From Pseudoalteromonas xiamenensis (GTDB taxonomy: Bacteria > Pseudomonadota > Gammaproteobacteria > Enterobacterales > Alteromonadaceae): a stretch of DNA of 64,000 nt. The translations under genes and the position numbers were made by a program. This document shows positions 1 through 64,000 of the stretch, in pieces (position 1 is the stretch's first letter; every line of letters begins with the position of its first letter). The stretch spans positions 3,394,001-3,458,000 of the forward strand of contig NZ_CP099917.1 in NCBI RefSeq assembly GCF_030994125.1. The letters run 5' to 3'. Below the pieces are notes generated by a model. The model did no database searches. It was not told the origin of the DNA and saw only the letters and a program-made list of their open reading frames with translations.

Positions 1-1
1 T

Positions 2-571
2 GCGAAAGCAAGTAGCCAGCAAGAAATCCGTGAAGTTGCACACCCTGTCTTTATGCAACTTGCTGGCGAAGAGGAGTTTACGCACTCGGGTGTGGTGGAC
101 TTTATGGATAACCAAATCGACCCAACGACGGGAACGATACGTGCTCGCGCTGTCTTTAAAAACCAAGATGGTTCATTTTTACCCGGTATGTTTGCCCGTA
201 TTAAACTCAGCGGTGGCGAGAGCTACAACGGTGTGCTGATCGAAGATAAGGCCATTGGTACTGATTTAAACCATAAGTTTGTACTGGTTTTAGATGAATC
301 GAACACGGTGCAATACCGCGCGGTTGAACTTGGCAATAAAATAGCAGGCCTTCGCGTCATCAAATCGGGCCTCGCTGGCAACGAACAAATTGTGGTTAAC
401 GGTTTGCAACGCGTACGACCAGGTACGCCTGTTTCGCCACAGCAAGTCGACATGGGTAACGCCTATAACCTTCAACAACTCAACAAATTGCAAAAGCGAT
501 TAGATGAGCAGCTGGAAGATTCGCAAATGGCGCTGTTAACGGCGACCGCGGGTTTAGGTTTGGAGGACTAA
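2..571 (+). CDS. RND efflux periplasmic adaptor (membrane fusion protein), C-terminal part
   Basis: The reading frame is open from base 2 to the stop at 569-571, so this is the C-terminal 189 residues of a gene beginning outside the window. The visible part holds the end of the beta-barrel domain (QIDPTTGTIRARAVF, then FLPGMFARI), a hallmark of AcrA/MexA/MexE-type adaptors, followed by the membrane-proximal domain with GLAGNEQIVVNGLQRVRPGT. The tail is a short Gln/Leu/Asp-rich helix. Adaptors of this family link an inner-membrane RND pump to an outer-membrane TolC-like channel. The stop lies one base before the pump gene, so the two are co-transcribed and probably work together. No outer-membrane factor follows. 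Confidence 0.9.
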   Translation, partial: AKASSQQEIREVAHPVFMQLAGEEEFTHSGVVDFMDNQIDPTTGTIRARAVFKNQDGSFLPGMFARIKLSGGESYNGVLIEDKAIGTDLNHKFVLVLDESNTVQYRAVELGNKIAGLRVIKSGLAGNEQIVVNGLQRVRPGTPVSPQQVDMGNAYNLQQLNKLQKRLDEQLEDSQMALLTATAGLGLED

Positions 572-572
572 G

Positions 573-3500
573 ATGAAGTTTTCTCAGTTTTTTATTCATC
601 GGCCGATTTTTGCTGCGGTTATCTCACTGCTGATTTTCATCGGTGGTGCGATTTCCGTTTGGCAATTGCCTATCACTGAATACCCTGAAGTGGTGCCACC
701 TACCGTTGTGGTGACGGCAAATTACCCAGGTGCAAACCCAAAAGTAATCGCAGAAACCGTTGCAACACCGCTTGAGCGCGCCATTAATGGTGTTGAAGAC
801 ATGTTGTATATGTCCTCACAAGCCACTTCTGATGGCCGTATGACGTTAACGATTACTTTCGCCATTGGTACTGATCCAGACAACGCCACGACATTGGTGC
901 AAAACCGTGTTGCACGTGCAGTTCCTCGTTTACCTCAAGAGGTGCAGCGTTTAGGCGTGGTTACGGAAAAGTCTTCACCCGACCTGACGATGGTGGTGCA
1001 TTTAACGTCACCGGATAATCGCTACGACATGCTGTATCTGTCGAACTTTGCTGAGCAAAACGTCAAAGATGAGCTCGCGCGTATTGACGGTGTGGGTAAC
1101 GTACGTATGTTTGGTGCGGGCGAATACTCAATGCGTGTGTGGCTTGACCCTCAGAAAGTAGCGGCAATTGGTTTGAACCCATCGGACATTGTCAATGCGA
1201 TACGAAGCCAAAACCAGCAAGCAGCAGCGGGGAGTTTAGGTGCTCAACCAACTGGCGATAGCGATTTTCAATTGTTGATCAACGTTAAAGGACGTTTAAC
1301 AGATGAAAATGAGTTTGCGGACATCATCATCAAAGTGGGTGAGAATGGCGCAGTGACGCGTCTGCGCGATGTGGCTCGAATTGAACTTGGCGCTAGTACC
1401 TATGCGTTGCGTTCATTGCTTGATAATCAACCTGCTGTTGCGTTGCCTGTTTTCCAAGCGCCTGGCTCTAACGCTATCCAAATTTCGGATGATGTACGTG
1501 CGAAAATGGCTGAATTGAAAAAGTCATTCCCAGAAGGGGTAGACTACAGCATTGTTTACGATCCAACCGTGTTTGTGCGTGGTTCGATTAAAGCCGTTGT
1601 AAATACGCTGTTTGAAGCTATTTTACTGGTTGTACTTGTTGTGGTGTTGTTTTTACAAAATTGGCGAGCGTCGGTTATCCCGCTGGTGGCCGTGCCGATT
1701 TCGCTTGTCGGTACATTTGCCTTTATGCACATGATGGGATTCTCACTCAACGCGCTGTCCCTTTTTGGTCTGGTACTGGCGATTGGTATTGTTGTTGATG
1801 ACGCCATCGTTGTTGTCGAAAACGTGGAGCGCAACATTCATGAAGGGCTCACGCCAATCGAGGCAACAAAACGCGCAATGCAGGAAGTTACTGGGCCAAT
1901 CGTGGCAACGACACTAGTGCTTGGTGCGGTATTTATCCCTACCGCTTTTATGTCAGGTTTAACGGGTCAATTCTACAAACAGTTTGCCCTGACTATCACC
2001 ATATCGACCGTGATTTCGGCGATAAACTCATTAACGCTGAGTCCTGCGTTGTCTGCGTTATTGCTTAAATCACCTCATGCGCCGAAAGATTGGCTCACCA
2101 AGTTTATGGACAAAGCCTTTGGCCGTTGGCTCTTTGCACCGTTCAATCGATTGTTTGACCGTGGTGCCAGCAGTTACACCAAAGGTGTCGGTAAGTTAGT
2201 ACGAATGAGTGGGATTATCGTGGTGTTGTACGCTGGACTCATTGGATTGACGTATCATCAATTTTCATCAACGCCCACGGGTTATGTGCCAGGACAAGAC
2301 AAAGAATATTTGGTGTCGTTTGCTCAATTACCAGATGCGGCGTCGTTGGACAGAACCGAAGACGTGATTCGTCAGATGTCAGACATTATGTTGAAACACC
2401 CTGGGGTTGAACATGCCGTAGCGTTTCCGGGTCTTAACATCAATGGTTTTACTAATAGTCCGAGCAGCGGCATTGTGTTTGTGCGCTTGAAATCATTCGC
2501 AGAACGCCAATCACCAGAGCTTTCTGCGGGGGCAATTGCTGCACAACTCAATCAACAGTTCGGTGCAATTCAAGGGGCATTTGTTGCCATATTCCCACCG
2601 CCGCCAGTACAAGGTTTGGGGACGATAGGTGGATTCCGATTACAGATTCAAGATAAAGCGGGTTTAGGTTTTGAAACGCTTTATCAAGTAACTCAGCAGG
2701 TAGTGGGCAAAGCATGGGCGGCACCAGAACTGACGGGCAACTTTTCAAGCTTCCAAGTGAATGTGCCACAACTTGATGTTGATTTGGATCGCACCAAAGC
2801 AATGAGTCAAGGCGTTGATGTGGATACTATTTTCGATACAATGCAAGCGTACTTAGGTTCGCTGTACGTGAACGACTTTAACCGCTTTGGTCGTACTTAT
2901 CAGGTGAATGTGCAAGCGGAAGACTCTTTCCGACAAGAGCCAGAACAGATCCGTCAAATTAAAGTCCGTAATCAATTTGGTGAAATGGTACCACTTGGCG
3001 CGTTCCTGTCAGTGCAGCATGCGGCAGGGCCGGATAGAGTGATGCATTACAATGCCTATCCGACTGCGGAAGTAAATGGCGCACCAGCACCAGGATTCAG
3101 CTCGGGTCAAGCGCGCGCAGCAATTGAGAAAATCTTAGATGAGACGTTGCCACTTGGCATGAGTTACGAATGGACTGAGCTAACGTATCAACAGATCCTA
3201 GCTGGCAACACATCGTTACTGGTGTTCCCATTAGTTGTGGTGTTGGTGTTCATGGTACTGGCTGCGCAGTATGAAAGTTTATCGTTACCGCTTGCGATTA
3301 TTCTCATTGTGCCTATGACCTTGTTGTCTGCGATGACCGGCGTGATCCTATATGGCGGTGACAACAATATTTTCACGCAAATTGGTTTTATTGTATTGGT
3401 TGGTCTTGCAACGAAAAACGCGATATTGATTGTAGAGTTTGCTAAAGAGCTTGAAGACAAGGGGATGTCTACGCTTAATGCAATTAAAGAAGCGAGTCGC

Positions 3501-3752
3501 TTGCGTCTGCGTCCAATTTTAATGACGTCAATCGCCTTCATTATGGGTGTCTTACCGATGGTGACATCGACAGGCGCAGGGGCCGAAATGCGTCAGGCAA
3601 TGGGAATTGCAGTGTTCTCCGGGATGATAGGGGTAACCGTATTTGGCTTAATTTTAACGCCAGTGTTCTACTTCTTACTACGCCGTAAAAAGGCAAAAGC
3701 AGAAACTCAGACACCGGTTACTGCGCTTGAACCTTCGCCGCAGCATACATAA
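573..3752 (+). CDS. RND multidrug efflux permease (HAE1 family, MexF/OqxB-like)
   Basis: Full-length RND pump of 1059 residues, the usual size for AcrB-like proteins. It opens with FSQFFIHRPIFAAVISLLI, the standard first membrane helix, and carries the proton-relay helix GIVVDDAIVVVENVERNI with the paired aspartates. The second-half membrane block starts near VFPLVVVLVFMVLAAQYES. The stretch GYVPGQDKEYL–LPDAASLDRT resembles the MexF/CeoB/OqxB branch. It should export hydrophobic drugs or metabolites from periplasm or inner membrane using proton motive force, with the adaptor just upstream. The substrate cannot be told from sequence. Confidence 0.95.
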   Translation: MKFSQFFIHRPIFAAVISLLIFIGGAISVWQLPITEYPEVVPPTVVVTANYPGANPKVIAETVATPLERAINGVEDMLYMSSQATSDGRMTLTITFAIGTDPDNATTLVQNRVARAVPRLPQEVQRLGVVTEKSSPDLTMVVHLTSPDNRYDMLYLSNFAEQNVKDELARIDGVGNVRMFGAGEYSMRVWLDPQKVAAIGLNPSDIVNAIRSQNQQAAAGSLGAQPTGDSDFQLLINVKGRLTDENEFADIIIKVGENGAVTRLRDVARIELGASTYALRSLLDNQPAVALPVFQAPGSNAIQISDDVRAKMAELKKSFPEGVDYSIVYDPTVFVRGSIKAVVNTLFEAILLVVLVVVLFLQNWRASVIPLVAVPISLVGTFAFMHMMGFSLNALSLFGLVLAIGIVVDDAIVVVENVERNIHEGLTPIEATKRAMQEVTGPIVATTLVLGAVFIPTAFMSGLTGQFYKQFALTITISTVISAINSLTLSPALSALLLKSPHAPKDWLTKFMDKAFGRWLFAPFNRLFDRGASSYTKGVGKLVRMSGIIVVLYAGLIGLTYHQFSSTPTGYVPGQDKEYLVSFAQLPDAASLDRTEDVIRQMSDIMLKHPGVEHAVAFPGLNINGFTNSPSSGIVFVRLKSFAERQSPELSAGAIAAQLNQQFGAIQGAFVAIFPPPPVQGLGTIGGFRLQIQDKAGLGFETLYQVTQQVVGKAWAAPELTGNFSSFQVNVPQLDVDLDRTKAMSQGVDVDTIFDTMQAYLGSLYVNDFNRFGRTYQVNVQAEDSFRQEPEQIRQIKVRNQFGEMVPLGAFLSVQHAAGPDRVMHYNAYPTAEVNGAPAPGFSSGQARAAIEKILDETLPLGMSYEWTELTYQQILAGNTSLLVFPLVVVLVFMVLAAQYESLSLPLAIILIVPMTLLSAMTGVILYGGDNNIFTQIGFIVLVGLATKNAILIVEFAKELEDKGMSTLNAIKEASRLRLRPILMTSIAFIMGVLPMVTSTGAGAEMRQAMGIAVFSGMIGVTVFGLILTPVFYFLLRRKKAKAETQTPVTALEPSPQHT

Positions 3753-3762
3753 TCCGCTATTT

Positions 3763-3818
3763 TGAGGCATTCGATAGAGTTGCAAGGAATGCTCGATGAC
3801 CAAACGTCGAATGCCTCA
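3763..3818. repeat. 12-bp perfect inverted repeat, 32-nt loop, downstream of the RND pump
   Basis: TGAGGCATTCGA at 3763-3774 is matched by its exact reverse complement TCGAATGCCTCA at 3807-3818. The right arm overlaps TGCCTCATCC (3812-3821), whose reverse complement GGATGAGGCA recurs at 4001-4010. There is no T-run after the stem, so it is a poor intrinsic terminator for the pump operon. It could be an mRNA 3' stabiliser or a relic of a small mobile repeat. The 62-codon frame crossing it (3762-3950) has no ribosome site or recognisable content. Confidence 0.6.
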
Positions 3819-3978
3819 TCCACCATTTTACATACGCCTAAACGTCAACTGCAGTTAGTTCTCGAATATTTAAACATTCTGAAGGGAGTCGTGAAAGCAT
3901 GCGCATTGTTAGAACAGTTCAGAAAAAACCATTTTTGTCAGTGTCGATGAGGGGTATACAGCTGATGTGTGGCAGTGT

Positions 3979-4014
3979 AAAAAAGTGCCCCAATAATGTA
4001 GGATGAGGCACTTT
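3979..4014 (-). terminator. Rho-independent terminator of the beta-propeller lipoprotein gene
   Basis: On the minus strand an 8-bp stem AAAGTGCC/GGCACTTT with a 17-nt loop runs straight into a T6 tract (complement of 3979-3984). It starts 6 bases beyond the stop codon of the leftward gene. Confidence 0.8.
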
Positions 4015-4019
4015 GAGGT

Positions 4020-5978
4020 TTACCTAGGTCCAATGTTTTCCGACGGAGTTAGCCAATGGCTCTGCCAAACATAATTGCCATGAATGTAATAAAGCGTGTC
4101 ATTATGGATAACTGAGCGGTCGTCAAAACCATAACCGATTGGAAACTCAGGTTGAGTTTCGTATTGCACGAGACTCGTACCATTGAAGGTCATTGCTGGT
4201 GTGTCCGTATCTTGAATATCAAAAAGCGCAAGCTCGTTGTGGTTCTCCCAACGCATACCGTCAGAACTGGTTTGTTCTACCCAGGTTTCGAGGGGAAGGG
4301 CAATGCGTGTCGTCTGACTATTCGCGTTAAGATACGTAAACGCATGATAATCGTATTCTACAGGTGTATAGGCCTGTTCAAAGGTGTGCGACGCAATTTG
4401 TGTCGGATGTTGTAAATCTTGAATATCAAACAGGGCGACTTTCGTCCCTTTACCTTGGATAAGTTCTCGTCCCGAATCGTCCGTAATAATATCTACGTCT
4501 TGGCCAATACCGAGTAACAAACGTTCAGATATAGGATGTAGGTAGGAAGAAAAACCGGGGATCTCAAGTGTACCCAAAAGTTTAGGTGCGGTTGGGTCAT
4601 TCAAATCGAAGCTATAGAGTGGATCTGTGCGTTGAAATGTCACGACAAAAGCTTTGTTACCAAAAAATCGCACGGCGTACACGTCTTCAATAACCTCGCC
4701 ACGTTCATCTGTTTTGCCAATAGGTTGGTCGGTGACTTCATTTGGGTATTTACCTACTTCAAGCAATTCATTTCCTTGCGGTTTCAAAATATGGAGTGTG
4801 TGTTTGAATGAGGCAAGGTCATTGTCTTGAGTTGTTAGTACTCTCAACGTATTTTCGTGTTCACTGATCCTTAGATTTGCCATCGTGCCTGAAAGTCGTC
4901 CAGCAACAACGCCGGAAGCTTGGTAAGTAATTTGTGATTCGTTGAGTGAAAATTGATGAAAGACTGTACGCTGTTGCGCCGCCCAGTCCGTCGTGTATAC
5001 GTAAAGCGATTTGTCTGTGGCATACAGTCCATCTACTTGCGTATTGATACATACCGCTGAGCGTTCATCAGGATTACTCAAATTAATTTTAATCAGCGTA
5101 GTAATACCATCGTAGCCATCTTTTTCCGTCGCATTCTCTGCAATTAAGCAACTATCGTCATTAAACAGCACATCCTCTGATTTAGTCAGATTATTGGTAA
5201 TTTTTGGCAATAAACTGCGGGTAGTTTGCCGTTGAATAAGATTAAAATTTTCTATTTGAGCAACAGCGGAATTATCTTGGTTTAACGATTCAACCGTTGG
5301 AAAGTAATTCATCACCAAGTACAGGTTGCCGTTGATGACACGACTATCGACGAGCTGTCCGTCGATACTGAAGGAGGCGGATGAATGAGGTTGTTCAGGA
5401 TCCGAAACGTCAAAGTTGTCGATTTTAACGCTTTGCTCTATCGGTTGATAAGCAAATGGCATAATGTCAAATAACATGGGCTGGCGCAGGGTTACAAGCG
5501 ACGAATCCGACAAGTACATGGCATTTAATCTATCGTCGTCTTCGAGTTCCATTGTAGAAACGGGCGTAATCACATCGTTGTTCGCTGTTTTTAAAACTCG
5601 AATGTAACTGTTGGGTGATTGAGTTGCGTTTAAATCATCCGCGTGATTGGCAGCAATAAACAGGTAGGTGCCGTTGTATTGCACTCGATTGGCTTCGTCA
5701 ACGTTCTGCTCTTGCCGATTAGTTTGGCTGAAGCTTGCAGAAATAGGCGCATTTTCTCTGATTGAGTCATACAGTCCACTATTCCAAGCACCTACATTGC
5801 GTTGATAGATGCCGTTTTTTAAATTCCTTGCAAAAGTCACGCTATCAGCCTGCTTTAATGAAGAAATAGCGGGTTGCAGTTGATTAAGATCCGGTACTTT
5901 CACTTCGACGGTTTGCTCATTCGAGCAACCACATACCACACTTAAACAAATAATTGAGGGCAAAGCTAGTTTGTTCAC
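4020..5978 (-). CDS. Secreted beta-propeller domain lipoprotein (PF09826-like)
   Basis: 652 residues with a lipoprotein signal: a hydrophobic N-terminus ending in VVCGCS, the cysteine at about residue 18 being the lipidation site. The conserved family segment FSQTNRQEQNVDEANRVQY–GTYLFIAA follows near residues 85-110. Repeating blade-like strands (RVINGNLYLVMNYF, AVRFFGNKAFVVTFQR–DPLYSFDLNDP–KLLGTLEIPGFSSYLHP) fit the beta-propeller domain of PF09826, found in secreted proteins of unknown role. No protease or hydrolase motif is visible. It stands alone, with its own terminator to the left and a divergent outer-membrane gene to the right. Molecular function is unknown. Confidence 0.8.
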   Translation of the reverse strand: MNKLALPSIICLSVVCGCSNEQTVEVKVPDLNQLQPAISSLKQADSVTFARNLKNGIYQRNVGAWNSGLYDSIRENAPISASFSQTNRQEQNVDEANRVQYNGTYLFIAANHADDLNATQSPNSYIRVLKTANNDVITPVSTMELEDDDRLNAMYLSDSSLVTLRQPMLFDIMPFAYQPIEQSVKIDNFDVSDPEQPHSSASFSIDGQLVDSRVINGNLYLVMNYFPTVESLNQDNSAVAQIENFNLIQRQTTRSLLPKITNNLTKSEDVLFNDDSCLIAENATEKDGYDGITTLIKINLSNPDERSAVCINTQVDGLYATDKSLYVYTTDWAAQQRTVFHQFSLNESQITYQASGVVAGRLSGTMANLRISEHENTLRVLTTQDNDLASFKHTLHILKPQGNELLEVGKYPNEVTDQPIGKTDERGEVIEDVYAVRFFGNKAFVVTFQRTDPLYSFDLNDPTAPKLLGTLEIPGFSSYLHPISERLLLGIGQDVDIITDDSGRELIQGKGTKVALFDIQDLQHPTQIASHTFEQAYTPVEYDYHAFTYLNANSQTTRIALPLETWVEQTSSDGMRWENHNELALFDIQDTDTPAMTFNGTSLVQYETQPEFPIGYGFDDRSVIHNDTLYYIHGNYVWQSHWLTPSENIGPR

Positions 5979-6137
5979 GATGTTCTCCTTAGGTATAACG
6001 TGATGCTATTAACCTTGGCACAGGACGATTTGAGTTTCTGTTTTTGAGTGATATGGAATGTTATTTTCTGTTATTGCTGCTTTTTGAAGGGCAATAAATT
6101 GGTTACAGTGAACGTATGTCATAATGTGGAGAAGAAT

Positions 6138-6995
6138 GTGAAAAAAGGGGCATGGATTTTAGCTTTAAGTCTTTCGTTCTCTGCGCTTGCCGAGGAACCA
6201 TGCGACTTAGACACTGTACCCTGTCAACCCGTGAGTTCGTGGCAATTTAGCCTTGCATTTGGTTACGGTCAGATTGACAACCCATTACAAGGTGGTACGG
6301 ACTTTCCACTATATGTAGTACCTCATGTCAGCTATTACGGCGAGAAATGGTTTTTAGAAAATACAGAGATTGGTTATACGTTTAGCGAGCACGCGAGTTT
6401 TGATGTCAGTGCCATTGTCGCGTTGAACCGACAAGCTGCGTACTTCCATCGTTATCATCCATCTAACGTGTTTGCTGGATTTAACGACGGTGCACTGCTG
6501 GTTAGTGATCATGAAAAAACACTACCCATTTCAGTTAAAACAGTGGCAAAACGATCGCTTGCGGTTGATGCAGGGTTGTTGATGCATTGGTATCCAAATG
6601 ATGCAAACAAAGTCAGACTCACATGGCTACATGATATCTCGGGGGTTTATCAAGGTAATCATGTCGATTTGAATGCAACGCATTATTTCAAAAGCGTGTT
6701 TAGTCAGGATGACACGCTTGCATTAGGGCTCGGGCTAAGTTACCAAAGCGCGCACTTAAATAACTATTATTTCGGAATCGGTGAGCGAGATACAAACAAT
6801 CCGTTCGATTATATCCAACTTGGAAGTGGTGTTGCCTACACAACAGGTATTTCTTATCGTAAACCTATTTCACCCAGTTTGAATTTAAATGTAACGCTGA
6901 ATTATAAAAAGCTCAATTCAGCCATGGTCTCAAGTCCATTAGTGGTGAAAAGTCAGACCCTTGACTATTTCGTTTCAGTGAGTTATGCGTTTTAG
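6138..6995 (+). CDS. MipA/OmpV family outer-membrane protein
   Basis: The GTG at 6138 is preferred as start: a GGAG ribosome site lies 6 bases upstream and translation then begins with a normal signal peptide (VKKGAWILALSLSFSALAEE). An upstream in-frame ATG at 6048 would put about 30 unsuitable residues before it. The 285-residue product shows alternating beta strands and ends in an aromatic residue (YFVSVSYAF), typical of an outer-membrane barrel. FPLYVVPHVSYYGEKWFLEN and the barrel layout match the MipA/OmpV family, a scaffold/porin group. It heads an operon with a DUF3019 gene and a two-component system, so it is probably made under that system's control. Confidence 0.87.
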   Translation: MKKGAWILALSLSFSALAEEPCDLDTVPCQPVSSWQFSLAFGYGQIDNPLQGGTDFPLYVVPHVSYYGEKWFLENTEIGYTFSEHASFDVSAIVALNRQAAYFHRYHPSNVFAGFNDGALLVSDHEKTLPISVKTVAKRSLAVDAGLLMHWYPNDANKVRLTWLHDISGVYQGNHVDLNATHYFKSVFSQDDTLALGLGLSYQSAHLNNYYFGIGERDTNNPFDYIQLGSGVAYTTGISYRKPISPSLNLNVTLNYKKLNSAMVSSPLVVKSQTLDYFVSVSYAF

Positions 6996-7377
6996 TTGGG
7001 CTGTATGTGCGCTCTTAGTGAGCTTAAAAACATCGGCCAACTCTACTCAGATTGAGTCAACAACGACGTCAAAATTTATTCTTCCTGGGACGTGCATCGC
7101 TAAAAAGCAAGCGACATTTTGTGAGATGGACGTCAAAATTTCATGGCAATTTGACCGAAAGGGTCAGTATTGTTTGCTGCAAAAAGGGCAAACATTAAGA
7201 TGTTGGAATGACGCAGTTAGACTCCAAGACTCATTGACGTTGAGAATTGAGAATGAAGACGAATTTTATATCGCCTCTAAAGAAGGTGTGATCATTTCTA
7301 CGCAAACGGTGAAGGTTGTCTGGGCAACAAGTTCAAGACTGAGAAGACGATTAAAAAGTGAGTGGAGTATCTTTTAA
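6985..7377 (+). CDS. DUF3019 family secreted protein
   Basis: 130 residues with an N-terminal signal segment (WAVCALLVSLKTSANS) and the DUF3019 pattern: a LPGTCIAKKQATFCEMDV cysteine pair, then GQYCLLQKGQTLRCW with another pair, suggesting two disulfides in a small periplasmic beta domain. The start overlaps the mipA-like stop by 11 bases and its TAA overlaps the response-regulator ATG. DUF3019 proteins are commonly found between MipA and a two-component system in Shewanella and Pseudoalteromonas. A role as periplasmic ligand or sensor accessory is plausible but unproven. Confidence 0.85.
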   Translation: MRFSWAVCALLVSLKTSANSTQIESTTTSKFILPGTCIAKKQATFCEMDVKISWQFDRKGQYCLLQKGQTLRCWNDAVRLQDSLTLRIENEDEFYIASKEGVIISTQTVKVVWATSSRLRRRLKSEWSIF

Positions 7378-8078
7378 TGGCCTCAATTGTATTGGTTGAA
7401 GATGATGAGCGGTTAGCTCGGTTAACGGCAGAGTTTTTAGGTGAACATGGGCACTCTGTAGAAATCGTTACAAGTGGCAAAGCGGCCATTGGCCAAATTC
7501 TTCGTCAAACTCCAGATCTCGTCATTTTAGATGTTATGTTGCCGGACATCGACGGTTTTGCAGTGTGTAAACACATACGCCCCAGTTACCGAGGCCCAGT
7601 GCTGTTTTTAACGGCGAAAGACAATAATTTTGACCAAGTGAAAGGATTTGAGCTCGGAGGAGATGATTACGTTGTAAAGCCAGCTGAACCCTATGTGCTG
7701 TTGGCGCGTATCGGCGCGCTCTTACGTCGAACGCAAACACTGGAACCACAAGTTAATGTTGTTCAATTGGGGCAACTTAAGCTGGTTCATCAAGCGCGCC
7801 AAGTCTATCTCCAAGAACAAAACATCGAATTGACCACGCAAGAATACGATTTACTTTGGCTACTTGCGAATAATGCAGGACACGTATTGAAGCGTGATGA
7901 TATTTATCAGCGCGTGTTAAACAGAGAATACGATGGGCTCGATCGAAGTATAGATATCAGGGTCTGCAAACTTCGTAAAAAACTTGGCGACAACATCTCG
8001 AATCCACAGCGACTACTCACCGTATGGGGTAAAGGTTACATGTGCTCTACGACAGCGTGGGATGAAGCCATTTTATGA
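7377..8078 (+). CDS. OmpR/PhoB-family response regulator (RstA-like)
   Basis: The start is set at the ATG at 7377 (TAATG overlap with the previous stop, GGAG 9 bases upstream); a GTG at 7362 is also in frame but would add five residues before the conserved MASIVLVEDD. Receiver domain at residues 1-115: acidic pair D9/D10, phosphoacceptor D52 in VILDVMLP, T79, and K101 in DDYVVKP. The winged-helix effector (about 135-230) has TTQEYDLLWLLANNAGHVL and RSIDIRVCKLRKKLGD. It is followed immediately by its kinase and preceded by MipA and DUF3019 genes, which are likely targets. Confidence 0.93.
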   Translation: MASIVLVEDDERLARLTAEFLGEHGHSVEIVTSGKAAIGQILRQTPDLVILDVMLPDIDGFAVCKHIRPSYRGPVLFLTAKDNNFDQVKGFELGGDDYVVKPAEPYVLLARIGALLRRTQTLEPQVNVVQLGQLKLVHQARQVYLQEQNIELTTQEYDLLWLLANNAGHVLKRDDIYQRVLNREYDGLDRSIDIRVCKLRKKLGDNISNPQRLLTVWGKGYMCSTTAWDEAIL

Positions 8079-9286
8079 GTCGATTGGCCCTTAGTTTACT
8101 GCTCGTCTTGTTTTTTAGTATTTTTGTCATTAATCACGTTAGTGAATATGTTTGGCAGCAAGTTCAACCTGCGACCGATATTCAAATACTCGCTAAACAA
8201 ATGGCAACGGAAATAAAAAACCTCGTCAGTAACCAGACCCAAACTTCAACGAATACGGTACCCTTGGCTCATTTTGCGTGGTTACCTGAACAATTAGATG
8301 CACTTAAAAATGGTGAGCTGGTCACGCTTTATAGCAGCGAAAATGTGCTGAACTTTTACTTTCTCGCCAGTGAAGACCAAGTCTATGAAATGGGGCCTTA
8401 TAGACTTCCGGTTGCTGATTGGCGAATTAAAGTTGCGATTAGCGTGTTGTCTTATTTTTCACTCATCGCCTGTTTGTTGCTTTGGTTGAGGCCTCTTTGG
8501 CGAGATCTTACTCAACTGAAGCGGATCACTTTCCAGTTATCTCAGGGCAAAGTTGAACTTAACTACGTGCCTATCCATTTTTCTGCTATCGCATCATTAA
8601 CGGGTGAAATTAAGAAACTTACCGAAAAGGTTGCTTCATTGTTGGAAAGCCAGCGTTATTTGGTCAACGCTGTTTCTCATGAATTGAGAACGCCGCTGGC
8701 TAGGCTCAAGTTCGCATTAGCAATGCGAAGTTCTGGAGAGCCTAAACACAACCATGAAATTAATCAGAATATCAGCGAAATGGAACGGTTGATTGATGAA
8801 ATGCTGAGCTATGCTCGACTGGAAGAAGCGACGGTTCAAGCACCTTCAACACGTCTGGACCTTCGAGATTGCGTGGCTCGGGCTTGTGAAAAAGTGACGG
8901 AAGTGAAAGTACAACTAGCTATTCAGCATTACCTGAGTGCGACGGTGATTGGTGATGAAGCTCAACTCGACAGACTCTTTTCCAATTTGCTGTCAAATGC
9001 GGTGAAATATGGTCATGGGCAAATTAAGGTTAGTCTCGTTGAATGCCAAAACGAGTACATCGTATCCGTTGAAGATAATGGCAACGGCATTGATGTTCAG
9101 CAAAGAGATTCCGCGTTTGAACCTTTTAAACAATTTACGTCAGATAACCGAACAAGCAACGGGTTTGGCCTCGGTTTAGCGATAGTAAAACGCATTGCGA
9201 CTTGGCACCGTGCATCATGTCACATCGGTTGTTCCGAGTTGGGTGGAGCGAAAATCTCTATAGTGTTTCCTAGTCTGGACAACTAA
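8075..9286 (+). CDS. Sensor histidine kinase (RstB-like)
   Basis: 403 residues, overlapping the regulator gene by ATGA. First membrane helix at residues 3-20, periplasmic sensor of about 100 residues, second helix near 118-138, a HAMP-like linker, then the phosphoacceptor box AVSHELRTPLARL with H202. The ATPase domain has an N-box (NLLSNAVKYG), a G1 box (VEDNGNGID) and a G2 box (GFGLGLAIVKR), so it looks catalytically complete. The short sensor and operon position suggest detection of an envelope signal, possibly together with the DUF3019 protein. Confidence 0.93.
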   Translation: MSRLALSLLLVLFFSIFVINHVSEYVWQQVQPATDIQILAKQMATEIKNLVSNQTQTSTNTVPLAHFAWLPEQLDALKNGELVTLYSSENVLNFYFLASEDQVYEMGPYRLPVADWRIKVAISVLSYFSLIACLLLWLRPLWRDLTQLKRITFQLSQGKVELNYVPIHFSAIASLTGEIKKLTEKVASLLESQRYLVNAVSHELRTPLARLKFALAMRSSGEPKHNHEINQNISEMERLIDEMLSYARLEEATVQAPSTRLDLRDCVARACEKVTEVKVQLAIQHYLSATVIGDEAQLDRLFSNLLSNAVKYGHGQIKVSLVECQNEYIVSVEDNGNGIDVQQRDSAFEPFKQFTSDNRTSNGFGLGLAIVKRIATWHRASCHIGCSELGGAKISIVFPSLDN

Positions 9287-9304
9287 GTTTGGCAAGCAAC
9301 TTAT

Positions 9305-9320
9305 GTGGTTCCAAAACCAC
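9305..9320. terminator. Small hairpin between convergent kinase and methyltransferase genes
   Basis: GTGGTT-CCAA-AACCAC forms a 6-bp stem with a 4-nt loop in the 37-bp convergent gap. The following sequence (CTATTATTT) is only moderately T-rich, so terminator strength is doubtful. Confidence 0.4.
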
Positions 9321-9323
9321 CTA

Positions 9324-9818
9324 TTATTTAACTTTCACCCGATTGTTGGTATCGCGATTTTTTAATATAAATTCGCGCGAATAGTCAGTATGTTGGCTCT
9401 TGGCCGTGCGGTCGTAAAGCACCACATTCACCGTAGCAGCGAGATTCATACAGCCCGTAGTTGGGATGTAAACAACATCGTCGCAAATCGATAAAACATC
9501 CTGTTTTAGGGAGCCATCTTCCGGCCCGAACACATAAATAGCGTTTTCAGGGTGCTCGTAGAAAGGAAGCGGAGTAGCGCCATCGACGAGTTCAACGGCA
9601 ACCACACGAGTCTCAGCTGTTTTGATGTCTGAAAGGCTTGCGAGGGCCTCGAGGGGAATATCATCTACGCGCTGTTTGGTGTCTGTCGCAAATTTTCTCG
9701 CATAACCATATCGTTCTCCGGTATACCAAACCCGTTGTGCGCCATAGCATCCGGCTGCGCGCATGACTCCTCCGACATTCGTTGGGCTTTTCGGGTTGAT
9801 AAGAACTAGCTGCGTCAT
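9324..9818 (-). CDS. TrmH/SpoU-family RNA methyltransferase
   Basis: 164 residues, the size of a bare SPOUT catalytic domain. It begins with LVLINPKSPTNVGGVMRAAG, which carries the motif 1 asparagine and arginine of SpoU enzymes. AIYVFGPEDGSLKQ is motif 2 and VVYIPTTGCMNLAATVNVVLYD is motif 3, forming the knotted SAM site. The family methylates ribose or base in tRNA or rRNA; TrmL-like enzymes have this size but the substrate is not determinable here. It is convergent with the kinase gene and divergent from the RCC1-like lipoprotein gene. Confidence 0.88.
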   Translation of the reverse strand: MTQLVLINPKSPTNVGGVMRAAGCYGAQRVWYTGERYGYARKFATDTKQRVDDIPLEALASLSDIKTAETRVVAVELVDGATPLPFYEHPENAIYVFGPEDGSLKQDVLSICDDVVYIPTTGCMNLAATVNVVLYDRTAKSQHTDYSREFILKNRDTNNRVKVK

Positions 9819-10186
9819 GGTGATATATACCTTCTGTATTCATTGTTCTTTGAGAACGTTGAGAAGAACTCAGTAATTAAATGCCAATCTACGTGATTGA
9901 ACGTACACTCAGCCTCACATTATCTAAAACTATCGCTCCAGAGTCGAACTTAATTCTTGCGTTTTTCGCGACCAGTAATTTGTGTGATTTCAATGTGTTG
10001 GTTTTTTGTTCTGAATTTCGAAACGTTGGCATAGAATTGAACCCTAGATTTTAACAATAATTTATCTATTTACAAAGAGTTACGTGGTTAGGTTAGACGA
10101 AAAATATTTTGTTGATTCGCTTGTTTCTTGAAGCAATGTTCAGCTAGTATTTGATTTGGAAACATTCGCATGGATAAGGATAAATT
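9819..10186. other. Divergent intergenic region, no gene seen
   Basis: These 368 bases separate a leftward methyltransferase from a rightward lipoprotein gene. No frame with a ribosome site, no tRNA-like fold and no clear inverted repeat was found. The region is AT-rich toward 10040-10186 and must hold the promoters of both flanking genes, but I could not assign them. Confidence 0.6.
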
Positions 10187-12544
10187 ATGCGTAAATGCTT
10201 GCTCGCTAGTCTGATGCTTACATTAACAGCCTGCGGTGGTGGGGGAGGCTCTTCAGGTACAGGCACCACCGTAGAAACAAAGAACCAAGCGCCAACGATT
10301 GTGATCGAAGGCGAAACAAAGGTACTTGCATTATCCCAATTCGTATTGAAAACTCAGTTGCACGACAACGAAAATGATACGTTAAAAATTGAGTGGTCAA
10401 GCAGTCTAGCTGGTGTTGTTTTTTCAAATGTTAGCAATTCACAAGCTGAAGTATCAATTCCAGCCGTTGAAACGTTAACCACGGTTACGCTCACAGCAAA
10501 GGTAACTGACTCAGCAAATAATTCGACGATCAAGACCCATGTTCTTACAGTAACGCCTAACGTGCCAACCGGTGTTGCTTTGTTTGACTTGGCTGCAGAA
10601 TATTCTGTACAGCAAAACGACGTTATTAAAATTCCCGTGAAGTTTGATAGCCCGTATCCAATTACCGCTGTGGATTGGTCATTTGTTGGATTTACGCCGC
10701 GAGAGCTTCAAAAAAACAGCGATTATTCAGACTATTCAGGCACCACTTCGGCACAATTCCGCGCGCCAACATTGAGCCAAAATGCCGACTTTAACGTTGT
10801 TGTTACCCTGTCTACTACCCAAGCACAGTATGAAGCTAAAACGAAACTAGCCGTAAAAGCGGAAACCACGCATTTCATTACAGTCGATTTACCTGAGCCT
10901 GTCGAAATAATCGAAAGCCACGAAGGGGAGTTGATTGCAAATGTGATGACAGATGAAGAAATAGAGTTTATTGAATGGGATTGGCTACCAAAACCGGAAC
11001 CTGAAATCATCAGTATTGGTACTAAACAATTTAGCTATAAAGCACCTGAAGTGGACAGGGATACCACCTTTGATGTGTCCCTCAAATTGACAACCAAATC
11101 AGGTTTACAAGCGTCGGATACGACGAAAGTGACGGTGAAAAACGCCACGGCGGCTTCACCGGTTATTTTAAAAGCGGACAGGAAAGCCGTAGCGACGGGT
11201 CATACTGCGGTGATTTCTGTCACAGAAATAGACCTTGATGAGGTTACTGAGTTTCAATGGGAAATTGGCAACCTTGGTCAACAATTTGTGGTTAGCAGCA
11301 AAGGCCAATTAGAAGTGACGTTTCCAAATGTGAATGCTGAGGCATTACCATATCTTTTTACCTACACAGCGAAACTCAAATCAGGACAAACGCAAACGGC
11401 AAAAACGACCATCACGTATTATGGCAATGCAGCCGTTGCGAGTCAGATTGGGCTCACGAGCTCGAGTACAATGCATATTTATCCTCGAGAGCAAATAGAC
11501 CACGTTTATACGTTAAGCGACCCTAACAACCTTGTAGATTCAATTGGTCTTGAATCGAGTTCAAGTCTAAATACCTTTAATGTGCTTGATGTGCGCAGAC
11601 AAGGTCGTTATGTTACCGTGACTGCTCGGATAGACACACCACTGCGAGAATCTTCTGTGCCTATTGTTGCCTTATTGAAAACCGGCACATACGTTTCTCG
11701 CCATAATTTGAATGCCGTGCTTTCGACCTCTAAATTGAAAGCCTATACGGGCCTAGAAGAGCAGTATCTGCAAGGTAGTTCGTTTTACCTCACAGGTCTT
11801 GTACTCAACAAAGACGAAGCACAGCCGTTCAACGGAACATGGCAAGTAACAAACAGCACGAAACACGTTATTCAGAATCCAAACAACGCTGTAACAAAAG
11901 TAACGGTAAGCGATAGTTTCTCGTTAGAACCTTCATTCAAGTTAGTGGCAAAAGACGCAAACCAAAATGAAATTGAGTCGAATGTGTCAATTAAAACAAG
12001 CAGTTACTACACCGTAAAAGGCGATATGTATCAATGCACTTGGAGTGCTCGAAGCATCCAATGTAAGGATGACCGTTATCAAGCTTTGACCTTCGCTAAG
12101 GTGTTTACTGCACCGCGTCAGGTCATAACGAAAGGTAATTATGCCTGTGTGTTGGATAGCGATGACATTGCCTCGTGCGCAGGTCAAAATGAGCTGATTA
12201 ATTCAGCCGTTTTGAGTTTGAGCAACGTAGTGAAGCTGGACGCCGTCGACAATAGCACGGTGTGTGCTCAATTCGTTGATTTAAGTTGGGCATGTGTGGG
12301 TGACAATGCAGCTCGTTATCAAACACACCTTAAAGGGTTGAATGCCGTATTCGGTATACAAGCCGACGGCACTACGACCTGTTACGTTGAAAATGGTTAT
12401 TTAAAATGCAGTAAAGGAGCAGAAAAGCCGTACTTTACGAGCAGTCCGGCCCTTGTTAAATGGTTTGAAGTAAATGCTGCTGAGCACACACTTTGCTACA
12501 AGGAGCTCGGCCAAGTTATCGAGCAATGCCACTCATTGATATAA
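10187..12544 (+). CDS. Large surface lipoprotein: Ig-like repeats plus RCC1-like C-terminal domain
   Basis: 785 residues starting with a lipoprotein signal ending in LTACGGGGGSS; the glycine/serine linker after the cysteine is typical of surface-exposed lipoproteins. Residues about 35-600 show repeated beta-sandwich units separated by V-rich linkers (for example NQAPTIVIEG–LHDNENDTLKIEWSS, a cadherin/PKD-like start). The last 170 residues contain paired cysteines about 8-10 apart (YACVLDSDDIASCAG, STVCAQFVDLSWACVGD, TTCYVENGYLKCSKG), resembling disulfide-bearing RCC1-type propeller repeats. No catalytic motif is visible. A role in adhesion or polymer binding is only a guess. It is monocistronic. 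Confidence 0.7.
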   Translation: MRKCLLASLMLTLTACGGGGGSSGTGTTVETKNQAPTIVIEGETKVLALSQFVLKTQLHDNENDTLKIEWSSSLAGVVFSNVSNSQAEVSIPAVETLTTVTLTAKVTDSANNSTIKTHVLTVTPNVPTGVALFDLAAEYSVQQNDVIKIPVKFDSPYPITAVDWSFVGFTPRELQKNSDYSDYSGTTSAQFRAPTLSQNADFNVVVTLSTTQAQYEAKTKLAVKAETTHFITVDLPEPVEIIESHEGELIANVMTDEEIEFIEWDWLPKPEPEIISIGTKQFSYKAPEVDRDTTFDVSLKLTTKSGLQASDTTKVTVKNATAASPVILKADRKAVATGHTAVISVTEIDLDEVTEFQWEIGNLGQQFVVSSKGQLEVTFPNVNAEALPYLFTYTAKLKSGQTQTAKTTITYYGNAAVASQIGLTSSSTMHIYPREQIDHVYTLSDPNNLVDSIGLESSSSLNTFNVLDVRRQGRYVTVTARIDTPLRESSVPIVALLKTGTYVSRHNLNAVLSTSKLKAYTGLEEQYLQGSSFYLTGLVLNKDEAQPFNGTWQVTNSTKHVIQNPNNAVTKVTVSDSFSLEPSFKLVAKDANQNEIESNVSIKTSSYYTVKGDMYQCTWSARSIQCKDDRYQALTFAKVFTAPRQVITKGNYACVLDSDDIASCAGQNELINSAVLSLSNVVKLDAVDNSTVCAQFVDLSWACVGDNAARYQTHLKGLNAVFGIQADGTTTCYVENGYLKCSKGAEKPYFTSSPALVKWFEVNAAEHTLCYKELGQVIEQCHSLI

Positions 12545-12581
12545 CTCAACTACTCGACAAATCTTAGTCAGACTACCTATT

Positions 12582-12610
12582 GCGGCAGAAATACAACGTG
12601 TTTCTGTCGC
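12582..12610. terminator. Hairpin between convergent lipoprotein and BLUF genes
   Basis: GCGGCAGAAA (12582-12591) pairs with TTTCTGTCGC (12601-12610) with one G·T pair and a 9-nt loop. It lies exactly between two convergent stops, but neither side carries a strong T-run. Confidence 0.45.
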
Positions 12611-13030
12611 TTACAATGCTGGTACGGTACTTTTCAGCGCAAGCATCATCATAAATGCACTCTCACCCGACATGTCATAGGGCGAAAAAACACTGGTGCC
12701 GCCAAAATTAATGTTGATGTCATTCGTGAGTTTTGACTCGGGGATATAACCCATAGACCAATCTGAAAATTCCCTCACCGCAATTTCTTTGTAGTCCAAT
12801 ATGATTAGATTGTGGTGGCGAGGATCTGTCACAATGCGGTTATAGGTTTCGTTAACGTTCTGCCTAGTACCTTCAATACATTGTAAAAAATACTTGCGGT
12901 TAAAACACAACATACCGGTGACATACTTCTTCAGATTATTTTCTCGAGAGACATTGAGAATGGCTTCAATGTCCTGACTTTGAAAGTCTTTGCTAAAAGT
13001 ACTGACATAGACCAATCGCACTAAAAACAT
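12611..13030 (-). CDS. BLUF-domain blue-light photoreceptor (short)
   Basis: 139 residues, a stand-alone BLUF domain with a C-terminal cap and no output domain. The flavin photocycle residues are in their canonical positions: Y8 (LVYVS), N31/N32, Q50 (YFLQCIEG), and W91/M93 (DWSMGY). Such proteins bind FAD and switch hydrogen bonding around the conserved Tyr/Gln pair in blue light. Short BLUF proteins such as PixD or YcgF-like fragments signal through partner proteins. No EAL, GGDEF or HTH partner gene is adjacent. It is transcribed alone. Confidence 0.93.
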   Translation of the reverse strand: MFLVRLVYVSTFSKDFQSQDIEAILNVSRENNLKKYVTGMLCFNRKYFLQCIEGTRQNVNETYNRIVTDPRHHNLIILDYKEIAVREFSDWSMGYIPESKLTNDININFGGTSVFSPYDMSGESAFMMMLALKSTVPAL

Positions 13031-13177
13031 AATCCAAATCCTGAAAAGGAAGGGGTTTTTTAATCATAGCCAGCGCGCGAACTCGTGCAACTCGAAATCG
13101 AAGTAAGTTTGACGGCAGATGTCAATTTCTGCATCCACCGTCTAGGGAGAGGAAAGGTGAGTGGGTAAAGGGTTAAA

Positions 13178-13858
13178 TTAAGTCACAGCCCACTGGCGCA
13201 ATAAGTTATGGTAAACACCTGTTAATTTTACAATATCAGGTGAGTCTTGGACTTGAGAACGGAGCTGCTGAATGGCCATGTCCATGTCGAACAACAGCGT
13301 ACGCTTCTCGTCGCTGCTCACCATCGACTGAAGCCAGAAAAACGAGGCTAAACGACGACCTGCAGTCACAGGCATCACCCGGTGTAGACTGGTAGAGGGG
13401 TATAACACCATATCGCCCGCCGCGAGTTTCACTGAATGTGCGCCGTAGGTATCCTCGATGACCAGCTCGCCACCTTGGTATTCTTCGGGTTCTGAAAAGA
13501 ACACGGTCATGCTCAAATCTGTACGCACCTTTACGGGTGTCCCAGGGACTTGGCGAATCGCGTTGTCTACGTGAATACCGAAATTTTGACCACCTTGATA
13601 GCAGTTGAAAAGAGGAGGGAAAATCTTGAGAGGGAGGGCCGCAGACATAAACAAATTGTTTTGTGCAAGCGCGCGTAAAATGACATCACCAATCTCAATG
13701 GCCGTTGCAGACTGCTCAGGTAGTTGTAAGTTGTTTTTTGCTTGGCTTGATTGATAACCTGCAGTGACGTTGCCGTCTAGCCACTCAGCATCTTCCAGCT
13801 TTGCTTTACACTGGGCGACTTGTTCTTTGGTCAAAACACCAGGGATTTTTAGTAACAT
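13178..13858 (-). CDS. piuC: Fe(II)/2-oxoglutarate PKHD-type hydroxylase (YbiX/PiuC family)
   Basis: 226 residues, the normal family length. The iron triad is H96-x-D98 (GIHVDNA) and H159 (TSLHRVMPV), and R169 (GRRLASFFW) would bind 2-oxoglutarate. The start region [13 protein letters not shown] is characteristic. YbiX/PiuC enzymes are encoded next to catecholate siderophore receptors and are induced by iron limitation; their substrate is uncertain. Here it lies 64 bases downstream of such a receptor on the same strand, so the two form an operon behind the Fur box at 16202. Confidence 0.92.
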
Positions 13859-13922
13859 GACTACTCCTCAACATTCTAGATTGAATTGGGGTAAAAGACA
13901 TGCTTTTACCCCAGAACAGCGA

Positions 13923-16106
13923 TTAGAACTTATAGTTCGCTGATAGACCCATGTAACGGCCTTCGCCAGGTACAAAGTGACCACCACCGAGCTGTTCAAT
14001 GTATTCTTTGTCAGTTAGGTTTGTTGCGTTGAATTGTACACCTAAATCTTTGTTTACTTGATAGGTTACCATCAAGTTAAGTAAGGCGTAGGCGTCCGCT
14101 TCTTTACGCGTGTTTGCATCAGCACTGTTGTAACGTTTACCCACGTAGTTAGCACCTAAGCCAACAGCGAGTTTCTCTGAAATTTGGTAGCGACCCCAAA
14201 TTGAGCTTGAGAATTTAGGCGTTCGTGCTAATTCTGAACCCACCGTTGCAATCTCACGCTCGCTTGCAGACAACACTTCACTGTCTTGGAAGCTAAATGA
14301 TGTCACGATGTTAAAGTCACGGTTGACCTGGCCCATCGCACTAAATTCGATACCTTGAACGCGTTGACCACCGTTTAAGGTATACGTGTCGTCTAATTCA
14401 CGTGTACGCGCATTGTCTTTCTCAACACGGAAAAGTGCAACGTGTGTGCTTAAATCACCATCAAACCACTGTTGTTTGATACCGAATTCCGCGCTGCGTG
14501 TTTCTTCAGGATCAAGGTCTTCAAGGCCACGACCGGTACGGATAGTTAAACCTTCAGCAGACGGGTTGAAGCTGTTGCCCATCGCAAAGTACAGATTAGA
14601 TTCTGCGTTTAGCTTGTAAAGTGCAGCGGCATTCCAGCTGAGTTCGCTTTCTGTTTTTGATACTGAAAGTGATGGGTCGTCATAATCATATTGATAATCA
14701 ACATCAAAGTGATCTAAACGAAGGCCACCAGTCAGTTGCCATTGTTCATTCAGCGTTATGGTATCGAATACGTACGCTGCTTTCGTTACACCTTCTGCTA
14801 ACGTGCTACCAGGCGCGCGAGTGTAGCTGCCGGTAAAGTCAATTTGAACTGGGTTAAACAGATCAATCGTGACTTTGTCGTTCTTGTAGTTGTCCGTGTC
14901 GCTAACCAAATTCCAGCGTTTGAAACTTTCTTTTGAATATTCAACACCTGCAACCACGTCATGTTGTACAGAACCCACAAAATAGCGGCCTAACAGGTCA
15001 GCTTGGATTGCAGTTAAGCTGTCTTTGGTATCACGTGTTTTTTGTGTATCTAGACGGATTTCAGCTGACTTTGACGCATCTTTAAAACGAGGTGCTGAAA
15101 CAATCGATTCACGCTCTACAGAACCGACACGACCTTGCACGCGAACCGTTGTGTTCGCAGACAAATCGTGCTCGAATTTCGCCGTAATCGAATGTGCATC
15201 AATTTCTTCGTAGTCACGGTCAACGCTGCCATAGAAGTTAGAGAACGGTACATTTGGCGCGCTGTTTTCTTGCGATTTAAGAGCGTCAATTAACGGCTTT
15301 TCAACCGTACCCGTTGGTACCCATGGCAAACCATAATCTGGCAGGTTGTCCTGTGATTGGTATTCGCCATTGATTTGGAAACGTGTATCTGTGCCAAGGC
15401 CCGTAGCGGCTGAAACGGCGATAGCATGTTTGCTGTTATTGACAAAATCACGGCCTGACACGTCAGCATCGTCGATGACCGCGTTTACGCGCACGGCACT
15501 TGTGTCATTAATTTGAACGTTTGAATCGATAGTCGCACGATAATCGCTTTCGCTACCTAGACGCGCTGAAACTTCGTTGAAGTTGTCTAGTTTAGCTCCT
15601 TTAGTTGCAAGGTTAATGCTACCGCCTGTTGAACCACGGCCAGCTTGTGCTGAACTTGGGCCTTTGCTTACTTCAACGGCTTCCAAGTTATACGTGTCAC
15701 GATAGTAGCCAGCAACATCACGGATACCATCGATGAAGATGTCTGTGCTTGCGCTAAAACCACGGATAGACAAGCTATCACCTGTTGGTGCACCACCTTC
15801 ACCTGCGGCAAGAGAAATACCAGCAACGTTGCGAAGCGCGTCACGTAGGCTGTCAACACCTTGGTCTTGCATAAGAGATTGTGTGATCACGCTGACTGTT
15901 TTAGGCGTTTCAGCAAGTGATTGTGTGTTTTTGTGGTTTGTAGATTGCGTAGCTTGGTAACTCTGCTGCTGTTCAGCTTTTGCTTTTGAAACTGCAAGTT
16001 CTTTAATTTCAGTCGCATGAGCGGTGCTAACAACACCTGCAACAGCCAATGGCAACATTGGTGCTAGCTTCACCAATTTACCTTTTGAAGAAACAGAATT
16101 AGACAT
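13923..16106 (-). CDS. TonB-dependent siderophore receptor (Fiu/PiuA-like)
   Basis: The start is the ATG at 16106, with GGAG just upstream; it opens on a signal peptide ending in VVSTAHA. The longer frame (to 16181) adds 25 residues ahead of it. The 727-residue product has a plug domain (KTVSVITQSLMQDQGVDSL, then SIRGFSASTDIFIDGIRD) and a 22-strand-type barrel ending in the family terminus (GRYMGLSANYKF). KGPSSAQAGRGSTGGSINL is typical of catecholate siderophore receptors such as Fiu. Regulation by iron is supported by a Fur-box match upstream. A PiuC-type hydroxylase follows, as in the fiu–ybiX pair. Confidence 0.92.
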   Translation of the reverse strand: MSNSVSSKGKLVKLAPMLPLAVAGVVSTAHATEIKELAVSKAKAEQQQSYQATQSTNHKNTQSLAETPKTVSVITQSLMQDQGVDSLRDALRNVAGISLAAGEGGAPTGDSLSIRGFSASTDIFIDGIRDVAGYYRDTYNLEAVEVSKGPSSAQAGRGSTGGSINLATKGAKLDNFNEVSARLGSESDYRATIDSNVQINDTSAVRVNAVIDDADVSGRDFVNNSKHAIAVSAATGLGTDTRFQINGEYQSQDNLPDYGLPWVPTGTVEKPLIDALKSQENSAPNVPFSNFYGSVDRDYEEIDAHSITAKFEHDLSANTTVRVQGRVGSVERESIVSAPRFKDASKSAEIRLDTQKTRDTKDSLTAIQADLLGRYFVGSVQHDVVAGVEYSKESFKRWNLVSDTDNYKNDKVTIDLFNPVQIDFTGSYTRAPGSTLAEGVTKAAYVFDTITLNEQWQLTGGLRLDHFDVDYQYDYDDPSLSVSKTESELSWNAAALYKLNAESNLYFAMGNSFNPSAEGLTIRTGRGLEDLDPEETRSAEFGIKQQWFDGDLSTHVALFRVEKDNARTRELDDTYTLNGGQRVQGIEFSAMGQVNRDFNIVTSFSFQDSEVLSASEREIATVGSELARTPKFSSSIWGRYQISEKLAVGLGANYVGKRYNSADANTRKEADAYALLNLMVTYQVNKDLGVQFNATNLTDKEYIEQLGGGHFVPGEGRYMGLSANYKF

Positions 16107-16201
16107 TTTGACTCCAATTATTCGAGCGCGCCGTAAAATTGATAACGGCATTGTTGTTAAAATCGGAGCGAACTCTAGCAAACATAAACACCAATGTAAA
16201 T

Positions 16202-16214
16202 GAGAATAATTATC
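16202..16214. promoter_or_regulatory. Fur box in the divergent iron promoter region
   Basis: GAGAATAATTATC matches 12 of 13 positions of the GATAATnATTATC core of the Fur consensus. It lies 95 bases from the siderophore-receptor start and 67 bases from the DUF2271 start, so it can serve both divergent operons. Confidence 0.7.
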
Positions 16215-16281
16215 GCTTGAACTATTATTTTATACAGGGCATAATTCAGAACATCATCCTATTAGACTGAATAATAACGAT

Positions 16282-16773
16282 ATGAAGGTAATTAAAGCGT
16301 TTACATTTTGGGGCCTTGTCGCGAGTGCCGCGGCAAATGCAACTGCTGTTGAATATGAATTGAATGTCGAGTTGCCTGTTATTAGTGAAGGCCAGTACCA
16401 CCGCCCATACGTGGCTATCTGGATTGAAGATGACAGCAAGCAAGTATTGAAAAATTTGGCGCTTTGGAAGCAAAAAGACAAATGGTTGCCTGATCTAAAA
16501 CGTTATTACCGTCGAGTGCTTCGTGCGAATGAAACGGCGCTGGATGGATTCACCGGTGCAACGAAGGGCCCGGGCCAACATCAGATCCTATGGAATGGAT
16601 TATCGGATAGCAATGAAGTGTTGGCACAAGGTCACTATAGTCTTTGCGTTGAAGCAGCACGTGAAAAAGGTGGGCGTGAAATTCAATGTTTGCCTTTCCA
16701 GTATGGTAAAGACGCTAAATCAGTGCAAGGTTCGCACGAGCTAGCCGCTATTTCGTTTGTTGTTAAGTCTTAG
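16282..16773 (+). CDS. DUF2271 periplasmic protein
   Basis: 163 residues with a signal peptide (AFTFWGLVASAAANATA) followed by the DUF2271 pattern: YHRPYVAIWIEDDSKQVLKNLALW near residue 40, then RANETALDGFTGATKGPGQH and LSDSNEVLAQGHYSLCVEAARE. DUF2271 proteins are periplasmic and often travel with PepSY and DUF4198 genes in iron-uptake loci. It is first in a long rightward iron operon. The ribosome site is weak. Biochemical role unknown; handling of ferri-siderophore or haem in the periplasm is possible. Confidence 0.87.
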   Translation: MKVIKAFTFWGLVASAAANATAVEYELNVELPVISEGQYHRPYVAIWIEDDSKQVLKNLALWKQKDKWLPDLKRYYRRVLRANETALDGFTGATKGPGQHQILWNGLSDSNEVLAQGHYSLCVEAAREKGGREIQCLPFQYGKDAKSVQGSHELAAISFVVKS

Positions 16774-16781
16774 GAGTCCTC

Positions 16782-17525
16782 ATGAAAAAATCCATCCTTG
16801 TTGCAGCACTTGCTTTGATGTCGACAACCGCAGCTGCCCACACGATGTGGTTTAAGCCGTCTGTTTTTAATCTTCCAAAGGAGGAGCGTGCGCAATTTGT
16901 TGATGTCGATATCGCGCTTGGTGAGCATCCCTTTGAAATTGAACGAGCATTAAAACCAGATGCTGTAAAACTGATTGACGCAAAAAATACAGTGCACACA
17001 TTAGAAGTAACGGCACTTAATAGTCTCAAAAGTAATGTTTTAGTTGAACTTCAGCATGAAGGTACGCATAAGCTAGTCGCTGAGTTTGGCCCAACCGTCC
17101 GTAAACCAAAGCCAGGGACAAAAAGTAAACGTCCACCAACGCGCACGTTCACTCGTTTAGTGAGCTTCTTAACCGTTGGCGCGCCGACGGCATCAACGGA
17201 GGTGGCAGCGAATTATCTGGATGTTAAAGCGTTAACACCGCCTGCGGATATCGTTGCAGAAGAAGCGTTTGAACTGCAATTCTTCAACCAAGGTAAAGCG
17301 GCAAGCCAACTTGAAGTGACGTTTGTGAAAGAAGGCGGTGCGTACCTTGACCAGCCACAATCATGGACGTTTACCACGGATGAGGCGGGCAAATTGAGTG
17401 TCACGTTAGATGATGCTGGTCGATATTGGGTTAAAGCGGGTGTCTCCGAAGAGCTTGAGAACGATGCAGAAGCCAAATTCCTGCGCAGTTCACTGGGTCT
17501 CGCTTTAGAAGTGCAGGTGAACTAA
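16782..17525 (+). CDS. DUF4198 periplasmic protein
   Basis: 247 residues with a clear signal peptide ending in TTAAAH. The mature protein begins HTMWFKPSVFNL, the usual start of DUF4198 proteins; the N-terminal histidine after signal cleavage could bind a metal. GAPTASTEVAANYLDVKALTPP and DEAGKLSVTLDDAGRYWVKAG form the beta-sandwich end. DUF4198 members occur with nickel, cobalt or iron transport genes. It sits 8 bases behind the DUF2271 gene, whose protein it probably works with in periplasmic metal handling; this is inference from context. Confidence 0.88.
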   Translation: MKKSILVAALALMSTTAAAHTMWFKPSVFNLPKEERAQFVDVDIALGEHPFEIERALKPDAVKLIDAKNTVHTLEVTALNSLKSNVLVELQHEGTHKLVAEFGPTVRKPKPGTKSKRPPTRTFTRLVSFLTVGAPTASTEVAANYLDVKALTPPADIVAEEAFELQFFNQGKAASQLEVTFVKEGGAYLDQPQSWTFTTDEAGKLSVTLDDAGRYWVKAGVSEELENDAEAKFLRSSLGLALEVQVN

Positions 17526-17529
17526 CGCA

Positions 17530-18327
17530 ATGAAAGGGATGGGGAAAAGCAAAAAAGCGATACTAATCGTAACGACAATACTGGCTATGCCAGTATTGTC
17601 GGTTAAAGCCAATAACCAAGCTGACAGCATGCCAAATTTAGTTGAGAAATGGCTGCAATTAAGTGCGCAGCAACAGCGAGTTGAAAGCGAATGGGCGGCG
17701 GAAAAACCATTGTTAGAGCAACAGCTGCAATTGCTTCAACAAGAATTTGAAACATTAAATCGGAATGTCTCCTCGAAACAAGGGGGGCAATCTGAAGTCG
17801 CTCAGAAGCGTGAGTCGTTGGTTAGTGAACAGCAACGCCTTGAAAAACAACAATTCGAGTTGCAATCCGCGTTGAAATTCCATCGTAAACAATTGACCCA
17901 AATTGTTTCGCGTTTACCGCCAGTACTGCAAAATGCTTGGAATGAGACCTTGCTTAAATGGCAAGGAGACATCAGTGCACAAACGGATGCCAATCAGTTA
18001 CAAGATGTACTCGCGCTTTATCAACAGTGGGCTGATTTTCAAAAACGTATAGTGGTTCACGAAGCGCCAATTCAGCTCAATGGCGAAGAGTTTATGGTAG
18101 ATCAGCTTTATGTTGGCGTAAGCCAAGCGTGGTTTATTAGTAAAGATGGAAAAACCACTGGGGTAGGTGCGCCCAAGGGAACATCATGGGTTTGGACTGC
18201 CGTGAATGACTTAGATACTGCAGCACTGGTCAGCGCGATTGCAATGTATCGCAAACAGCAGCCGGCGTCTCTTATCCAGTTGCCTTACGTTGCAACACCG
18301 ACGTTAGGAGGCCCTTCAAATGGTTAA
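17530..18327 (+). CDS. DUF3450 periplasmic coiled-coil protein of a TonB2-type system
   Basis: 265 residues: signal peptide (residues about 8-28), a long Gln/Glu-rich coiled coil (about 35-125), then a globular end with EFMVDQLYVGVSQAWFISKDG and GTSWVWTAVNDLDTAALVSAI. This layout and length match DUF3450, whose members precede ttpC–exbB–exbD–tonB gene sets in vibrios and other marine bacteria. The stop overlaps the next start by 8 bases. It probably couples the transducer complex across the periplasm. That function is inferred from conserved context. Confidence 0.85.
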   Translation: MKGMGKSKKAILIVTTILAMPVLSVKANNQADSMPNLVEKWLQLSAQQQRVESEWAAEKPLLEQQLQLLQQEFETLNRNVSSKQGGQSEVAQKRESLVSEQQRLEKQQFELQSALKFHRKQLTQIVSRLPPVLQNAWNETLLKWQGDISAQTDANQLQDVLALYQQWADFQKRIVVHEAPIQLNGEEFMVDQLYVGVSQAWFISKDGKTTGVGAPKGTSWVWTAVNDLDTAALVSAIAMYRKQQPASLIQLPYVATPTLGGPSNG

Positions 18328-19600
18328 GCTTAACTTTACATTACCCGCTCTTTTGGCTGTTTCCTGCGTGTTTGCGAGTCTGGATGTGAATGCCGCATCT
18401 ACCGAACAAAGTCTACTAAACGATATTCAAAAAAGTCAGCAAGCGCTTGCTAAAACAACAGAGCAAATCCGTGTAGAACGTCGTCAACTTGGAAAAGCGT
18501 TATTTAAGCAATCTCAGGCAGTCGAAAAGTTGCGTGAACAAGCTGCGGTTGCTCAGCGCGTATTAGACGAACAAAATCTAAGTTTGAGTACGCTAGAGAA
18601 ACGTCTACAAACATGGAAAGAGCAAGCTCAGTATCAACAGCATATGCTCTCTACTTTCGCGCGTGACGTTAAAGTTGATACAGGTTCTGATTTTGAAGCG
18701 CAGTTAGACGCACTGAATGTTGTTGCCAAAAACATGGCTGAGAGTTTGACGCCAAAATGGCAATCTCAGTCTTTAGTACTCACAGATGGCAAAATTGAGC
18801 TGGGGCACATTCTAGATTTAGGTCCTGTAAAACTATACCAACATTCCGGTGAAGTTGGGCTGGCGTCGTTCATCGACAACACATGGCGTGCAGAATATGC
18901 CTATTCAGCAACGCAATCTCAGTCTTGGCAGGGTGAAAAAAATGCTCAGTTAGTGTTTGATCCAAGCCAAAGCCGCGCCCTTTTGCAAGCGCAAACCAAA
19001 GAAACCGTTTATCAGCACCTCACTAAAGGTGGTGTGTGGGTTATTCCGATTGTGCTATTTGCACTGTTCGCGTTGTGTATCGCGGCATACAAAGCGCTGC
19101 AATTGTGGCGACTTCCTAGTCTGCCAAGTGTTGCAGGGCTTCGTGTCTTGCAGTCCTCTCCTGAGCGATTTGCTGCAATGGGCATCGCTGGTCAACTTTT
19201 ACATGTGTGGCATCAATTCGCTCCGGGTCAGCAGCGTGACGACGAGTTATATAACACCTTGTTAGCCGCGCGTGAAAAGCTAGAACGTTATGTCGGTGCC
19301 ATCGCGATTACCGCATCCGTTGCGCCTTTGCTTGGTCTACTTGGTACGGTTTCTGGGATGATAGACACCTTCAAAATGATGACGTTGTTTGGCGCCGGTG
19401 ACCCTCAAGTCGTTTCAGGCGGAATTTCACAAGCGTTGATCACGACCGAACTCGGTCTTGTGGTTGCGATCCCTGCATTGATTTGTCATGCGTTACTTAA
19501 TCGCAAGGTAAAAAGTTATTACCATCAGTTGGAAAGCATCGCGTTGTCGTTGAGTCAGCAAGTCGTCGGCGCGGACAATATCACGAAGGAGGCCGCATGA
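18320..19600 (+). CDS. TtpC-like MotA/TolQ/ExbB channel protein with periplasmic coiled coil
   Basis: 426 residues. A signal peptide (to about residue 25) and coiled coil (30-110) precede a periplasmic domain, then a membrane helix (VWVIPIVLFALFALCIAAY), a cytoplasmic loop, and the paired ExbB helices: ASVAPLLGLLGTVSGMIDTF and LITTELGLVVAIPALICHALL. This is the arrangement of TtpC, the extra channel-like subunit essential in Vibrio TonB2 systems. It should act with the ExbB, ExbD and TonB proteins that follow. It overlaps the next gene by ATGA. Confidence 0.88.
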   Translation: MVKLNFTLPALLAVSCVFASLDVNAASTEQSLLNDIQKSQQALAKTTEQIRVERRQLGKALFKQSQAVEKLREQAAVAQRVLDEQNLSLSTLEKRLQTWKEQAQYQQHMLSTFARDVKVDTGSDFEAQLDALNVVAKNMAESLTPKWQSQSLVLTDGKIELGHILDLGPVKLYQHSGEVGLASFIDNTWRAEYAYSATQSQSWQGEKNAQLVFDPSQSRALLQAQTKETVYQHLTKGGVWVIPIVLFALFALCIAAYKALQLWRLPSLPSVAGLRVLQSSPERFAAMGIAGQLLHVWHQFAPGQQRDDELYNTLLAAREKLERYVGAIAITASVAPLLGLLGTVSGMIDTFKMMTLFGAGDPQVVSGGISQALITTELGLVVAIPALICHALLNRKVKSYYHQLESIALSLSQQVVGADNITKEAA

Positions 19601-19950
19601 ATGAGATCCTAACGAATCCATTGTGTTGGTTTATGTTTGTCGTGGCAGCGGCAAGTTATTACTACAGCTTTGTGTGTTTATTCAGTGAGCAAGTTTGCCC
19701 TAAAGTGATGTTGGGGCTTGATACAGCGCAAGTACTAACCGCGGCATTGCCGCTACTTGGGCTACTTGGTACGATTGTGGGGTTATTACAATCTTTCAAT
19801 GCATTATCTCTAGGATTAGGGGCAGACAGCGCCAGTTTAACCGCGGGTATTGCTGATGCCTTGTATACAACAGAACTGGGGTTACTGTTAGCTATCCCAG
19901 GTTGGTTACTCGGTTCACAAAAGCCTAAATCAAGCGGAGCTTTGAACTGA
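19597..19950 (+). CDS. Minimal ExbB-like proton channel subunit
   Basis: Only 117 residues, against about 175 or more for ExbB2 proteins. It keeps a first helix (residues 8-30), then ALPLLGLLGTIVGLLQSFNAL and ADALYTTELGLLLAIPGWLLG, the two helices that line the ExbB/TolQ pore. The large cytoplasmic loop is almost absent and there is no C-terminal cytoplasmic tail. Flanking reading frames are intact and overlap it at both ends (ATGA at each junction), so the shortness is not an obvious deletion. Likely the second channel subunit next to TtpC. Confidence 0.83.
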   Translation: MNEILTNPLCWFMFVVAAASYYYSFVCLFSEQVCPKVMLGLDTAQVLTAALPLLGLLGTIVGLLQSFNALSLGLGADSASLTAGIADALYTTELGLLLAIPGWLLGSQKPKSSGALN

Positions 19951-20351
19951 TGCAAAGCCGGCTCCAACATCGTTTAGAATCACAGGATAAAGGCATTGAT
20001 ATGTCGCCGTTAATCGACGTTGTATTTATTCTGCTGATTTTCTTTATTGTTACTACTGTATTTGTACGTGAAACAGGGGTTGAGGTTGATAAGCCTCAAT
20101 CCATGACAGCGAGTCAGATACCAAGTCGAGTTATCCTGCTTGGTATTACCGCGCAAGGTCAGGTGTTTTACGATGGTGCAAACATTGGTGTCGCGGGGAT
20201 TCGGGCTACGTTACAACCCTTGCTGGCACAAGATGATAAACCGGTGTTGTTGCAAGTTGATAAAACAGTACCGACGTCACTGCTCGTTCAGGTGATGGAT
20301 GAAGCCAAATTGGCTGGAGCCGCTGCCGTTAGTATCGCAACAAAGCAGTAG
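19950..20351 (+). CDS. exbD: ExbD-family biopolymer transport protein
   Basis: 133 residues: a short cytoplasmic start, one membrane helix (DMSPLIDVVFILLIFFIVTT) with the proton-carrying D23, and a periplasmic domain of about 85 residues (VILLGITAQGQVFYDGANI). Size and motif are standard for ExbD. It partners with the two ExbB-type subunits upstream and energises the TonB protein encoded next. Confidence 0.93.
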   Translation: MQSRLQHRLESQDKGIDMSPLIDVVFILLIFFIVTTVFVRETGVEVDKPQSMTASQIPSRVILLGITAQGQVFYDGANIGVAGIRATLQPLLAQDDKPVLLQVDKTVPTSLLVQVMDEAKLAGAAAVSIATKQ

Positions 20352-20361
20352 GCGCGCATTG

Positions 20362-21003
20362 ATGAAAGCAAATGTAAGTAAGCAAGTACAGCAACGGGCT
20401 GTTGCCGCCAGTTTGGTTTTAGTTGCTGCCTTGATGCTGCTGCTCAAAGGGGTCCAATTACTGCAAAGTGAAGTGGAGCCAACGTATACCGTTCGTGAAG
20501 TGGAACTGGCTTTGCCACTTCCACCGCCACCGCCACCACCGCCTGCAGCAGAACAACCGCAGCAATCGCAAATGTTGGCACTGGCAGTACCTGGCGCAGG
20601 AGCAAGTCTCCCTATCACGCTTGATTTAACGGCGCCTTCATTGGACGTCACTATTGATACACCTCAACTTAGTATTACCGATCCACAGTGGCAGGACGTA
20701 GAAGTTGATTGGCAAGCCGTTAATTTAGATTCACTGGATGGTCTGCCGAGTCTGCTGACACCTTTACGCGTGGTGTTTCCAAAGTCATTGGTAAGCCAGG
20801 GCGTTAAAACGGTTCTGGTTAAGTTGGATGTCGTGATAGACGAGCAGGGTGCAGTAACACTGGTGAGTGTTGTAAGCAATCCTTACCCTGAACTGAAACC
20901 GCAAATTGACAAGTTAGTGAAACAAAGTCGATTTACGGCGCCAAAACAAAATCAACAAGCGGTCAGAGCTCGTTTCGTCTGGCCAATTGAATTAACTCAA
21001 TAG
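20362..21003 (+). CDS. tonB: TonB-family energy transducer
   Basis: The ATG at 20362 is used as start, giving 213 residues; an in-frame start inside exbD would add 21 residues ahead of the membrane anchor. It has one N-terminal helix (AVAASLVLVAALMLLLKGV), a very short proline stretch (LPLPPPPPPPPAAE) and a C-terminal TonB domain (FPKSLVSQGVKTVLVKLDVVIDEQGAV–RFTAPKQN). The proline/lysine span is shorter than in classical TonB, like TonB2, whose reach is helped by TtpC. It contacts TonB boxes of outer-membrane receptors, probably including the siderophore receptor here. Confidence 0.88.
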   Translation: MKANVSKQVQQRAVAASLVLVAALMLLLKGVQLLQSEVEPTYTVREVELALPLPPPPPPPPAAEQPQQSQMLALAVPGAGASLPITLDLTAPSLDVTIDTPQLSITDPQWQDVEVDWQAVNLDSLDGLPSLLTPLRVVFPKSLVSQGVKTVLVKLDVVIDEQGAVTLVSVVSNPYPELKPQIDKLVKQSRFTAPKQNQQAVRARFVWPIELTQ

Positions 21004-21014
21004 TAAGAATTTAG

Positions 21015-22400
21015 ATGGTTAAGTTTTCTTTTATCTGGTTATCTCTCGGTCTGTTTAGTGCTGTGCCAAGTGCCTTTGCGGGTATTGATTACAGTCGCTC
21101 GGAATTGTTGCTGGAAGCTCCTTCAGTGTCTGTGCCTGTTTTTACTTATCGAGACAAACAACAAAGTTTGACCGTTGCACCTCACGAAGCCGCCTTTATG
21201 ACAGACCTAAGGCCACTGCTCGAAAAACAACAGTATGCGAAAGTGGCCGAAGCATTTTCAGGTCGAGTCATTGAAAAAGACAGTCCGGCCCTTTTACAGT
21301 TACAAGGACAGGTTCTACTTACGTTAAAACGTTACCCAGAAGCCATTAAGGTGCTGAATGCAGCCGTATCGAAAGCGCCGGAGCTAGTCAGTGCGCAGCG
21401 CAGTTTAGCGCTTGCCTACATTTTAAATAAGCAACCAAACGAAGCAAGAGCGCCAATCCAAACGGCGTTAAGTTTGGGGGCAAACGAAGCTGCGCTATAC
21501 GGTCAACTCGCGTTTTTGAATTTACAGCAATATGGGCCTTGGAGTGCGATTGCAGGTTACCGTCAGGCGCTTTTTTTAGAACCAACCAACGTGCAGTGGA
21601 AACAAGGTTTGGCGCATGCGCTAACTCAAGCCCATGCATACAGTGAGGCCGGTGCCCTGCTAGCAGAACTGATCAATCAAGATACTGACAACGTGCAGTG
21701 GTGGCTACAAGCTGCATTCTTAGAATTAAATCAGCAGCAATTCGAAAAAGCGTTACATCGCTTGGACGTAGCTATGCGATTGGCTAAAGTGCAAAAGTCG
21801 ACGAGCTACAACGCGGACAATTTGTTGCTACTCGCGAAATTACACATTCAATATGGCAGTACGCAAGCGGGTCTGACAGCACTTGATTCCGCACTTAGTC
21901 AAACGGACAAAAAAGACACAGCAAAAGCGGAGCATGATGTTGTGCAATTGGCCGCGTGGTTTGCGTCTTTGGAAAAATGGAGTGCCTTGCAAGACTTATT
22001 TACCTTGAGTGAAAAACGTAAACTGAGCAAAGCGTCGTCTGCAATGTGGCTCGCGAGAGCGAAACACGCATTAGCAACAAAGCAAGTTTCAAAAGCTGAA
22101 AAGCTGTTACTTGATGGATTATCGACGTCACCGAGTGACGGCAATGGCTTGCTGTTACTGGCCAATTTGTATCGCGAGGCAGGCAATAGCGTGGATGCCG
22201 TAGTTTATTATCAGCGTGCCAGTGCCATTGAAGAAGTCAAAGAGGCTGCACTCCTAGGCCAAGCTCAACTCTATATTGATGACAAAGACTACGCCAATGC
22301 TGTTGCGTTACTTCGCAAAGTGCTAAAACACAACCCAGAGCGCCATGAACTTCGTGCGAACATTAAAAACCTAGAACAGTTGATGCGTTATGAAGGTTAA
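21015..22400 (+). CDS. Tetratricopeptide-repeat periplasmic protein of the TonB2-type operon
   Basis: 461 residues with a signal peptide (residues 1-22, ending PSAFAG). From about residue 70 to the end it is built of TPR helices, e.g. ALLQLQGQVLLTLKRYPEAIKVL, GANEAALYGQLAFLNLQQYG, and EAALLGQAQLYIDDKDYANAVALL. TPR proteins of this size terminate ttpC–tonB2 operons in several marine genera. It probably scaffolds the complex in the periplasm. It overlaps the PepSY gene by 11 bases, so the two are translationally coupled. Confidence 0.87.
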   Translation: MVKFSFIWLSLGLFSAVPSAFAGIDYSRSELLLEAPSVSVPVFTYRDKQQSLTVAPHEAAFMTDLRPLLEKQQYAKVAEAFSGRVIEKDSPALLQLQGQVLLTLKRYPEAIKVLNAAVSKAPELVSAQRSLALAYILNKQPNEARAPIQTALSLGANEAALYGQLAFLNLQQYGPWSAIAGYRQALFLEPTNVQWKQGLAHALTQAHAYSEAGALLAELINQDTDNVQWWLQAAFLELNQQQFEKALHRLDVAMRLAKVQKSTSYNADNLLLLAKLHIQYGSTQAGLTALDSALSQTDKKDTAKAEHDVVQLAAWFASLEKWSALQDLFTLSEKRKLSKASSAMWLARAKHALATKQVSKAEKLLLDGLSTSPSDGNGLLLLANLYREAGNSVDAVVYYQRASAIEEVKEAALLGQAQLYIDDKDYANAVALLRKVLKHNPERHELRANIKNLEQLMRYEG

Positions 22401-22977
22401 GCGTGCTATTTGGCCTGTAAAGGCAAACAGTCAGGCAGTTAAGTTTGCGCGCAGTATTCACGTTTATACCGCCGTGTTAATGCTGTTTGTATTGTGTTTC
22501 TTTGCAATTACGGGCATTACATTAAACCATGCGAATTGGGTCGGTGAGCCTGCTATCACCAAACATACATGGACAATATCGAGTGGCGCAGACACGGTAA
22601 ACGAAGCAGACATTCAAGCCAGTATTGAAGCGAAAACCAATTTTGATTTTGCTGATGCGACCATCGAGCACGATGAGGGACTATGGTTGATTGATGCTCA
22701 GCTCGCCGGTGAGCAGTGGCAACTTGAAATTGATGGTGAAACAAAAGAGGTTGTTGCGACTCATATTGACTATGGCTGGATGGCAAAACTAAACGATTGG
22801 CATAAAGGCAGACACACTCCCAAGTTGTGGAACTGGATGCTGGACGTGATGGCTGTCATCATTGTTGTTTTCTGTTTGTCGGGGCTCTGGTTGTTACTGC
22901 CAAACAAGAAAAAGTTGCTCCCAGTTTTTATATGGGGCACTGCGGGCACGGTGTTGTGGCTGCTAACTTTGCTCTAA
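22390..22977 (+). CDS. PepSY-associated transmembrane protein
   Basis: 195 residues: helix 1 near 25-47 (HVYTAVLMLFVLCFFAITGITLNH), a periplasmic PepSY-like domain (about 50-130), and two C-terminal helices (MLDVMAVIIVVFCLSGLWLLL and VFIWGTAGTVLWLLTLL). Histidines near the helix ends (HVYT, LNDWHKGRHT) recall PepSY_TM proteins, which include ferric-reductase-like members in siderophore loci. It ends the iron operon. Reduction or release of siderophore iron is plausible but not shown. Confidence 0.87.
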   Translation: MKVKRAIWPVKANSQAVKFARSIHVYTAVLMLFVLCFFAITGITLNHANWVGEPAITKHTWTISSGADTVNEADIQASIEAKTNFDFADATIEHDEGLWLIDAQLAGEQWQLEIDGETKEVVATHIDYGWMAKLNDWHKGRHTPKLWNWMLDVMAVIIVVFCLSGLWLLLPNKKKLLPVFIWGTAGTVLWLLTLL

Positions 22978-23023
22978 CTCTCTGTTATTAAGTAAAAATA
23001 AATTGACTCAAAAGGAATTGAGC

Positions 23024-23341
23024 ATGACTCAGTTGAGCGAAAACAACGAACAATTGGCTTGCGTGAATTTAAAAGTGGTGAAGGACGGAGAAGTACTGCC
23101 ATCGGTGGTGTTAAAAGATGGTACTCAAGTTCAAACCGGAACGGTCGCAACGATGCTTCACAATGTCGCGCTGTACAATCAAGGTCAGCGCGGCAAGGTT
23201 GAAGAAGAACTTCGGCTTGCTGTACCAACACTTATTAAAGTGGGCCTGTTCGAGTTGTTTACGGTAGATGAATGGATTGAGGGTGAAAACCCCGGAAGGC
23301 GCTTTGTTGGAAAATGTGCCAAAAATTATCTTCATAAATAA
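23024..23341 (+). CDS. Small conserved cytoplasmic protein, unknown function
   Basis: The start is the ATG at 23024, preceded by AAAGGA; an in-frame TTG at 23003 lacks such a site. The 105-residue product has no signal or membrane segment. It is a compact alpha/beta protein with LKDGTQVQTGTVATMLHNVALYNQG and LIKVGLFELFTVDEWI. It resembles small single-domain proteins of unknown function in gammaproteobacteria. It follows the iron operon by 46 bases and may be co-transcribed. No function is assigned. Confidence 0.7.
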   Translation: MTQLSENNEQLACVNLKVVKDGEVLPSVVLKDGTQVQTGTVATMLHNVALYNQGQRGKVEEELRLAVPTLIKVGLFELFTVDEWIEGENPGRRFVGKCAKNYLHK

Positions 23342-23557
23342 CCATCTAGGTAATCTAACACTTTGTTACACCGTATTTATTTTCTCTTGCCATGCTTTCT
23401 TAATACCACTTTGACCTTAGAATGAATATGAATCATTGACCCGAGAGGCCTCTGCTAAAAAATGAAAGCTTTGTAAACGACCAAAGTATGCAGTACGTGC
23501 TTGAGAGGGTTGTGACCTGTCTCGTTAATCGCTAAATGTCTTTTTTCTGCCATTAAA

Positions 23558-23585
23558 TTGTCATACCTAGCGGGTTTAATATCTG
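23558..23585 (+). promoter_or_regulatory. Candidate phnW promoter
   Basis: TTGTCA (23558-23563) and TATCTG (23580-23585) are separated by 16 bases. The GntR-type palindrome overlaps the -10 position, the usual layout for repression. Confidence 0.45.
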
Positions 23586-23597
23586 GTATAGACCAGC
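23582..23597. promoter_or_regulatory. PhnF/HutC-type operator upstream of phnW
   Basis: CTGGT-ATAG-ACCAG is a perfect inverted repeat at 23583-23596, 14 bases before the phnW start codon. Its core TGGTATAGACCA agrees with the operator I recall for the phosphonate-associated repressor PhnF of Mycobacterium smegmatis. A near-identical palindrome lies upstream of the TonB-receptor operon at 37989-38002. Confidence 0.75.
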
Positions 23598-23610
23598 TAG
23601 AGGCGAAGCA

Positions 23611-24705
23611 ATGAAAAACAAATATTTACTTTTAACCCCAGGGCCATTGAGTACATCGCAATCGGTTAAAGCGGTGATGATGCAAGATTTCTGTACTTGG
23701 GATGACGATTACAATGTTGATGTGGTTCAGAAAATTCGTACCGAGTTGGGCCAACTTGCATCAAAAAATTCCGAATATACGGTGACGTTAATGCAAGGCA
23801 GTGGTACGGCAAGTGTCGAATCAGCGATTGGTTCACTGATCCCATCGACAGGCAAATTGTTGGTGGTGAACAACGGTGCATACGGCGCTCGAATTGCGGA
23901 AATTACGGAGTATTTAGGAATAGAATCGGTGGTACTCGAGTTTGGTGAAACTGAGTCACCGAGCCTTGCAGTCATCGAGCGTGTGTTACAAGAAGAGGAA
24001 GGTATTACTCACGTTGCGGTAGTCCACTGTGAAACGACAACGGGTATGTTAAATCCCGTTTCAGATATTGCGCTGCTTGCAAAACGTTTTGGCAAAGTCA
24101 TGATTCTGGACGCAATGAGTAGCTTTGGTGGGATTCCTTTTGATTTAGCTGACTGGAACATTGACGTAATGATCAGTTCGTCTAATAAATGCATTCAAGG
24201 TGTCCCAGGATTCGGTTTTGTTATCGCAAAAAAAAGCATCATGGCGGCTTCCAAAGGCATTGCGAGGTCGCTATCGCTCGACTTGGTCTCACAATGGGAA
24301 ACAATGGAAAAATCTCGTGGTAAATGGCGTTTTACTTCGCCAACGCACGTCGTTCGTGCATTCAGTACGGCGTTAGATGAGTTGGCGCAAGAAGGTGGCA
24401 TAGAAGCGCGTTTCCAACGTTACCAACAAAATCAAAGGTTGTTAGTGCAAGGGATGCGTGAATTAGGATTTGAAACTTTGCTCGCAGATGGTTTGCATTC
24501 ACCTATCATCACTTCGTTCTATTCGCCAAAAGCGTCTAATTACGATTTTAAGCGCTTTTACGATGCGTTGAAGCAGGAGGGGTTTGTCATCTATCCCGGC
24601 AAAGTATCTAATGCAGATTGCTTTAGGATTGGTAATATTGGCGAAATCTATCGCGAAGACATTGAGCGATTACTGAGTGCGATTGCAACAGTAAAATTCT
24701 GGTAG
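23611..24705 (+). CDS. phnW: 2-aminoethylphosphonate:pyruvate transaminase
   Basis: 364 residues, the normal PhnW length. It is a fold-type I aminotransferase beginning with [28 protein letters not shown] holds the phosphate-binding turn, D167 ([11 protein letters not shown]) faces the pyridine nitrogen and K193 (SSSNKCIQG) is the PLP lysine. It converts 2-aminoethylphosphonate plus pyruvate to phosphonoacetaldehyde plus alanine in the cytoplasm; the aldehyde is the substrate of PhnX, encoded at 32946-33755. An AGAGG ribosome site lies 7 bases upstream. Control by the adjacent GntR repressor through the palindrome at 23583 is likely. Confidence 0.96.
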
Positions 24706-24735
24706 TTTTTGAGTGTAAAAGAGAGTAACAAGCTG

Positions 24736-24798
24736 AAGGCGACTAACTTCTATTGGTTTAATAACGAACCAGTTAGATGGTAGTTGCCTTATTTTTTT
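24736..24798 (+). terminator. Terminator of phnW
   Basis: AAGGCGACTA (24736-24745) pairs with TAGTTGCCTT (24781-24790) through one G·T pair; inside, CTAACT/AGTTAG-type pairing extends the stem. A T7 run follows at 24792-24798. It lies in the convergent gap between phnW and the GntR gene. Confidence 0.75.
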
Positions 24799-24858
24799 AA
24801 AGACCGAAAGAACAAAGATAATAGAATGTTTTGTTGTCTCTTTGTCACAGGCTCGACC

Positions 24859-25545
24859 TTAATGGCCTTCAACAACCATCTCGATGGCGTCGTGAAGCCA
24901 ATATTCAATATTGAAATCAATCAAATCATTGTCCGCACTATAACGAGAGCGGGTGATTTTCAAGCAAGGGGCGCCATTGTTCTTTTCGAGGACTTCGGCA
25001 ACATCATCCGGTAATACGGTCACACTTATCTGACAGGTTTCATGGCTTATTTCTACGGCATAGATGTTTGCCATAACCTCAGTAATCGAACCGTCTAAGC
25101 GTTGTTTTTCTAAATCGACAAACCGCGCTTTGGCACAATGAATTGCTTCAAACATGATAGCCCGTTCATTCAAAGAGCGTACACGGCTCAGGCAATAAAG
25201 TGCACCATTGCCAAGCTCTGTACACATCGTGTTATCCAACAATGTGTTGAGTGATACGATGCGTGTTTGAGGCGTAAAATTTTGTTCTTGTGCGAGTAAA
25301 TTGAAGTTTACTTTTTTTGCAGGATTCCACTTGAGTTTTTCAGGTGTTACAAACCAACCGCGACGCTTTTGACTGTAAATCAACCCTTCTGCTTCGAGGC
25401 GCGCGAGCGCTTCTCTAACGGTTATACGAGTTGAGTTGAATTGATCTTGTAGTGTTCGCTCTGAAGGGAGCTTGCAACCGGGTTGCAATTCACCTGTAGC
25501 CAGTCTTTCTTGCAAATGATGACGAATTTGTTGGTAAAGTAGCAT
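24859..25545 (-). CDS. GntR-family repressor with UTRA domain (PhnF/HutC type)
   Basis: 228 residues. The winged-helix domain covers about 1-70 (LPSERTLQDQFNSTRITVREALARLEAEGLIYS) and the rest is a UTRA effector domain (LSRVRSLNERAIMFE, EKNNGAPCLKITRSRYSADNDLIDFNIEYWLHD). HutC-subfamily regulators bind short palindromes and respond to small ligands. It is convergent with phnW, and two matching palindromes control phnW and the TonB-receptor/phnX operon, so it probably senses a phosphonate or a degradation product. No copy of the palindrome was seen before its own gene. Confidence 0.9.
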   Translation of the reverse strand: MLLYQQIRHHLQERLATGELQPGCKLPSERTLQDQFNSTRITVREALARLEAEGLIYSQKRRGWFVTPEKLKWNPAKKVNFNLLAQEQNFTPQTRIVSLNTLLDNTMCTELGNGALYCLSRVRSLNERAIMFEAIHCAKARFVDLEKQRLDGSITEVMANIYAVEISHETCQISVTVLPDDVAEVLEKNNGAPCLKITRSRYSADNDLIDFNIEYWLHDAIEMVVEGH

Positions 25546-25658
25546 AGCAAATAGAGTTCCTAAATCCGTTTTAAGTGTATCGTTGCTTTATGACACTTTT
25601 AAGACTTGTTGGCGTCGCGCATCATCACTGGTATTTTCAATGCGTTTGAATAAGAGAC

Positions 25659-25967
25659 TCAGTCCTCTGGTCCTTTCGTTGTAAAAATTAGGTGCTTGCG
25701 CATGTCCTTTAGAATAACGCCTTTTTTCAACATCGCACCACTTAAGCGCTTTTGCCATTTCAACAAGTCCGGTTTTGCCGTTTCTAAGGTTTGTTCATTT
25801 TCAAATTGAAAACACAGTAACAGGGAGCTTGGAAACAAATGGTATTCCATTGTGAACCAACATTGCAGCATGCCAGGAATTTCAGCTCGACCTTGTTCTT
25901 CAAGTCTATCTGCGACGTCTAACACGAGAGCTTGTTGTTTTAATTGTACGGCAGAAAGTTTTTTCAT
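25659..25967 (-). CDS. Small conserved hypothetical protein
   Basis: 102 residues from the ATG at 25967; an in-frame ATG ten codons upstream (25997) is also possible, as neither has a strong ribosome site. The protein is cytoplasmic with an alpha/beta look: MKKLSAVQLKQQALVLDVAD, then MEYHLFPSSLLLCFQFEN and a basic C-terminus (KGVILKDMRKHLIFTTKG). I do not recognise the family. It stands between the GntR regulator and a helical lipoprotein, on the same strand, with separate upstream sequence. Confidence 0.65.
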   Translation of the reverse strand: MKKLSAVQLKQQALVLDVADRLEEQGRAEIPGMLQCWFTMEYHLFPSSLLLCFQFENEQTLETAKPDLLKWQKRLSGAMLKKGVILKDMRKHLIFTTKGPED

Positions 25968-26191
25968 TGTGGGTATCCAGTCTGTTTGGCAAATCATTGC
26001 GGCAGGAAAAGCCGATTATAACCAAGATTAGGCAATGTCAACAATCTAGAAACCATACGGCAGGGCAAGATAGGGTAGAGCGATACGTTGTTTTCGACGT
26101 TTTGCACGTTTTTGTGTTGTGAGTCTTACAACGCTTGATTAGCCAACAATTCAAAAATGCACGTGCTCACAACAAAATGAGAATGGAAGAT

Positions 26192-26217
26192 AAAAGAGCG
26201 CTTTGCGCTCTTTTTTT
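26192..26217. terminator. Strong bidirectional-type hairpin terminator
   Basis: AAAAGAGCGC and GCGCTCTTTT form a 10-bp stem with a 3-nt loop, followed by a T7 run on the plus strand and an A-flank giving a shorter T-run on the minus strand. It lies 36 bases beyond the stop of the leftward helical lipoprotein gene, which it most probably terminates. Confidence 0.8.
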
Positions 26218-26252
26218 AGGTTGGGTTGGATGTCTTACTCAATTAAAACGGA

Positions 26253-26651
26253 TTACTTTGAGGCTAGTTTCGCCTTAGCTTCGGCGATTTTAGCTTGTAG
26301 TTCAGCCAGTTTTTCTTTTGCTTCCTGACTAAGCTCACCCGCTTCGTCTTTCGATTCATCCCACGCTTCTAGGGCCAATTTGCGAGATTCTTCCAGTAAG
26401 TCAGATAAGTTGTCTTGGCCTTCACTTGTCGCTTCCGCGGCAAGTTCTTTGGCTTCTTTGACCATGTCGTTTATGGATTGGCTGTTCCATTCGTCTTTTT
26501 TACTTTTAACTTCTGCTACCGCGTCATTCCATGCTTCTTTGACAGACGTTTGTGCTTTTTGAGCTGACTCTTTTACTTCGTTAGCGTCTTCACACGCTGT
26601 CAATACGAGTGCGCTACTGACCACAACTAAGAGTGCGAGTAATGGTTTCAT
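26253..26651 (-). CDS. Small alpha-helical lipoprotein
   Basis: 132 residues with a lipoprotein signal ending in LVLTACED. Everything after the cysteine is charged, alanine-rich helix (for example VKEAKELAAEATSEGQDN and LAELQAKIAEAKAKLASK) with heptad-like spacing, so a rod-like periplasmic coiled coil is expected. This recalls Lpp-like or YtxH-like stress lipoproteins, but no family could be fixed. It has its own terminator and a GGAG-like ribosome site (AAAGGAGAAACC) before the ATG. Confidence 0.78.
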   Translation of the reverse strand: MKPLLALLVVVSSALVLTACEDANEVKESAQKAQTSVKEAWNDAVAEVKSKKDEWNSQSINDMVKEAKELAAEATSEGQDNLSDLLEESRKLALEAWDESKDEAGELSQEAKEKLAELQAKIAEAKAKLASK

Positions 26652-26716
26652 CGGTTTCTCCTTTTCGATTAGTTGTGTAGTAGCATATCAGCCCTAAACT
26701 AAATCTCAGATGAATT

Positions 26717-28012
26717 TTAACCACTCTTGTTTCGATTTTTCGCTATACGGCAATTGGCGTAGTACGTAGTTGTGGCCGCCCAATCGGAAAATACACCAAT
26801 GACCCCTACTTGCTGAGCAAGCACATCAAGTACTTCGTAAACGTCGCCATCGCGCGTAATAAGGTTTTTTCCGCCAAGCGTGCCATTGACGCTTTGGTAA
26901 TACCATCCGCCTCCCGTGTGCAGCGGTGCTGAACGCTCGAAACTCCATGCAATAATGTTAAGGCCTGCCTTTTTTGCTGCTTTGGCGTAATTGGACGGGA
27001 CCAATTTACCATCGGTATTTCGTATAAGTGCCCAAATAGGCGGGGCGATAATGTTGATGCCCATAGCTTTAAGTTCGGCCATCGTGGGTTTAAGTCGCTC
27101 TGGATGGTCGACCATTTCTCTTGGGCTTAGTTGATTCTCTAACGCGGAAGACTGAGGTTCGTCACGGTCATCTAAATAAATGGCTTGTTTCGCGAATTCG
27201 GGTTCCTGTTTTTGCCAATACAAATGGTCTGGTAGGTGAAAAGACTGAAGCCAAACTTGCTTTGCAGGCACATGTTGCGATTTGTAGTCATCGATAATTG
27301 TTTGTGCATATTGTGTCTGCGTAAGTCCGTTAAAGGGCATTGTAACAGACGGAGTTTTGAGCTCGGGTGTCATGTCAACGCCGAGCGATTTAAACAGTGC
27401 GATGCTTTCAGAATGGGTCATCAATTGACCTTGGTGTGCGTACAAATCGGTACGCCAACTCGGCGTGCCTTGTTGGTAATCTTCCGGCGAAGTTGCGTGC
27501 GGATTGAATGAATCCATTTTGCCTTTTAGTGTTTTGAACTCATCAAGTGTAATGTCACTGGTACAGCAACTTGCGCTCGCGGGTGTTTGTGTTGCCACAT
27601 TGAACGGCGTGAACGTTTGGCTACACTTTTGGGCAAGGGGTGTTGTGAGGATGTTCGTTGTGGTGTGTAAATCACATTGGGAATGGCGACACACTAAATG
27701 TTTGTCTTTGGTAAAGGTCACATCGCATTCTAGGATCCCAGCGCCCATTCGTGCGCCGGCTTCATAAGCCGCCTTAGTATGTTCCGGAAATTGCATCGGA
27801 GCACCACGGTGACCTAAAGAAAATCGGTTCGCTGTCATGGCGCTATTTTGACAGCTAGATAAAGCGTCTTTTAACGGTCCTTCATTCATCGTTGAAATCA
27901 AATAGTAAGGTCGTGGACCGAGTTCAATCTGGTTAGCTGATACAGTAAAAGCGGTGAATATAAGCGTAATTAAAGAGAGAAATTCGAAAAAAGTATGCCT
28001 GATACTCGACAT
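26717..28012 (-). CDS. Periplasmic glycerophosphodiester phosphodiesterase (GDPD family)
   Basis: 431 residues with a signal peptide (to about residue 26). The GDPD core shows [21 protein letters not shown] with the first catalytic histidine and arginine, then [18 protein letters not shown] with the Glu/Asp metal ligands and second histidine. Later barrel strands appear at [11 protein letters not shown] and [11 protein letters not shown]. GlpQ-like enzymes release glycerol-3-phosphate and an alcohol from phospholipid head groups. Extra cysteines ([13 protein letters not shown]) suggest disulfides. Near a phosphonate operon it could also supply aminoethylphosphonate from phosphonolipids; that is speculation. 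Confidence 0.88.
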
Positions 28013-28101
28013 AGCTACCCCATTTTCAATGTCAATTCGACGATGTTAGCAATCTAGTATGACAAAATGGGGTCAAGAGTCTGACTTAATGATAGAGAAA
28101 C

Positions 28102-29793
28102 TTATTGGTAAAACCGTCTTTTCGACATTTTACCAATGCCTGGATTAAAGGTGTTGGTTGGGTCGAGCCGTGTGTAATTCATCGCCAAGTCGGGTTTTGC
28201 AACGTACAAGTGCCCCACATTGTGCTCTGCTGGGTATTCCGCGCCGCGTGAATCAATGAACGACAATAATTCCGCTTTCACTTCTAGAGGGTCATAGCCC
28301 GCCTTCACGATGTAGTCTTGATGAAATACGTGGCAAAGGTAATGGCCATAATAAAAATGATGACTGATTTTTTGTTTGAGCTCGATAGGGAGTTGTTCAT
28401 ACCATTCACTGCAGTTGCGGGGCAACGCAATGTCGAGCGCGAGCAGTCCGGCACTTCTGCGATGGTTGAGCTTTTGATATTGAATGGCAGCACCTGCTGC
28501 GGCAAATCGTAGTAAATACGCTTGCTTTGCCTCATTTTCATCACATTCCAAGATATGAAGTGACGAAAGGTTATTCACCTGAGCGAGGATAGTTTTGAGC
28601 TCACTCAAGGACTGACCCTTAATCGTGAGCAGTAAATGATGCTCGTATCGTGTTTTTAATTCTTTAATTTGTTTGGATACTTGGCTCGGAAAGCATTTGG
28701 CGAGTCGATTACTGAGCCAATCAACGGTGTGTTCATGCATCAATGGAAATGAACGGCAAAAGCGCTCTAGTGATTTCTTATAATTAAAAAAGCGAGGCAT
28801 GACGTCTGTACCAAAATGTTTTAGCACTAACATGGTATCGCGGCCATACCTATCGGTGAGGTCGATTACATCACGATGCATATATTCAGCTGAAATAGGT
28901 AGCTCGGTCATCGATTTTAAAGTCGCCACTCGCAGTGCATTTAAACTTTGCACGCTGTTGGTGCTGATAAAAAAAGTTTGTTTGTGGTCAGGTTTTACAA
29001 AGCTGTCTAAACGTACGGCAAAGACCACAAGCTTTCCTGCGCAGCCGCTTGCCGTATGCAAACGACGTTTATCGGCATTGTAACGTGCGGGGCGATCGCT
29101 TTGTGTGTCGCGGACCCACGATTTGTATTCGCTATCAGAGGCTTGTTTATTTGTTACCTTGATATCATGTGCTTGGTACTGTCGACGTTGTAAATTGGTG
29201 AGGATCTCCACGGGTGTTTCACCAAGGTCAACGTCAAGCTCATTAACGAGTTGTAATTCACCGTGCGCATCAACGTGTGCGTAAAGTGATAATTCTGTAT
29301 AGGCCGGTCCGCGCTCTACTAATGCACCACCAGAATTATTGCAAACACCGCCGACAATGGATGCACCTATACAGGATGAACCAATTACGGAATGAGGCAC
29401 GCGGCCTAACGGGTCGAGCGTTTTTTCTAACTTAAATAAACTTGCGCCAGGGAGCGCGATAAATTGGTTGTGGCTTTCCAATAGGTGAATGTCATCCAGC
29501 GCAAGAGTGGAAATGATAACCGCGTCACGGTCGCATGCATCGTTCGGTGTGGAGCCGCCCGTGAGTCCGGTATTCGCGGCTTGCATTATGATGGCGATAT
29601 TTTTAGGTACAAGTATTTCCAGTGTTTGCCACAGTGCCAGCAAACTTTGAGGTTTGACAACGGCAATTGCCTTACCTTGACCCTCACGAAAGCCTTTTGC
29701 ATAAGGGGCAATTTTGCGAGGCGACGTCAGTAAATGGGACTTTCCAACAACGACTTCAAGCTGGCGGAATAAGTCTTTCTGGGCAATAAGCAT
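28102..29793 (-). CDS. dld: Quinone-dependent D-lactate dehydrogenase
   Basis: 563 residues, close to the 571 of E. coli Dld. The N-terminal FAD_binding_4 domain has IAIIMQAANTGLTGGSTPN and the pyrophosphate-binding stretch SVIGSSCIGASIVGGVCNNSGGA (broken here only for length: glycines at the family positions). The C-terminal membrane-binding domain includes HHFYYGHYLCHVFHQDYIVK and AEYPAEHNVGHLY. It oxidises D-lactate to pyruvate at the inner membrane, passing electrons to quinone. It starts 12 bases after a ribbon–helix–helix gene, so the two form an operon. Confidence 0.93.
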   Translation of the reverse strand: MLIAQKDLFRQLEVVVGKSHLLTSPRKIAPYAKGFREGQGKAIAVVKPQSLLALWQTLEILVPKNIAIIMQAANTGLTGGSTPNDACDRDAVIISTLALDDIHLLESHNQFIALPGASLFKLEKTLDPLGRVPHSVIGSSCIGASIVGGVCNNSGGALVERGPAYTELSLYAHVDAHGELQLVNELDVDLGETPVEILTNLQRRQYQAHDIKVTNKQASDSEYKSWVRDTQSDRPARYNADKRRLHTASGCAGKLVVFAVRLDSFVKPDHKQTFFISTNSVQSLNALRVATLKSMTELPISAEYMHRDVIDLTDRYGRDTMLVLKHFGTDVMPRFFNYKKSLERFCRSFPLMHEHTVDWLSNRLAKCFPSQVSKQIKELKTRYEHHLLLTIKGQSLSELKTILAQVNNLSSLHILECDENEAKQAYLLRFAAAGAAIQYQKLNHRRSAGLLALDIALPRNCSEWYEQLPIELKQKISHHFYYGHYLCHVFHQDYIVKAGYDPLEVKAELLSFIDSRGAEYPAEHNVGHLYVAKPDLAMNYTRLDPTNTFNPGIGKMSKRRFYQ

Positions 29794-29805
29794 TGTCGAT
29801 GTCCT

Positions 29806-30198
29806 TTAATGTTGCTCGTTACGGATATTTGAAAACGTGAGTTTTCGCAACTGAATGTCCTTCGTTTCCTTGTCCATAATGGTTTCTGATTCCAGCGTTG
29901 ATAATGACGAATTGAGTTGTCTTTCTACGTATCCATCAGCCATGAGTGAAAGGTAACGGGCGCAACATACTCGTAAAAATGACGTGAAATTACCTATATC
30001 GTGATCGGCGTCTAACGACTCTAGATACAGTTTGGTAATGAGCTGGTTCACATTCATTTGGTCGCGATAGGCGACCTCTTGCAACACATTCCAGAAATAC
30101 TGCTCTAGTCGAATAGAGGTAACTACACCCGCAATGCGCAGTGAACGAGTGTGGCTTTCCCATAGGTTAGCGTCAGCTTTAACGAACAATTGGCACAT
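29806..30198 (-). CDS. Ribbon-helix-helix domain protein (RHH_4-like)
   Basis: 130 residues. The central part TSIRLEQYFWNVLQEVAYRDQMNVNQLITKLY followed by NFTSFLRVCCARYLS fits the RHH_4 ribbon–helix–helix family (strand, helix A, helix B, then a helical extension). Such proteins bind DNA as dimers or act in adaptor roles. A C-terminal charged tail follows. It immediately precedes dld with 12 bases between, so regulation of dld is a reasonable guess. An AAGGAGG-type ribosome site precedes the ATG. Confidence 0.78.
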   Translation of the reverse strand: MCQLFVKADANLWESHTRSLRIAGVVTSIRLEQYFWNVLQEVAYRDQMNVNQLITKLYLESLDADHDIGNFTSFLRVCCARYLSLMADGYVERQLNSSLSTLESETIMDKETKDIQLRKLTFSNIRNEQH

Positions 30199-30265
30199 GC
30201 GGTACCTCCTTAGATTTAATGACCAACGAGCGCGTATACGTTGGCATGAGTCGTGTTTTATCCCT

Positions 30266-30829
30266 TTAGCGTGCGGCTAAAAGCGCCATGAACTGTTTTA
30301 AAAACTCAGGGTGTGCAGGCCATGCCGGTGCGGTTACTAAGTTACCATCGGTGATTGCTTGGTCCATTTCAAGCGAAATATAATCTGCACCAGCTAAACG
30401 CACCTCAGGTTCACATGCTGGATAAGCGGAAACGCGTTTGCCACGAATAACGTTGGCCGCGGTGAGCAATTGTGGGCCATGGCAGATAGACGCGATTGGT
30501 TTTTGCGCGGCCTCAAACGCTAGGATGATTTCGATAACGCGAGCATTTAAGCGTAAGTATTCCGGTGCTCGGCCTCCAGGCAAATACAGACCATCATAGT
30601 TAGCGACGTCAATGTCAGCGAAATTAGCATTAAGAGCAAAGTTATGACCGCGTTTTTCGGAGTAGGTTTGCTCACCTTCAAAATCATGGATTGAAGTGGA
30701 AATGGTGTCGCCTTTGACTTTATTTGGGCAGACCGCGTCTACCTCATATCCACACGCTTGAAGGGCTTGGAACGGCACCATATTTTCATAGTCTTCAACG
30801 TAGTCGCCAGTAATCATTAATATTTTCAT
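30266..30829 (-). CDS. DJ-1/PfpI-family protein
   Basis: 187 residues, single class-I glutamine-amidotransferase-like domain. The nucleophile elbow is [10 protein letters not shown] with C116 followed by H117, and an acidic residue in DYVEDYE near position 12-15 would stabilise the thiolate. [13 protein letters not shown] is the conserved oxyanion region. Family members include proteases, glyoxalases and chaperones, so the reaction is not predictable. It lies 150 bases downstream of the phosphonate operon, past a hairpin, with its own upstream region holding a half-match to the GntR operator. Confidence 0.88.
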
Positions 30830-30951
30830 TATGTGTTCCTATAAATGTGAGTAACAGGCTTGTTACCGTATTATTAGACCAGTTTATAAGGTGCAGTGGG
30901 TAATAGATGGTTACTACACCCGTTTAAAATGAAAATACAATGAACAGAGAG

Positions 30952-30971
30952 GCGGCTGCGTGGTCAGCCGC
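30952..30971 (-). terminator. Hairpin ending the phosphonate operon
   Basis: GCGGCTG and CAGCCGC form a perfect 7-bp GC-rich stem with loop CGTGGT, 9 bases after the HD gene stop. The trailing minus-strand sequence is pyrimidine-rich but has no long T-run. Confidence 0.6.
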
Positions 30972-30979
30972 ACGTGACG

Positions 30980-31546
30980 TTATCGGCGATGAGCTAAATG
31001 TTGTGCTACCACTGAAAACCAATATTCACTCTTGAATGATTGAAGAGCGGGGTCTTTGCCGTGGTCATCGAAACGGCGCAATAAAATCATTTCATTGCAC
31101 CACGGTGAGGACTCGAACTGTAGGATTTCTGTTTCCGAAAGTGTGCCTCCTTGTTGAATGGCTGTTTCCCGACTTGCCTTGGACAAGCGATATCGGTACT
31201 GCTTATCCACACTCAGCAAGTAACGTTTTGCCAGCACGTGGCCTTGCACTAATGCAACGACTTTGCAGCTAAACCCAAGTTCCTTTAAATAGCAGGCTCC
31301 AAGTGACGCGTGTGCGGCAAGCCCAAACGCCGTAAAGTCGGGGTGGTGTTGATACTTGGCGACGAAATGACCGATATCATGCAAAAACGCCGCAATTTGT
31401 GTTTCTTCATCACACCCTTGTTGCCAAGCAAGTGTTGCACATTGCTCTGCGTGACTTTGCTGAGTGCAGGCTTCTTCGTAATGGTCTTGACCATATAACG
31501 TAAACAAGCCTTGCAGTTCTTGTAGGATGTCTAAAACGGCTTTCAT
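30980..31546 (-). CDS. phnZ: PhnZ-like HD-domain diiron oxygenase (phosphonate degradation)
   Basis: 188 residues, the PhnZ size. Metal ligands of the HD oxygenases are present: H32, H56-D57 (AFLHDIGHF), H79, H103 (VQGHVLAKRYL) and D160 (RRFDDHGKD). The VLAKRYLLSVDKQYRYRLSKAS stretch also matches PhnZ. These mixed-valent iron enzymes cleave the C–P bond of a hydroxylated aminophosphonate to phosphate and an amino acid. E25, matching the substrate-amine glutamate, is kept, but the position of the iron-gating tyrosine aligns with H22, with Y23 next to it. No PhnY or TmpA hydroxylase gene is in the window, so the true substrate is open. It overlaps the FAD oxidoreductase gene by ATGA and has an AAGGAGG site. 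Confidence 0.85.
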   Translation of the reverse strand: MKAVLDILQELQGLFTLYGQDHYEEACTQQSHAEQCATLAWQQGCDEETQIAAFLHDIGHFVAKYQHHPDFTAFGLAAHASLGACYLKELGFSCKVVALVQGHVLAKRYLLSVDKQYRYRLSKASRETAIQQGGTLSETEILQFESSPWCNEMILLRRFDDHGKDPALQSFKSEYWFSVVAQHLAHRR

Positions 31547-32946
31547 GTTGCCTCCTTCGCCGACATATCGACTTTTGCCGCAGAACCGCTCAAGCGGCTA
31601 AGCCACGTGTCCAATTGCCAAGGGACTTTATTCTCATCTTCAGCGTGTTCTTTGCGACGAATGGCGTCACGCACCACATACGCACCTATTGTTCTAATTG
31701 GGTCTGGCGGGAAGTTAGGGAGCGTTTGGTCGACCAGCGCGCAGTCCGTCCATTCGTTATTCAACTCAAGCACAAGACTTGAGAGAATTTTGCCGCCTAA
31801 AAAGGATTGCACAACCCCATTACCAGAATAACCTGAACCAAAAAGTATGTTCGAACTACCATTGAGATGACCAAAAAATGGCATGCCCGTGACACTTCTA
31901 TCCGATGGGCCAGTCCAGCTGCGTTCGATGGCAAAATCGTGATTCGGAAAAAACCGCTTTAGTGAGTGGTTCAGGATCGTTTGATAGCGACTTGGGGCAT
32001 CAAAAGTCCCACTGACACGGTTATTAACACTAAAGTAGTTACCGCCTTTACCTAACATCAAACGACCACAGGAAGTTGTGCGGTAATAATTCACAAAGAT
32101 CCGACTGTCGATGATGGGGGCACCATGCGTTAAATTGAGCTCGCGAAGGGTATCGGGTATTGGTTTGGTGATGACCATGTCGCTTGACACTAAGACCACT
32201 TTGCGGGCAAAGCTTGGGACCAAACTTGGCAACCAAGCGTTGACGGCAAACACAAGCTTGCGTGCGTTGATTGTTCCCTTGCTGGTTTCAATAGATAACG
32301 AGTTCGTTTCAGAGTGCTGGTGATATTCCGTATGTTCAACCACCTTGATCCCTAGACTGATTGCGACACGACGCAAACCTCGTACGAGCAAGGCCGGTTG
32401 CACACTGCCTGCATGTGGGGAGTACCAGCCCGCGGAATTGGTTGTTGACCCCGTCAATGTCACATCATGAGCCGTCATTTTTCGCCAGTGATTGATTGCG
32501 TTGCTGCTGAGCGCTTTTATCACGGGTTCAAGTGCACCATGCTGGGCACGATTCGAATACGTATAGTACGTTCCATCAACTCGGCAATCACAGGCTATTT
32601 GATGCTTTTCAGTAAATGCTTTGATTTCATGTACGGCTTGTTCGGACGCAACAGCTAAAAATTTAGCTTGCTCTAGACCAAATAACGTCATCAGACTCAT
32701 GAACTTGGTGGACCAAGTGAGCATGGCACCGCCATTTCGACCCGAAGCACCTTGGCCACAGAGGCCTTTTTCAATGACAACAAGATCGGTTTCTGGTGAT
32801 TGCAGCTTGGTCATAATTGCAGTCCAAAGCCCAGTAAAGCCACCACCAATGATGACAACATCGGTACTATTGGGGAGAGACTGTAAGGTGCAATTGAGCG
32901 ATTCAGCGCGTATGGCGCTGTCAAACCAAAAAGGTTGGAAGCGCAT
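31543..32946 (-). CDS. FAD-dependent amine oxidoreductase (DAO family) of phosphonate operon
   Basis: 467 residues from the ATG at 32946, which overlaps the phnX stop (ATGA). The dinucleotide fold is VVIIGGGFTGLWTAIM near residue 30, followed by VIEKGLCGQGASGRNGGAML; the second FAD contact appears near NILFGSGYSGNGVVQSFLGG. This DadA/SoxB-like architecture matches oxidoreductases in phosphonate loci that oxidise N-methylated or free 2-aminoethylphosphonate to phosphonoacetaldehyde. Sitting directly behind phnX, it would feed that enzyme without PhnW. The exact amine substrate is inferred. Confidence 0.87.
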   Translation of the reverse strand: MRFQPFWFDSAIRAESLNCTLQSLPNSTDVVIIGGGFTGLWTAIMTKLQSPETDLVVIEKGLCGQGASGRNGGAMLTWSTKFMSLMTLFGLEQAKFLAVASEQAVHEIKAFTEKHQIACDCRVDGTYYTYSNRAQHGALEPVIKALSSNAINHWRKMTAHDVTLTGSTTNSAGWYSPHAGSVQPALLVRGLRRVAISLGIKVVEHTEYHQHSETNSLSIETSKGTINARKLVFAVNAWLPSLVPSFARKVVLVSSDMVITKPIPDTLRELNLTHGAPIIDSRIFVNYYRTTSCGRLMLGKGGNYFSVNNRVSGTFDAPSRYQTILNHSLKRFFPNHDFAIERSWTGPSDRSVTGMPFFGHLNGSSNILFGSGYSGNGVVQSFLGGKILSSLVLELNNEWTDCALVDQTLPNFPPDPIRTIGAYVVRDAIRRKEHAEDENKVPWQLDTWLSRLSGSAAKVDMSAKEAT

Positions 32947-33755
32947 CAAGGGCGCTCCCCGCGAGCCAAACGGCTTTCTATTTCAAAGAGCACAGGTTCA
33001 ATATCGGCCAGTGAATCAATGACGAAATGTGCACCAGCACTGTAAAGTGTATGGTATGCATTCAAGGTGAGCGCGTTTTGTTCGCTCTCTGAAAGGGCAT
33101 TCCATTCTTCTTCGCTAAGACCAATGGCGTTGCCTGTGACTGCAATGCCCACGGTCCACATTCCCGCGTTTAAGCCTTCACTGATCCCCGGAACAGAATC
33201 GTCCACTTTGACACACGCTGCGACACGATTAATACCCAACGCAAGTACGTTCGCCAGCGCCATCCATGGACCAGGACGTGAACCTGCTTCGCATTCGTCA
33301 CTGCCGACACTATGATCGGGTTCATAGCCATGTGCCTTGGCTGCAGGTAGTAAGACGTCCATCACGGGTTTGGGGTAGCCAGAGCAACTGCCAATTTTCA
33401 TCCCTTGCGCTTTAAGGCGGTTCAAAACGGGTAGTACACCCGTAATAGGTTCAGCGCGTTCGGCGACTTTGGCTTGTTGCAATGGCATAAATGTTTGATA
33501 AATGTGGTCAACGTCGCCTTTGCTTGGCAGACGGCCAAATTGTTTCTGCCAACGTACTTGGATCTCGTCTAAATTCAACAAGGTGTTGATGTGATCCCAT
33601 TTGCCCATGCCCATGGGAATACGGGCCTCATCAAGCGAAATCGTGAAGTCGTAGGCCTTTGCAAAAGCTTCAACAAAAATGCTGGTTGGGGCTATTGAGC
33701 CAAAATCAACGACCGTGCCTGCCCAATCTAAAATGAGCGCTTCTAAATGTTTCAT
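32946..33755 (-). CDS. phnX: Phosphonoacetaldehyde hydrolase
   Basis: 269 residues of HAD fold, the normal PhnX length. The nucleophile is D10 in ALILDWAGTVVDFG and the Schiff-base lysine is K52 in PMGMGKWDHI, the residue that sets PhnX apart from other HAD enzymes. The phosphate-binding loop IGSCSGYPKPVM and acidic motif VKVDDSVPGISEGLNAGMW follow. It cleaves phosphonoacetaldehyde to acetaldehyde and phosphate, completing the pathway begun by PhnW. It overlaps both neighbours by ATGA, showing tight coupling with the transporter and the FAD enzyme. Confidence 0.96.
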   Translation of the reverse strand: MKHLEALILDWAGTVVDFGSIAPTSIFVEAFAKAYDFTISLDEARIPMGMGKWDHINTLLNLDEIQVRWQKQFGRLPSKGDVDHIYQTFMPLQQAKVAERAEPITGVLPVLNRLKAQGMKIGSCSGYPKPVMDVLLPAAKAHGYEPDHSVGSDECEAGSRPGPWMALANVLALGINRVAACVKVDDSVPGISEGLNAGMWTVGIAVTGNAIGLSEEEWNALSESEQNALTLNAYHTLYSAGAHFVIDSLADIEPVLFEIESRLARGERP

Positions 33756-35101
33756 ACAGTACCTTTGATAAGTGAAGGGGTTGAAGAAGCCGGTGCTTCA
33801 AGCGGTGGTTGCGTGTGTTTTGGCAAGTGTGCAATAAAGTAGAGTAAGCTACTTATCACTAACAAACCTGCCAGCAACGCAACCCAATAGCACGCCGAAA
33901 TAAAGAACGTCAGCCAACTTAATTCGGGTGCTTCTAAAGTGCGATAAAGCAAAATGCCAACAGATCCAACGTATCCCGCTGAATCCGCGAGATAAATTAA
34001 GAACCCTGCGTTTGCCGTACTGCCAAGCGCAGAGATCATGCGGTCAAACAAAAAACAATTGTACGGGATGTAACTGATGTATAAGCCCGCGCCAAGCAGC
34101 ACCATCCATGATTTTGCATCCAGCCATTGTTGTTCAAATCCGTAGGTGCTGGCGGCAAGCATCACAGCACCAAAGAGGATAAAGCCGTGATTGACAAAAA
34201 AGGCTTTAGTATTGTCTTTTATCAGCACGAGCGCGCCGAGCGCCAACAACACGATAAACGCGATACGAATACCGGCGTAGGCAAAGATTGCGGGTTCTTC
34301 GCCGTAGCCGAGTGCCTGCCAAATCTCGGCCGAAAAGTTGTCACGAAAGTCGCGAAAGCCCGTAAACAGTAAAAAACTCAAGATAAGAACGGTAATTCCA
34401 AACCAATGGGCTTTAAAGAAGGACCAGCGCGCTTTGCTGTCCATCGGTGCGCGCTTTTGGCGAGCAACTTCATCGTCGAGCGTCGGCTTTGGCAAGGAGG
34501 TTAAACATGCAACACTGAGGATTAGCAAAGGTAAAAACAACGCACCCGTTGCGGCAGGCATCCAAAGCTCGGGTACGTTGACTTCGGTTACTAACCATTT
34601 ACCGACCGTACGGACTAACCCAGAGGCTAAAATAAAGGTGACACTGAGCACCGCGCCGAGAATTTCAGTCGTACGACGACCTTCCAAAAAACTGAATACG
34701 ATCCCCCAGATCATGCCAAGTGACAGGCCGTTGATGAATAGCCAAGGGATATTCCAACCGATTGGTGTAATAGCAAACATCACCAACGCGAACTGTGCCC
34801 CTAAGATCATAAACAGAATGGCTTTACCACGATGAGCAGGGGGCATTTCCGAAACGACTTTTACACCAATAAATTTGGCACACAAATAACCAAACACCTG
34901 CGCTAAAATCAGGGCAATTTTGAAGCTCACCAGCCAGTGCTTGTTGTCGAATTCGCTGTAGGTATTGACCGAAAAAGGCTTTCGAAAAGCATACATACTG
35001 AAATAGGTTAAAAATGCGCTGGTGGCCGCAAACACCACAAACGCAGTCCCTTGGGCTTTCGCGAGCCAAGTGGGTGGATGACGAAATAAAGGAGCAAACA
35101 T
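33752..35101 (-). CDS. DUF5690/MFS transporter, OPA-like, probable phosphonate permease
   Basis: 449 residues with about 12 membrane helices. The first helix ends TYFSMYAFRKPFSV, placing R40-K41 where GlpT/UhpT organophosphate antiporters have their YxxRKNF signature; a second arginine pair (R250, R253 in GFRDFRDNF) starts the second half as in GlpT. DUF5690 proteins have no established substrate. Encoded between a TonB receptor and phnX with an ATGA overlap, it probably carries a phosphonate across the inner membrane, replacing the ABC systems usual in such clusters. An AGGTG site lies just after a 22-bp palindrome. Confidence 0.82.
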   Translation of the reverse strand: MFAPLFRHPPTWLAKAQGTAFVVFAATSAFLTYFSMYAFRKPFSVNTYSEFDNKHWLVSFKIALILAQVFGYLCAKFIGVKVVSEMPPAHRGKAILFMILGAQFALVMFAITPIGWNIPWLFINGLSLGMIWGIVFSFLEGRRTTEILGAVLSVTFILASGLVRTVGKWLVTEVNVPELWMPAATGALFLPLLILSVACLTSLPKPTLDDEVARQKRAPMDSKARWSFFKAHWFGITVLILSFLLFTGFRDFRDNFSAEIWQALGYGEEPAIFAYAGIRIAFIVLLALGALVLIKDNTKAFFVNHGFILFGAVMLAASTYGFEQQWLDAKSWMVLLGAGLYISYIPYNCFLFDRMISALGSTANAGFLIYLADSAGYVGSVGILLYRTLEAPELSWLTFFISACYWVALLAGLLVISSLLYFIAHLPKHTQPPLEAPASSTPSLIKGTV

Positions 35102-35114
35102 CTAACACCTCGAT

Positions 35115-35136
35115 GCCCAAGCCTATAGGCTTGGGC
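35115..35136. promoter_or_regulatory. 22-bp perfect palindrome between TonB receptor and transporter genes
   Basis: GCCCAAGCC-TATA-GGCTTGGGC lies in the 64-base gap of the leftward operon, ending a few bases before the transporter ribosome site. It lacks a T-run. As RNA it would form a stable 9-bp hairpin that could lower downstream translation or stabilise the receptor message. Confidence 0.6.
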
Positions 35137-35165
35137 GAGTTGGTCAGTAAATCGAAAACGTGGAC

Positions 35166-37961
35166 TTAAAACTCGTAGCTAAAGCCAAGCATGCCACGCA
35201 CGCCGTAATATTCGACTTGCAATGGACGGTCTTCATTACCTAAGTAGTACTTCAGTGGTTCATTGCTTAAGTTATTCAACTCAAGGTAAACCTGTGCGTT
35301 GTCGCTAAGCTGATAGGAGGTGGTGAAATCAATGCTGGTATTTGCACCGTAAAAGCTGTCCGTGTTTTTATCTGCGCCATGCTCTTCGATATAAGCACCT
35401 TTGTGGTTTACGGCTAAACGTGCGGCAAATTGGTTGTTGTCGTAATACAGCGTAAAGTTGTACAACGCATTGGCTTGGCGTGGGATGGCGACTTTATCAG
35501 CGCGTTCAGGGATAGTCATTTCTGAATCCATAAACGTGGCATTGGTCATGATCCCGAAGTCACTCAGTGACTCATCCACAAACTCAAGTGAGCGGTTGAA
35601 CGCCAATTCAATACCGGCAAGCCACGCACTGTCACCATTTTCTGGACGAATGAGTGTGACACCTTGTTTACCGTTGTATTCGCCTACGCGCGTTGCTTGG
35701 AATATCGGATCTTGGATGTCTTTGTAGAAAATACCAGCAGAAACTAATCCGACGCGATCGAAATAATACTCATACATTACATCGAGGTTATTTGAGTAAG
35801 TCGGTGATAGGCTCGGGTTACCCGAAATAAGTTGGTTGTCCTGCTCTAAGTAGGAACCTCCCGGTGTTAATGAGCCAAAATCAGGGCGAGCAAACGTGCG
35901 AGTGAGCGCCAAACGATAATTAGTTGAATCATCTGCGCGGTAAGTTACGTGTATCGCCGGTAGCACTGACCAATAATCGTTACTGCTTGCATTGGCTGCG
36001 ACTTCGTTCGAGTCGGCGAGATACGTAAATCCTTTGACCTCAGTTTCGGTGTGCGTTAATCGTAAACCTGCAAGAATTTCCCATTGGCTATCGAGTTGAT
36101 ATGTGCCCATGGAATAAACCGACGTGTGTGTTTCGTTGACATCAAAATTTCGGCCCAATGCACCACCATTACTGATAAGCGCGGACTCACTTGGGTCTAG
36201 GACAAACTTATCACGATTTGCCGTCCAGAATTTTGCGAGCGTATCGGTATTGGCAACCTGTGAGAACTGAGATTGGTAATCGAAGTGTGCTTCACTTAAA
36301 TAATCTTTTCTACCGGGTTGGTCCGACAGCGGAAAATCAGCAAGCGTAGGGGCATCACCATACACGTCGCTATTCCAACTATAAAATTCATCAGCAAAAT
36401 CGGCTGTGCGTACTTTGTCGCGATATTTAGCACCAAATTTTAAGGCGAGTTGCTGTGAATATTGCCAATCAAAATCGATGTTAGCGACCACACGGTCTTT
36501 TTCATTCACGTAAACTTTGTAGAGTTCGACCCACGAAAGCTTGCTTTGTGTGGGGTCCATTGTAAATCCGCTCGGTAGGTGGTTGCGGATGGCATTCCAC
36601 GGATCTTGACCACCATCAACGGTGTTGTAGGCGTAGTTTTTACCCGTATCACGGTCTTCAAGCCCCACATAGCCGACGTTCTTCTGATCGAAACGCACCA
36701 CAAAATAGCTGTGATCGTCAGCGTTTGGGCTATCACCGTAACGGAATTCATTTTCATAGCTGGCGACTTGCCAATTGAGCGATTTATCAAATCCGAAATC
36801 GTGTTCGCCAGCCAATTCAAAGCCTTTCATTTCTGTGATTAGTTCATTGCGAATGTGCTGAAGTTCGACGCGGTCTTTGTCAAAGCGCATACGATGTTTG
36901 TAATGCGTTTCGTCATCACGAAGCGTGCCATAGAGAGCGCTAGCACTGATTGAGCCATTGTCGAGTTGATATTCCATCGAACCGTTAAGGCCATACGTCT
37001 CACGGGTGCCTGTGTAATCACGCAGTTCTAAACGATAAATACCAATTCCATCATTGCCGCGTCGAGGCTCGTAGTTGTCGGTTGCCCATTCGCGTTTCCA
37101 TGCCGTTGCGTTGACAATAAAACCTAATTTGTCGTCTAAAAGACGATCGCCATAAACCAGATTAGCGGAATAGTTTGAGCCATCAGCTAACTCATTTTGA
37201 CCTGCAGCAACAGAGGCTTTAAGAAGGAAATCATCAGCCGATTTTTTGGTCACAAAGTTCACGTTACCGCCGATTGCATCACCTTCCATATCCGGCGTTA
37301 TCGCTTTCGATACTTCTACAAATTCAATGAGTTCGCTTGGAAAGAAATCAAAGGCGGTTGCACGGCTTGTGGTTTCTTCCTCTGCGGTTGGCAGGCGATT
37401 GCCATTGATGCTTGCTGAGCTCCACTGCGAAGGTAAACCACGTACGGCTACAAATCGGCCTTCGCCTTGGTCACGTTCAATTGATACACCCGGAATACGC
37501 TGAACCGCTTCTGCCGCGTTGCGGTCGGGTAGTTTGCCAATGCCGTCTGCCGAAATAATATTGCGAATGTTGCTGGCATTTTTTTGGTTATTTGCAGCAG
37601 CCATTTCACCACGCACAATGCGTCCAATTGACACGACTTCTTCGATTTCAGATGTTTGATTGGCAAGCACAATAGGTGCTAGTTGCGTCAACTTGCCATC
37701 AACGACGGTTACGTCGAGCGTTTTTTCCGGATAACCCAAATAAGTCACAACCAAAGTATATTGACCAGACTCTAAAGAAGGTAACTCAAAGCGGCCTTGG
37801 TAATCCGTCACCGTAGACTGGGTTTGGCCTTGGATGCGTATGGTCGCGCCAGACAATTGGTGCTTGCCATCGTTGACCGAACCAACAATCTTACTGGCTG
37901 CGTAAGAGGACAGGGGACTTAATGCCAACAAGGTGGCCACAGTGAGTAAATGTTTTTTCAT
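35166..37961 (-). CDS. TonB-dependent receptor with N-terminal CarboxypepD_reg domain (phosphonate operon)
   Basis: 931 residues. Signal peptide to about residue 21; a carboxypeptidase-regulatory-like Ig fold at about 24-105 (IVGSVNDGKHQLSGATIRIQG, YTLVVTYLGYPEKTLDV); a plug with NIRNIISADGIGKLPDRNAAEAVQRIPGV-type sequence and VRGLPSQWSSASINGNRLP; then a long barrel ending in MLGFSYEF. This is the architecture of receptors for glycans and other large ligands. Heading an operon with a permease and two to three phosphonate enzymes, it probably imports a phosphonate-bearing compound across the outer membrane. A GntR-type operator lies 28 bases upstream. Confidence 0.92.
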   Translation of the reverse strand: MKKHLLTVATLLALSPLSSYAASKIVGSVNDGKHQLSGATIRIQGQTQSTVTDYQGRFELPSLESGQYTLVVTYLGYPEKTLDVTVVDGKLTQLAPIVLANQTSEIEEVVSIGRIVRGEMAAANNQKNASNIRNIISADGIGKLPDRNAAEAVQRIPGVSIERDQGEGRFVAVRGLPSQWSSASINGNRLPTAEEETTSRATAFDFFPSELIEFVEVSKAITPDMEGDAIGGNVNFVTKKSADDFLLKASVAAGQNELADGSNYSANLVYGDRLLDDKLGFIVNATAWKREWATDNYEPRRGNDGIGIYRLELRDYTGTRETYGLNGSMEYQLDNGSISASALYGTLRDDETHYKHRMRFDKDRVELQHIRNELITEMKGFELAGEHDFGFDKSLNWQVASYENEFRYGDSPNADDHSYFVVRFDQKNVGYVGLEDRDTGKNYAYNTVDGGQDPWNAIRNHLPSGFTMDPTQSKLSWVELYKVYVNEKDRVVANIDFDWQYSQQLALKFGAKYRDKVRTADFADEFYSWNSDVYGDAPTLADFPLSDQPGRKDYLSEAHFDYQSQFSQVANTDTLAKFWTANRDKFVLDPSESALISNGGALGRNFDVNETHTSVYSMGTYQLDSQWEILAGLRLTHTETEVKGFTYLADSNEVAANASSNDYWSVLPAIHVTYRADDSTNYRLALTRTFARPDFGSLTPGGSYLEQDNQLISGNPSLSPTYSNNLDVMYEYYFDRVGLVSAGIFYKDIQDPIFQATRVGEYNGKQGVTLIRPENGDSAWLAGIELAFNRSLEFVDESLSDFGIMTNATFMDSEMTIPERADKVAIPRQANALYNFTLYYDNNQFAARLAVNHKGAYIEEHGADKNTDSFYGANTSIDFTTSYQLSDNAQVYLELNNLSNEPLKYYLGNEDRPLQVEYYGVRGMLGFSYEF

Positions 37962-37987
37962 GATTTAGAGTCTCTTTGGGTTAATTT

Positions 37988-38003
37988 TCTGGTCTAGTCC
38001 AGA
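37988..38003. promoter_or_regulatory. PhnF/HutC-type operator upstream of the TonB-receptor/phnX operon
   Basis: CTGGT-CTAG-TCCAG at 37989-38002 differs at only two central positions from the palindrome before phnW (CTGGT-ATAG-ACCAG). Shared consensus: TCTGGTnTAGnCCAG. Confidence 0.75.
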
Positions 38004-38207
38004 TTTAATGTCCCTATCCTAAGAGTGCTTTTTTACAAATCGATGACGGTTTAGTGAAAGGTTTTTGTATAAAGTGAAATAATCGAGTCGACTTAGCATC
38101 ATGATCAACGAGAGTATTTAATAGAAGAAAATGCATAGTTTGTTGATTTAGCGAAGAAGACTCGTGCATACTTGTTTGGTTAACACTATGAAGAGCGCGA
38201 CATAAAA

Positions 38208-38516
38208 ATGATAATGTGGGTCCCCGTCGTATTGGTGTCATTATATTTGTGGATTCGAGTACATCAGCTGAAATTACTGTCTAAACATATTGAAAAACAC
38301 TACCCTGAAGAATGGGACCGGTTACAAAAAAATCCCATGAAATTGAGCGCCAGAGCTGCGTTTATGGCTAATCTAGAGGCGTCGATGCTGAGTGGTTTTC
38401 TGGCGACAGTGGATGACCCCAAAATAAACGATTTTCATAAGAACCAACGCCGCATTTCTGTTTTTTTTGTCGTCTTAATTTCAATCGGCTTTTTTCAAGC
38501 GCTCTGGGTAAATTAA
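38208..38516 (+). CDS. Small two-helix membrane protein (UspB-like topology)
   Basis: 102 residues. Helix 1 spans residues 2-18 (MWVPVVLVSLYLWIRV) and helix 2 is at the C-terminus (ISVFFVVLISIGFFQALWV), with a polar, basic middle of about 65 residues. The plan resembles the universal stress protein UspB, but sequence identity is too low to claim it. It is divergent from the TonB-receptor operon and 112 bases ahead of the phosphatase gene, with which it may share a transcript. Confidence 0.65.
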   Translation: MIMWVPVVLVSLYLWIRVHQLKLLSKHIEKHYPEEWDRLQKNPMKLSARAAFMANLEASMLSGFLATVDDPKINDFHKNQRRISVFFVVLISIGFFQALWVN

Positions 38517-38628
38517 TTCGAGTTCAATACGCTTCACTAACGATTCTAACTCGATCGAAAAGCAAACATTCTAAGAATATACTGCTAAAATCTAGGATCA
38601 GATTTTGGAATTCTTTACAAGGATTGAT

Positions 38629-40125
38629 ATGTCCAATCAACTTTTGCTCGGGCCAATTTTAGGTCTTGAATCTGACACGCTTTACACCACATTAGTGGTT
38701 ACAGACGATACGGTGTCCAGTGTGTTACTCGAAATCCATCAAGATACTTTGTCGTTTGAACTGGTGGGTACTTTACATATTGGGCGGGTTTGGCGAGTTG
38801 AATTTGACCCGCATCTTGAACCAAACTCCTGTGTGAATTACCGAATACTGATAGAAAATGAATTCGCGACCAGTAAATCAGGAGAGTCTCAGTGGTCGTT
38901 TCATGTTCCTGCACAAACTGAAACACCTAAACTCGCTTATGCCTCGTGCAATGGTTTTTCAGATTTCAAATTAATGACCTCAACGGAGCGGCCGTATGCG
39001 CTTTGGCAAGCGATGTCTGAACAGCATGACGAAGCACCTTTTTCGTTGCTACTAATGGGCGGCGATCAGATTTACGCTGATTCGATTTGGACAATGGTTC
39101 CATCACTTAAACAATGGAATGAATTGCCAAGAGAAAAGAAAATTAAAGCCAAGGCAAGTAAACAAATGAAAGCGCAAATTCGCCGTTTTTATAGCGAGTT
39201 GTACTTGGACCGTTGGAACAAACCAGACGTCGCTAAAATGCTCGCGTCTATTCCCTCTATTATGATGTGGGATGATCACGATATTTTCGATGGATGGGGA
39301 AGTTACCCTGAAGACATTCAAACGTGTGAGGTTTATGGGGCCATTTTTGCCGAAGCGAAAAACCATTTCGATTTACTGCAATTACGCAGTGCCAACAAAA
39401 ACTCCACCTTATTAAGGAAGGCTTCAGCAAATGTAAACCAAGCTGAACCATGCCATTTTGGTGCTGTTGTTCAGTTTAAGAACTATCAAATATTAGTACT
39501 CGATAATCGCAGCGAACGTACATTAAATCGCGTCATGAGCGAAGCTCATTGGCAGGATGTCATTCACTTTTTGGACAATTGTACTTCGGGTGATTTACTC
39601 GTAATGACAGGCGTGCCCGTGGTGTACCGTGATTTCTCGTTTGCAGAGCGAGCGGTCGATGCAACACCGTGGGAAGAAGAAGTTACCGATGACTTGAAAG
39701 ATCACTGGCGAGCAAAAGAACATGAAGGTGAGCGAAGCCGACTGATCATGCGGTTGCTGGCAAACGCAAAGCGTCGCCAAGGTAAGACGGTATTGTTGTC
39801 AGGCGATGTACATGTTGGCGCACTAGGTATTATACGAGACGAAAGTCAGTCAGACATCACGCGTATTCACCAAGTGATTTCATCAGGTATAGTGCATCCA
39901 TCACCAACATTTATGCAATGGTTGGGTATTTGTGCACTGACCAACGATGACGATGAATATTTAGATGGGGCCAAACATATTGTGGCACGCATGATTAAAC
40001 CGACAGGCGGTGATAAATATATTCGTACGCGTAATTTCACTACATTGAAAATGGGCACTGACCACAAGATATGGGTTAACTGGGTTATTGAAGGAAAAGA
40101 TAAACCTGTTTACGCGATAGACTGA
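38629..40125 (+). CDS. Cytoplasmic PhoD-like metallophosphatase
   Basis: The start is the ATG at 38629 behind AAGGA; the frame is open eight codons earlier but from a TTG. The 498-residue product lacks a signal peptide, unlike classical Tat-exported PhoD. An N-terminal Ig-like domain (about 1-100) precedes the metallophosphatase core: YASCNGFSD, LLLMGGDQIYADS, IMMWDDHDIFDGWGSYP and VLLSGDVHVGALG, which provide the metal ligands. It should hydrolyse phosphomonoesters or diesters; the substrate is unknown. It neighbours the phosphonate genes, but I saw no Pho box upstream. Confidence 0.88.
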   Translation: MSNQLLLGPILGLESDTLYTTLVVTDDTVSSVLLEIHQDTLSFELVGTLHIGRVWRVEFDPHLEPNSCVNYRILIENEFATSKSGESQWSFHVPAQTETPKLAYASCNGFSDFKLMTSTERPYALWQAMSEQHDEAPFSLLLMGGDQIYADSIWTMVPSLKQWNELPREKKIKAKASKQMKAQIRRFYSELYLDRWNKPDVAKMLASIPSIMMWDDHDIFDGWGSYPEDIQTCEVYGAIFAEAKNHFDLLQLRSANKNSTLLRKASANVNQAEPCHFGAVVQFKNYQILVLDNRSERTLNRVMSEAHWQDVIHFLDNCTSGDLLVMTGVPVVYRDFSFAERAVDATPWEEEVTDDLKDHWRAKEHEGERSRLIMRLLANAKRRQGKTVLLSGDVHVGALGIIRDESQSDITRIHQVISSGIVHPSPTFMQWLGICALTNDDDEYLDGAKHIVARMIKPTGGDKYIRTRNFTTLKMGTDHKIWVNWVIEGKDKPVYAID

Positions 40126-40148
40126 CAGACCGAGTTACTCGGAGAATT

Positions 40149-40180
40149 TGTAAAGACTCATTACGAGTTTTTACAATTTT
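40149..40180 (+). terminator. Terminator of the PhoD-like gene
   Basis: TGTAAAGACTC and GAGTTTTTACA form an 11-bp stem with one G·T pair and a 5-nt loop, followed by ATTTT. It lies 24 bases after the stop. Confidence 0.7.
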
Positions 40181-40263
40181 CCTAAAGTGTTGAAGCAAAA
40201 GTTTTTGTATAACGTTTATTACGAGCAACTATTTGTTGTGAGTAACGTGATGTAGGACTTGTT

Positions 40264-40824
40264 ATGAATCGAATATTGGTTACTTTTGTTTCTTTACTGA
40301 CTGTTTTCAATGCAGTAAACATGCTTGCCCATGCGGCGGAATCTCAATCTAACCCTCAAACTTCCACACCAAATAAACCGAGTTATTACCGAGATTGTTC
40401 CGTGATGAAGTTTGAGGACATTGATGAAGCAGAATTAACCCAAGCAGAGCGCATTTTACTCAAAGAACAAAAGCTTGAAGCAAGCTTAAACAGCTCTGCA
40501 GAGTGCATGGATGAGGCTATGCAGTCCAACCAACAGCGCCTTCGAGAGTCAAATAGCCGCAGTGGAGAGTCTTCTTCAGTTAGCGAAAGTCATGCGAAAG
40601 AGCAAAACGAGGAGTCACGTCCAGAGGAGATGAATTCAGTTTCATCACAACAAAAAGAAACTAATCCCACCCAGACGTCGAATTCCAAACAACACATCAA
40701 GGGGAAAGTCTCTGGCGGCTCTTCCGCGGTGTGTGATGCTATCAAGCAAGGTTTAGCGCAGGCAAAAACCGACAATGAAAAACAACATTTTGAAAAACTA
40801 GCAAAAGAATACCGCTGCGAGTAA
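40264..40824 (+). CDS. Secreted protein, first gene of the vWA/ExbB-like operon
   Basis: 186 residues. Signal peptide at 1-26 (ending MLAHAAES). The mature N-terminus has a small conserved-looking part (YYRDCSVMKFEDIDEAELTQAERILLKEQK), then a low-complexity Ser/Glu/Gln region (about 90-145), and a C-terminal helical unit with two cysteines (AVCDAIKQGLAQAKTD and AKEYRCE) that could form a disulfide. No known domain recognised. It leads the operon by 13 bases, so it probably serves the same envelope machine, perhaps as a periplasmic accessory. Confidence 0.7.
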   Translation: MNRILVTFVSLLTVFNAVNMLAHAAESQSNPQTSTPNKPSYYRDCSVMKFEDIDEAELTQAERILLKEQKLEASLNSSAECMDEAMQSNQQRLRESNSRSGESSSVSESHAKEQNEESRPEEMNSVSSQQKETNPTQTSNSKQHIKGKVSGGSSAVCDAIKQGLAQAKTDNEKQHFEKLAKEYRCE

Positions 40825-40837
40825 AAGGATACACGCA

Positions 40838-42124
40838 ATGAAAGTCAATTTTTTATCTCAACTTGGAAAACACCTAAACGTCACTCGAGTGGTTTTTTTC
40901 GGTGTCTTGGTGTTTTTATCGGGTTGCCAATCTACTTCTAGTAATCAGCTCAGTCGAGTGACCACTGTTGGACCAAGCATGTCAGGCCCAAGTAGTGCCT
41001 CCTTGAAAGGCACAATGGAAAAGCCATATCCGTATGATGGTCGAGTTTTTATGGACGTGGCAATTCCTGTTTTTGACCCTGGTTTTCCACTAACTAAGAG
41101 TGGTCAAATCGATGATGAAGAAATGGTTGAGCAAGATATTTGGCCACAAGTTCGTCGCTTGGAAGCGAATCGTTTCGCCATCGAGACTAAAAAGGCCCTC
41201 GCAACAACAAAAGCGTTTGGGGCAATTAGTGTTACGCCAGATGCCTCCTCATCGGCAGATCTTTTTATAATTGGTCGGATAAACCATTCTGATGCAGAAG
41301 TTGTGAATATCGGCGTCCGTGTAATAGATGCAAGCAACGTGATTTGGGGTGAAAAAACCTTCGAACATCAAGTAAATGAAGGATTTTTCCGAGATGCATT
41401 ACGCCAAAGTGAAGACCCTTATGGCCCTGTATTCCGCGATATTGCAAATTATGTATTTCGATTAATGGTGAAACGTAGTGATGCAGAAAAAGAGCAAATA
41501 CAGCAGATTGCGGATATGCGATATGCGGCAATGTACAGCCCTGAAAGCTTTGGATCTTATCTTAACCAAAATCGAAAACAGCAATTTTCATTAAATGGCT
41601 TACCGTCTGAACAAGATCCTATGTTCCTGCGAATTGATCAGGTTAGGGCTAAAGATGAACAGTTTGTTGACAATCTGCAGACCAATTATGAAGCGTTTTA
41701 CGCTGAAACGAACGAAGCATACCGTACTTATCAACGAGAGGCTCTGCCGATTGCAGCTGAGATCCGCCGTAAGAAGGCGCAACGTACTAAAGCACAAGCA
41801 TGGGCTGCAGTTGGTATCATCGGTGGCGTGTTATTAAGTAAGAATTCGGATTCAACCGCTGGAAATATCGGTGCTGTCGTGGCCACAGCGATTGGCGCAT
41901 ATAATTTGGCGGATGCAGTTCAGCAAAATAAAGCGATAGGGGCTCAGCGAGAAATGCTCGAAGAGCAAGGCCAAAATCTAGACATTAAAGTGACACCACA
42001 AGTTGTTGAGTTTAACGATCAAACAATTGAATTGAGTGGTACAGCGAAAGAGCAATATGGTCAACTGCGCCAAAAATTGTATGAAATTTATCAGTTAGAA
42101 GCGACACCGGATACTGCGCTGTAA
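40838..42124 (+). CDS. Outer-membrane-type lipoprotein of the vWA/ExbB-like operon
   Basis: 428 residues with a lipoprotein signal ending in VFLSGCQS. The part at about 60-200 (RVFMDVAIPVFDPGF, ETKKALATTKAFGAISVTP, ADLFIIGRINHSDAEVVNIGVRVIDASNVIWG) has the strand–helix rhythm of CsgG/TolB-N/LpoB-like domains, though this is only a visual similarity. A glycine-rich hydrophobic hairpin (VGIIGGVLLSK–IGAVVATAIGAYNLADAVQQ) near residues 325-365 might insert in a membrane. It ends in a TAATG overlap with the next gene. Likely the outer-membrane anchor of the system. Confidence 0.75.
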   Translation: MKVNFLSQLGKHLNVTRVVFFGVLVFLSGCQSTSSNQLSRVTTVGPSMSGPSSASLKGTMEKPYPYDGRVFMDVAIPVFDPGFPLTKSGQIDDEEMVEQDIWPQVRRLEANRFAIETKKALATTKAFGAISVTPDASSSADLFIIGRINHSDAEVVNIGVRVIDASNVIWGEKTFEHQVNEGFFRDALRQSEDPYGPVFRDIANYVFRLMVKRSDAEKEQIQQIADMRYAAMYSPESFGSYLNQNRKQQFSLNGLPSEQDPMFLRIDQVRAKDEQFVDNLQTNYEAFYAETNEAYRTYQREALPIAAEIRRKKAQRTKAQAWAAVGIIGGVLLSKNSDSTAGNIGAVVATAIGAYNLADAVQQNKAIGAQREMLEEQGQNLDIKVTPQVVEFNDQTIELSGTAKEQYGQLRQKLYEIYQLEATPDTAL

Positions 42125-43566
42125 TGGAAAAAATGACTCCAAATGGTTCGTCGCTCGACTCTACATTAAATGCGGTAAAACATCAGCAGCAACAGAAGTG
42201 GAAGGTGCTAGGCGGTGTGGCTCTGGTTAGCTTGTTATTGGTGATAGGTGTTTATATCTCATTTGAATCGAGTGACGTTACATCAAAGCTAAACTCCGAC
42301 GAGCAGTCACAAGTGCAACAAGCGAGCGAAGTTACACAAGCGCAGCGCCACCAATTGCAGGAAAATTTACTGGCGCTGCAAAATGCACTTGATAGGGTTC
42401 AGGCAGACGAGGCGTTGTCAAAATGGGCTGCTAAACGAATTGATTCGGTGTCGGCTGGTTTACAGGGCGCTTATGCTCACTATGCACAGGGACAATTTAC
42501 TGGATTATCGGATCAATTGGAGGAGTTGTTAGATGAAGTACAACGTATCGCAAACGACTATCAAACCACGCTAGAAAGCACCTATCAGGCTGGTATCATT
42601 GCGTTCAACAAGATGGAATTTGACGCCGCAAAGGGGTTGCTTGAACATGTACTTCTAATCAACCCTAACCACGTTGATGCTGAAAATCTACTGACGCGTA
42701 TTGCTATTCAGGGCGATGTTGCGAAATGGTTTGAACAATTCAAAGCAGCAAAAGCAAAAGGTGACTTTCAAACGCAAATTAGGGCGTTGGAACAAATAGT
42801 AAGTGCTGATACACAGAATCAAGAGGCACACGAATTGCTCGCGCAAGTCAAGCAACAAAGTGCAGTTAACCACTTTGAGAGATTAGTTGAACAGGTGCTT
42901 GTAGCCATCAAAAACCAACGGGTTGAAGAGGCTAAAAATGCGCTACGCAAAGCCCAGCAAGCCGAGCCGCAAAATCCAATTATAGCGACATTAAATGCAC
43001 AAATTCAGGCGCTTTCGGATAACCAGCAGACCCAGCAATTTAGCGAACAACTCAAATTGTTCCAACAAAATGATGAGTGGGAAACGGTTGCGCTTATTGC
43101 CAACAAAGCAACCGCTCGGTTTCCTGACAATGTGAGTTTTGCGCAAGTGAGTCAGACTGCAGAAGAAATACTGCGTGCGGATAAAAAGCTCGCTAGTTAT
43201 TTATCGCGTGCCGAAAGGTTGAGTGATGTTGGGATTAAAACAAAAGCCACGGAGTTTCTAAAATCCATTGAGCCGTTATTGCTCCAGAGTCCTAAATTGT
43301 CGAAACGCGCAGACCTGTTGAGCCGAGAAGTTGAAAGTTATAGTTCAAAAATCAATGTGACAGTGCATAGTGATAACCGCTCAACACTCAAGGTTTTGGG
43401 TGTTGGGGTGATAGGTGAAATTAAAAGTAAGCAAATTGAGCTTAAACCAGGTCGGTATCGTTTTGAAGCAAGTCGAAAAGGCTACAAAACTGAAATTCTA
43501 GAGGTTGATGTCCAGCAGACGATAAAGCCACTCGAAGTAACGCTTATGTGCAAGGAGAAAGTGTAG
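42124..43566 (+). CDS. Inner-membrane TPR protein with C-terminal PEGA-like domain
   Basis: 480 residues. One membrane helix near 26-44 (VLGGVALVSLLLVIGVYISF), then a long periplasmic part: coiled coil (60-150), TPR-like helices (GIIAFNKMEFDAAKGLLEHVLLINPNH and further copies to about 330), and a final PEGA-type beta domain (LKPGRYRFEASRKGYKTEILEVDV). PEGA domains are found in envelope-anchored proteins. The start overlaps the preceding stop (TAATG). Probably a periplasmic scaffold between the inner membrane and the lipoprotein upstream. Confidence 0.78.
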   Translation: MEKMTPNGSSLDSTLNAVKHQQQQKWKVLGGVALVSLLLVIGVYISFESSDVTSKLNSDEQSQVQQASEVTQAQRHQLQENLLALQNALDRVQADEALSKWAAKRIDSVSAGLQGAYAHYAQGQFTGLSDQLEELLDEVQRIANDYQTTLESTYQAGIIAFNKMEFDAAKGLLEHVLLINPNHVDAENLLTRIAIQGDVAKWFEQFKAAKAKGDFQTQIRALEQIVSADTQNQEAHELLAQVKQQSAVNHFERLVEQVLVAIKNQRVEEAKNALRKAQQAEPQNPIIATLNAQIQALSDNQQTQQFSEQLKLFQQNDEWETVALIANKATARFPDNVSFAQVSQTAEEILRADKKLASYLSRAERLSDVGIKTKATEFLKSIEPLLLQSPKLSKRADLLSREVESYSSKINVTVHSDNRSTLKVLGVGVIGEIKSKQIELKPGRYRFEASRKGYKTEILEVDVQQTIKPLEVTLMCKEKV

Positions 43567-43567
43567 T

Positions 43568-45566
43568 ATGGCTTTTGAGCATACCATCGACAGTCAAATT
43601 AAAAAGGCAAAAACACGTCGAAAAAGTCTAGTGCTTGTAGGCGTGACGATATTCATCGCCTTTTTGAGTGTTTATTTGTCGGTTCTATTTCTAGTGAAAG
43701 GTTTTAACGTTTCAATTTCACCCATAGACGCACAGCAAGAAGCAAGCATTTCGATAAATAAAGGCCTTGGCATTATACGTAACCAAACCGCTTATGTTCT
43801 ATTTGGTGAAGCAGAACTTCAAATTGAAGCAACGACGTTTAAATCAAAAGTGATTCAGGTAAATGCACAAACCCCGTCGAATCTACTGCCCTTGAAATTG
43901 ATTGAATTATTGCCCAAACCAGCTGTACTTCGTTTTACAACCGATGTCGAATCGGTGCACTGGAAACAGGAAAACACGTGGCAATGCCCTTGAAATTGAG
44001 TTGGCTCCAGGACGCCATGAAATTATCGCCAAACATGAATGGTATGAAAACACCGTACTCAATTACGATGCAGTCAAAGCAAGTAACGATGAGGTTCAAC
44101 TTCATCCGACGAAACGCGCAGGCACCGTGACGATTGCTTCTGTGCCAAAGGGGGCTGCTGTCAGTATAAATGGAAATGTAGTTGGGATAACGCCCTATCA
44201 AGCAACGTGGAGTGCAGGCAACTACCAACTTGGTATTCAAGCCGAGGGGTATGAACAATCGTTGGATCAGTTTTCACTAAATCAGTCGATTACTGCAATT
44301 GAACGCACCTATACGTTGATGCCATTACAAGCGACGCTCAAGATGACACTTTTACCAGAAGGCGGGTTGTTAACCGTCAACGGTATACCTAAAACACCCG
44401 ATGAGGGCGCTAAAATCAGTGTCGATGCTAATACGTTGCTCACTGTGCAATACCAAAAACAAGGATTTATTACACAAGTTCGACGCGTTACGTTATCGCC
44501 AAAGCAACAAGGCGAATTAGCGCTGTCGCTTGAACCCGACTTGGGTCAAGTGAAGTTTTCCAGCAACGTTAATGCGACGGTTAGTGTCAATGGCAAAACG
44601 CTCGGTCACACGCCTTTGTCCCTGTCGTTACAGACGGTGCCACTCGATGTCACCTTTTCAAAACAAGGCTACCGAAGCCAAACTAGAACCATTTTGCCAG
44701 TGAGGAAAAACGCGCTGAATGTTGAAGTGGAGTTACTCACTGAATTTGAGGCGCGTCGAAAAGAGGGGAAGCCATCGGCGGTATCCAAACTCGGTATTGA
44801 TTTTATCAAAGTCGCAGGAGGCTCATTTGAAATGGGGTCGCCGGTGAACGAAGCTGAGCGCTTTAGAGATGAACATCAGTTATCTGTAGAATTGACGAAC
44901 GCTTTTTTGGTTGCGACAACAGAAATTACAGAAGCGCAATATAACTCGTTTGATAAGTCCGTTACACCTTCGAACTTACCGATGGTCAACGTGACTTGGC
45001 TTGACGCAGTGCGCTATTGTAATTGGTTAAGCGAACGAGAAGGGTTGAAACCGTTTTATCGAGTACAAGGTAGCAGAGTATCAATTCCAGAATTAACAGA
45101 AGGCTATCGGCTGCTATCGGAAGCAGAGTGGGAATTTGTTGCTAAACATTTCCAACGTGCGGCGCGCACAACCTACGTTTGGGGCAATGAGGACCGTGTT
45201 CGTAAAGGACAAGGCAATTTTGCTGATGAAAGTATACGAGGAAAGCAAACCTTTATTTTAGAAAAGTATCAAGATGGTTTTGCACAAAGAGCCCCTGTGA
45301 AAAGTTTTAATGCAGACCGGAATGGATTGTATGACCTTGATGGCAACGTGCGTGAATGGGTGAGCGATGGGTATCAAGTGATGAAAGTGGGTGATGCTAA
45401 CGTTTTGATAAATCCAATTATAGCAATAGAGGAACTGAACCACGTCATTAAGGGTGGGTCGTTCAAAACCGGGCGGTTAAAGATGCTCCGCGCAAGCGTT
45501 AAAGGCAAAAGCGATGGTCAATTAGAAGACGTTGGTTTTAGGATTGCACGCTACGAGGCACGTTAG
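43568..45566 (+). pseudogene. PEGA-repeat / SUMF1-domain membrane protein, interrupted by a one-base frameshift
   Basis: Two frames make one protein of about 665 residues. The first (43568-43993) gives a membrane helix (SLVLVGVTIFIAFLSVYLSVLF) and a beta domain; the second, open to 45566, gives three PEGA repeats (VTIASVPKGAAVSINGNVVG, LLPEGGLLTVNGIPK, KFSSNVNATVSVNGKTLGHTP) and a SUMF1/FGE-type domain (FIKVAGGSFEMGSP, VNVTWLDAVRYCNWLSE, NGLYDLDGNVREWVSDGY). Removing one A from the A4 at 43971-43974 joins them as WKQETRGNALEIELAPG. The SUMF1 part lacks the C-terminal active-site cysteine of formylglycine-generating enzymes (GGSFKTGRLKMLRASVKG has none), so it is probably a binding domain. Sequencing error is the likeliest cause of the break. 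Confidence 0.82.
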
Positions 45567-45596
45567 CCAAACTGGTTATAGGAAATAGGAATACAG

Positions 45597-45704
45597 ATGA
45601 AAAAGAAACTATTGCTTGGCTTGACGCTGCTCATGTTGATGGGCGCCGCAAGCGCGTATTTCGTGTCTTTGGACGCACCACAAGATTTTCCCGTGAATAT
45701 TTAG
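45597..45704 (+). CDS. 35-residue membrane peptide in the vWA/ExbB-like operon
   Basis: An ATG at 45597 with AGGA six bases upstream opens a 35-codon frame filling the gap between the SUMF1 and ExbB-like genes. It encodes a basic start and a hydrophobic stretch (KKKLLLGLTLLMLMGAAS) followed by a short polar tail (DAPQDFPVNI), so either a single-pass micro-subunit or a secreted peptide. It ends 10 bases before the next start. Its position, ribosome site and exact fit argue for a real gene. Confidence 0.6.
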   Translation: MKKKLLLGLTLLMLMGAASAYFVSLDAPQDFPVNI

Positions 45705-45714
45705 AGGCGGTGGT

Positions 45715-46488
45715 ATGAGTAACAGAACATCAAATGCAACGATGAACCCACCTTTATGGTTAAGCGCCTTGGTCTTGCTCGGCTGTTTCACATTGATGCA
45801 GGTGCTGTTTGCAGGTTGGATTACGCCTAAAGCAGAAGCGGTATTAATGGCGCAAGGGTCGCAATCGCTTTCTTCTGTCTGGGTTATCTTGAAAGACATG
45901 GAACAGCAGATCTGTTTCTCACTGCTGTTTTATTGTTTGTTTCTGATGGGCTATAAACTCTGGCGATTACTGGATGAAGAAGCCATTTATACCTGTGATT
46001 TTCTAGCAGACTACGACAAGTCAAAACCATTGGATATAGACATTGCCCTACATGAGTTGGAGTCGTCTACATTCCGTGAAAATCCAGCGATGTTAACGTG
46101 GATTAATTGTATCCGCCGCTATAAAAACACCCGCAATGTACAGCATGCAGCGAGCGCCATCGCTTCTTCTGTTGACAGTCTTGCCGCTCAATTAGAAAGC
46201 GGAAATAACATGATCCGATATATTATTTGGGCAATCCCAAGCATTGGTTTCGTCGGTACGGTTAGAGGAATAGGACAAGCGTTAGCGCAGGCTGATAAGG
46301 CGCTTGCAGGCGACATTTCAGGCATGACTGCCTCACTCGGTGTTGCCTTCAACTCCACGTTAGTTGCGCTGTTTATTTCGCTTATTTTGATGTACTTCAT
46401 GCATTTACTTAACAGTCGCCAAGATTCTATGGTGTTGAAAACTCAAGAAAGTTGTGAGCGTCATTTACTTGCTCATCTTCATCAGTAG
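45715..46488 (+). CDS. MotA/TolQ/ExbB-family proton-channel protein
   Basis: 257 residues with three membrane helices: about 15-35, 63-83, and a long pair formed by AIPSIGFVGTVRGIGQALAQAD and ASLGVAFNSTLVALFISLILMYFMHLL. GFVGTVRGI and the small-residue/threonine face of the last helix are the hallmark of the ExbB/TolQ/MotA pore. The loop between helices 2 and 3 is about 90 residues. No separate exbD or tolR gene is adjacent; instead two membrane-anchored vWA proteins follow, which probably take that place. Confidence 0.88.
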   Translation: MSNRTSNATMNPPLWLSALVLLGCFTLMQVLFAGWITPKAEAVLMAQGSQSLSSVWVILKDMEQQICFSLLFYCLFLMGYKLWRLLDEEAIYTCDFLADYDKSKPLDIDIALHELESSTFRENPAMLTWINCIRRYKNTRNVQHAASAIASSVDSLAAQLESGNNMIRYIIWAIPSIGFVGTVRGIGQALAQADKALAGDISGMTASLGVAFNSTLVALFISLILMYFMHLLNSRQDSMVLKTQESCERHLLAHLHQ

Positions 46489-46500
46489 AAGATATTGCTC

Positions 46501-47559
46501 ATGAGAAAAAAGCGAGCGGTAGTCGATGGCTTCAATATGTCATTCTTAGATGTAATGGCATGTGGCTTGGGCGCTGTAATCCTCATTTTTATTTTGGTGG
46601 ACTTTTCGGGGGGACACCCTCCGACGGAGGAAGAAACTCGGCTAGAGCAATCACTGCAGTCGACTCAAGAAAAAATTACAGAATACACGCGTTCTCATGA
46701 CTCTTTATTGGCTCAACTGGAAACCATTAAGTCTAAGTTGAAAACCGAAAATGCGAAGGATGCGGCTGCAAATGATGAGCAAGCCGCGCTTCTTAATGAG
46801 ATATCGACACAATTAGCCATAATTGCAAAGCTCGAAGCCGAACTCAAAGCCGTATCCAGTATTCCAGCCAAAGAATCTACGCTTGAAATACAGGGTAAAT
46901 ATGCACAGCAGTACCTGACAGGGATGAAAGTCGAAGGCAAGCACATAGTTGTTTTGCTTGATAAAAGTGCATCGATGATGGACGACAATTTGGTGGGGGT
47001 GTTGAGTGCGATGGCGCTCAATGATAAAGCTCGAAAGGCAAAAGCAAAATGGCAACGAACATTACGAGTTGTAAATTGGTTGTTCGCGCGAGTGCCATCA
47101 GATTCTGAAGTTTCTCTTATCGCATTTTCAGATACGGCGAAAACGCTCGGACAAAGTAAAATAATTAGTGGAAAGGACAGTCGCCAGTTAATTGCTTTAG
47201 CACAGTCTGCACATGACGTGGTGCCAAACGGAGGAACGAATTTGCAACTTGGCCTACAAACCGCGTTGTCTACACAGCCGAATGTGAGTGATATTTACTT
47301 AATTACGGATGGCTTACCAACACTTGGAGATGGTTTGAATCTTCGCTGTAAAGGCTTACTCACCAATAAAAAATCCATTTCTTCAGAATGCAGACAACAG
47401 TTGTTATTAGAAACGATCTCGCGATTTAAAAAATCAGCGCATATGAACGTGATATTGCTGCCAATTGAAGGCGACCCCTATGCTTCGTCAATGTATTGGA
47501 GTTGGACTCAAGTCACAGGTGGTCGCTTTTTAGCGCCTGCACAGGAGTGGCCACAATGA
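46501..47559 (+). CDS. Membrane-anchored vWA protein 1 (ExbD/TolR-like anchor)
   Basis: 352 residues from the ATG at 46501. The N-terminus is basic, then one membrane helix FNMSFLDVMACGLGAVILIFILV with D17 near its cytoplasmic end, closely resembling the ExbD/TolR helix (MSPLIDVVFILLIFF). A coiled coil follows (about 45-120), then a vWA domain with an intact MIDAS: D154-x-S156-x-S158 (VLLDKSASMM), a threonine in NGGTNLQLGL and aspartate in YLITDGLPTLGD. It should bind a divalent cation and a protein ligand in the periplasm. It overlaps the second vWA gene by ATGA. Confidence 0.85.
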   Translation: MRKKRAVVDGFNMSFLDVMACGLGAVILIFILVDFSGGHPPTEEETRLEQSLQSTQEKITEYTRSHDSLLAQLETIKSKLKTENAKDAAANDEQAALLNEISTQLAIIAKLEAELKAVSSIPAKESTLEIQGKYAQQYLTGMKVEGKHIVVLLDKSASMMDDNLVGVLSAMALNDKARKAKAKWQRTLRVVNWLFARVPSDSEVSLIAFSDTAKTLGQSKIISGKDSRQLIALAQSAHDVVPNGGTNLQLGLQTALSTQPNVSDIYLITDGLPTLGDGLNLRCKGLLTNKKSISSECRQQLLLETISRFKKSAHMNVILLPIEGDPYASSMYWSWTQVTGGRFLAPAQEWPQ

Positions 47560-48509
47560 AGAAAATTGCCCGACCGCCGCTCGAGATTTTTACGTTAAGT
47601 TTTTTAGACATTATCTCCTGTGCATTTGCTGCAATAGTGATGCTAGTGTTGATGTCCAAAAAGGGCGATGAGGATGTAGCCATTATCTCTACTCCAATCC
47701 AAAATTTGATAAAAGAGGTCGCCCAAGCTAAAGCGTCGCTTGATAGCCTTGTAAAGCAAGTAGACGTAACCCAACAAGAGGTGAACAACGCAGAGTTAAC
47801 CTTAGCCGAGCGCAGGGCACAGTCAAACCAACTGAGTGGTGCTGTCCCTCGAGCAGAAGCGACACTCCAGCAATTGCGTGACCAAGCAGCGAGTCTTTTG
47901 CAGGAAGTGCGCCTAGCCAATGCCCGTCTCAACAACGAAAGTAAACCGGCTATGCCAGATCAAGCCGTTGGGGGAATACCAACCGATGCGGATTACGTCA
48001 TTTTCGTAATTGATAATTCGGGATCGATGTCATCTGGTGGAAAGTGGAAGCAGGTTGTGTCAGTCGTATCCGATATTTTGAAAAATCACCCACAAATGAA
48101 AGGCTTTCAGATTTTAGCGGCGGATGGTGAACACATGTATTCAGGCCGAGAAGGGCGTTGGTTAACCGATACGCCAACATTCAGACAGAAAGTGATATCG
48201 CGCTTGACCAGTTTTACTGGGGGAGCGAGTGCCCCTGAAGTCGGCATAAAACGAGCTCTTAGTTTGTACAAAAAAGAACCAGGCAAAGTCTCGTTGTATG
48301 TGTTTGGTGATGACTACCGACCTGGCACGCTGGATGACGTCGTAACAGAAATCACACGTCTGAATCGGGATAGTCAGGGAAAATCGAAGATGCGTATACA
48401 TGGTGTTGGTTTTTATCGGCCTCATGATGGTAATGCCGCACAATTCGCAGCGTTCATGCAGGCTGTTGCAAAGCGTAATCGAGGCGCTTTTATTGGTTTA
48501 GACTTCTAA
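47556..48509 (+). CDS. Membrane-anchored vWA protein 2 (ExbD/TolR-like anchor)
   Basis: 317 residues from the ATG at 47556, which has AGGAG 8 bases upstream and overlaps the previous stop; the frame is open further upstream but inside the first vWA gene. Anchor FTLSFLDIISCAFAAIVMLVLMS carries D18 at the same place as D17 of its neighbour. A coiled coil (45-125) leads to a vWA domain with D153-x-S155-G-S157 (VIDNSGSMSSGG) and VSLYVFGDDY. The usual MIDAS threonine region reads TGGASAPEVGI, so this metal site may differ. The two vWA proteins could form a heterodimer over the ExbB-like channel. Confidence 0.85.
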   Translation: MKKIARPPLEIFTLSFLDIISCAFAAIVMLVLMSKKGDEDVAIISTPIQNLIKEVAQAKASLDSLVKQVDVTQQEVNNAELTLAERRAQSNQLSGAVPRAEATLQQLRDQAASLLQEVRLANARLNNESKPAMPDQAVGGIPTDADYVIFVIDNSGSMSSGGKWKQVVSVVSDILKNHPQMKGFQILAADGEHMYSGREGRWLTDTPTFRQKVISRLTSFTGGASAPEVGIKRALSLYKKEPGKVSLYVFGDDYRPGTLDDVVTEITRLNRDSQGKSKMRIHGVGFYRPHDGNAAQFAAFMQAVAKRNRGAFIGLDF

Positions 48510-48648
48510 ATTGTAACGCGTGAGTCTGTCATACTGGTCCCTTGCAAGGTGGCCAATTGCCGCACAAGAATTTGGCAACTCGAATCGCAGTAGGCTAGGA
48601 TCAAGATATTAACATCAGTATCGTCATAGCCTATCAAGGAGGACGTTT

Positions 48649-49185
48649 ATGCAACAAGCAGTACTGCATTTTTGGTTTGAAGAAGTAGAATCTAAACAAT
48701 GGTTTACCGTTGATGAACAGTTTGATGAATTAATCCAGCTGCGATTTGGTGACGTGTTACAACAGGCTGAAGCGGGCGAATTATTTCCGTGGCGAAACAG
48801 TTCTGAAGGACGTTTGGCGGAAATCATTGTATTGGATCAATTTTCTCGTAATGTGTATCGCGGCCAGGCCGATGCATTTAAAAATGACGCGATGGCGTTG
48901 GTGTTAGCTCAAGAGGCTATTTCACATGGGGCGCTGCATCGGTTAACACAAATTGAATGTAATTTTTTGCTTTTACCTTTTATGCACAGCGAATCACTCG
49001 CTATTCATCATTATGCTGAGCCATTTTTTCAAGAATTCACATCCGCTTCGACGGTTGATTTTGAAAGTAAGCACCGCAGTATCATCGAACAGTTCGGTCG
49101 ATATCCACACCGAAATAAACAACTGGGTCGGCGTTCCACTGACGAGGAGGTTGCCTTCCTTTCCATGCCGCACTCTAGTTTTTAA
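48649..49185 (+). CDS. DUF924 family protein
   Basis: 178 residues, matching the family in length. It begins AVLHFWFEEVESKQWF, with RLAEIIVLDQFSRNVYRGQADAF and NFLLLPFMHSESLAIHH, the conserved DUF924 core (an all-helical TPR-like fold). A very good ribosome site (AAGGAGG) precedes the ATG. The family is cytoplasmic and has no established function. It is monocistronic. Confidence 0.92.
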   Translation: MQQAVLHFWFEEVESKQWFTVDEQFDELIQLRFGDVLQQAEAGELFPWRNSSEGRLAEIIVLDQFSRNVYRGQADAFKNDAMALVLAQEAISHGALHRLTQIECNFLLLPFMHSESLAIHHYAEPFFQEFTSASTVDFESKHRSIIEQFGRYPHRNKQLGRRSTDEEVAFLSMPHSSF

Positions 49186-49284
49186 GTTTTGGTCTCATCT
49201 TTACGTAAAATAGGTTCACAAAAGTTAAAATGCCATGGCTAAACAGGGTTATATCGTCGTTATCTCAGGAGAAAGCATGGCGTG

Positions 49285-49770
49285 ATGGGAATATCTAGTA
49301 TTGAAACATCGGACTGGGAAGACATTCTTGCTATTCAGTCACAAGTTTATTTTGACGTTGAACCAGAGTCCTTAGAAACGTTGCTTAGCAAGTGGCGCAC
49401 GTCACCGGATCTTTGCTTCGTGTTTCGAGACGAAAAAGGTGTTCCTATCGCTTATATTCTTGCGCATCAATGGAATGACTCGCGTCCTCCATCGCTCTAT
49501 ACGTCCACAACAAAAAATGAAGGAACCATGCTGTTTATTCATGACTTAGCGGTTTCAACGCGAGGTAGTGGTCGGTCTATTGGTCAACAACTTGTTCAAG
49601 CGGTATTACAAGCGGCTAAAGCAAGTGGCCTGAAAGAGGCGATGTTAATTTCCATTCAAAACAGCCAAGGTTTTTGGTCTCGTTTCGAATTTAAACGTGT
49701 AGGTGTAGCCCGTTTACCAACCACCTATGGCGAACATGCGGTATTGATGAAACGTGACTTGCTCAAGTAA
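49285..49770 (+). CDS. GNAT-family N-acetyltransferase
   Basis: 161 residues from the ATG at 49285; a GTG directly before it is also in frame, and AGGAG lies at 49267. The acetyl-CoA fold is visible: LFIHDLAVSTRGSGRSIGQQLVQAVLQAAKASG with the pyrophosphate loop R-G-S-G-R-S-I-G, then AMLISIQNSQGFWSRFEFKRV. The substrate is not predictable. It stands alone between DUF924 and trxC. Confidence 0.87.
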   Translation: MGISSIETSDWEDILAIQSQVYFDVEPESLETLLSKWRTSPDLCFVFRDEKGVPIAYILAHQWNDSRPPSLYTSTTKNEGTMLFIHDLAVSTRGSGRSIGQQLVQAVLQAAKASGLKEAMLISIQNSQGFWSRFEFKRVGVARLPTTYGEHAVLMKRDLLK

Positions 49771-49863
49771 CTAGTCGGCTTAGGGTGACACGCTTTCTTG
49801 AAAAAGCGCAATGCAGCCCCATTTATTAGTTTACAAACCTAGACTACCCATTGAGCCATTTAA

Positions 49864-50298
49864 ATGAATTCTTCGACACAACTTGTTTGCTCCTACTGTG
49901 GCGGTATTAATCGAGTTCCAAGTACCAAAATTGACGCTAATCCTCTGTGTGGTAAATGCAAAGAGAAGCTTTTGGTTGGTAAACCCATCGCATTATTTGA
50001 TAGTAATTTCCAACGTAGTATTGAGAAAACGGATTTGCCTGTTGTCGTTGATTTCTGGGCTACTTGGTGTGGTCCTTGCCAAAACTTTGCGCCGATTTTT
50101 GAAGAGGTAGCCCAGCATTGGGGCTCCCGAGCGGTGTTTGCTAAACTGGATACGGATGCGAATCAACAGGTTTCAAGCACTTACCAGATCCGTTCGATTC
50201 CTACACTTATGGTGTTCAAACAGGGTAAAGAAGTCGCTCGAATCTCGGGTGCATTGCCACGAGTTCAATTCGAGCAATGGTTATCTCAAGTTTTATAA
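49864..50298 (+). CDS. trxC: Thioredoxin 2
   Basis: 144 residues. An N-terminal zinc ribbon uses C9/C12 (VCSYCGG) and C29/C32 (LCGKCK), the feature that separates TrxC from TrxA. The thioredoxin domain has the active site WCGPC at 68-72 and the cis-proline in RSIPTLMVF. It reduces protein disulfides in the cytoplasm and is often induced by oxidative stress. It is monocistronic. Confidence 0.95.
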   Translation: MNSSTQLVCSYCGGINRVPSTKIDANPLCGKCKEKLLVGKPIALFDSNFQRSIEKTDLPVVVDFWATWCGPCQNFAPIFEEVAQHWGSRAVFAKLDTDANQQVSSTYQIRSIPTLMVFKQGKEVARISGALPRVQFEQWLSQVL

Positions 50299-50437
50299 TG
50301 TCGCTAAGAATGTTTACGCATTGGCGAACTAATGAGCTTAAGAATCATGATCTTTATCAAAGGTAAAAGCGGTAAAGGTTGTGGTCGTACAGGCGATTTT
50401 TTAAACTGAAGTGCATCGCGACTAAAGGGAGTTTTTT

Positions 50438-51331
50438 ATGCGATCATTTTTCAAAGCGATACCCGCAATTCGACCACCTTTTCTTATTCTCGCGCCTATT
50501 TGTGTTAACGTAGGACTTGCAACCGCACATTATGAAGGTCATGCGTTTTCGGAATGGTTTGCCATGCTTGCCCTCGTCGGGGCCATTTTTGCAGCAATAT
50601 GGGTGAATACGCTCAATGAACTTCAGGATTTTACCAGTGGATTGGATTTTCTAACTCTGCGTACCCCCTTTAGCGGTGGAAGTGGCATATTGGTGCAAAC
50701 CCCAGCGCTTTTTAACGCGGTGAAAGGGTGGCTCTACCTCAGTGCGGCGGTCACGTTGTTAGTCGGAGCCGTTCTTGTCTACGAGTTAGGCACTTCGCTC
50801 ATACCCATTGGCTGTTTAGGTGTTGTTATTGTGTTGACTTACACTCGACAACTGAACAAATTACCTTGGCTCTGTGCAATCGCGCCGGGCGTTGGATTTG
50901 GTGTGTTGATGTCCGTTGGGGGTTATCTAACCCAAAATGCCCCAGCTAGCATGCTGATTTTGTTAGTCTCGTTTGTGTCCCTTTTTCCCATAAATAATTT
51001 ACTGATAGTTAATCAACTTCCCGATATTGAAGCTGACCGTCAAGGCGGTCGACGTCACTTGGCGATAGCCTATGGAGATGATATGGCAATTACGGTTTAC
51101 AGTGTTTTTCTCCTGTTAGCCATTATCTTGTTGATAAGCTTAGTCGTATCAGCAATGTTGCCTGTCTTGAGTTTGCTGACTTTAATGCCTTTACTGCTTG
51201 GTGTTGTGGCGTTGACCAAATTAATTGAACTCAAAAAGGATATTCGGCGCTCGCCAAAAACAATGGCGATGGTTGTCGCCTGTGCCAATCTAACGCCTTT
51301 AGTATTATCACTAACTCTCTGGTTTAAATAG
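50438..51331 (+). CDS. UbiA-family prenyltransferase (MenA-like)
   Basis: 297 residues with about nine membrane helices. The two Mg-diphosphate motifs are NTLNELQDFTSGLD (first, asparagine-rich) and NQLPDIEADRQGGRRHLAI (second, with D-x-E-x-D), as in MenA and related aromatic prenyltransferases. It attaches a polyprenyl chain to an aromatic acceptor in the inner membrane. No other menaquinone or ubiquinone gene is nearby, so the acceptor is unknown. MenA itself is a reasonable candidate. Confidence 0.87.
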   Translation: MRSFFKAIPAIRPPFLILAPICVNVGLATAHYEGHAFSEWFAMLALVGAIFAAIWVNTLNELQDFTSGLDFLTLRTPFSGGSGILVQTPALFNAVKGWLYLSAAVTLLVGAVLVYELGTSLIPIGCLGVVIVLTYTRQLNKLPWLCAIAPGVGFGVLMSVGGYLTQNAPASMLILLVSFVSLFPINNLLIVNQLPDIEADRQGGRRHLAIAYGDDMAITVYSVFLLLAIILLISLVVSAMLPVLSLLTLMPLLLGVVALTKLIELKKDIRRSPKTMAMVVACANLTPLVLSLTLWFK

Positions 51332-51370
51332 CGTTACGTTAAAATTAGCATCCATCAGAATTTTTCATTG

Positions 51371-51398
51371 ATATAGTGCGACATTTGTCGCACTATAT
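51371..51398. promoter_or_regulatory. 28-bp perfect palindrome, candidate BlaI-type operator
   Basis: ATATAGTGCGACA, two T, then the exact complement TGTCGCACTATAT. It lies 29 bases before the BlaI-like start. Its centre ACA-TT-TGT fits the ACAnnTGT core of BlaI/MecI/CopY operators. No T-run follows, so a terminator role for the UbiA gene is less likely. Confidence 0.72.
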
Positions 51399-51427
51399 CT
51401 GTATCCCGAAGAAGTTGGAAAGTAAAG

Positions 51428-51802
51428 ATGTTAACAGAGCCAGAATTAGCGATTCTCAAATCGTTGTGGCGAGAGCAGCCTCGCAGTGCAAGACAAATTC
51501 ACGATGAACTGACCGCTCAATTTGATTGGACCTACTCATCAACGCGAAAGACACTCGAAAGAATGTCTGACAAAGGCCTTTTAAGTGTCGTGAGTCATGG
51601 CAATAAAAACTTTTATCGCACGCCCCTTGAAAAAGTACCAACCCTTGCGGGTGTCGCCAAAGACTTTTTTAAAAAAGTTTTTGATTTCGAAGGGCCATTA
51701 CCTATCGCGATGTTTTCAGACAGTAAAATGATGTCTGAAGATGAAATCAAACGACTCGAACAGCTTGTGAATAATGCTGAGCACGAGAAAGGCCATGACT
51801 GA
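51428..51802 (+). CDS. BlaI/MecI/CopY-family repressor
   Basis: 124 residues. The winged helix shows LTEPELAILKSLWREQPRSARQIHDEL, FDWTYSSTRKTLERMSDKGLL and FYRTPLEK; the C-terminal helices (from about 80) dimerise. The Phe/Asp-rich cleavage region of BlaI (Asn-Phe) is not obvious. Such repressors are inactivated by proteolysis from a BlaR1-type membrane protease; here that partner is encoded next with an overlap of 8 bases. It should bind the palindrome at 51371. Confidence 0.92.
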   Translation: MLTEPELAILKSLWREQPRSARQIHDELTAQFDWTYSSTRKTLERMSDKGLLSVVSHGNKNFYRTPLEKVPTLAGVAKDFFKKVFDFEGPLPIAMFSDSKMMSEDEIKRLEQLVNNAEHEKGHD

Positions 51803-53126
51803 TAGTTTGGTGCTCTTGGTATTATTTATTAGTAGTGGAGTGTTCATTTGGTTAGGCATGTCTATTTGCAGACGTTTTGCAATCCAGTTTTCACCGCGTC
51901 AGTTACAATTATTAGTACTGTTAAACTGTACAGTCACGTACCTTTGTTTTAGTTCGCCATCTCCTAATTTACCTAACTTGAACGCGACATCGTTTCAGCG
52001 TATCTCTTTAGTCAACACCTTAGACGTCGTTGAAAATCAAACAGGCATTATACTTGGGAGTGGGCAGGACACGATTTTACTCATCTTATCCGTCCTTGCA
52101 ATAAGCTTGATAAACCTGATGCGTCTACTTTATCGGCAATGGTTGTTTAGGTGTCGATTACGTCGTGCATCTGTATTGGGACATGCACTTTACGAATCAA
52201 ATGAAATGCCAAGTGCATTTGCAATAGGGTGGTGGCAACCGAAAATTTACGTACCAAGCTATTTTCATCAGTTAACGACTGTGCAGCAGCAAGTGGTTGT
52301 AACACACGAACAAACGCATATTCATTTTAGGGATCCGTTGTGGCTATCGCTATTCTCAGTCTTAAAGTCATTGCTGTGGTTCAACCCGCTTTTTCGTGCG
52401 TTACCGGTTTGGTATAACGAAGCGATAGAATTTCGCTGTGATAAGAATGTCGTAAAGCATTTGGTTCGACATCATGAGCTTTCGTTCACGGATGCGAGTC
52501 GTTTATATGCAAACACCATTATTGAAAATCTAAAATTCGCAAAACAACAACCGAAATATCATTTGCATCAAGCCATTGCAGCACATGCATTACCAAATAA
52601 CGTGATTGAAGAACGGATCAAAGTAATTGTACGTCCAAAATCAACTCACTCTACTGTGCTCTCAATGGTGTTTGTAAGCTTATTGTGTGCACTTTCATTT
52701 ATTCCTTCCGCGGGTGCTAGGTTGGTTTCACAGGAAATCAGTGATTGGGTCATTCCCGTAGTTAAGCCAAATATCAGCAGTCGATTTGGTCATGTGCACC
52801 CTGTCCGTAATAACAATCCTCATCGCGGTGTTGACTTTGCAGCGCCAGTGGGGACACCTGTTTTAGCCGCTAAATTTGGCCGAGTTCGTATTGCGGATAA
52901 CCAGACTTACCCTGAAGGTTTCGGAAATGTCATCGTAATTGAACATGATGTTCAGGTTCAGTCTGTTTATGCTCACTTAGACTCCATCGACGTTAAAGTT
53001 GGCAGCTACGTTTTAGCAGGTCAAATAATAGGTACGGTTGGACAAACTGGGAAGGTAACAGGACCTCATCTTCATTTTGAAATTCATGAAAACAACCGAG
53101 TCGTAAACCCTATAAAATTGGATTAA
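51795..53126 (+). CDS. BlaR1-like M56 membrane protease fused to an M23 peptidase domain
   Basis: 443 residues from the ATG at 51795. Membrane helices near 5-25, 37-53 and 94-110 are followed by an M56 zinc protease site, H171-EQT-H175 (VVVTHEQTHIHF) with WFNPLF and NEAIEFRCDKNV downstream. A fourth helix lies at about 286-305. The C-terminal 120 residues are an M23 (LytM) domain: H343-xxx-D347 (HRGVDFAAP), H394 (VYAHLDS) and H425-L-H427 (GPHLHFEIHE), all metal ligands kept. In BlaR1 this extracytoplasmic place holds a beta-lactam sensor. The fusion suggests a peptidoglycan-responsive signalling protease. Confidence 0.9.
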   Translation: MTDSLVLLVLFISSGVFIWLGMSICRRFAIQFSPRQLQLLVLLNCTVTYLCFSSPSPNLPNLNATSFQRISLVNTLDVVENQTGIILGSGQDTILLILSVLAISLINLMRLLYRQWLFRCRLRRASVLGHALYESNEMPSAFAIGWWQPKIYVPSYFHQLTTVQQQVVVTHEQTHIHFRDPLWLSLFSVLKSLLWFNPLFRALPVWYNEAIEFRCDKNVVKHLVRHHELSFTDASRLYANTIIENLKFAKQQPKYHLHQAIAAHALPNNVIEERIKVIVRPKSTHSTVLSMVFVSLLCALSFIPSAGARLVSQEISDWVIPVVKPNISSRFGHVHPVRNNNPHRGVDFAAPVGTPVLAAKFGRVRIADNQTYPEGFGNVIVIEHDVQVQSVYAHLDSIDVKVGSYVLAGQIIGTVGQTGKVTGPHLHFEIHENNRVVNPIKLD

Positions 53127-53128
53127 AC

Positions 53129-54435
53129 ATGAAAAAGTTAAACACGAAGTCCCTTACCAAATTGGTAAAAGGGCTAGGATTTTGCGTGCTTTTTTCTTAC
53201 AAGGTTGTGAGGGGGAAGAAAATGCAACACCAACTGCAGTTAAAAACACCGACGTTGTTAATGAGAAAGTCGAATCGCAAGCCGTGATTTTGGAGCCTGA
53301 CTTAGATGGATTTCCGGAACGTGAAATGGTTCATCAAGCGATTTTAACTTTACAGTCAGGTCAAACATTAACGTCATTGTTTGAGCCGTTGGGGGTTTCT
53401 GCTAAAGAACTCTATTTGTTTGCAAAACTGGTCTCACCCGAAATTAAAGTGAATAAACTAAAGTCGGGGGTGCAATTTGCAATTACACAGGAGCACAATG
53501 TTCTTACAAAAATATGCATGAAAAGCAGTTTTGAAAAGGAAATTTGTTTAGTTAAAGTGGATTCTGAATGGCTTCGCGAAGATCAGCATTTTGAGGTCAC
53601 AAGCCAATATGCCACTGCGTCTGTTCGAATCGAGTCGAGTTTGTATGAGTTAGTCAGCAACACAAATGTCTCTATGGATGTGTTTAACCAACTGATGTTG
53701 GCGCTTTCTCACTTTGTGGATTTTCAACGAGATATTCGGCAAGGTGACACACTCAATATTGTCTATGAAGTACTTGAAAATAGCCGAGGAGAGCAGCTGA
53801 TCGGAGAGCTGCAACAAGTTGCCTTAGTGGGACAATTACACCAGCTTGCGCTTTACCGTTTCACTGATGACGAGGGAAACAGCGCGTTTTACCATAAAGA
53901 TGGCACGCTGGCACAAAGTTTTCTTTTGAAAACGCCAGTGGATGGGGCCAAGTTATCTTCTAAATTTGGCAAGCGGCATCACCCCGTACTTGGTTATACA
54001 CGTGTACACAAAGGGTTAGATTTTAGTGCGCCACTCGGCACACCAGTTATGGCGGCGGGAAATGGCAAAATCGTGCACGCGAGTCGAGCCGGTAGCTTCG
54101 GCAACATGGTAAAAATTAAACATAATAATGGTTACACCACGTTATATGCCCACCTCAAAGGCTTTGGCAACGCCATCAAAGTAGGCAAAAAAGTCAAGCA
54201 GGGGCAAGTTATTGGGTATCTTGGTAATACGGGATTGAGTCAAAGTCGCCACCTTCACTATGAAGTTCATCAATTTGATAAAGCCATTAATCCACTTTCA
54301 TTAAAAGGCGTGAGTGATGTGCAATTAACCGCCCGTGAAAAACCACAATTTAATGCTTGGGTTACTAAAATGGATGCCTTACACTCCGCTACTGTGAGCA
54401 TGATCGATGTCTCTCAAATAACGGAAGAAGAATAA
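53129..54435 (+). CDS. M23-family endopeptidase lipoprotein (MepM-like), signal peptide out of frame
   Basis: The main frame covers 53182-54435: an N-terminal domain (TLQSGQTLTSLFEPLGVSAKELYLFAKLV) and an M23 domain with FGKRHHPVLGYTRVHKGLDFSAP, YTTLYAHLKGF and RHLHYEVHQF. It has no usable start of its own. The ATG at 53129, three bases past the previous stop, encodes MKKLNTKSLTKLVKGLGFCVL in another frame. Adding one T to the T6 at 53190-53195 fuses them into a lipoprotein signal ending FFLQGCEG. It cleaves peptide cross-links in peptidoglycan. Third gene of the BlaI-like operon, so it is a likely output. Confidence 0.85.
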
Positions 54436-54437
54436 AA

Positions 54438-55016
54438 ATGTTTGAACAACCCTCTGAATTGAAAGGGGCGCACGTCACCCTTGAACTCTTAAGTGAAGCA
54501 CATATAGAAGCGTTGGAAGTCGCAGTTATGGACGGCCAACATTTCAATCTTTGGTATGCGAATGTGCCCAAACCACAAGAAATGAGCGCGTATGTTTTAA
54601 ACGCGATGGAGATGGCAAAAAAGGGCAATATTGCCTACGCAGTACGTGATAATCAAACCGCTCAGGTGGTAGGTACTACGCGCTATTACGACGTAAGTCA
54701 TGAACATAAGCGGGCCTGTATAGGTTACACGTGGTATGCGGATGCAGTTAGACGCACCGCGGTAAACACAGAATGTAAGTTAATGCTGTTGGCTCAATTG
54801 TTTGAACGAGAAAAGGCCATCGCAGCGGAGTTTAGAACACATGTGTTTAATCAGGCTTCGCGACAAGCGATAGAGCGTCTAGGTGCCAAGCAGGATGGGA
54901 TTTTGCGCAGCCATCAAATTTTGAAGGATGGTTCAATCCGAGATACGGCAGTGTATTCAATTTTGGCCCATGAATGGCCTAGTGTGAAAAATCATCTGCT
55001 CTCTAAGTTCAGATAA
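54438..55016 (+). CDS. GNAT N-acetyltransferase, RimJ/RimL type
   Basis: 192 residues. It starts GAHVTLELLSEAHIEALEVA, a RimJ/RimL-type opening; VVGTTRYYDVSHEHKRACIGYTWY and VNTECKLMLLAQLFEREKAIAAEFRTHVFNQASRQAIERLGAKQDG form the acetyl-CoA core and the ERLGAK turn. RHQ-type substrate residues cannot be read. It lies 2 bases after the M23 gene stop, hence probably co-transcribed. Confidence 0.9.
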   Translation: MFEQPSELKGAHVTLELLSEAHIEALEVAVMDGQHFNLWYANVPKPQEMSAYVLNAMEMAKKGNIAYAVRDNQTAQVVGTTRYYDVSHEHKRACIGYTWYADAVRRTAVNTECKLMLLAQLFEREKAIAAEFRTHVFNQASRQAIERLGAKQDGILRSHQILKDGSIRDTAVYSILAHEWPSVKNHLLSKFR

Positions 55017-55069
55017 GGTTTCAATTTTCCTATCTGCAGTCATTTTTGTTTTAATTCCATACCTTTAAC

Positions 55070-55101
55070 GCGACAGAAAGTGAGTCTGTCGCAATCACTT
55101 T
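55070..55101. promoter_or_regulatory. Two mutually exclusive stem-loops
   Basis: GCGACAG (55070-55076) pairs with CTGTCGC (55086-55092). AAAGTGA (55077-55083), inside that loop, pairs with TCACTTT (55095-55101), and the CTGTCGC arm is then in the second loop. The two hairpins cannot form together. Located in the 226-base gap between two GNAT genes; no other gene was seen there. Confidence 0.45.
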
Positions 55102-55242
55102 GCTATCCGAAATTTGCCTACCTAATCTCAGATTTACGTTCCAAACTTACGGCTCACCCATTGATATGGTCATAAAAGCAAAGGAGTTTAACGTTTGTTT
55201 GGAAGCGCACGTTGAGTGTTAATTCAGAAATAAGGAAATCCC

Positions 55243-55761
55243 ATGCGGTTAGTGTCACCCTGCGAAGAACTCGAATTCGCTTTTCAAGCATTCTTAGCTG
55301 ATTTTAAAGCACGAGACCCTGACAATGCGGCATTTTATCAATCTAATCTGCCATTTTCTGAATATGTTGAGTGGTTACAAGCTCAACAATATAAAAACCA
55401 AGGAGATATGCCACCGTGCCATCATTTTTGGTTTTGTGATGAAATAAATCAAATTGTTGGCGCGATAAGAATTCGACATCATATCGAGAGTCCTTTTTTA
55501 AAAAGGGAGGTGGGGCATATCGGATACGACGTCGCACCGAGCTTTCGCGGCAGAGGAGTCGCGACAAAAATGCTAAAACAAGCCTTGATTGCAGCGAAAA
55601 ACTTGGGGTTAGACAAAGTCCTTGTTATTGCAGATAAAACAAATCGGGCGTCACAACAAGTGATCGAGCGCAATGGTGGTAAGAAATGGGTGGCAGCTGA
55701 CCAAAACCCCGAGTTAATCTATTACTGGTGTCATACTCATTCAGTGTCAAATTCACGCTGA
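55243..55761 (+). CDS. GNAT-family N-acetyltransferase
   Basis: 172 residues. AIRIRHHIESPFLKREVGHIGYDVAPSFRGRGVATKMLKQAL contains the central strand and the acetyl-CoA loop R-G-R-G-V-A-T, followed by VLVIADKTNRASQQVIERNGG. It resembles the uncharacterised COG3981-like GNATs that begin with a polar PCEELEFAF helix. Substrate unknown. An AAGGAAAT ribosome site precedes the ATG. Confidence 0.9.
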   Translation: MRLVSPCEELEFAFQAFLADFKARDPDNAAFYQSNLPFSEYVEWLQAQQYKNQGDMPPCHHFWFCDEINQIVGAIRIRHHIESPFLKREVGHIGYDVAPSFRGRGVATKMLKQALIAAKNLGLDKVLVIADKTNRASQQVIERNGGKKWVAADQNPELIYYWCHTHSVSNSR

Positions 55762-55791
55762 TTGTTTTCAAACTTTTAGAACGGCAAGGAG

Positions 55792-56370
55792 TTGTTTATG
55801 TTTGAACCTAACCCGATGCCAAAATCTCTTCATGAGGTATTTGGCAAACAACAAAGTCCATTTGAAATAGCGGCTACATTCGTATTTGGTGTGGTCGGTA
55901 CGTTATTTATTTGGTTGTATTTCTATACACCGTGGCTTGAACCGAGCAATTCGGTCAGCCCTTGGCGTGTTGTTATTGCACACATCATTCTAGCGGATGT
56001 CCTTTGCGGTTGTCTGGCAAATTTCACTCGTGGGACAAATCGCTATTACATGGAAAACGAGAAACGTCGCTGGTGGTTTATTGCCTCTCATGTTCATATT
56101 CTTCTCTTTGCTTTGTTATTGAATGCGTTTTTGCTTGAAGCGAGTTTTGTGTGGGTAGTGACCATTTTAATGGCTACTTTAGTTAACTTGTTGAACGGTC
56201 ACCGTTTGCAATTGTTTGTTGCTGGGTTGTGTTTAGCTGTTGGCTTACTGTTTGTTTCTGCTCTCGATTTATCGCGTTGGATGTTTGTTGCCAGTTTTTT
56301 GTTTATGACGAAAGTTGCCTTCAGTTTTCCTGTAGTTCATTACCCTGATGAGAGCGAGCTTATAAAATAG
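55792..56370 (+). CDS. Integral membrane protein of unknown function
   Basis: 192 residues with about five membrane helices (near 30-48, 65-82, 100-118, 121-138, 142-180), a cytoplasmic N-terminus (PNPMPKSLHEVFGKQQSP) and little extramembrane sequence. I do not recognise a family and no charged transport motif is visible. The start is at 55792 or the second methionine at 55798; AAGGAG lies at 55783. It is upstream of the di-haem peroxidase on the same strand, with an inverted repeat between them. Confidence 0.7.
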   Translation: MFMFEPNPMPKSLHEVFGKQQSPFEIAATFVFGVVGTLFIWLYFYTPWLEPSNSVSPWRVVIAHIILADVLCGCLANFTRGTNRYYMENEKRRWWFIASHVHILLFALLLNAFLLEASFVWVVTILMATLVNLLNGHRLQLFVAGLCLAVGLLFVSALDLSRWMFVASFLFMTKVAFSFPVVHYPDESELIK

Positions 56371-56391
56371 GCTTTGTTGTATTATTTTTGC

Positions 56392-56414
56392 ATTGTGCAT
56401 ATTGTTTGCACAAT
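56392..56414. promoter_or_regulatory. Inverted repeat before the di-haem peroxidase gene
   Basis: ATTGTGCA and TGCACAAT flank a 7-base spacer, 43 bases before the peroxidase start. It has no T-run, so an operator for the peroxidase–BaeSR operon is possible. Confidence 0.4.
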
Positions 56415-56456
56415 TCTGGTTCATCTTCATGGTAAGGATACCGTTGGAGAAGAACA

Positions 56457-57995
56457 ATGAACGTCATGAAACAGGCTTTAGCGATAGGAATTTTATCAAC
56501 CGCGGTTGTGAGTTTACCGAGTGTAGCAGCGTTTGCACCGAGACCTTTACCACCACCGCCTCCGCCACGTAACCCGCCTCCACCAACGGTAGAGACTGGT
56601 GCATTAGACGATACACTGGCGACAATTATTCAAAATCAAGGGCTGACAGGTGTTATCCCTGCTGCAGAACATCAGCCACATATTAGCGACCCGATTGCTC
56701 AACTTGGAATGAAACTGTTCTTTACCAAAGGGATCGGTGGCGAAAAGTCGGTTGCTTGTGCAAGCTGTCATCATCCATCGCTCGGCGGCACGGATTCGTT
56801 GTCGTTAGCCGTTGGCGTGAATGCTGTTCGAGAAGACGTTGTAGGACCTGGTCGACGTCCTGTGGATGAGGAAATTAATATTCCTCGCAACTCTCCCACT
56901 GTGTTTAACACAGGACTCGCACCGCGAGCGCTTTTCTGGGATGGGCGTGTTGAGCGAGTGACTCAGACACAACCGGATGGCAGTGTTGCAACGGGTGTTA
57001 GCACGCCAGATTCTGGTTTAGGTGTAATTGATGTGGCTGTACCGGATAATCTAGTCGATGCGTTATCTCGTTTTCCAGTCACGTCTACGGAGGAAATGCG
57101 AGGTACTGGATTTCCAGAGGCGACAACTACCGCAGAAATTCGCCAACACATTGCTTCTCGAATTGGGGATTATGGTTCAGAAGAAGGCGATTTAGCGACG
57201 AATGATTGGCTTACTGAATTCAGAAGTGCGTTTAATTCGAATGAAAGCCGAGAATCGTTAATCACGTTTGACAGTGTTGCAATGGCGCTAAGCAGCTACC
57301 AACAATCCATGACCTTTGTAGATACGGACTGGCACCGTTATGTTCGAGGTGACAAAGCCGCATTAAATGACGCGCAAAAACGCGGCGCAGTTTTATTCTT
57401 TACACCGCAAAACCAAGGTGGAGCAGGTTGTGTTGGATGTCATAGTGGCGAGCGATTCACCAATGACGGTTTCTTTAACTTAGCGTTTCCACAGCTTGGT
57501 CCTGGAAAGGAAGCCGATCACAGTGATAAAGGTCGAGGTTTACTGTCAAACGTACCTCGCGATCAGTTTGCTTTTAAAGTACCAAGTTTGATTAACGTCT
57601 CTCTTACAGCACCTTACGGACATGCTGGGGCTTACCGTAACTTGCCGGAAGTGGTACGCCATTATACCAATCCACCTGCGAGTGTTGATGCGTTCTTTGC
57701 AAGAGGAGGAGCATGTAGCCTTCGTCAGTTCAGTCGCTTTACCGATTGTGAGACTTTGAACCAAAATGCAATTGAAAACTCGGAAGAAGCATTGCGTTTA
57801 CTTGGGCAGTCACCTTTCCAGCCTGCGCGACTAAACCAAGCGCAACAACAGGATTTGGTGGCGTTCTTAGAATCACTTACTGATCATTGTGCGAAAGATA
57901 AAACGTGTATTTCTCAATTTATTCCTAGCAATCAACAAACTAATCCTGATAATTTAAGGCTTAATGCAACCGATGGGCGAGGCAATCCGCTTTAA
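56457..57995 (+). CDS. Di-haem cytochrome c peroxidase / MauG-family protein
   Basis: 512 residues. Signal peptide to about residue 25, then a proline-rich stretch (RPLPPPPPPRNPPPP). Two haem c sites: CASCH at 101-105 and CVGCH at 325-329. The intervening part has NSPTVFNTGLAPRALFWDGR and VPSLINVSLTAPYGHAGAYRNLPEVVRHY, standard for bacterial di-haem peroxidases and MauG relatives. It acts in the periplasm on H2O2 or an oxidisable protein; which one is not clear. Two bases separate it from a BaeS-type kinase gene, a linkage that suggests it is controlled by or signals to that kinase. Confidence 0.9.
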   Translation: MNVMKQALAIGILSTAVVSLPSVAAFAPRPLPPPPPPRNPPPPTVETGALDDTLATIIQNQGLTGVIPAAEHQPHISDPIAQLGMKLFFTKGIGGEKSVACASCHHPSLGGTDSLSLAVGVNAVREDVVGPGRRPVDEEINIPRNSPTVFNTGLAPRALFWDGRVERVTQTQPDGSVATGVSTPDSGLGVIDVAVPDNLVDALSRFPVTSTEEMRGTGFPEATTTAEIRQHIASRIGDYGSEEGDLATNDWLTEFRSAFNSNESRESLITFDSVAMALSSYQQSMTFVDTDWHRYVRGDKAALNDAQKRGAVLFFTPQNQGGAGCVGCHSGERFTNDGFFNLAFPQLGPGKEADHSDKGRGLLSNVPRDQFAFKVPSLINVSLTAPYGHAGAYRNLPEVVRHYTNPPASVDAFFARGGACSLRQFSRFTDCETLNQNAIENSEEALRLLGQSPFQPARLNQAQQQDLVAFLESLTDHCAKDKTCISQFIPSNQQTNPDNLRLNATDGRGNPL

Positions 57996-57996
57996 A

Positions 57997-59646
57997 ATGT
58001 TGAACTCGATTCGAGCCAAACTACTTGTAATGATCTTAGCAGCCAATACGCTTGTCGTATTGGCTATTTTTATTGCGAATCAAATCGCGTTCGAAAAGAG
58101 TTTTTCTCAATACATTCAAGGTACTGCTCGGGTATCGTTGATTCCCGTCATTGAGGCATTCGTTAAAGAGCTAAAGCAACAACAAAACGTTGACTGGATC
58201 CATCCAGGCAGTGAGCCGTTTGAAGCTATTGTGATGGTTTATCGCCAAAAAGGGGATCTTTCCCCCAGTGCCATACAGCGCAGAAATGAGCTTGGATATC
58301 AACAAAATCAACAGGATGGTTTCGCAAGAAGGCCACCACCACCTCCGCCACCAAGAGACGATCAGCAAGGTGAACGGCCAAGACGTCCGCGGTTCGATGA
58401 CAATAATGGCTTTCAGAGACCGCGAGCCGAAGATGAAGGTCGACTAAGAAGACCGCGACCTGAAGATGAAGACGAGTTCCGCCGGCCTCGCGATGATTCA
58501 GGATTCGAACCAAGACCACCAAGACGAGGCGCGGGTGAAGAACGTTTGATGTTTAAAACAGCGTCGAACCTAATTATTCTTGGTACTGAGCGTATGGCGG
58601 AATCCGCACTTTGGATCCCGTTACGCGAAGGCGATGATAGCGGTGAAACAGCAGGAACTGGCCGAATATTAGGTTATTTGGGCATTGAGAATGGCTCTCG
58701 CGTAAACGCAAAGTTTGATCTGCTGTTTGAAAAAGAACAACAAAGGCAGTTTACCTACATCGCAATCATTGTCCTTATATTGTCTTTCGTTGTTGCCTTG
58801 CCATTCAGTAAATACCTCGTCAAACCCATTTTAACGTTGCGGTTCAATGCACGTGAACTGGCGAGTGGAAACTATCAAGTAAAATTAAAACCCAAAAGCA
58901 AAGATGAAATTGGGCAGCTTGCACGTGATATGAATCGTCTAGCTGAAACGTTGAGCGCAAATAGGTTAGCTCAACGGCAATGGATTGCAGATATTTCCCA
59001 CGAATTACGGACACCTATCGCCGTTATTCGAGCAGAGCTCGAAGGCATGATGGATGGCATTATTGAAATGAATGACTATGCGGTTAAATCGTTGCATGAT
59101 GAAATGGCCCGCTTAACCCGTTTAGTTGACGATTTACATCAGTTGTCACTTGCAGACCGAGGCGCGCTGACTTACACCATGGCAACAATCAATGTCAGCG
59201 ATGTGGTGCGCAGAGTGTTGGATAAGCATGAGGGGATCTTGTTACAGCGTGGCTTCCAAGTGCAATTTGACGCGGTTTCTAGTGGGAAGTTACTCGGTGA
59301 CGCTGAGCGCTTAACTCAACTTTTTGATAATCTCATGCAAAATACATTGCGCTATACTGATTCAAGTGTCACTCAGCCGGGCCAAATTCAAGTTACGATT
59401 GCCGAATCGGCTGAACGTATTTTCGTCAATTGGGAAGACAGTGCGCCGGGTGTGAGTGCGGATAAAATTGAGAAACTATTTGAGCGTTTGTATCGTGTTG
59501 AAGATGATAGAAACCGAGCCTCTGGTGGTTCTGGACTCGGCTTGGCGATTTGTCGTAGCATAGTTTCAGCCCACCACGGTGAAATTCAAGCGAGAACCAG
59601 TCCATTAGGTGGTGTGTCAATGCAAATAGAGTTTTTTAAGGAGTAA
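57997..59646 (+). CDS. baeS: BaeS-like sensor histidine kinase with Arg/Pro/Asp-rich periplasmic insert
   Basis: 549 residues from the ATG at 57997 (the frame continues upstream inside the peroxidase gene). Helix 1 at 8-28, periplasmic domain 29-250, helix 2 at about 253-270, HAMP, then H335 in IADISHELRTPIAVI. The ATPase part has NLMQNTLRYTD, WEDSAPGVS and GSGLGLAICRSIV. Residues about 111-178 are low complexity: a P7 run, then repeats of RRPRxEDE type. E. coli BaeS is 467 residues; the extra length is mostly this insert. It probably senses envelope stress and pairs with the BaeR-like regulator that follows. Confidence 0.9.
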   Translation: MLNSIRAKLLVMILAANTLVVLAIFIANQIAFEKSFSQYIQGTARVSLIPVIEAFVKELKQQQNVDWIHPGSEPFEAIVMVYRQKGDLSPSAIQRRNELGYQQNQQDGFARRPPPPPPPRDDQQGERPRRPRFDDNNGFQRPRAEDEGRLRRPRPEDEDEFRRPRDDSGFEPRPPRRGAGEERLMFKTASNLIILGTERMAESALWIPLREGDDSGETAGTGRILGYLGIENGSRVNAKFDLLFEKEQQRQFTYIAIIVLILSFVVALPFSKYLVKPILTLRFNARELASGNYQVKLKPKSKDEIGQLARDMNRLAETLSANRLAQRQWIADISHELRTPIAVIRAELEGMMDGIIEMNDYAVKSLHDEMARLTRLVDDLHQLSLADRGALTYTMATINVSDVVRRVLDKHEGILLQRGFQVQFDAVSSGKLLGDAERLTQLFDNLMQNTLRYTDSSVTQPGQIQVTIAESAERIFVNWEDSAPGVSADKIEKLFERLYRVEDDRNRASGGSGLGLAICRSIVSAHHGEIQARTSPLGGVSMQIEFFKE

Positions 59647-59649
59647 TAG

Positions 59650-60333
59650 GTGTCTGAGCGCATTCTAGTAGTTGAGGACGAGAAGAAACTTGCGGATATA
59701 CTGGCGAAATACCTTGAACAGAGTAATTATTCGGTAAAAGTGGTGTACGACGGTGGTGAAGCGATTTCGGCATTTGAAGCGTTCCAACCAAACGTGGTCC
59801 TGTTGGACCTTATGCTGCCAAACGTTGATGGTATCACTATTTGTAAACACATTCGTCAACGTTCTACGGTGCCTATTGTGATGACTACCGCTAAAGTGGA
59901 AGAGGTTGATCGCCTGTTAGGGCTTGAGCTGGGTGCAGATGACTACGTGTGCAAACCTTACAGCCCAAGAGAAGTGGTTGCCCGAGTTAAAGCGATTTTG
60001 AGACGGGTATCGTTTATGCAGACACCCGTGGAAATCCAGCAAAATGAAGGGCTGGCTATTGATGAAACAACATTATTTGCCACCTTTCAGTCAAATAAAG
60101 TCAGTTTGACAGCCGTTGAATTTCAATTATTGCAAAAACTGTATATGCATCCTGGGCGAATCTATAACCGCGACCAACTTATGGATAGTATTTATGAAGA
60201 CGATCGCATTGTGAGTGACCGCACAATTGACAGTCACATAAAAAAGGTGCGGAAGAAGCTTGCGACCATCGCTCCTGAACTTGAATTCATTCATTCTATT
60301 TATGGCGTGGGTTACAAGTTCGAACATGTTTAA
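59650..60333 (+). CDS. baeR: BaeR-like response regulator
   Basis: 227 residues starting at a GTG three bases after the kinase stop. Receiver: D10/E11 region (LVVEDEKKL), D53 (VVLLDLMLPNVDG), and lysine in DDYVCKPYSPREVVARVKAILRRV, a stretch nearly shared with E. coli BaeR, as is EEVDRLLGLELGADDY. The C-terminal winged helix has TAVEFQLLQKLYMHPGRI and DRTIDSHIKKVRKKL. In E. coli BaeR activates RND efflux genes; here the co-encoded peroxidase may be a target. Confidence 0.93.
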   Translation: MSERILVVEDEKKLADILAKYLEQSNYSVKVVYDGGEAISAFEAFQPNVVLLDLMLPNVDGITICKHIRQRSTVPIVMTTAKVEEVDRLLGLELGADDYVCKPYSPREVVARVKAILRRVSFMQTPVEIQQNEGLAIDETTLFATFQSNKVSLTAVEFQLLQKLYMHPGRIYNRDQLMDSIYEDDRIVSDRTIDSHIKKVRKKLATIAPELEFIHSIYGVGYKFEHV

Positions 60334-60355
60334 TGTACTTTAACGAAATCTAAGT

Positions 60356-60387
60356 ATGGCGAAGCATGCCGTGTTATGCGTCGCCAT
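60356..60387. terminator. Hairpin between convergent baeR and phzF-family genes
   Basis: ATGGCGA and TCGCCAT form a 7-bp stem, extended after one mismatch by GCAT/ATGC. No marked T-run on either side. Confidence 0.45.
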
Positions 60388-60407
60388 TGAGCAATGACAA
60401 AAAACCA

Positions 60408-61202
60408 TTACCTGCAGGTCGAGTCGAGTGTGATGGTGCCTTTCATATAGTCAACCGCATGACCTATGAGCGTAACTCGTTCGCCCTCGACGATACACGT
60501 CATTTCACCACCTCGTTTGGAGCATTGTTTTGCTTGTAACGTCTTTTTTTCCAGTAGGTTTGACCAAAGTGGCGCGAGTTCGCAGTGCGCTGAACCGGTT
60601 ACAGGGTCTTCATCTACGTCAAGACGGGGGAAAAAACAACGACTCACAAAATCAACGCAAAGACCTGGAGCCGTGACCACAACACCGCGTTTATCTAATT
60701 GTTTCCATGCCATTAAATTAGGTTCGAGAGACTTAACACTCGCTTCATCTTCAAGTTCGACAATATAATCAAATGCACAATAGACGGCTTTAGGTGCAAC
60801 GCCTAAACCCTCAAGTAGCGCAGGAGGTGGTGCAGTTAGAGTCGGCATAGAGGCAGGAAAATTCAGCGCGTAAGCGTCACCGTTTTTCTCCACAACGAGT
60901 TCACCGCTACGAGTCTGAAAATGGATGGCTTGTTTACAGTAGTTGAGATGTTGAAACAACACGTGAGCGGCCGCAAGCGTCGCATGTCCGCACAAGTCGA
61001 CCTCGCTATTTGGGGTAAACCATCGGAGTTCAACGAAATTCTGCTTGAACACAAAAAAGGCCGTTTCAGACAAATTATTTGCTTCGGCTATCGATTGTAA
61101 TAGTCCGTCTTCAAGCCATTCGCTTAAGGGGCAAACCGCGGCAGGGTTTCCTGAAAATACCTGGCTTGCAAACGCATCTACTTGATAAATTGCTATTTCC
61201 AA
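60408..61202 (-). CDS. PhzF-family isomerase
   Basis: 264 residues. IYQVDAFASQVFSGNPAAVCPL is the family start, with AEANNLSETAFFV bearing the catalytic glutamate, FTPNSEVDLCGHATLAAAHV and the second-half DEDPVTGSAHCELAPLW. PhzF-like proteins are diaminopimelate-epimerase-fold isomerases; most housekeeping members have unknown substrates. No phenazine genes accompany it. It is transcribed alone. Confidence 0.93.
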   Translation of the reverse strand: MEIAIYQVDAFASQVFSGNPAAVCPLSEWLEDGLLQSIAEANNLSETAFFVFKQNFVELRWFTPNSEVDLCGHATLAAAHVLFQHLNYCKQAIHFQTRSGELVVEKNGDAYALNFPASMPTLTAPPPALLEGLGVAPKAVYCAFDYIVELEDEASVKSLEPNLMAWKQLDKRGVVVTAPGLCVDFVSRCFFPRLDVDEDPVTGSAHCELAPLWSNLLEKKTLQAKQCSKRGGEMTCIVEGERVTLIGHAVDYMKGTITLDSTCR

Positions 61203-61335
61203 AATGTGCTTCCTTATGTGTTATGTCTGACCCGAACAAATCAAACTTAACATACTGTTACGAAATGCAAACTTTTTTACGACAGGCGAAAGCGTGTTAA
61301 TCAGGTAAACTACTTGAAATAAATTCAACAATATA

Positions 61336-61356
61336 TAGGTCTAGTACAGAGACCTA
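61336..61356. promoter_or_regulatory. Inverted repeat upstream of the GNAT/NTF2 operon
   Basis: TAGGTCT and AGACCTA flank a 7-base spacer, 19 bases before the GNAT start. Possible operator; no candidate regulator identified. Confidence 0.4.
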
Positions 61357-61375
61357 ACTTTCATGAGGAATCCCA

Positions 61376-61810
61376 TTGAGTCAGTTTATCTATCGATTAG
61401 CCGTTTCTAACGACATACCTCAATTACAAGTAATCCGTGGTGCAGTTAAAGAGAACATTTTGAGCGACCCTCGAAAAGTGACGACAGAGATGTACGTGGA
61501 CTATCTGGATAAATGTGGGCGTACTTGGGTGTGTGAAAGCAAAGGTAAAATTGTGGGTTTTGCTGCAGCGAATCGTGATACGGCGAACATTTGGGCGCTG
61601 TTTATCGACCCTGAATTTGAACGACTGGGGATCGGCCAAAAATTAATGTCACAAATGATCACGTGGTTAGCGTACTTAGGACATACACATGCGAATCTAT
61701 CAACAGACAACAATACACGAGCTGCTCGTTTTTATTTGAAAAACGGCTGGAAGCTCGTTAAGCGGTATGATGATGGTGAAGTTGAATTTATTAAGGAATT
61801 AAGAAAATGA
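61376..61810 (+). CDS. GNAT-family N-acetyltransferase (TTG start)
   Basis: 144 residues. The TTG at 61376 is taken as start because GAGGA lies 7 bases upstream and the nearby ATG at 61363 is out of frame. WALFIDPEFERLGIGQKLMSQMITWLAYLG supplies the acetyl-CoA loop (R-L-G-I-G-Q), then NLSTDNNTRAARFYLKNGWKLV. Substrate unknown. It overlaps the next gene by ATGA. Confidence 0.9.
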   Translation: MSQFIYRLAVSNDIPQLQVIRGAVKENILSDPRKVTTEMYVDYLDKCGRTWVCESKGKIVGFAAANRDTANIWALFIDPEFERLGIGQKLMSQMITWLAYLGHTHANLSTDNNTRAARFYLKNGWKLVKRYDDGEVEFIKELRK

Positions 61811-62256
61811 AATTATTGATGTCAGGAAGCCTCCTATTTTTATCCATTGCGGGACACGTTCAGGCCTCGGACGAGGATAAAGTTAGACAAGCCGCGCTTG
61901 ATTACATCGAATCACAACACCAATCAAATGAAGCGCGAATGGATAGGGCATTGCACTCTAAACTCGCGAAACGGACCTATTGGCTTGACGGCGAGGGTAA
62001 TGACACCCTATTGGAGTCTGACAAATCGGTTATGCTGAGTGTCGCGAAAACGTACAACATAGCGGGGGATAAATTCCCCAAGGTGCCTAAAAAAGAGATC
62101 CAAATCTTAGATATCACCAACCGTGTTGCCTCAGTTAAATTGACCGCAGATGATTGGATAGATTACATGCATCTGGTCAAAAATGAACAAGGTAACTGGC
62201 AAATTATCAATGTGCTATGGCAATATCACGACATAACCAAGCACCAATCAAAATAA
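61807..62256 (+). CDS. Secreted NTF2-like (lumazine-binding-type) protein
   Basis: 149 residues with a signal peptide (MSGSLLFLSIAGHVQA). The rest is an NTF2/cystatin-like cone: VRQAALDYIESQHQSNEARMDRALHSKLAKRTYW, then ILDITNRVASVKLTADDWIDYMHLVKNEQGNWQIINVLW. This matches the putative lumazine-binding/SnoaL-like group. Its ligand is unknown. Coupled by ATGA to the GNAT gene. Confidence 0.87.
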   Translation: MKLLMSGSLLFLSIAGHVQASDEDKVRQAALDYIESQHQSNEARMDRALHSKLAKRTYWLDGEGNDTLLESDKSVMLSVAKTYNIAGDKFPKVPKKEIQILDITNRVASVKLTADDWIDYMHLVKNEQGNWQIINVLWQYHDITKHQSK

Positions 62257-62290
62257 ATACGATACCAACGAAAGGAAGTTGAATCTTACT

Positions 62291-63492
62291 ATGCGTAAAA
62301 GAAGCGTAATACTTGCGTTATGCGCGGGTTTAACATGGCTGTGTAACGCAAACGAGGCAACAAATCCGTTGGCGCTGAAACAATATCTTCTCGATGACGT
62401 GATGGGAGTAGATGGACTAGGAAACCCTCGTAACATAGCCGTATCGGGAGATGGCTTACGTGTCTTTGTTGCAAGCGGTGATGACAACGCGTTGGCGACA
62501 TTTGCAATTGATGCCAGTGGAACACTGTCATTTCAAGGTATTGCAAAGAATTCTCAGCCAGATACCTTTGGTCTAGAAGGAGCAACCGGTGTTGTTGCGC
62601 TAGGTAATAGTTCAGCGGTTGTCTCTGGGTTTTATGACGGCGCAATCTCAGTATTTACGGCCAAGAGTGACGGTCTCCATTCACTACAAACACTTTCAGA
62701 TAAACTTGGGTATGAACAGGTGTTCCATGGCAACGAGTCTGTTGGTGCTTTAGACAAGCTCGGATTGCTAGGTGCTTGGGACGTTGTTAAAACGAAGGAT
62801 TCAACCCAACTGTTTGTTGCAAGTTACATGAGTAATGCCGTTGCGGTATTTAACATTACAGCGACGAATACGTTGACCTTATCACACATTATAAAAGCGA
62901 CTGAGGATGACGCACAATCACTTGGTAATCCAATTGGACTTGCACTAGCTGACAATGATCATGAGCTATATGTTAGCGGGTTTGAAGGAAATCAAGTCAC
63001 CGTGTTCCACCGCAATGATCAAGGTGCCTTGACGTTAATGCAAGTCATCAAAAACGGCGAAAATGGTGTTAAGGACTTACTTCAACCGCAAAAAATTGTC
63101 GCTTCAAAAAATGGACGATTTCTGTACGTAGCCTCGGCAAAAAGCGGTGCAATCAACGTGTTTAAGCGCTCTGCAGATGACTTATTTGTCCCTTTCGACA
63201 TTATTGACAGTAGAGACATCGGTGGAAGCGGATTAGAGGGGGCGAGTAGTTTGGCACTTTCAAGTAACGGAAAACGACTTTTCGCCGCAGGAGAGGGGGA
63301 GAAGGGTTGTTAGAATTCAATATTGATAGTGCAGGGCACTTAAGTTTGCAACGGAAGCTTGTTCATACTTCAAAAGGGAAGCTCAGCGGTATTTCATCCA
63401 TTACGTTAGATGAACACAAACAATTGTTGTTTGTGGCACTTGGAAAGAATAATGCGCTTGTTGTTTTTGATGTCGGACAAACAGCATTATAG
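62291..63492 (+). pseudogene. Secreted beta-propeller (YncE/lactonase-like) protein, frameshifted near the C-terminus
   Basis: The ATG at 62291 begins a signal peptide (RKRSVILALCAGLTWLCNA); a TTG at 62279 is in frame but too close to its AGGAAG. Repeated blades are obvious: GDGLRVFVASGDDNALATFAIDASG, LFVASYMSNAVAVFNITATN, LYVSGFEGNQVTVFHRND, LYVASAKSGAINVFKR. The frame stops at 63313, while the final blades (LEFNIDSAGHLSLQRKLV–LLFVALGKNNALVVFDV) continue in another frame to 63492. Adding one G to the G5 at 63295-63299 restores AAGEGGEGLLEFNID. About 400 residues when repaired. Likely a sequencing slip rather than gene death. Function unknown; no catalytic motif. Confidence 0.82.
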
Positions 63493-63502
63493 CTCTCCCG
63501 CC

Positions 63503-63997
63503 TTAAAATAGAGCTGCGTGTATGCGCTGCTCTATGTCAGATTCACTGTAATTGAAATACGCACCAAGCAAAATTAGGCGATGCTTTGCTTTAAGTAGTG
63601 TGGTTTTGCCATGAACATGGCAAAGGTGTTTTAAGATCAATCCCAAGTTGTTCAAGTCCACCGAGGTGAGTTGCGATTTTTCTGCTTCCATCAGACCAAT
63701 CAGCGCGCCCATTTCAGGCGTGGCAAGTGGCGCAAGTGAAGTGTGATGGGCTAGGTAGGCTTCAATCGGCGTTAGGCCTTGTTGATTTCGAACCGTCAAA
63801 CATTTTGCGATGTCTTCATTTCGCTCAAAAAGCAGTAGGGAACGAATAAAATTGAATGGTGGAGTGGTTTTCTTTGGGTTCGCAAACATCAGATGGAGCA
63901 GGGTATTACCTTGATGGTTTTGCATTTGTAATAGCTGTTTTGATTGCAGAGCAAGGTAAAAAAAAGCAAATCGATCTTCCTCTACGAGAGAAGACAT
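63503..63997 (-). CDS. Ankyrin-like repeat protein, possibly truncated by the window edge
   Basis: At least 164 residues; the ATG at 63997 is the last possible start inside the window and the true start may lie beyond. Two ankyrin-type openings are visible: NHQGNTLLHLMFANPKK and NQQGLTPIEAYLAHH, each followed by helical sequence. The C-terminal half (LNNLGLILKHLCHVHGKTTLLKAKHRLILLGAYF) is helical without clear repeats. No signal peptide seen. A protein-binding role is likely; partner unknown. It is convergent with the beta-propeller gene, 10 bases apart. Confidence 0.7.
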   Translation of the reverse strand: MSSLVEEDRFAFFYLALQSKQLLQMQNHQGNTLLHLMFANPKKTTPPFNFIRSLLLFERNEDIAKCLTVRNQQGLTPIEAYLAHHTSLAPLATPEMGALIGLMEAEKSQLTSVDLNNLGLILKHLCHVHGKTTLLKAKHRLILLGAYFNYSESDIEQRIHAALF

Positions 63998-64000
63998 AAA

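Follow-up and report, generated by a model that had tools for sequence, protein, structure and literature searches.

Organisation of the gene cassette

The DNA analysed here, referred to as the window, is a stretch of 64,000 nucleotides (bases 3394001-3458000 of contig 1) from a two-contig genome of 4.6 Mb. Positions 40264-48509 carry a cassette of eight consecutive, closely spaced genes that read rightward on the forward (+) strand, as stated in the initial annotation. Neighbouring genes lie 1-30 bases apart or overlap by 1-4 bases. The first gene (SEC; 40264-40824), recognised as an open reading frame and by its family profile, encodes an exported low-complexity protein of 186 residues rich in Ser, Gln and Glu. 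It is followed by a lipoprotein of 428 residues with a lipobox ending in LSGC (LIPO; 40838-42124), a protein with tetratricopeptide repeats (TPR) and, by eye, a single N-terminal transmembrane helix (42124-43566), and a PEGA-SUMF1 protein represented by two pieces in different frames (43568-43993 and 43902-45566). An exported micropeptide of 35 residues (45597-45704), a channel subunit of 257 residues (EXBB; 45715-46488) and the vWA proteins VWA1 (46501-47559) and VWA2 (47556-48509, with a 4-base overlap with VWA1) complete the cassette. The Pfam matches comprise MotA_ExbB (2.5e-14), VWA_2 (5.2e-10 and 2.2e-6), PEGA (2.9e-26), FGE/SUMF1 (2.9e-36) and TPR, in agreement with the earlier reading of one ExbB-type channel and two vWA proteins. 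A scan for promoters and terminators gave 10 and 11 sites as against 14.4 and 9.1 in shuffled sequences, and thus no signal.

Conservation of the cassette as a unit

Relatives were collected by searching 84,980 species genomes with an alignment of VWA1 (A1), by two short VWA1 motifs, and the best 80 of 224 were kept. According to their record titles, they are found in Alteromonadales, Methylophaga, Nitrosomonadaceae, Rhodospirillales, Mariprofundus, Nitrospina, Desulfobacteraceae and a Binatota bin. Sixty-five of them have the 6.9 kb of upstream and 0.9 kb of downstream DNA that define an eligible locus. Iterated profiles, built from the same loci and with a weakest member match of 3.5e-21 (except a stray TPR match in L075, outside the cassette), reveal the order SEC-LIPO-TPRPEGA-PEGASUMF-EXBB-VWA1-VWA2 on the same strand in 65/65 eligible loci. 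All seven genes are also present in 7 of the 15 non-eligible relatives, the other 8 being interrupted by contig ends. The SEC family profile matches 78 of 86 loci, with the weakest retained match at 3.5e-21. The order conserved in every eligible locus excludes chance clustering, and the gene block is a real, single unit.

A second sample comprised 370 genomes of the class to which the window belongs, its own genome included. VWA1 (E < 1e-60) was identified in 29 of these, LIPO in 26 and both in 25, so that the co-occurrence anticipated for these genes was recovered here as well as in the gene order. Weak VWA1 matches (E > 1e-9) in 25 of 54 genomes of this search were dropped as generic vWA or coiled-coil. 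VWA1 occurs without a LIPO match in G135, G248, G334 and G337, and G226 has LIPO, in broken pieces only, and no VWA1. Pairwise distances among the seven genes are correlated at 0.81-0.95 (76 loci), to which shared ancestry may contribute, and the median identity of the cassette proteins is 39-47%. A decayed remnant of the cassette (L117), in which the LIPO and TPR genes are broken and the motor genes were not found, suggests joint loss of the set.

Clustering of 765 flanking ORFs from the 86 loci gave two clusters present at 8 or more loci, which on a reading of their sequences are kinase-like (19 loci) and C39-type ABC transporter-like (14 loci). Both look like general families, and neither was added to the cassette. 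The C39-type, peptide-exporting transporter-like genes flank 14/86 loci at a median distance of 5 kb; their proximity may be due to chance, but they might conceivably be connected with the micropeptide. A PhoD-like phosphatase is encoded immediately upstream of the cassette in the window (38605-40125) and is absent from the flanking families at 8 or more loci.

The channel and the vWA proteins

EXBB is modelled with the TolQ/ExbB fold and an extra N-terminal helix. Its residues T182 and T215 align to the pore threonines, both of which are kept at 86/86 loci. VWA1 has Asp17 within its transmembrane helix (FLDVMACGLGA), a coiled-coil-like neck and a vWA domain with a full MIDAS. VWA2 is similarly organised, with Asp18 in the transmembrane helix (FLDIISCAFAA), a coiled-coil-like neck and a vWA domain with MIDAS-type residues. 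The helix aspartate, which is of the ExbD/MotB type, is conserved at 86/86 loci in VWA2 and likewise at 86/86 in VWA1, where 12 copies reveal it only after in-frame reading upstream of the called start. The cassette thus has the two subunits that mark the 5:2 ion-driven motors, namely an A subunit of the TolQ/MotA fold with pore threonines and a B subunit with a single transmembrane helix and an aspartate at the predicted ion-binding position. The closest named VWA1 is that of Pseudoalteromonas xiamenensis (94% identity). Three weak matches are all that VWA1 finds by sequence in the PDB, and a family missing from the fold lists of the structure models is given no weight as evidence.

The occurrence of the ExbD/MotB aspartate in the N-terminal helix of the vWA proteins makes them likely B subunits, and on these sequence features VWA1 and VWA2 most probably take the place of ExbD, forming the axle as a pair. 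The initial annotation had described a channel that passes force to vWA partners with ExbD missing. The paired-vWA set stands, and the view of the vWA proteins as add-on partners does not, since their own helix carries the aspartate. Its statement that ExbD and TonB are missing holds for the block, while the same window has ExbD and TonB-like genes at 17530-22400. This second module is composed of DUF3450-like, large ExbB, small ExbB, ExbD, TonB-like and TPR genes, the names beyond ExbB and ExbD being assigned by eye.

The micropeptide

Between PEGASUMF and EXBB, a small frame that closes with [FL]Px[DNS]I is present at 84 of 84 testable loci (L057 and L082, both cut, are left out of the count), with the last residue Ile and the fourth-last residue Pro invariant throughout. 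In the same loci 26,543 frames with 30 codons or more were counted (for the window, those within 30001-58000), and no frame other than these 84 has such an end. The window copy is comprised of a signal-type hydrophobic stretch, an A-x-A site and the conserved C-terminal tail SLDAPQDFPVNI. An A-x-A-like site, loosely defined, is located 9-26 residues from the end in 80/84 micropeptides, and their lengths are mostly about 35-95 residues, with the start chosen by the analyst. In the last 15 codons the differences number 12,805 at the third position vs 4,859 and 2,861 at the others, and the synonymous count is 9,469 vs 5,179 (1,437 pairs, which are non-independent). A database search with E up to 10 gave 598 matches, and the tail is present in 120/120 of the matches listed. 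Scanning 19 members against Pfam and NCBIfam gave no match to a family.

In the type-2 clusters described below, the micropeptide starts like a signal peptide and reaches the same tail through a long linker, an arrangement that argues for a periplasmic tail. It was also identified in 10 of 13 further loci; the exceptions are L115, L116 and L117, the last of which is decayed. The peptide had earlier been listed, without comment, as a membrane peptide of 35 residues; it is present, and is better described as an exported peptide with a strongly constrained tail. From its sequence conservation it looks to be a fixed part of the cassette.

The lipoprotein and the SEC, TPR and PEGA-SUMF1 proteins

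Residues 65-214 of LIPO are modelled as a core that resembles FlgT, PelC, CsgG and TolB-N, followed by long helices, and the protein shares the common core of CsgG/PelC/TolB-N-type lipoproteins. Comparison of its sequence with the PDB gave nothing better than an E-value of 0.7. LIPO is placed putatively in the outer membrane, where it may form a ring. The SEC protein, by eye, has a lipoprotein-type start in some type-2 relatives. The C-terminal PEGA-like motif of the TPR protein, previously considered a PEGA domain, is weakly supported: it is found in 1 of 18 family members (E-value 0.0062), which is not the window's own copy. A sub-threshold match to Alkyl_sulf_dimr also covers the TPR stretch.

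The first piece of the PEGA-SUMF1 protein (43568-43993) contains a transmembrane anchor and the first domain and is ended by a frameshift. The second (43902-45566), in another frame, contains PEGA repeats and a domain with the fold of SUMF1/formylglycine-generating enzyme (FGE). In P. xiamenensis the counterpart (P0122) is a single protein of 667 residues with 90% identity, and the protein is continuous in most relatives, splits being also seen in L079 and the metagenome bin L095. Comparison at the protein level with P. xiamenensis suggests that about 17 bases have been lost on balance, which shifts the frame and has apparently produced the split. A deletion of this size exceeds the typical base-calling slip; the cassette copy in the window may be inactive, or the assembly may be wrong. 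The PEGA and SUMF1 domains noted earlier are thus present, in two frames and not in one intact gene.

The catalytic cysteine pair of FGE is absent from the 80 aligned sequences of the SUMF1 domain. Only three columns have at least 5 cysteines (positions 34, 38 and 494 of the 673-residue L025 copy), none of them in the last 179 residues, the part that holds the pair in FGE. Relatives of this protein are named FGE or nonheme iron enzyme in databases, and the domain aligns in the PDB to FGE structures (1e-27, 100 bits) and nearly as well to PorK/GldK (93 bits; PorK about 1e-25). In view of the missing cysteines, an FGE enzyme was rejected. In NCBIfam the window piece matches GldK best (7.3e-25), at 88.1 bits vs a cut-off of 350; with a PDB score no better than that of FGE, GldK was not accepted as the homologue.

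Variants and distribution

A second type of cluster (type 2; L021-L024, L106, L107, L113 and others) has an additional Hsp70-like gene, which in most cases separates EXBB from VWA1, together with another two lipoprotein-like genes that tend to lie downstream. The Hsp70-like gene is located at 9395-10750 in L021, with relatives in L022-L024, L106, L107, L111 and L113-L115, and L108 was added by eye. Its product has a profile match to DnaK (6.4e-5). Pfam assigns FHA to 2/11 and HSP70 to 1/11 of these proteins, and nothing to those of L021 and L022. L105, L109 and L110 encode a longer peptide without the Hsp70-like gene. EXBB lies downstream of VWA2 in L111 and L114, and the cassettes of L114 and L115 are incomplete. 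L114 also has an integrase-like gene (5163-6254) within the cluster, from which LIPO is missing.

Of the 35 other genomes examined in the genus of the window, 4 encode a cassette (type 1 in one case, type 2 in the remaining three), which makes gain and loss look frequent. A search of PLSDB for plasmid spread gave no match at 1e-20, and one match in the protein database is labelled plasmid (P0073).

Proposed function and alternative explanations

These observations are best accounted for, with reasonable though not high confidence, by an eight-gene machine built around an ion-driven motor of the 5:2 type. Five EXBB subunits would form a ring, with one VWA1 and one VWA2 helix within the pore and their aspartates used as in ExbD, TolR and MotB. 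Ion flow would turn or shift the VWA pair and thereby move, within the periplasm, the two vWA heads carried on the coiled-coil necks. These heads may attach to and detach from the TPR and PEGA-SUMF1 proteins and, by way of these, act on the outer-membrane lipoprotein, which probably forms a ring. The exported micropeptide has a fixed and free C-terminus and probably serves one of these domains as a ligand for docking or assembly. The whole would be a proton-driven trans-envelope motor working like TolQR or GldLM. It would most likely energise a process at the outer membrane, for example export, assembly or the remodelling of the envelope. We put forward the complete picture more tentatively, at slightly less than even chances: a proton motor with a metal-binding vWA heterodimer as axle, an outer-membrane ring lipoprotein, a cysteine-less SUMF1 domain, the FPxDI tail as ligand or latch for the vWA MIDAS or a PEGA/SUMF1 site and, in one branch, cytoplasmic control by an Hsp70-like protein that at least sometimes has an FHA domain.

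A gated ion leak or sensor, in which the vWA proteins sense an envelope signal and open the EXBB channel while the outer membrane feels no force, is an unlikely alternative. A regulated ion channel has been suggested for Zorya, to which the cassette has weak PADLOC matches (ZorA 0.0012; ZorB 0.0035). The patchy distribution would suit such a role, and the type-2 Hsp70-like gene could be a cytoplasmic signalling part. Against it, the other Zorya components are absent from the nine proteins scanned, and the constant members of the cassette include an exported peptide and a lipoprotein of ring-type fold.

We hold equally improbable a static scaffold that tethers the inner membrane, wall and outer membrane, with a structural ExbB-like ring and little or no ion flow. 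TPR, PEGA, vWA and SUMF1-fold domains frequently have binding or structural roles, and the SUMF1 domain is without its catalytic cysteines. A scaffold, however, would need neither the threonines nor the aspartates, yet both of each are retained at all 86 loci in spite of the modest identity of the proteins.

It is very improbable that EXBB pairs with a distant ExbD or TolR, a possibility raised in the initial annotation, and that the vWA genes are chance neighbours or a separate adhesin pair: the genome has four ExbD genes elsewhere, one of them within the window, but each adjoins its own ExbB/TolQ gene, whereas the channel gene and the vWA pair are adjacent in every eligible locus and the ExbD aspartate is already provided by the vWA helices. 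A sulphatase-activation or secretion-enzyme cluster around an FGE is as remote, since the alignment to FGE structures, the database names and the Alkyl_sulf_dimr match are countered by the missing cysteines, the nearly equal PorK/GldK score and a block without any sulphatase domain above the Pfam cut-off.

Motors of this kind are known to drive flagella, nutrient uptake, outer-membrane upkeep, gliding, secretion and phage defence. The proposed machine would be a further motor, with a rigid parts list common to Pseudoalteromonas, Rheinheimera, Methylophaga, Mariprofundus, Nitrospina and others, and its job is therefore testable in cultured strains. The fixed free C-terminus of the micropeptide would offer a small handle on a moving contact, and a published motor prediction is extended to a defined gene set with candidate partners.

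Comparison with known systems

The cassette is distinct from TolQRA-TolB-Pal, as Pfam finds no TolR, TolA, Pal or TolB β-propeller genes in the block, which has vWA heads instead. The ExbD/TolR and TonB/TolA partners of the Ton and Tol-Pal systems likewise do not occur within it, the ExbD matches of the genome lying elsewhere. Zorya was rejected as an identity on the weakness of the PADLOC matches; moreover, the cassette channel of 257 residues is without the long ZorA tail, and the block has no effector genes. A search of PMC9389320 for vWA found no mention. With GldLM and GldK/PorK-GldN/PorN of type 9 secretion and gliding, as described in PMC12635249, the cassette shares an ion motor near a periplasmic protein of the SUMF1 fold. 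The SUMF1 domain here, however, is fused to PEGA and membrane-anchored, and NCBIfam matches no cassette protein to the GldM or GldN families.

The closest likeness is to the TPH-vWA TolQ-type motors predicted, with AF3 models, in PMC12204202 (Mol Biol Evol 2025). The available text describes, with an Idiomarina seed, a TolQ homologue beside unlike paired vWA genes, with a transmembrane aspartate and no tolR/exbD, and states of its first vWA family that deletion phenotypes have not been reported. The cassette likewise has a tolQ-like gene beside an unlike vWA pair without tolR/exbD. By eye, the transmembrane stretches of the window copies of VWA1 and VWA2 are free of His and of the SHLS motif, in line with that class, and a partial Idiomarina loihiensis protein (P0067) is among the VWA1 matches. 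The statement in the initial annotation that no named system has this composition therefore does not hold for the core of TolQ and paired vWA. The main text of PMC12204202 is without PEGA, SUMF1 or sulphatase, and the paper assigns a TPR gene to the other vWA family; the available text does not describe the lipoprotein, the micropeptide, the secreted protein or the Hsp70/FHA variant. No description of the micropeptide or of the cassette in its entirety was found in the literature searched, preprints, supplements and most subscription papers being outside its scope. Within that literature, the whole cassette, its CsgG/PelC-like lipoprotein, the cysteine-less SUMF1 domain and the micropeptide with its [FL]Px[DNS]I tail appear to be new, and on our best reading the cassette belongs to the 5:2 kind of motor, the core of which was published earlier.
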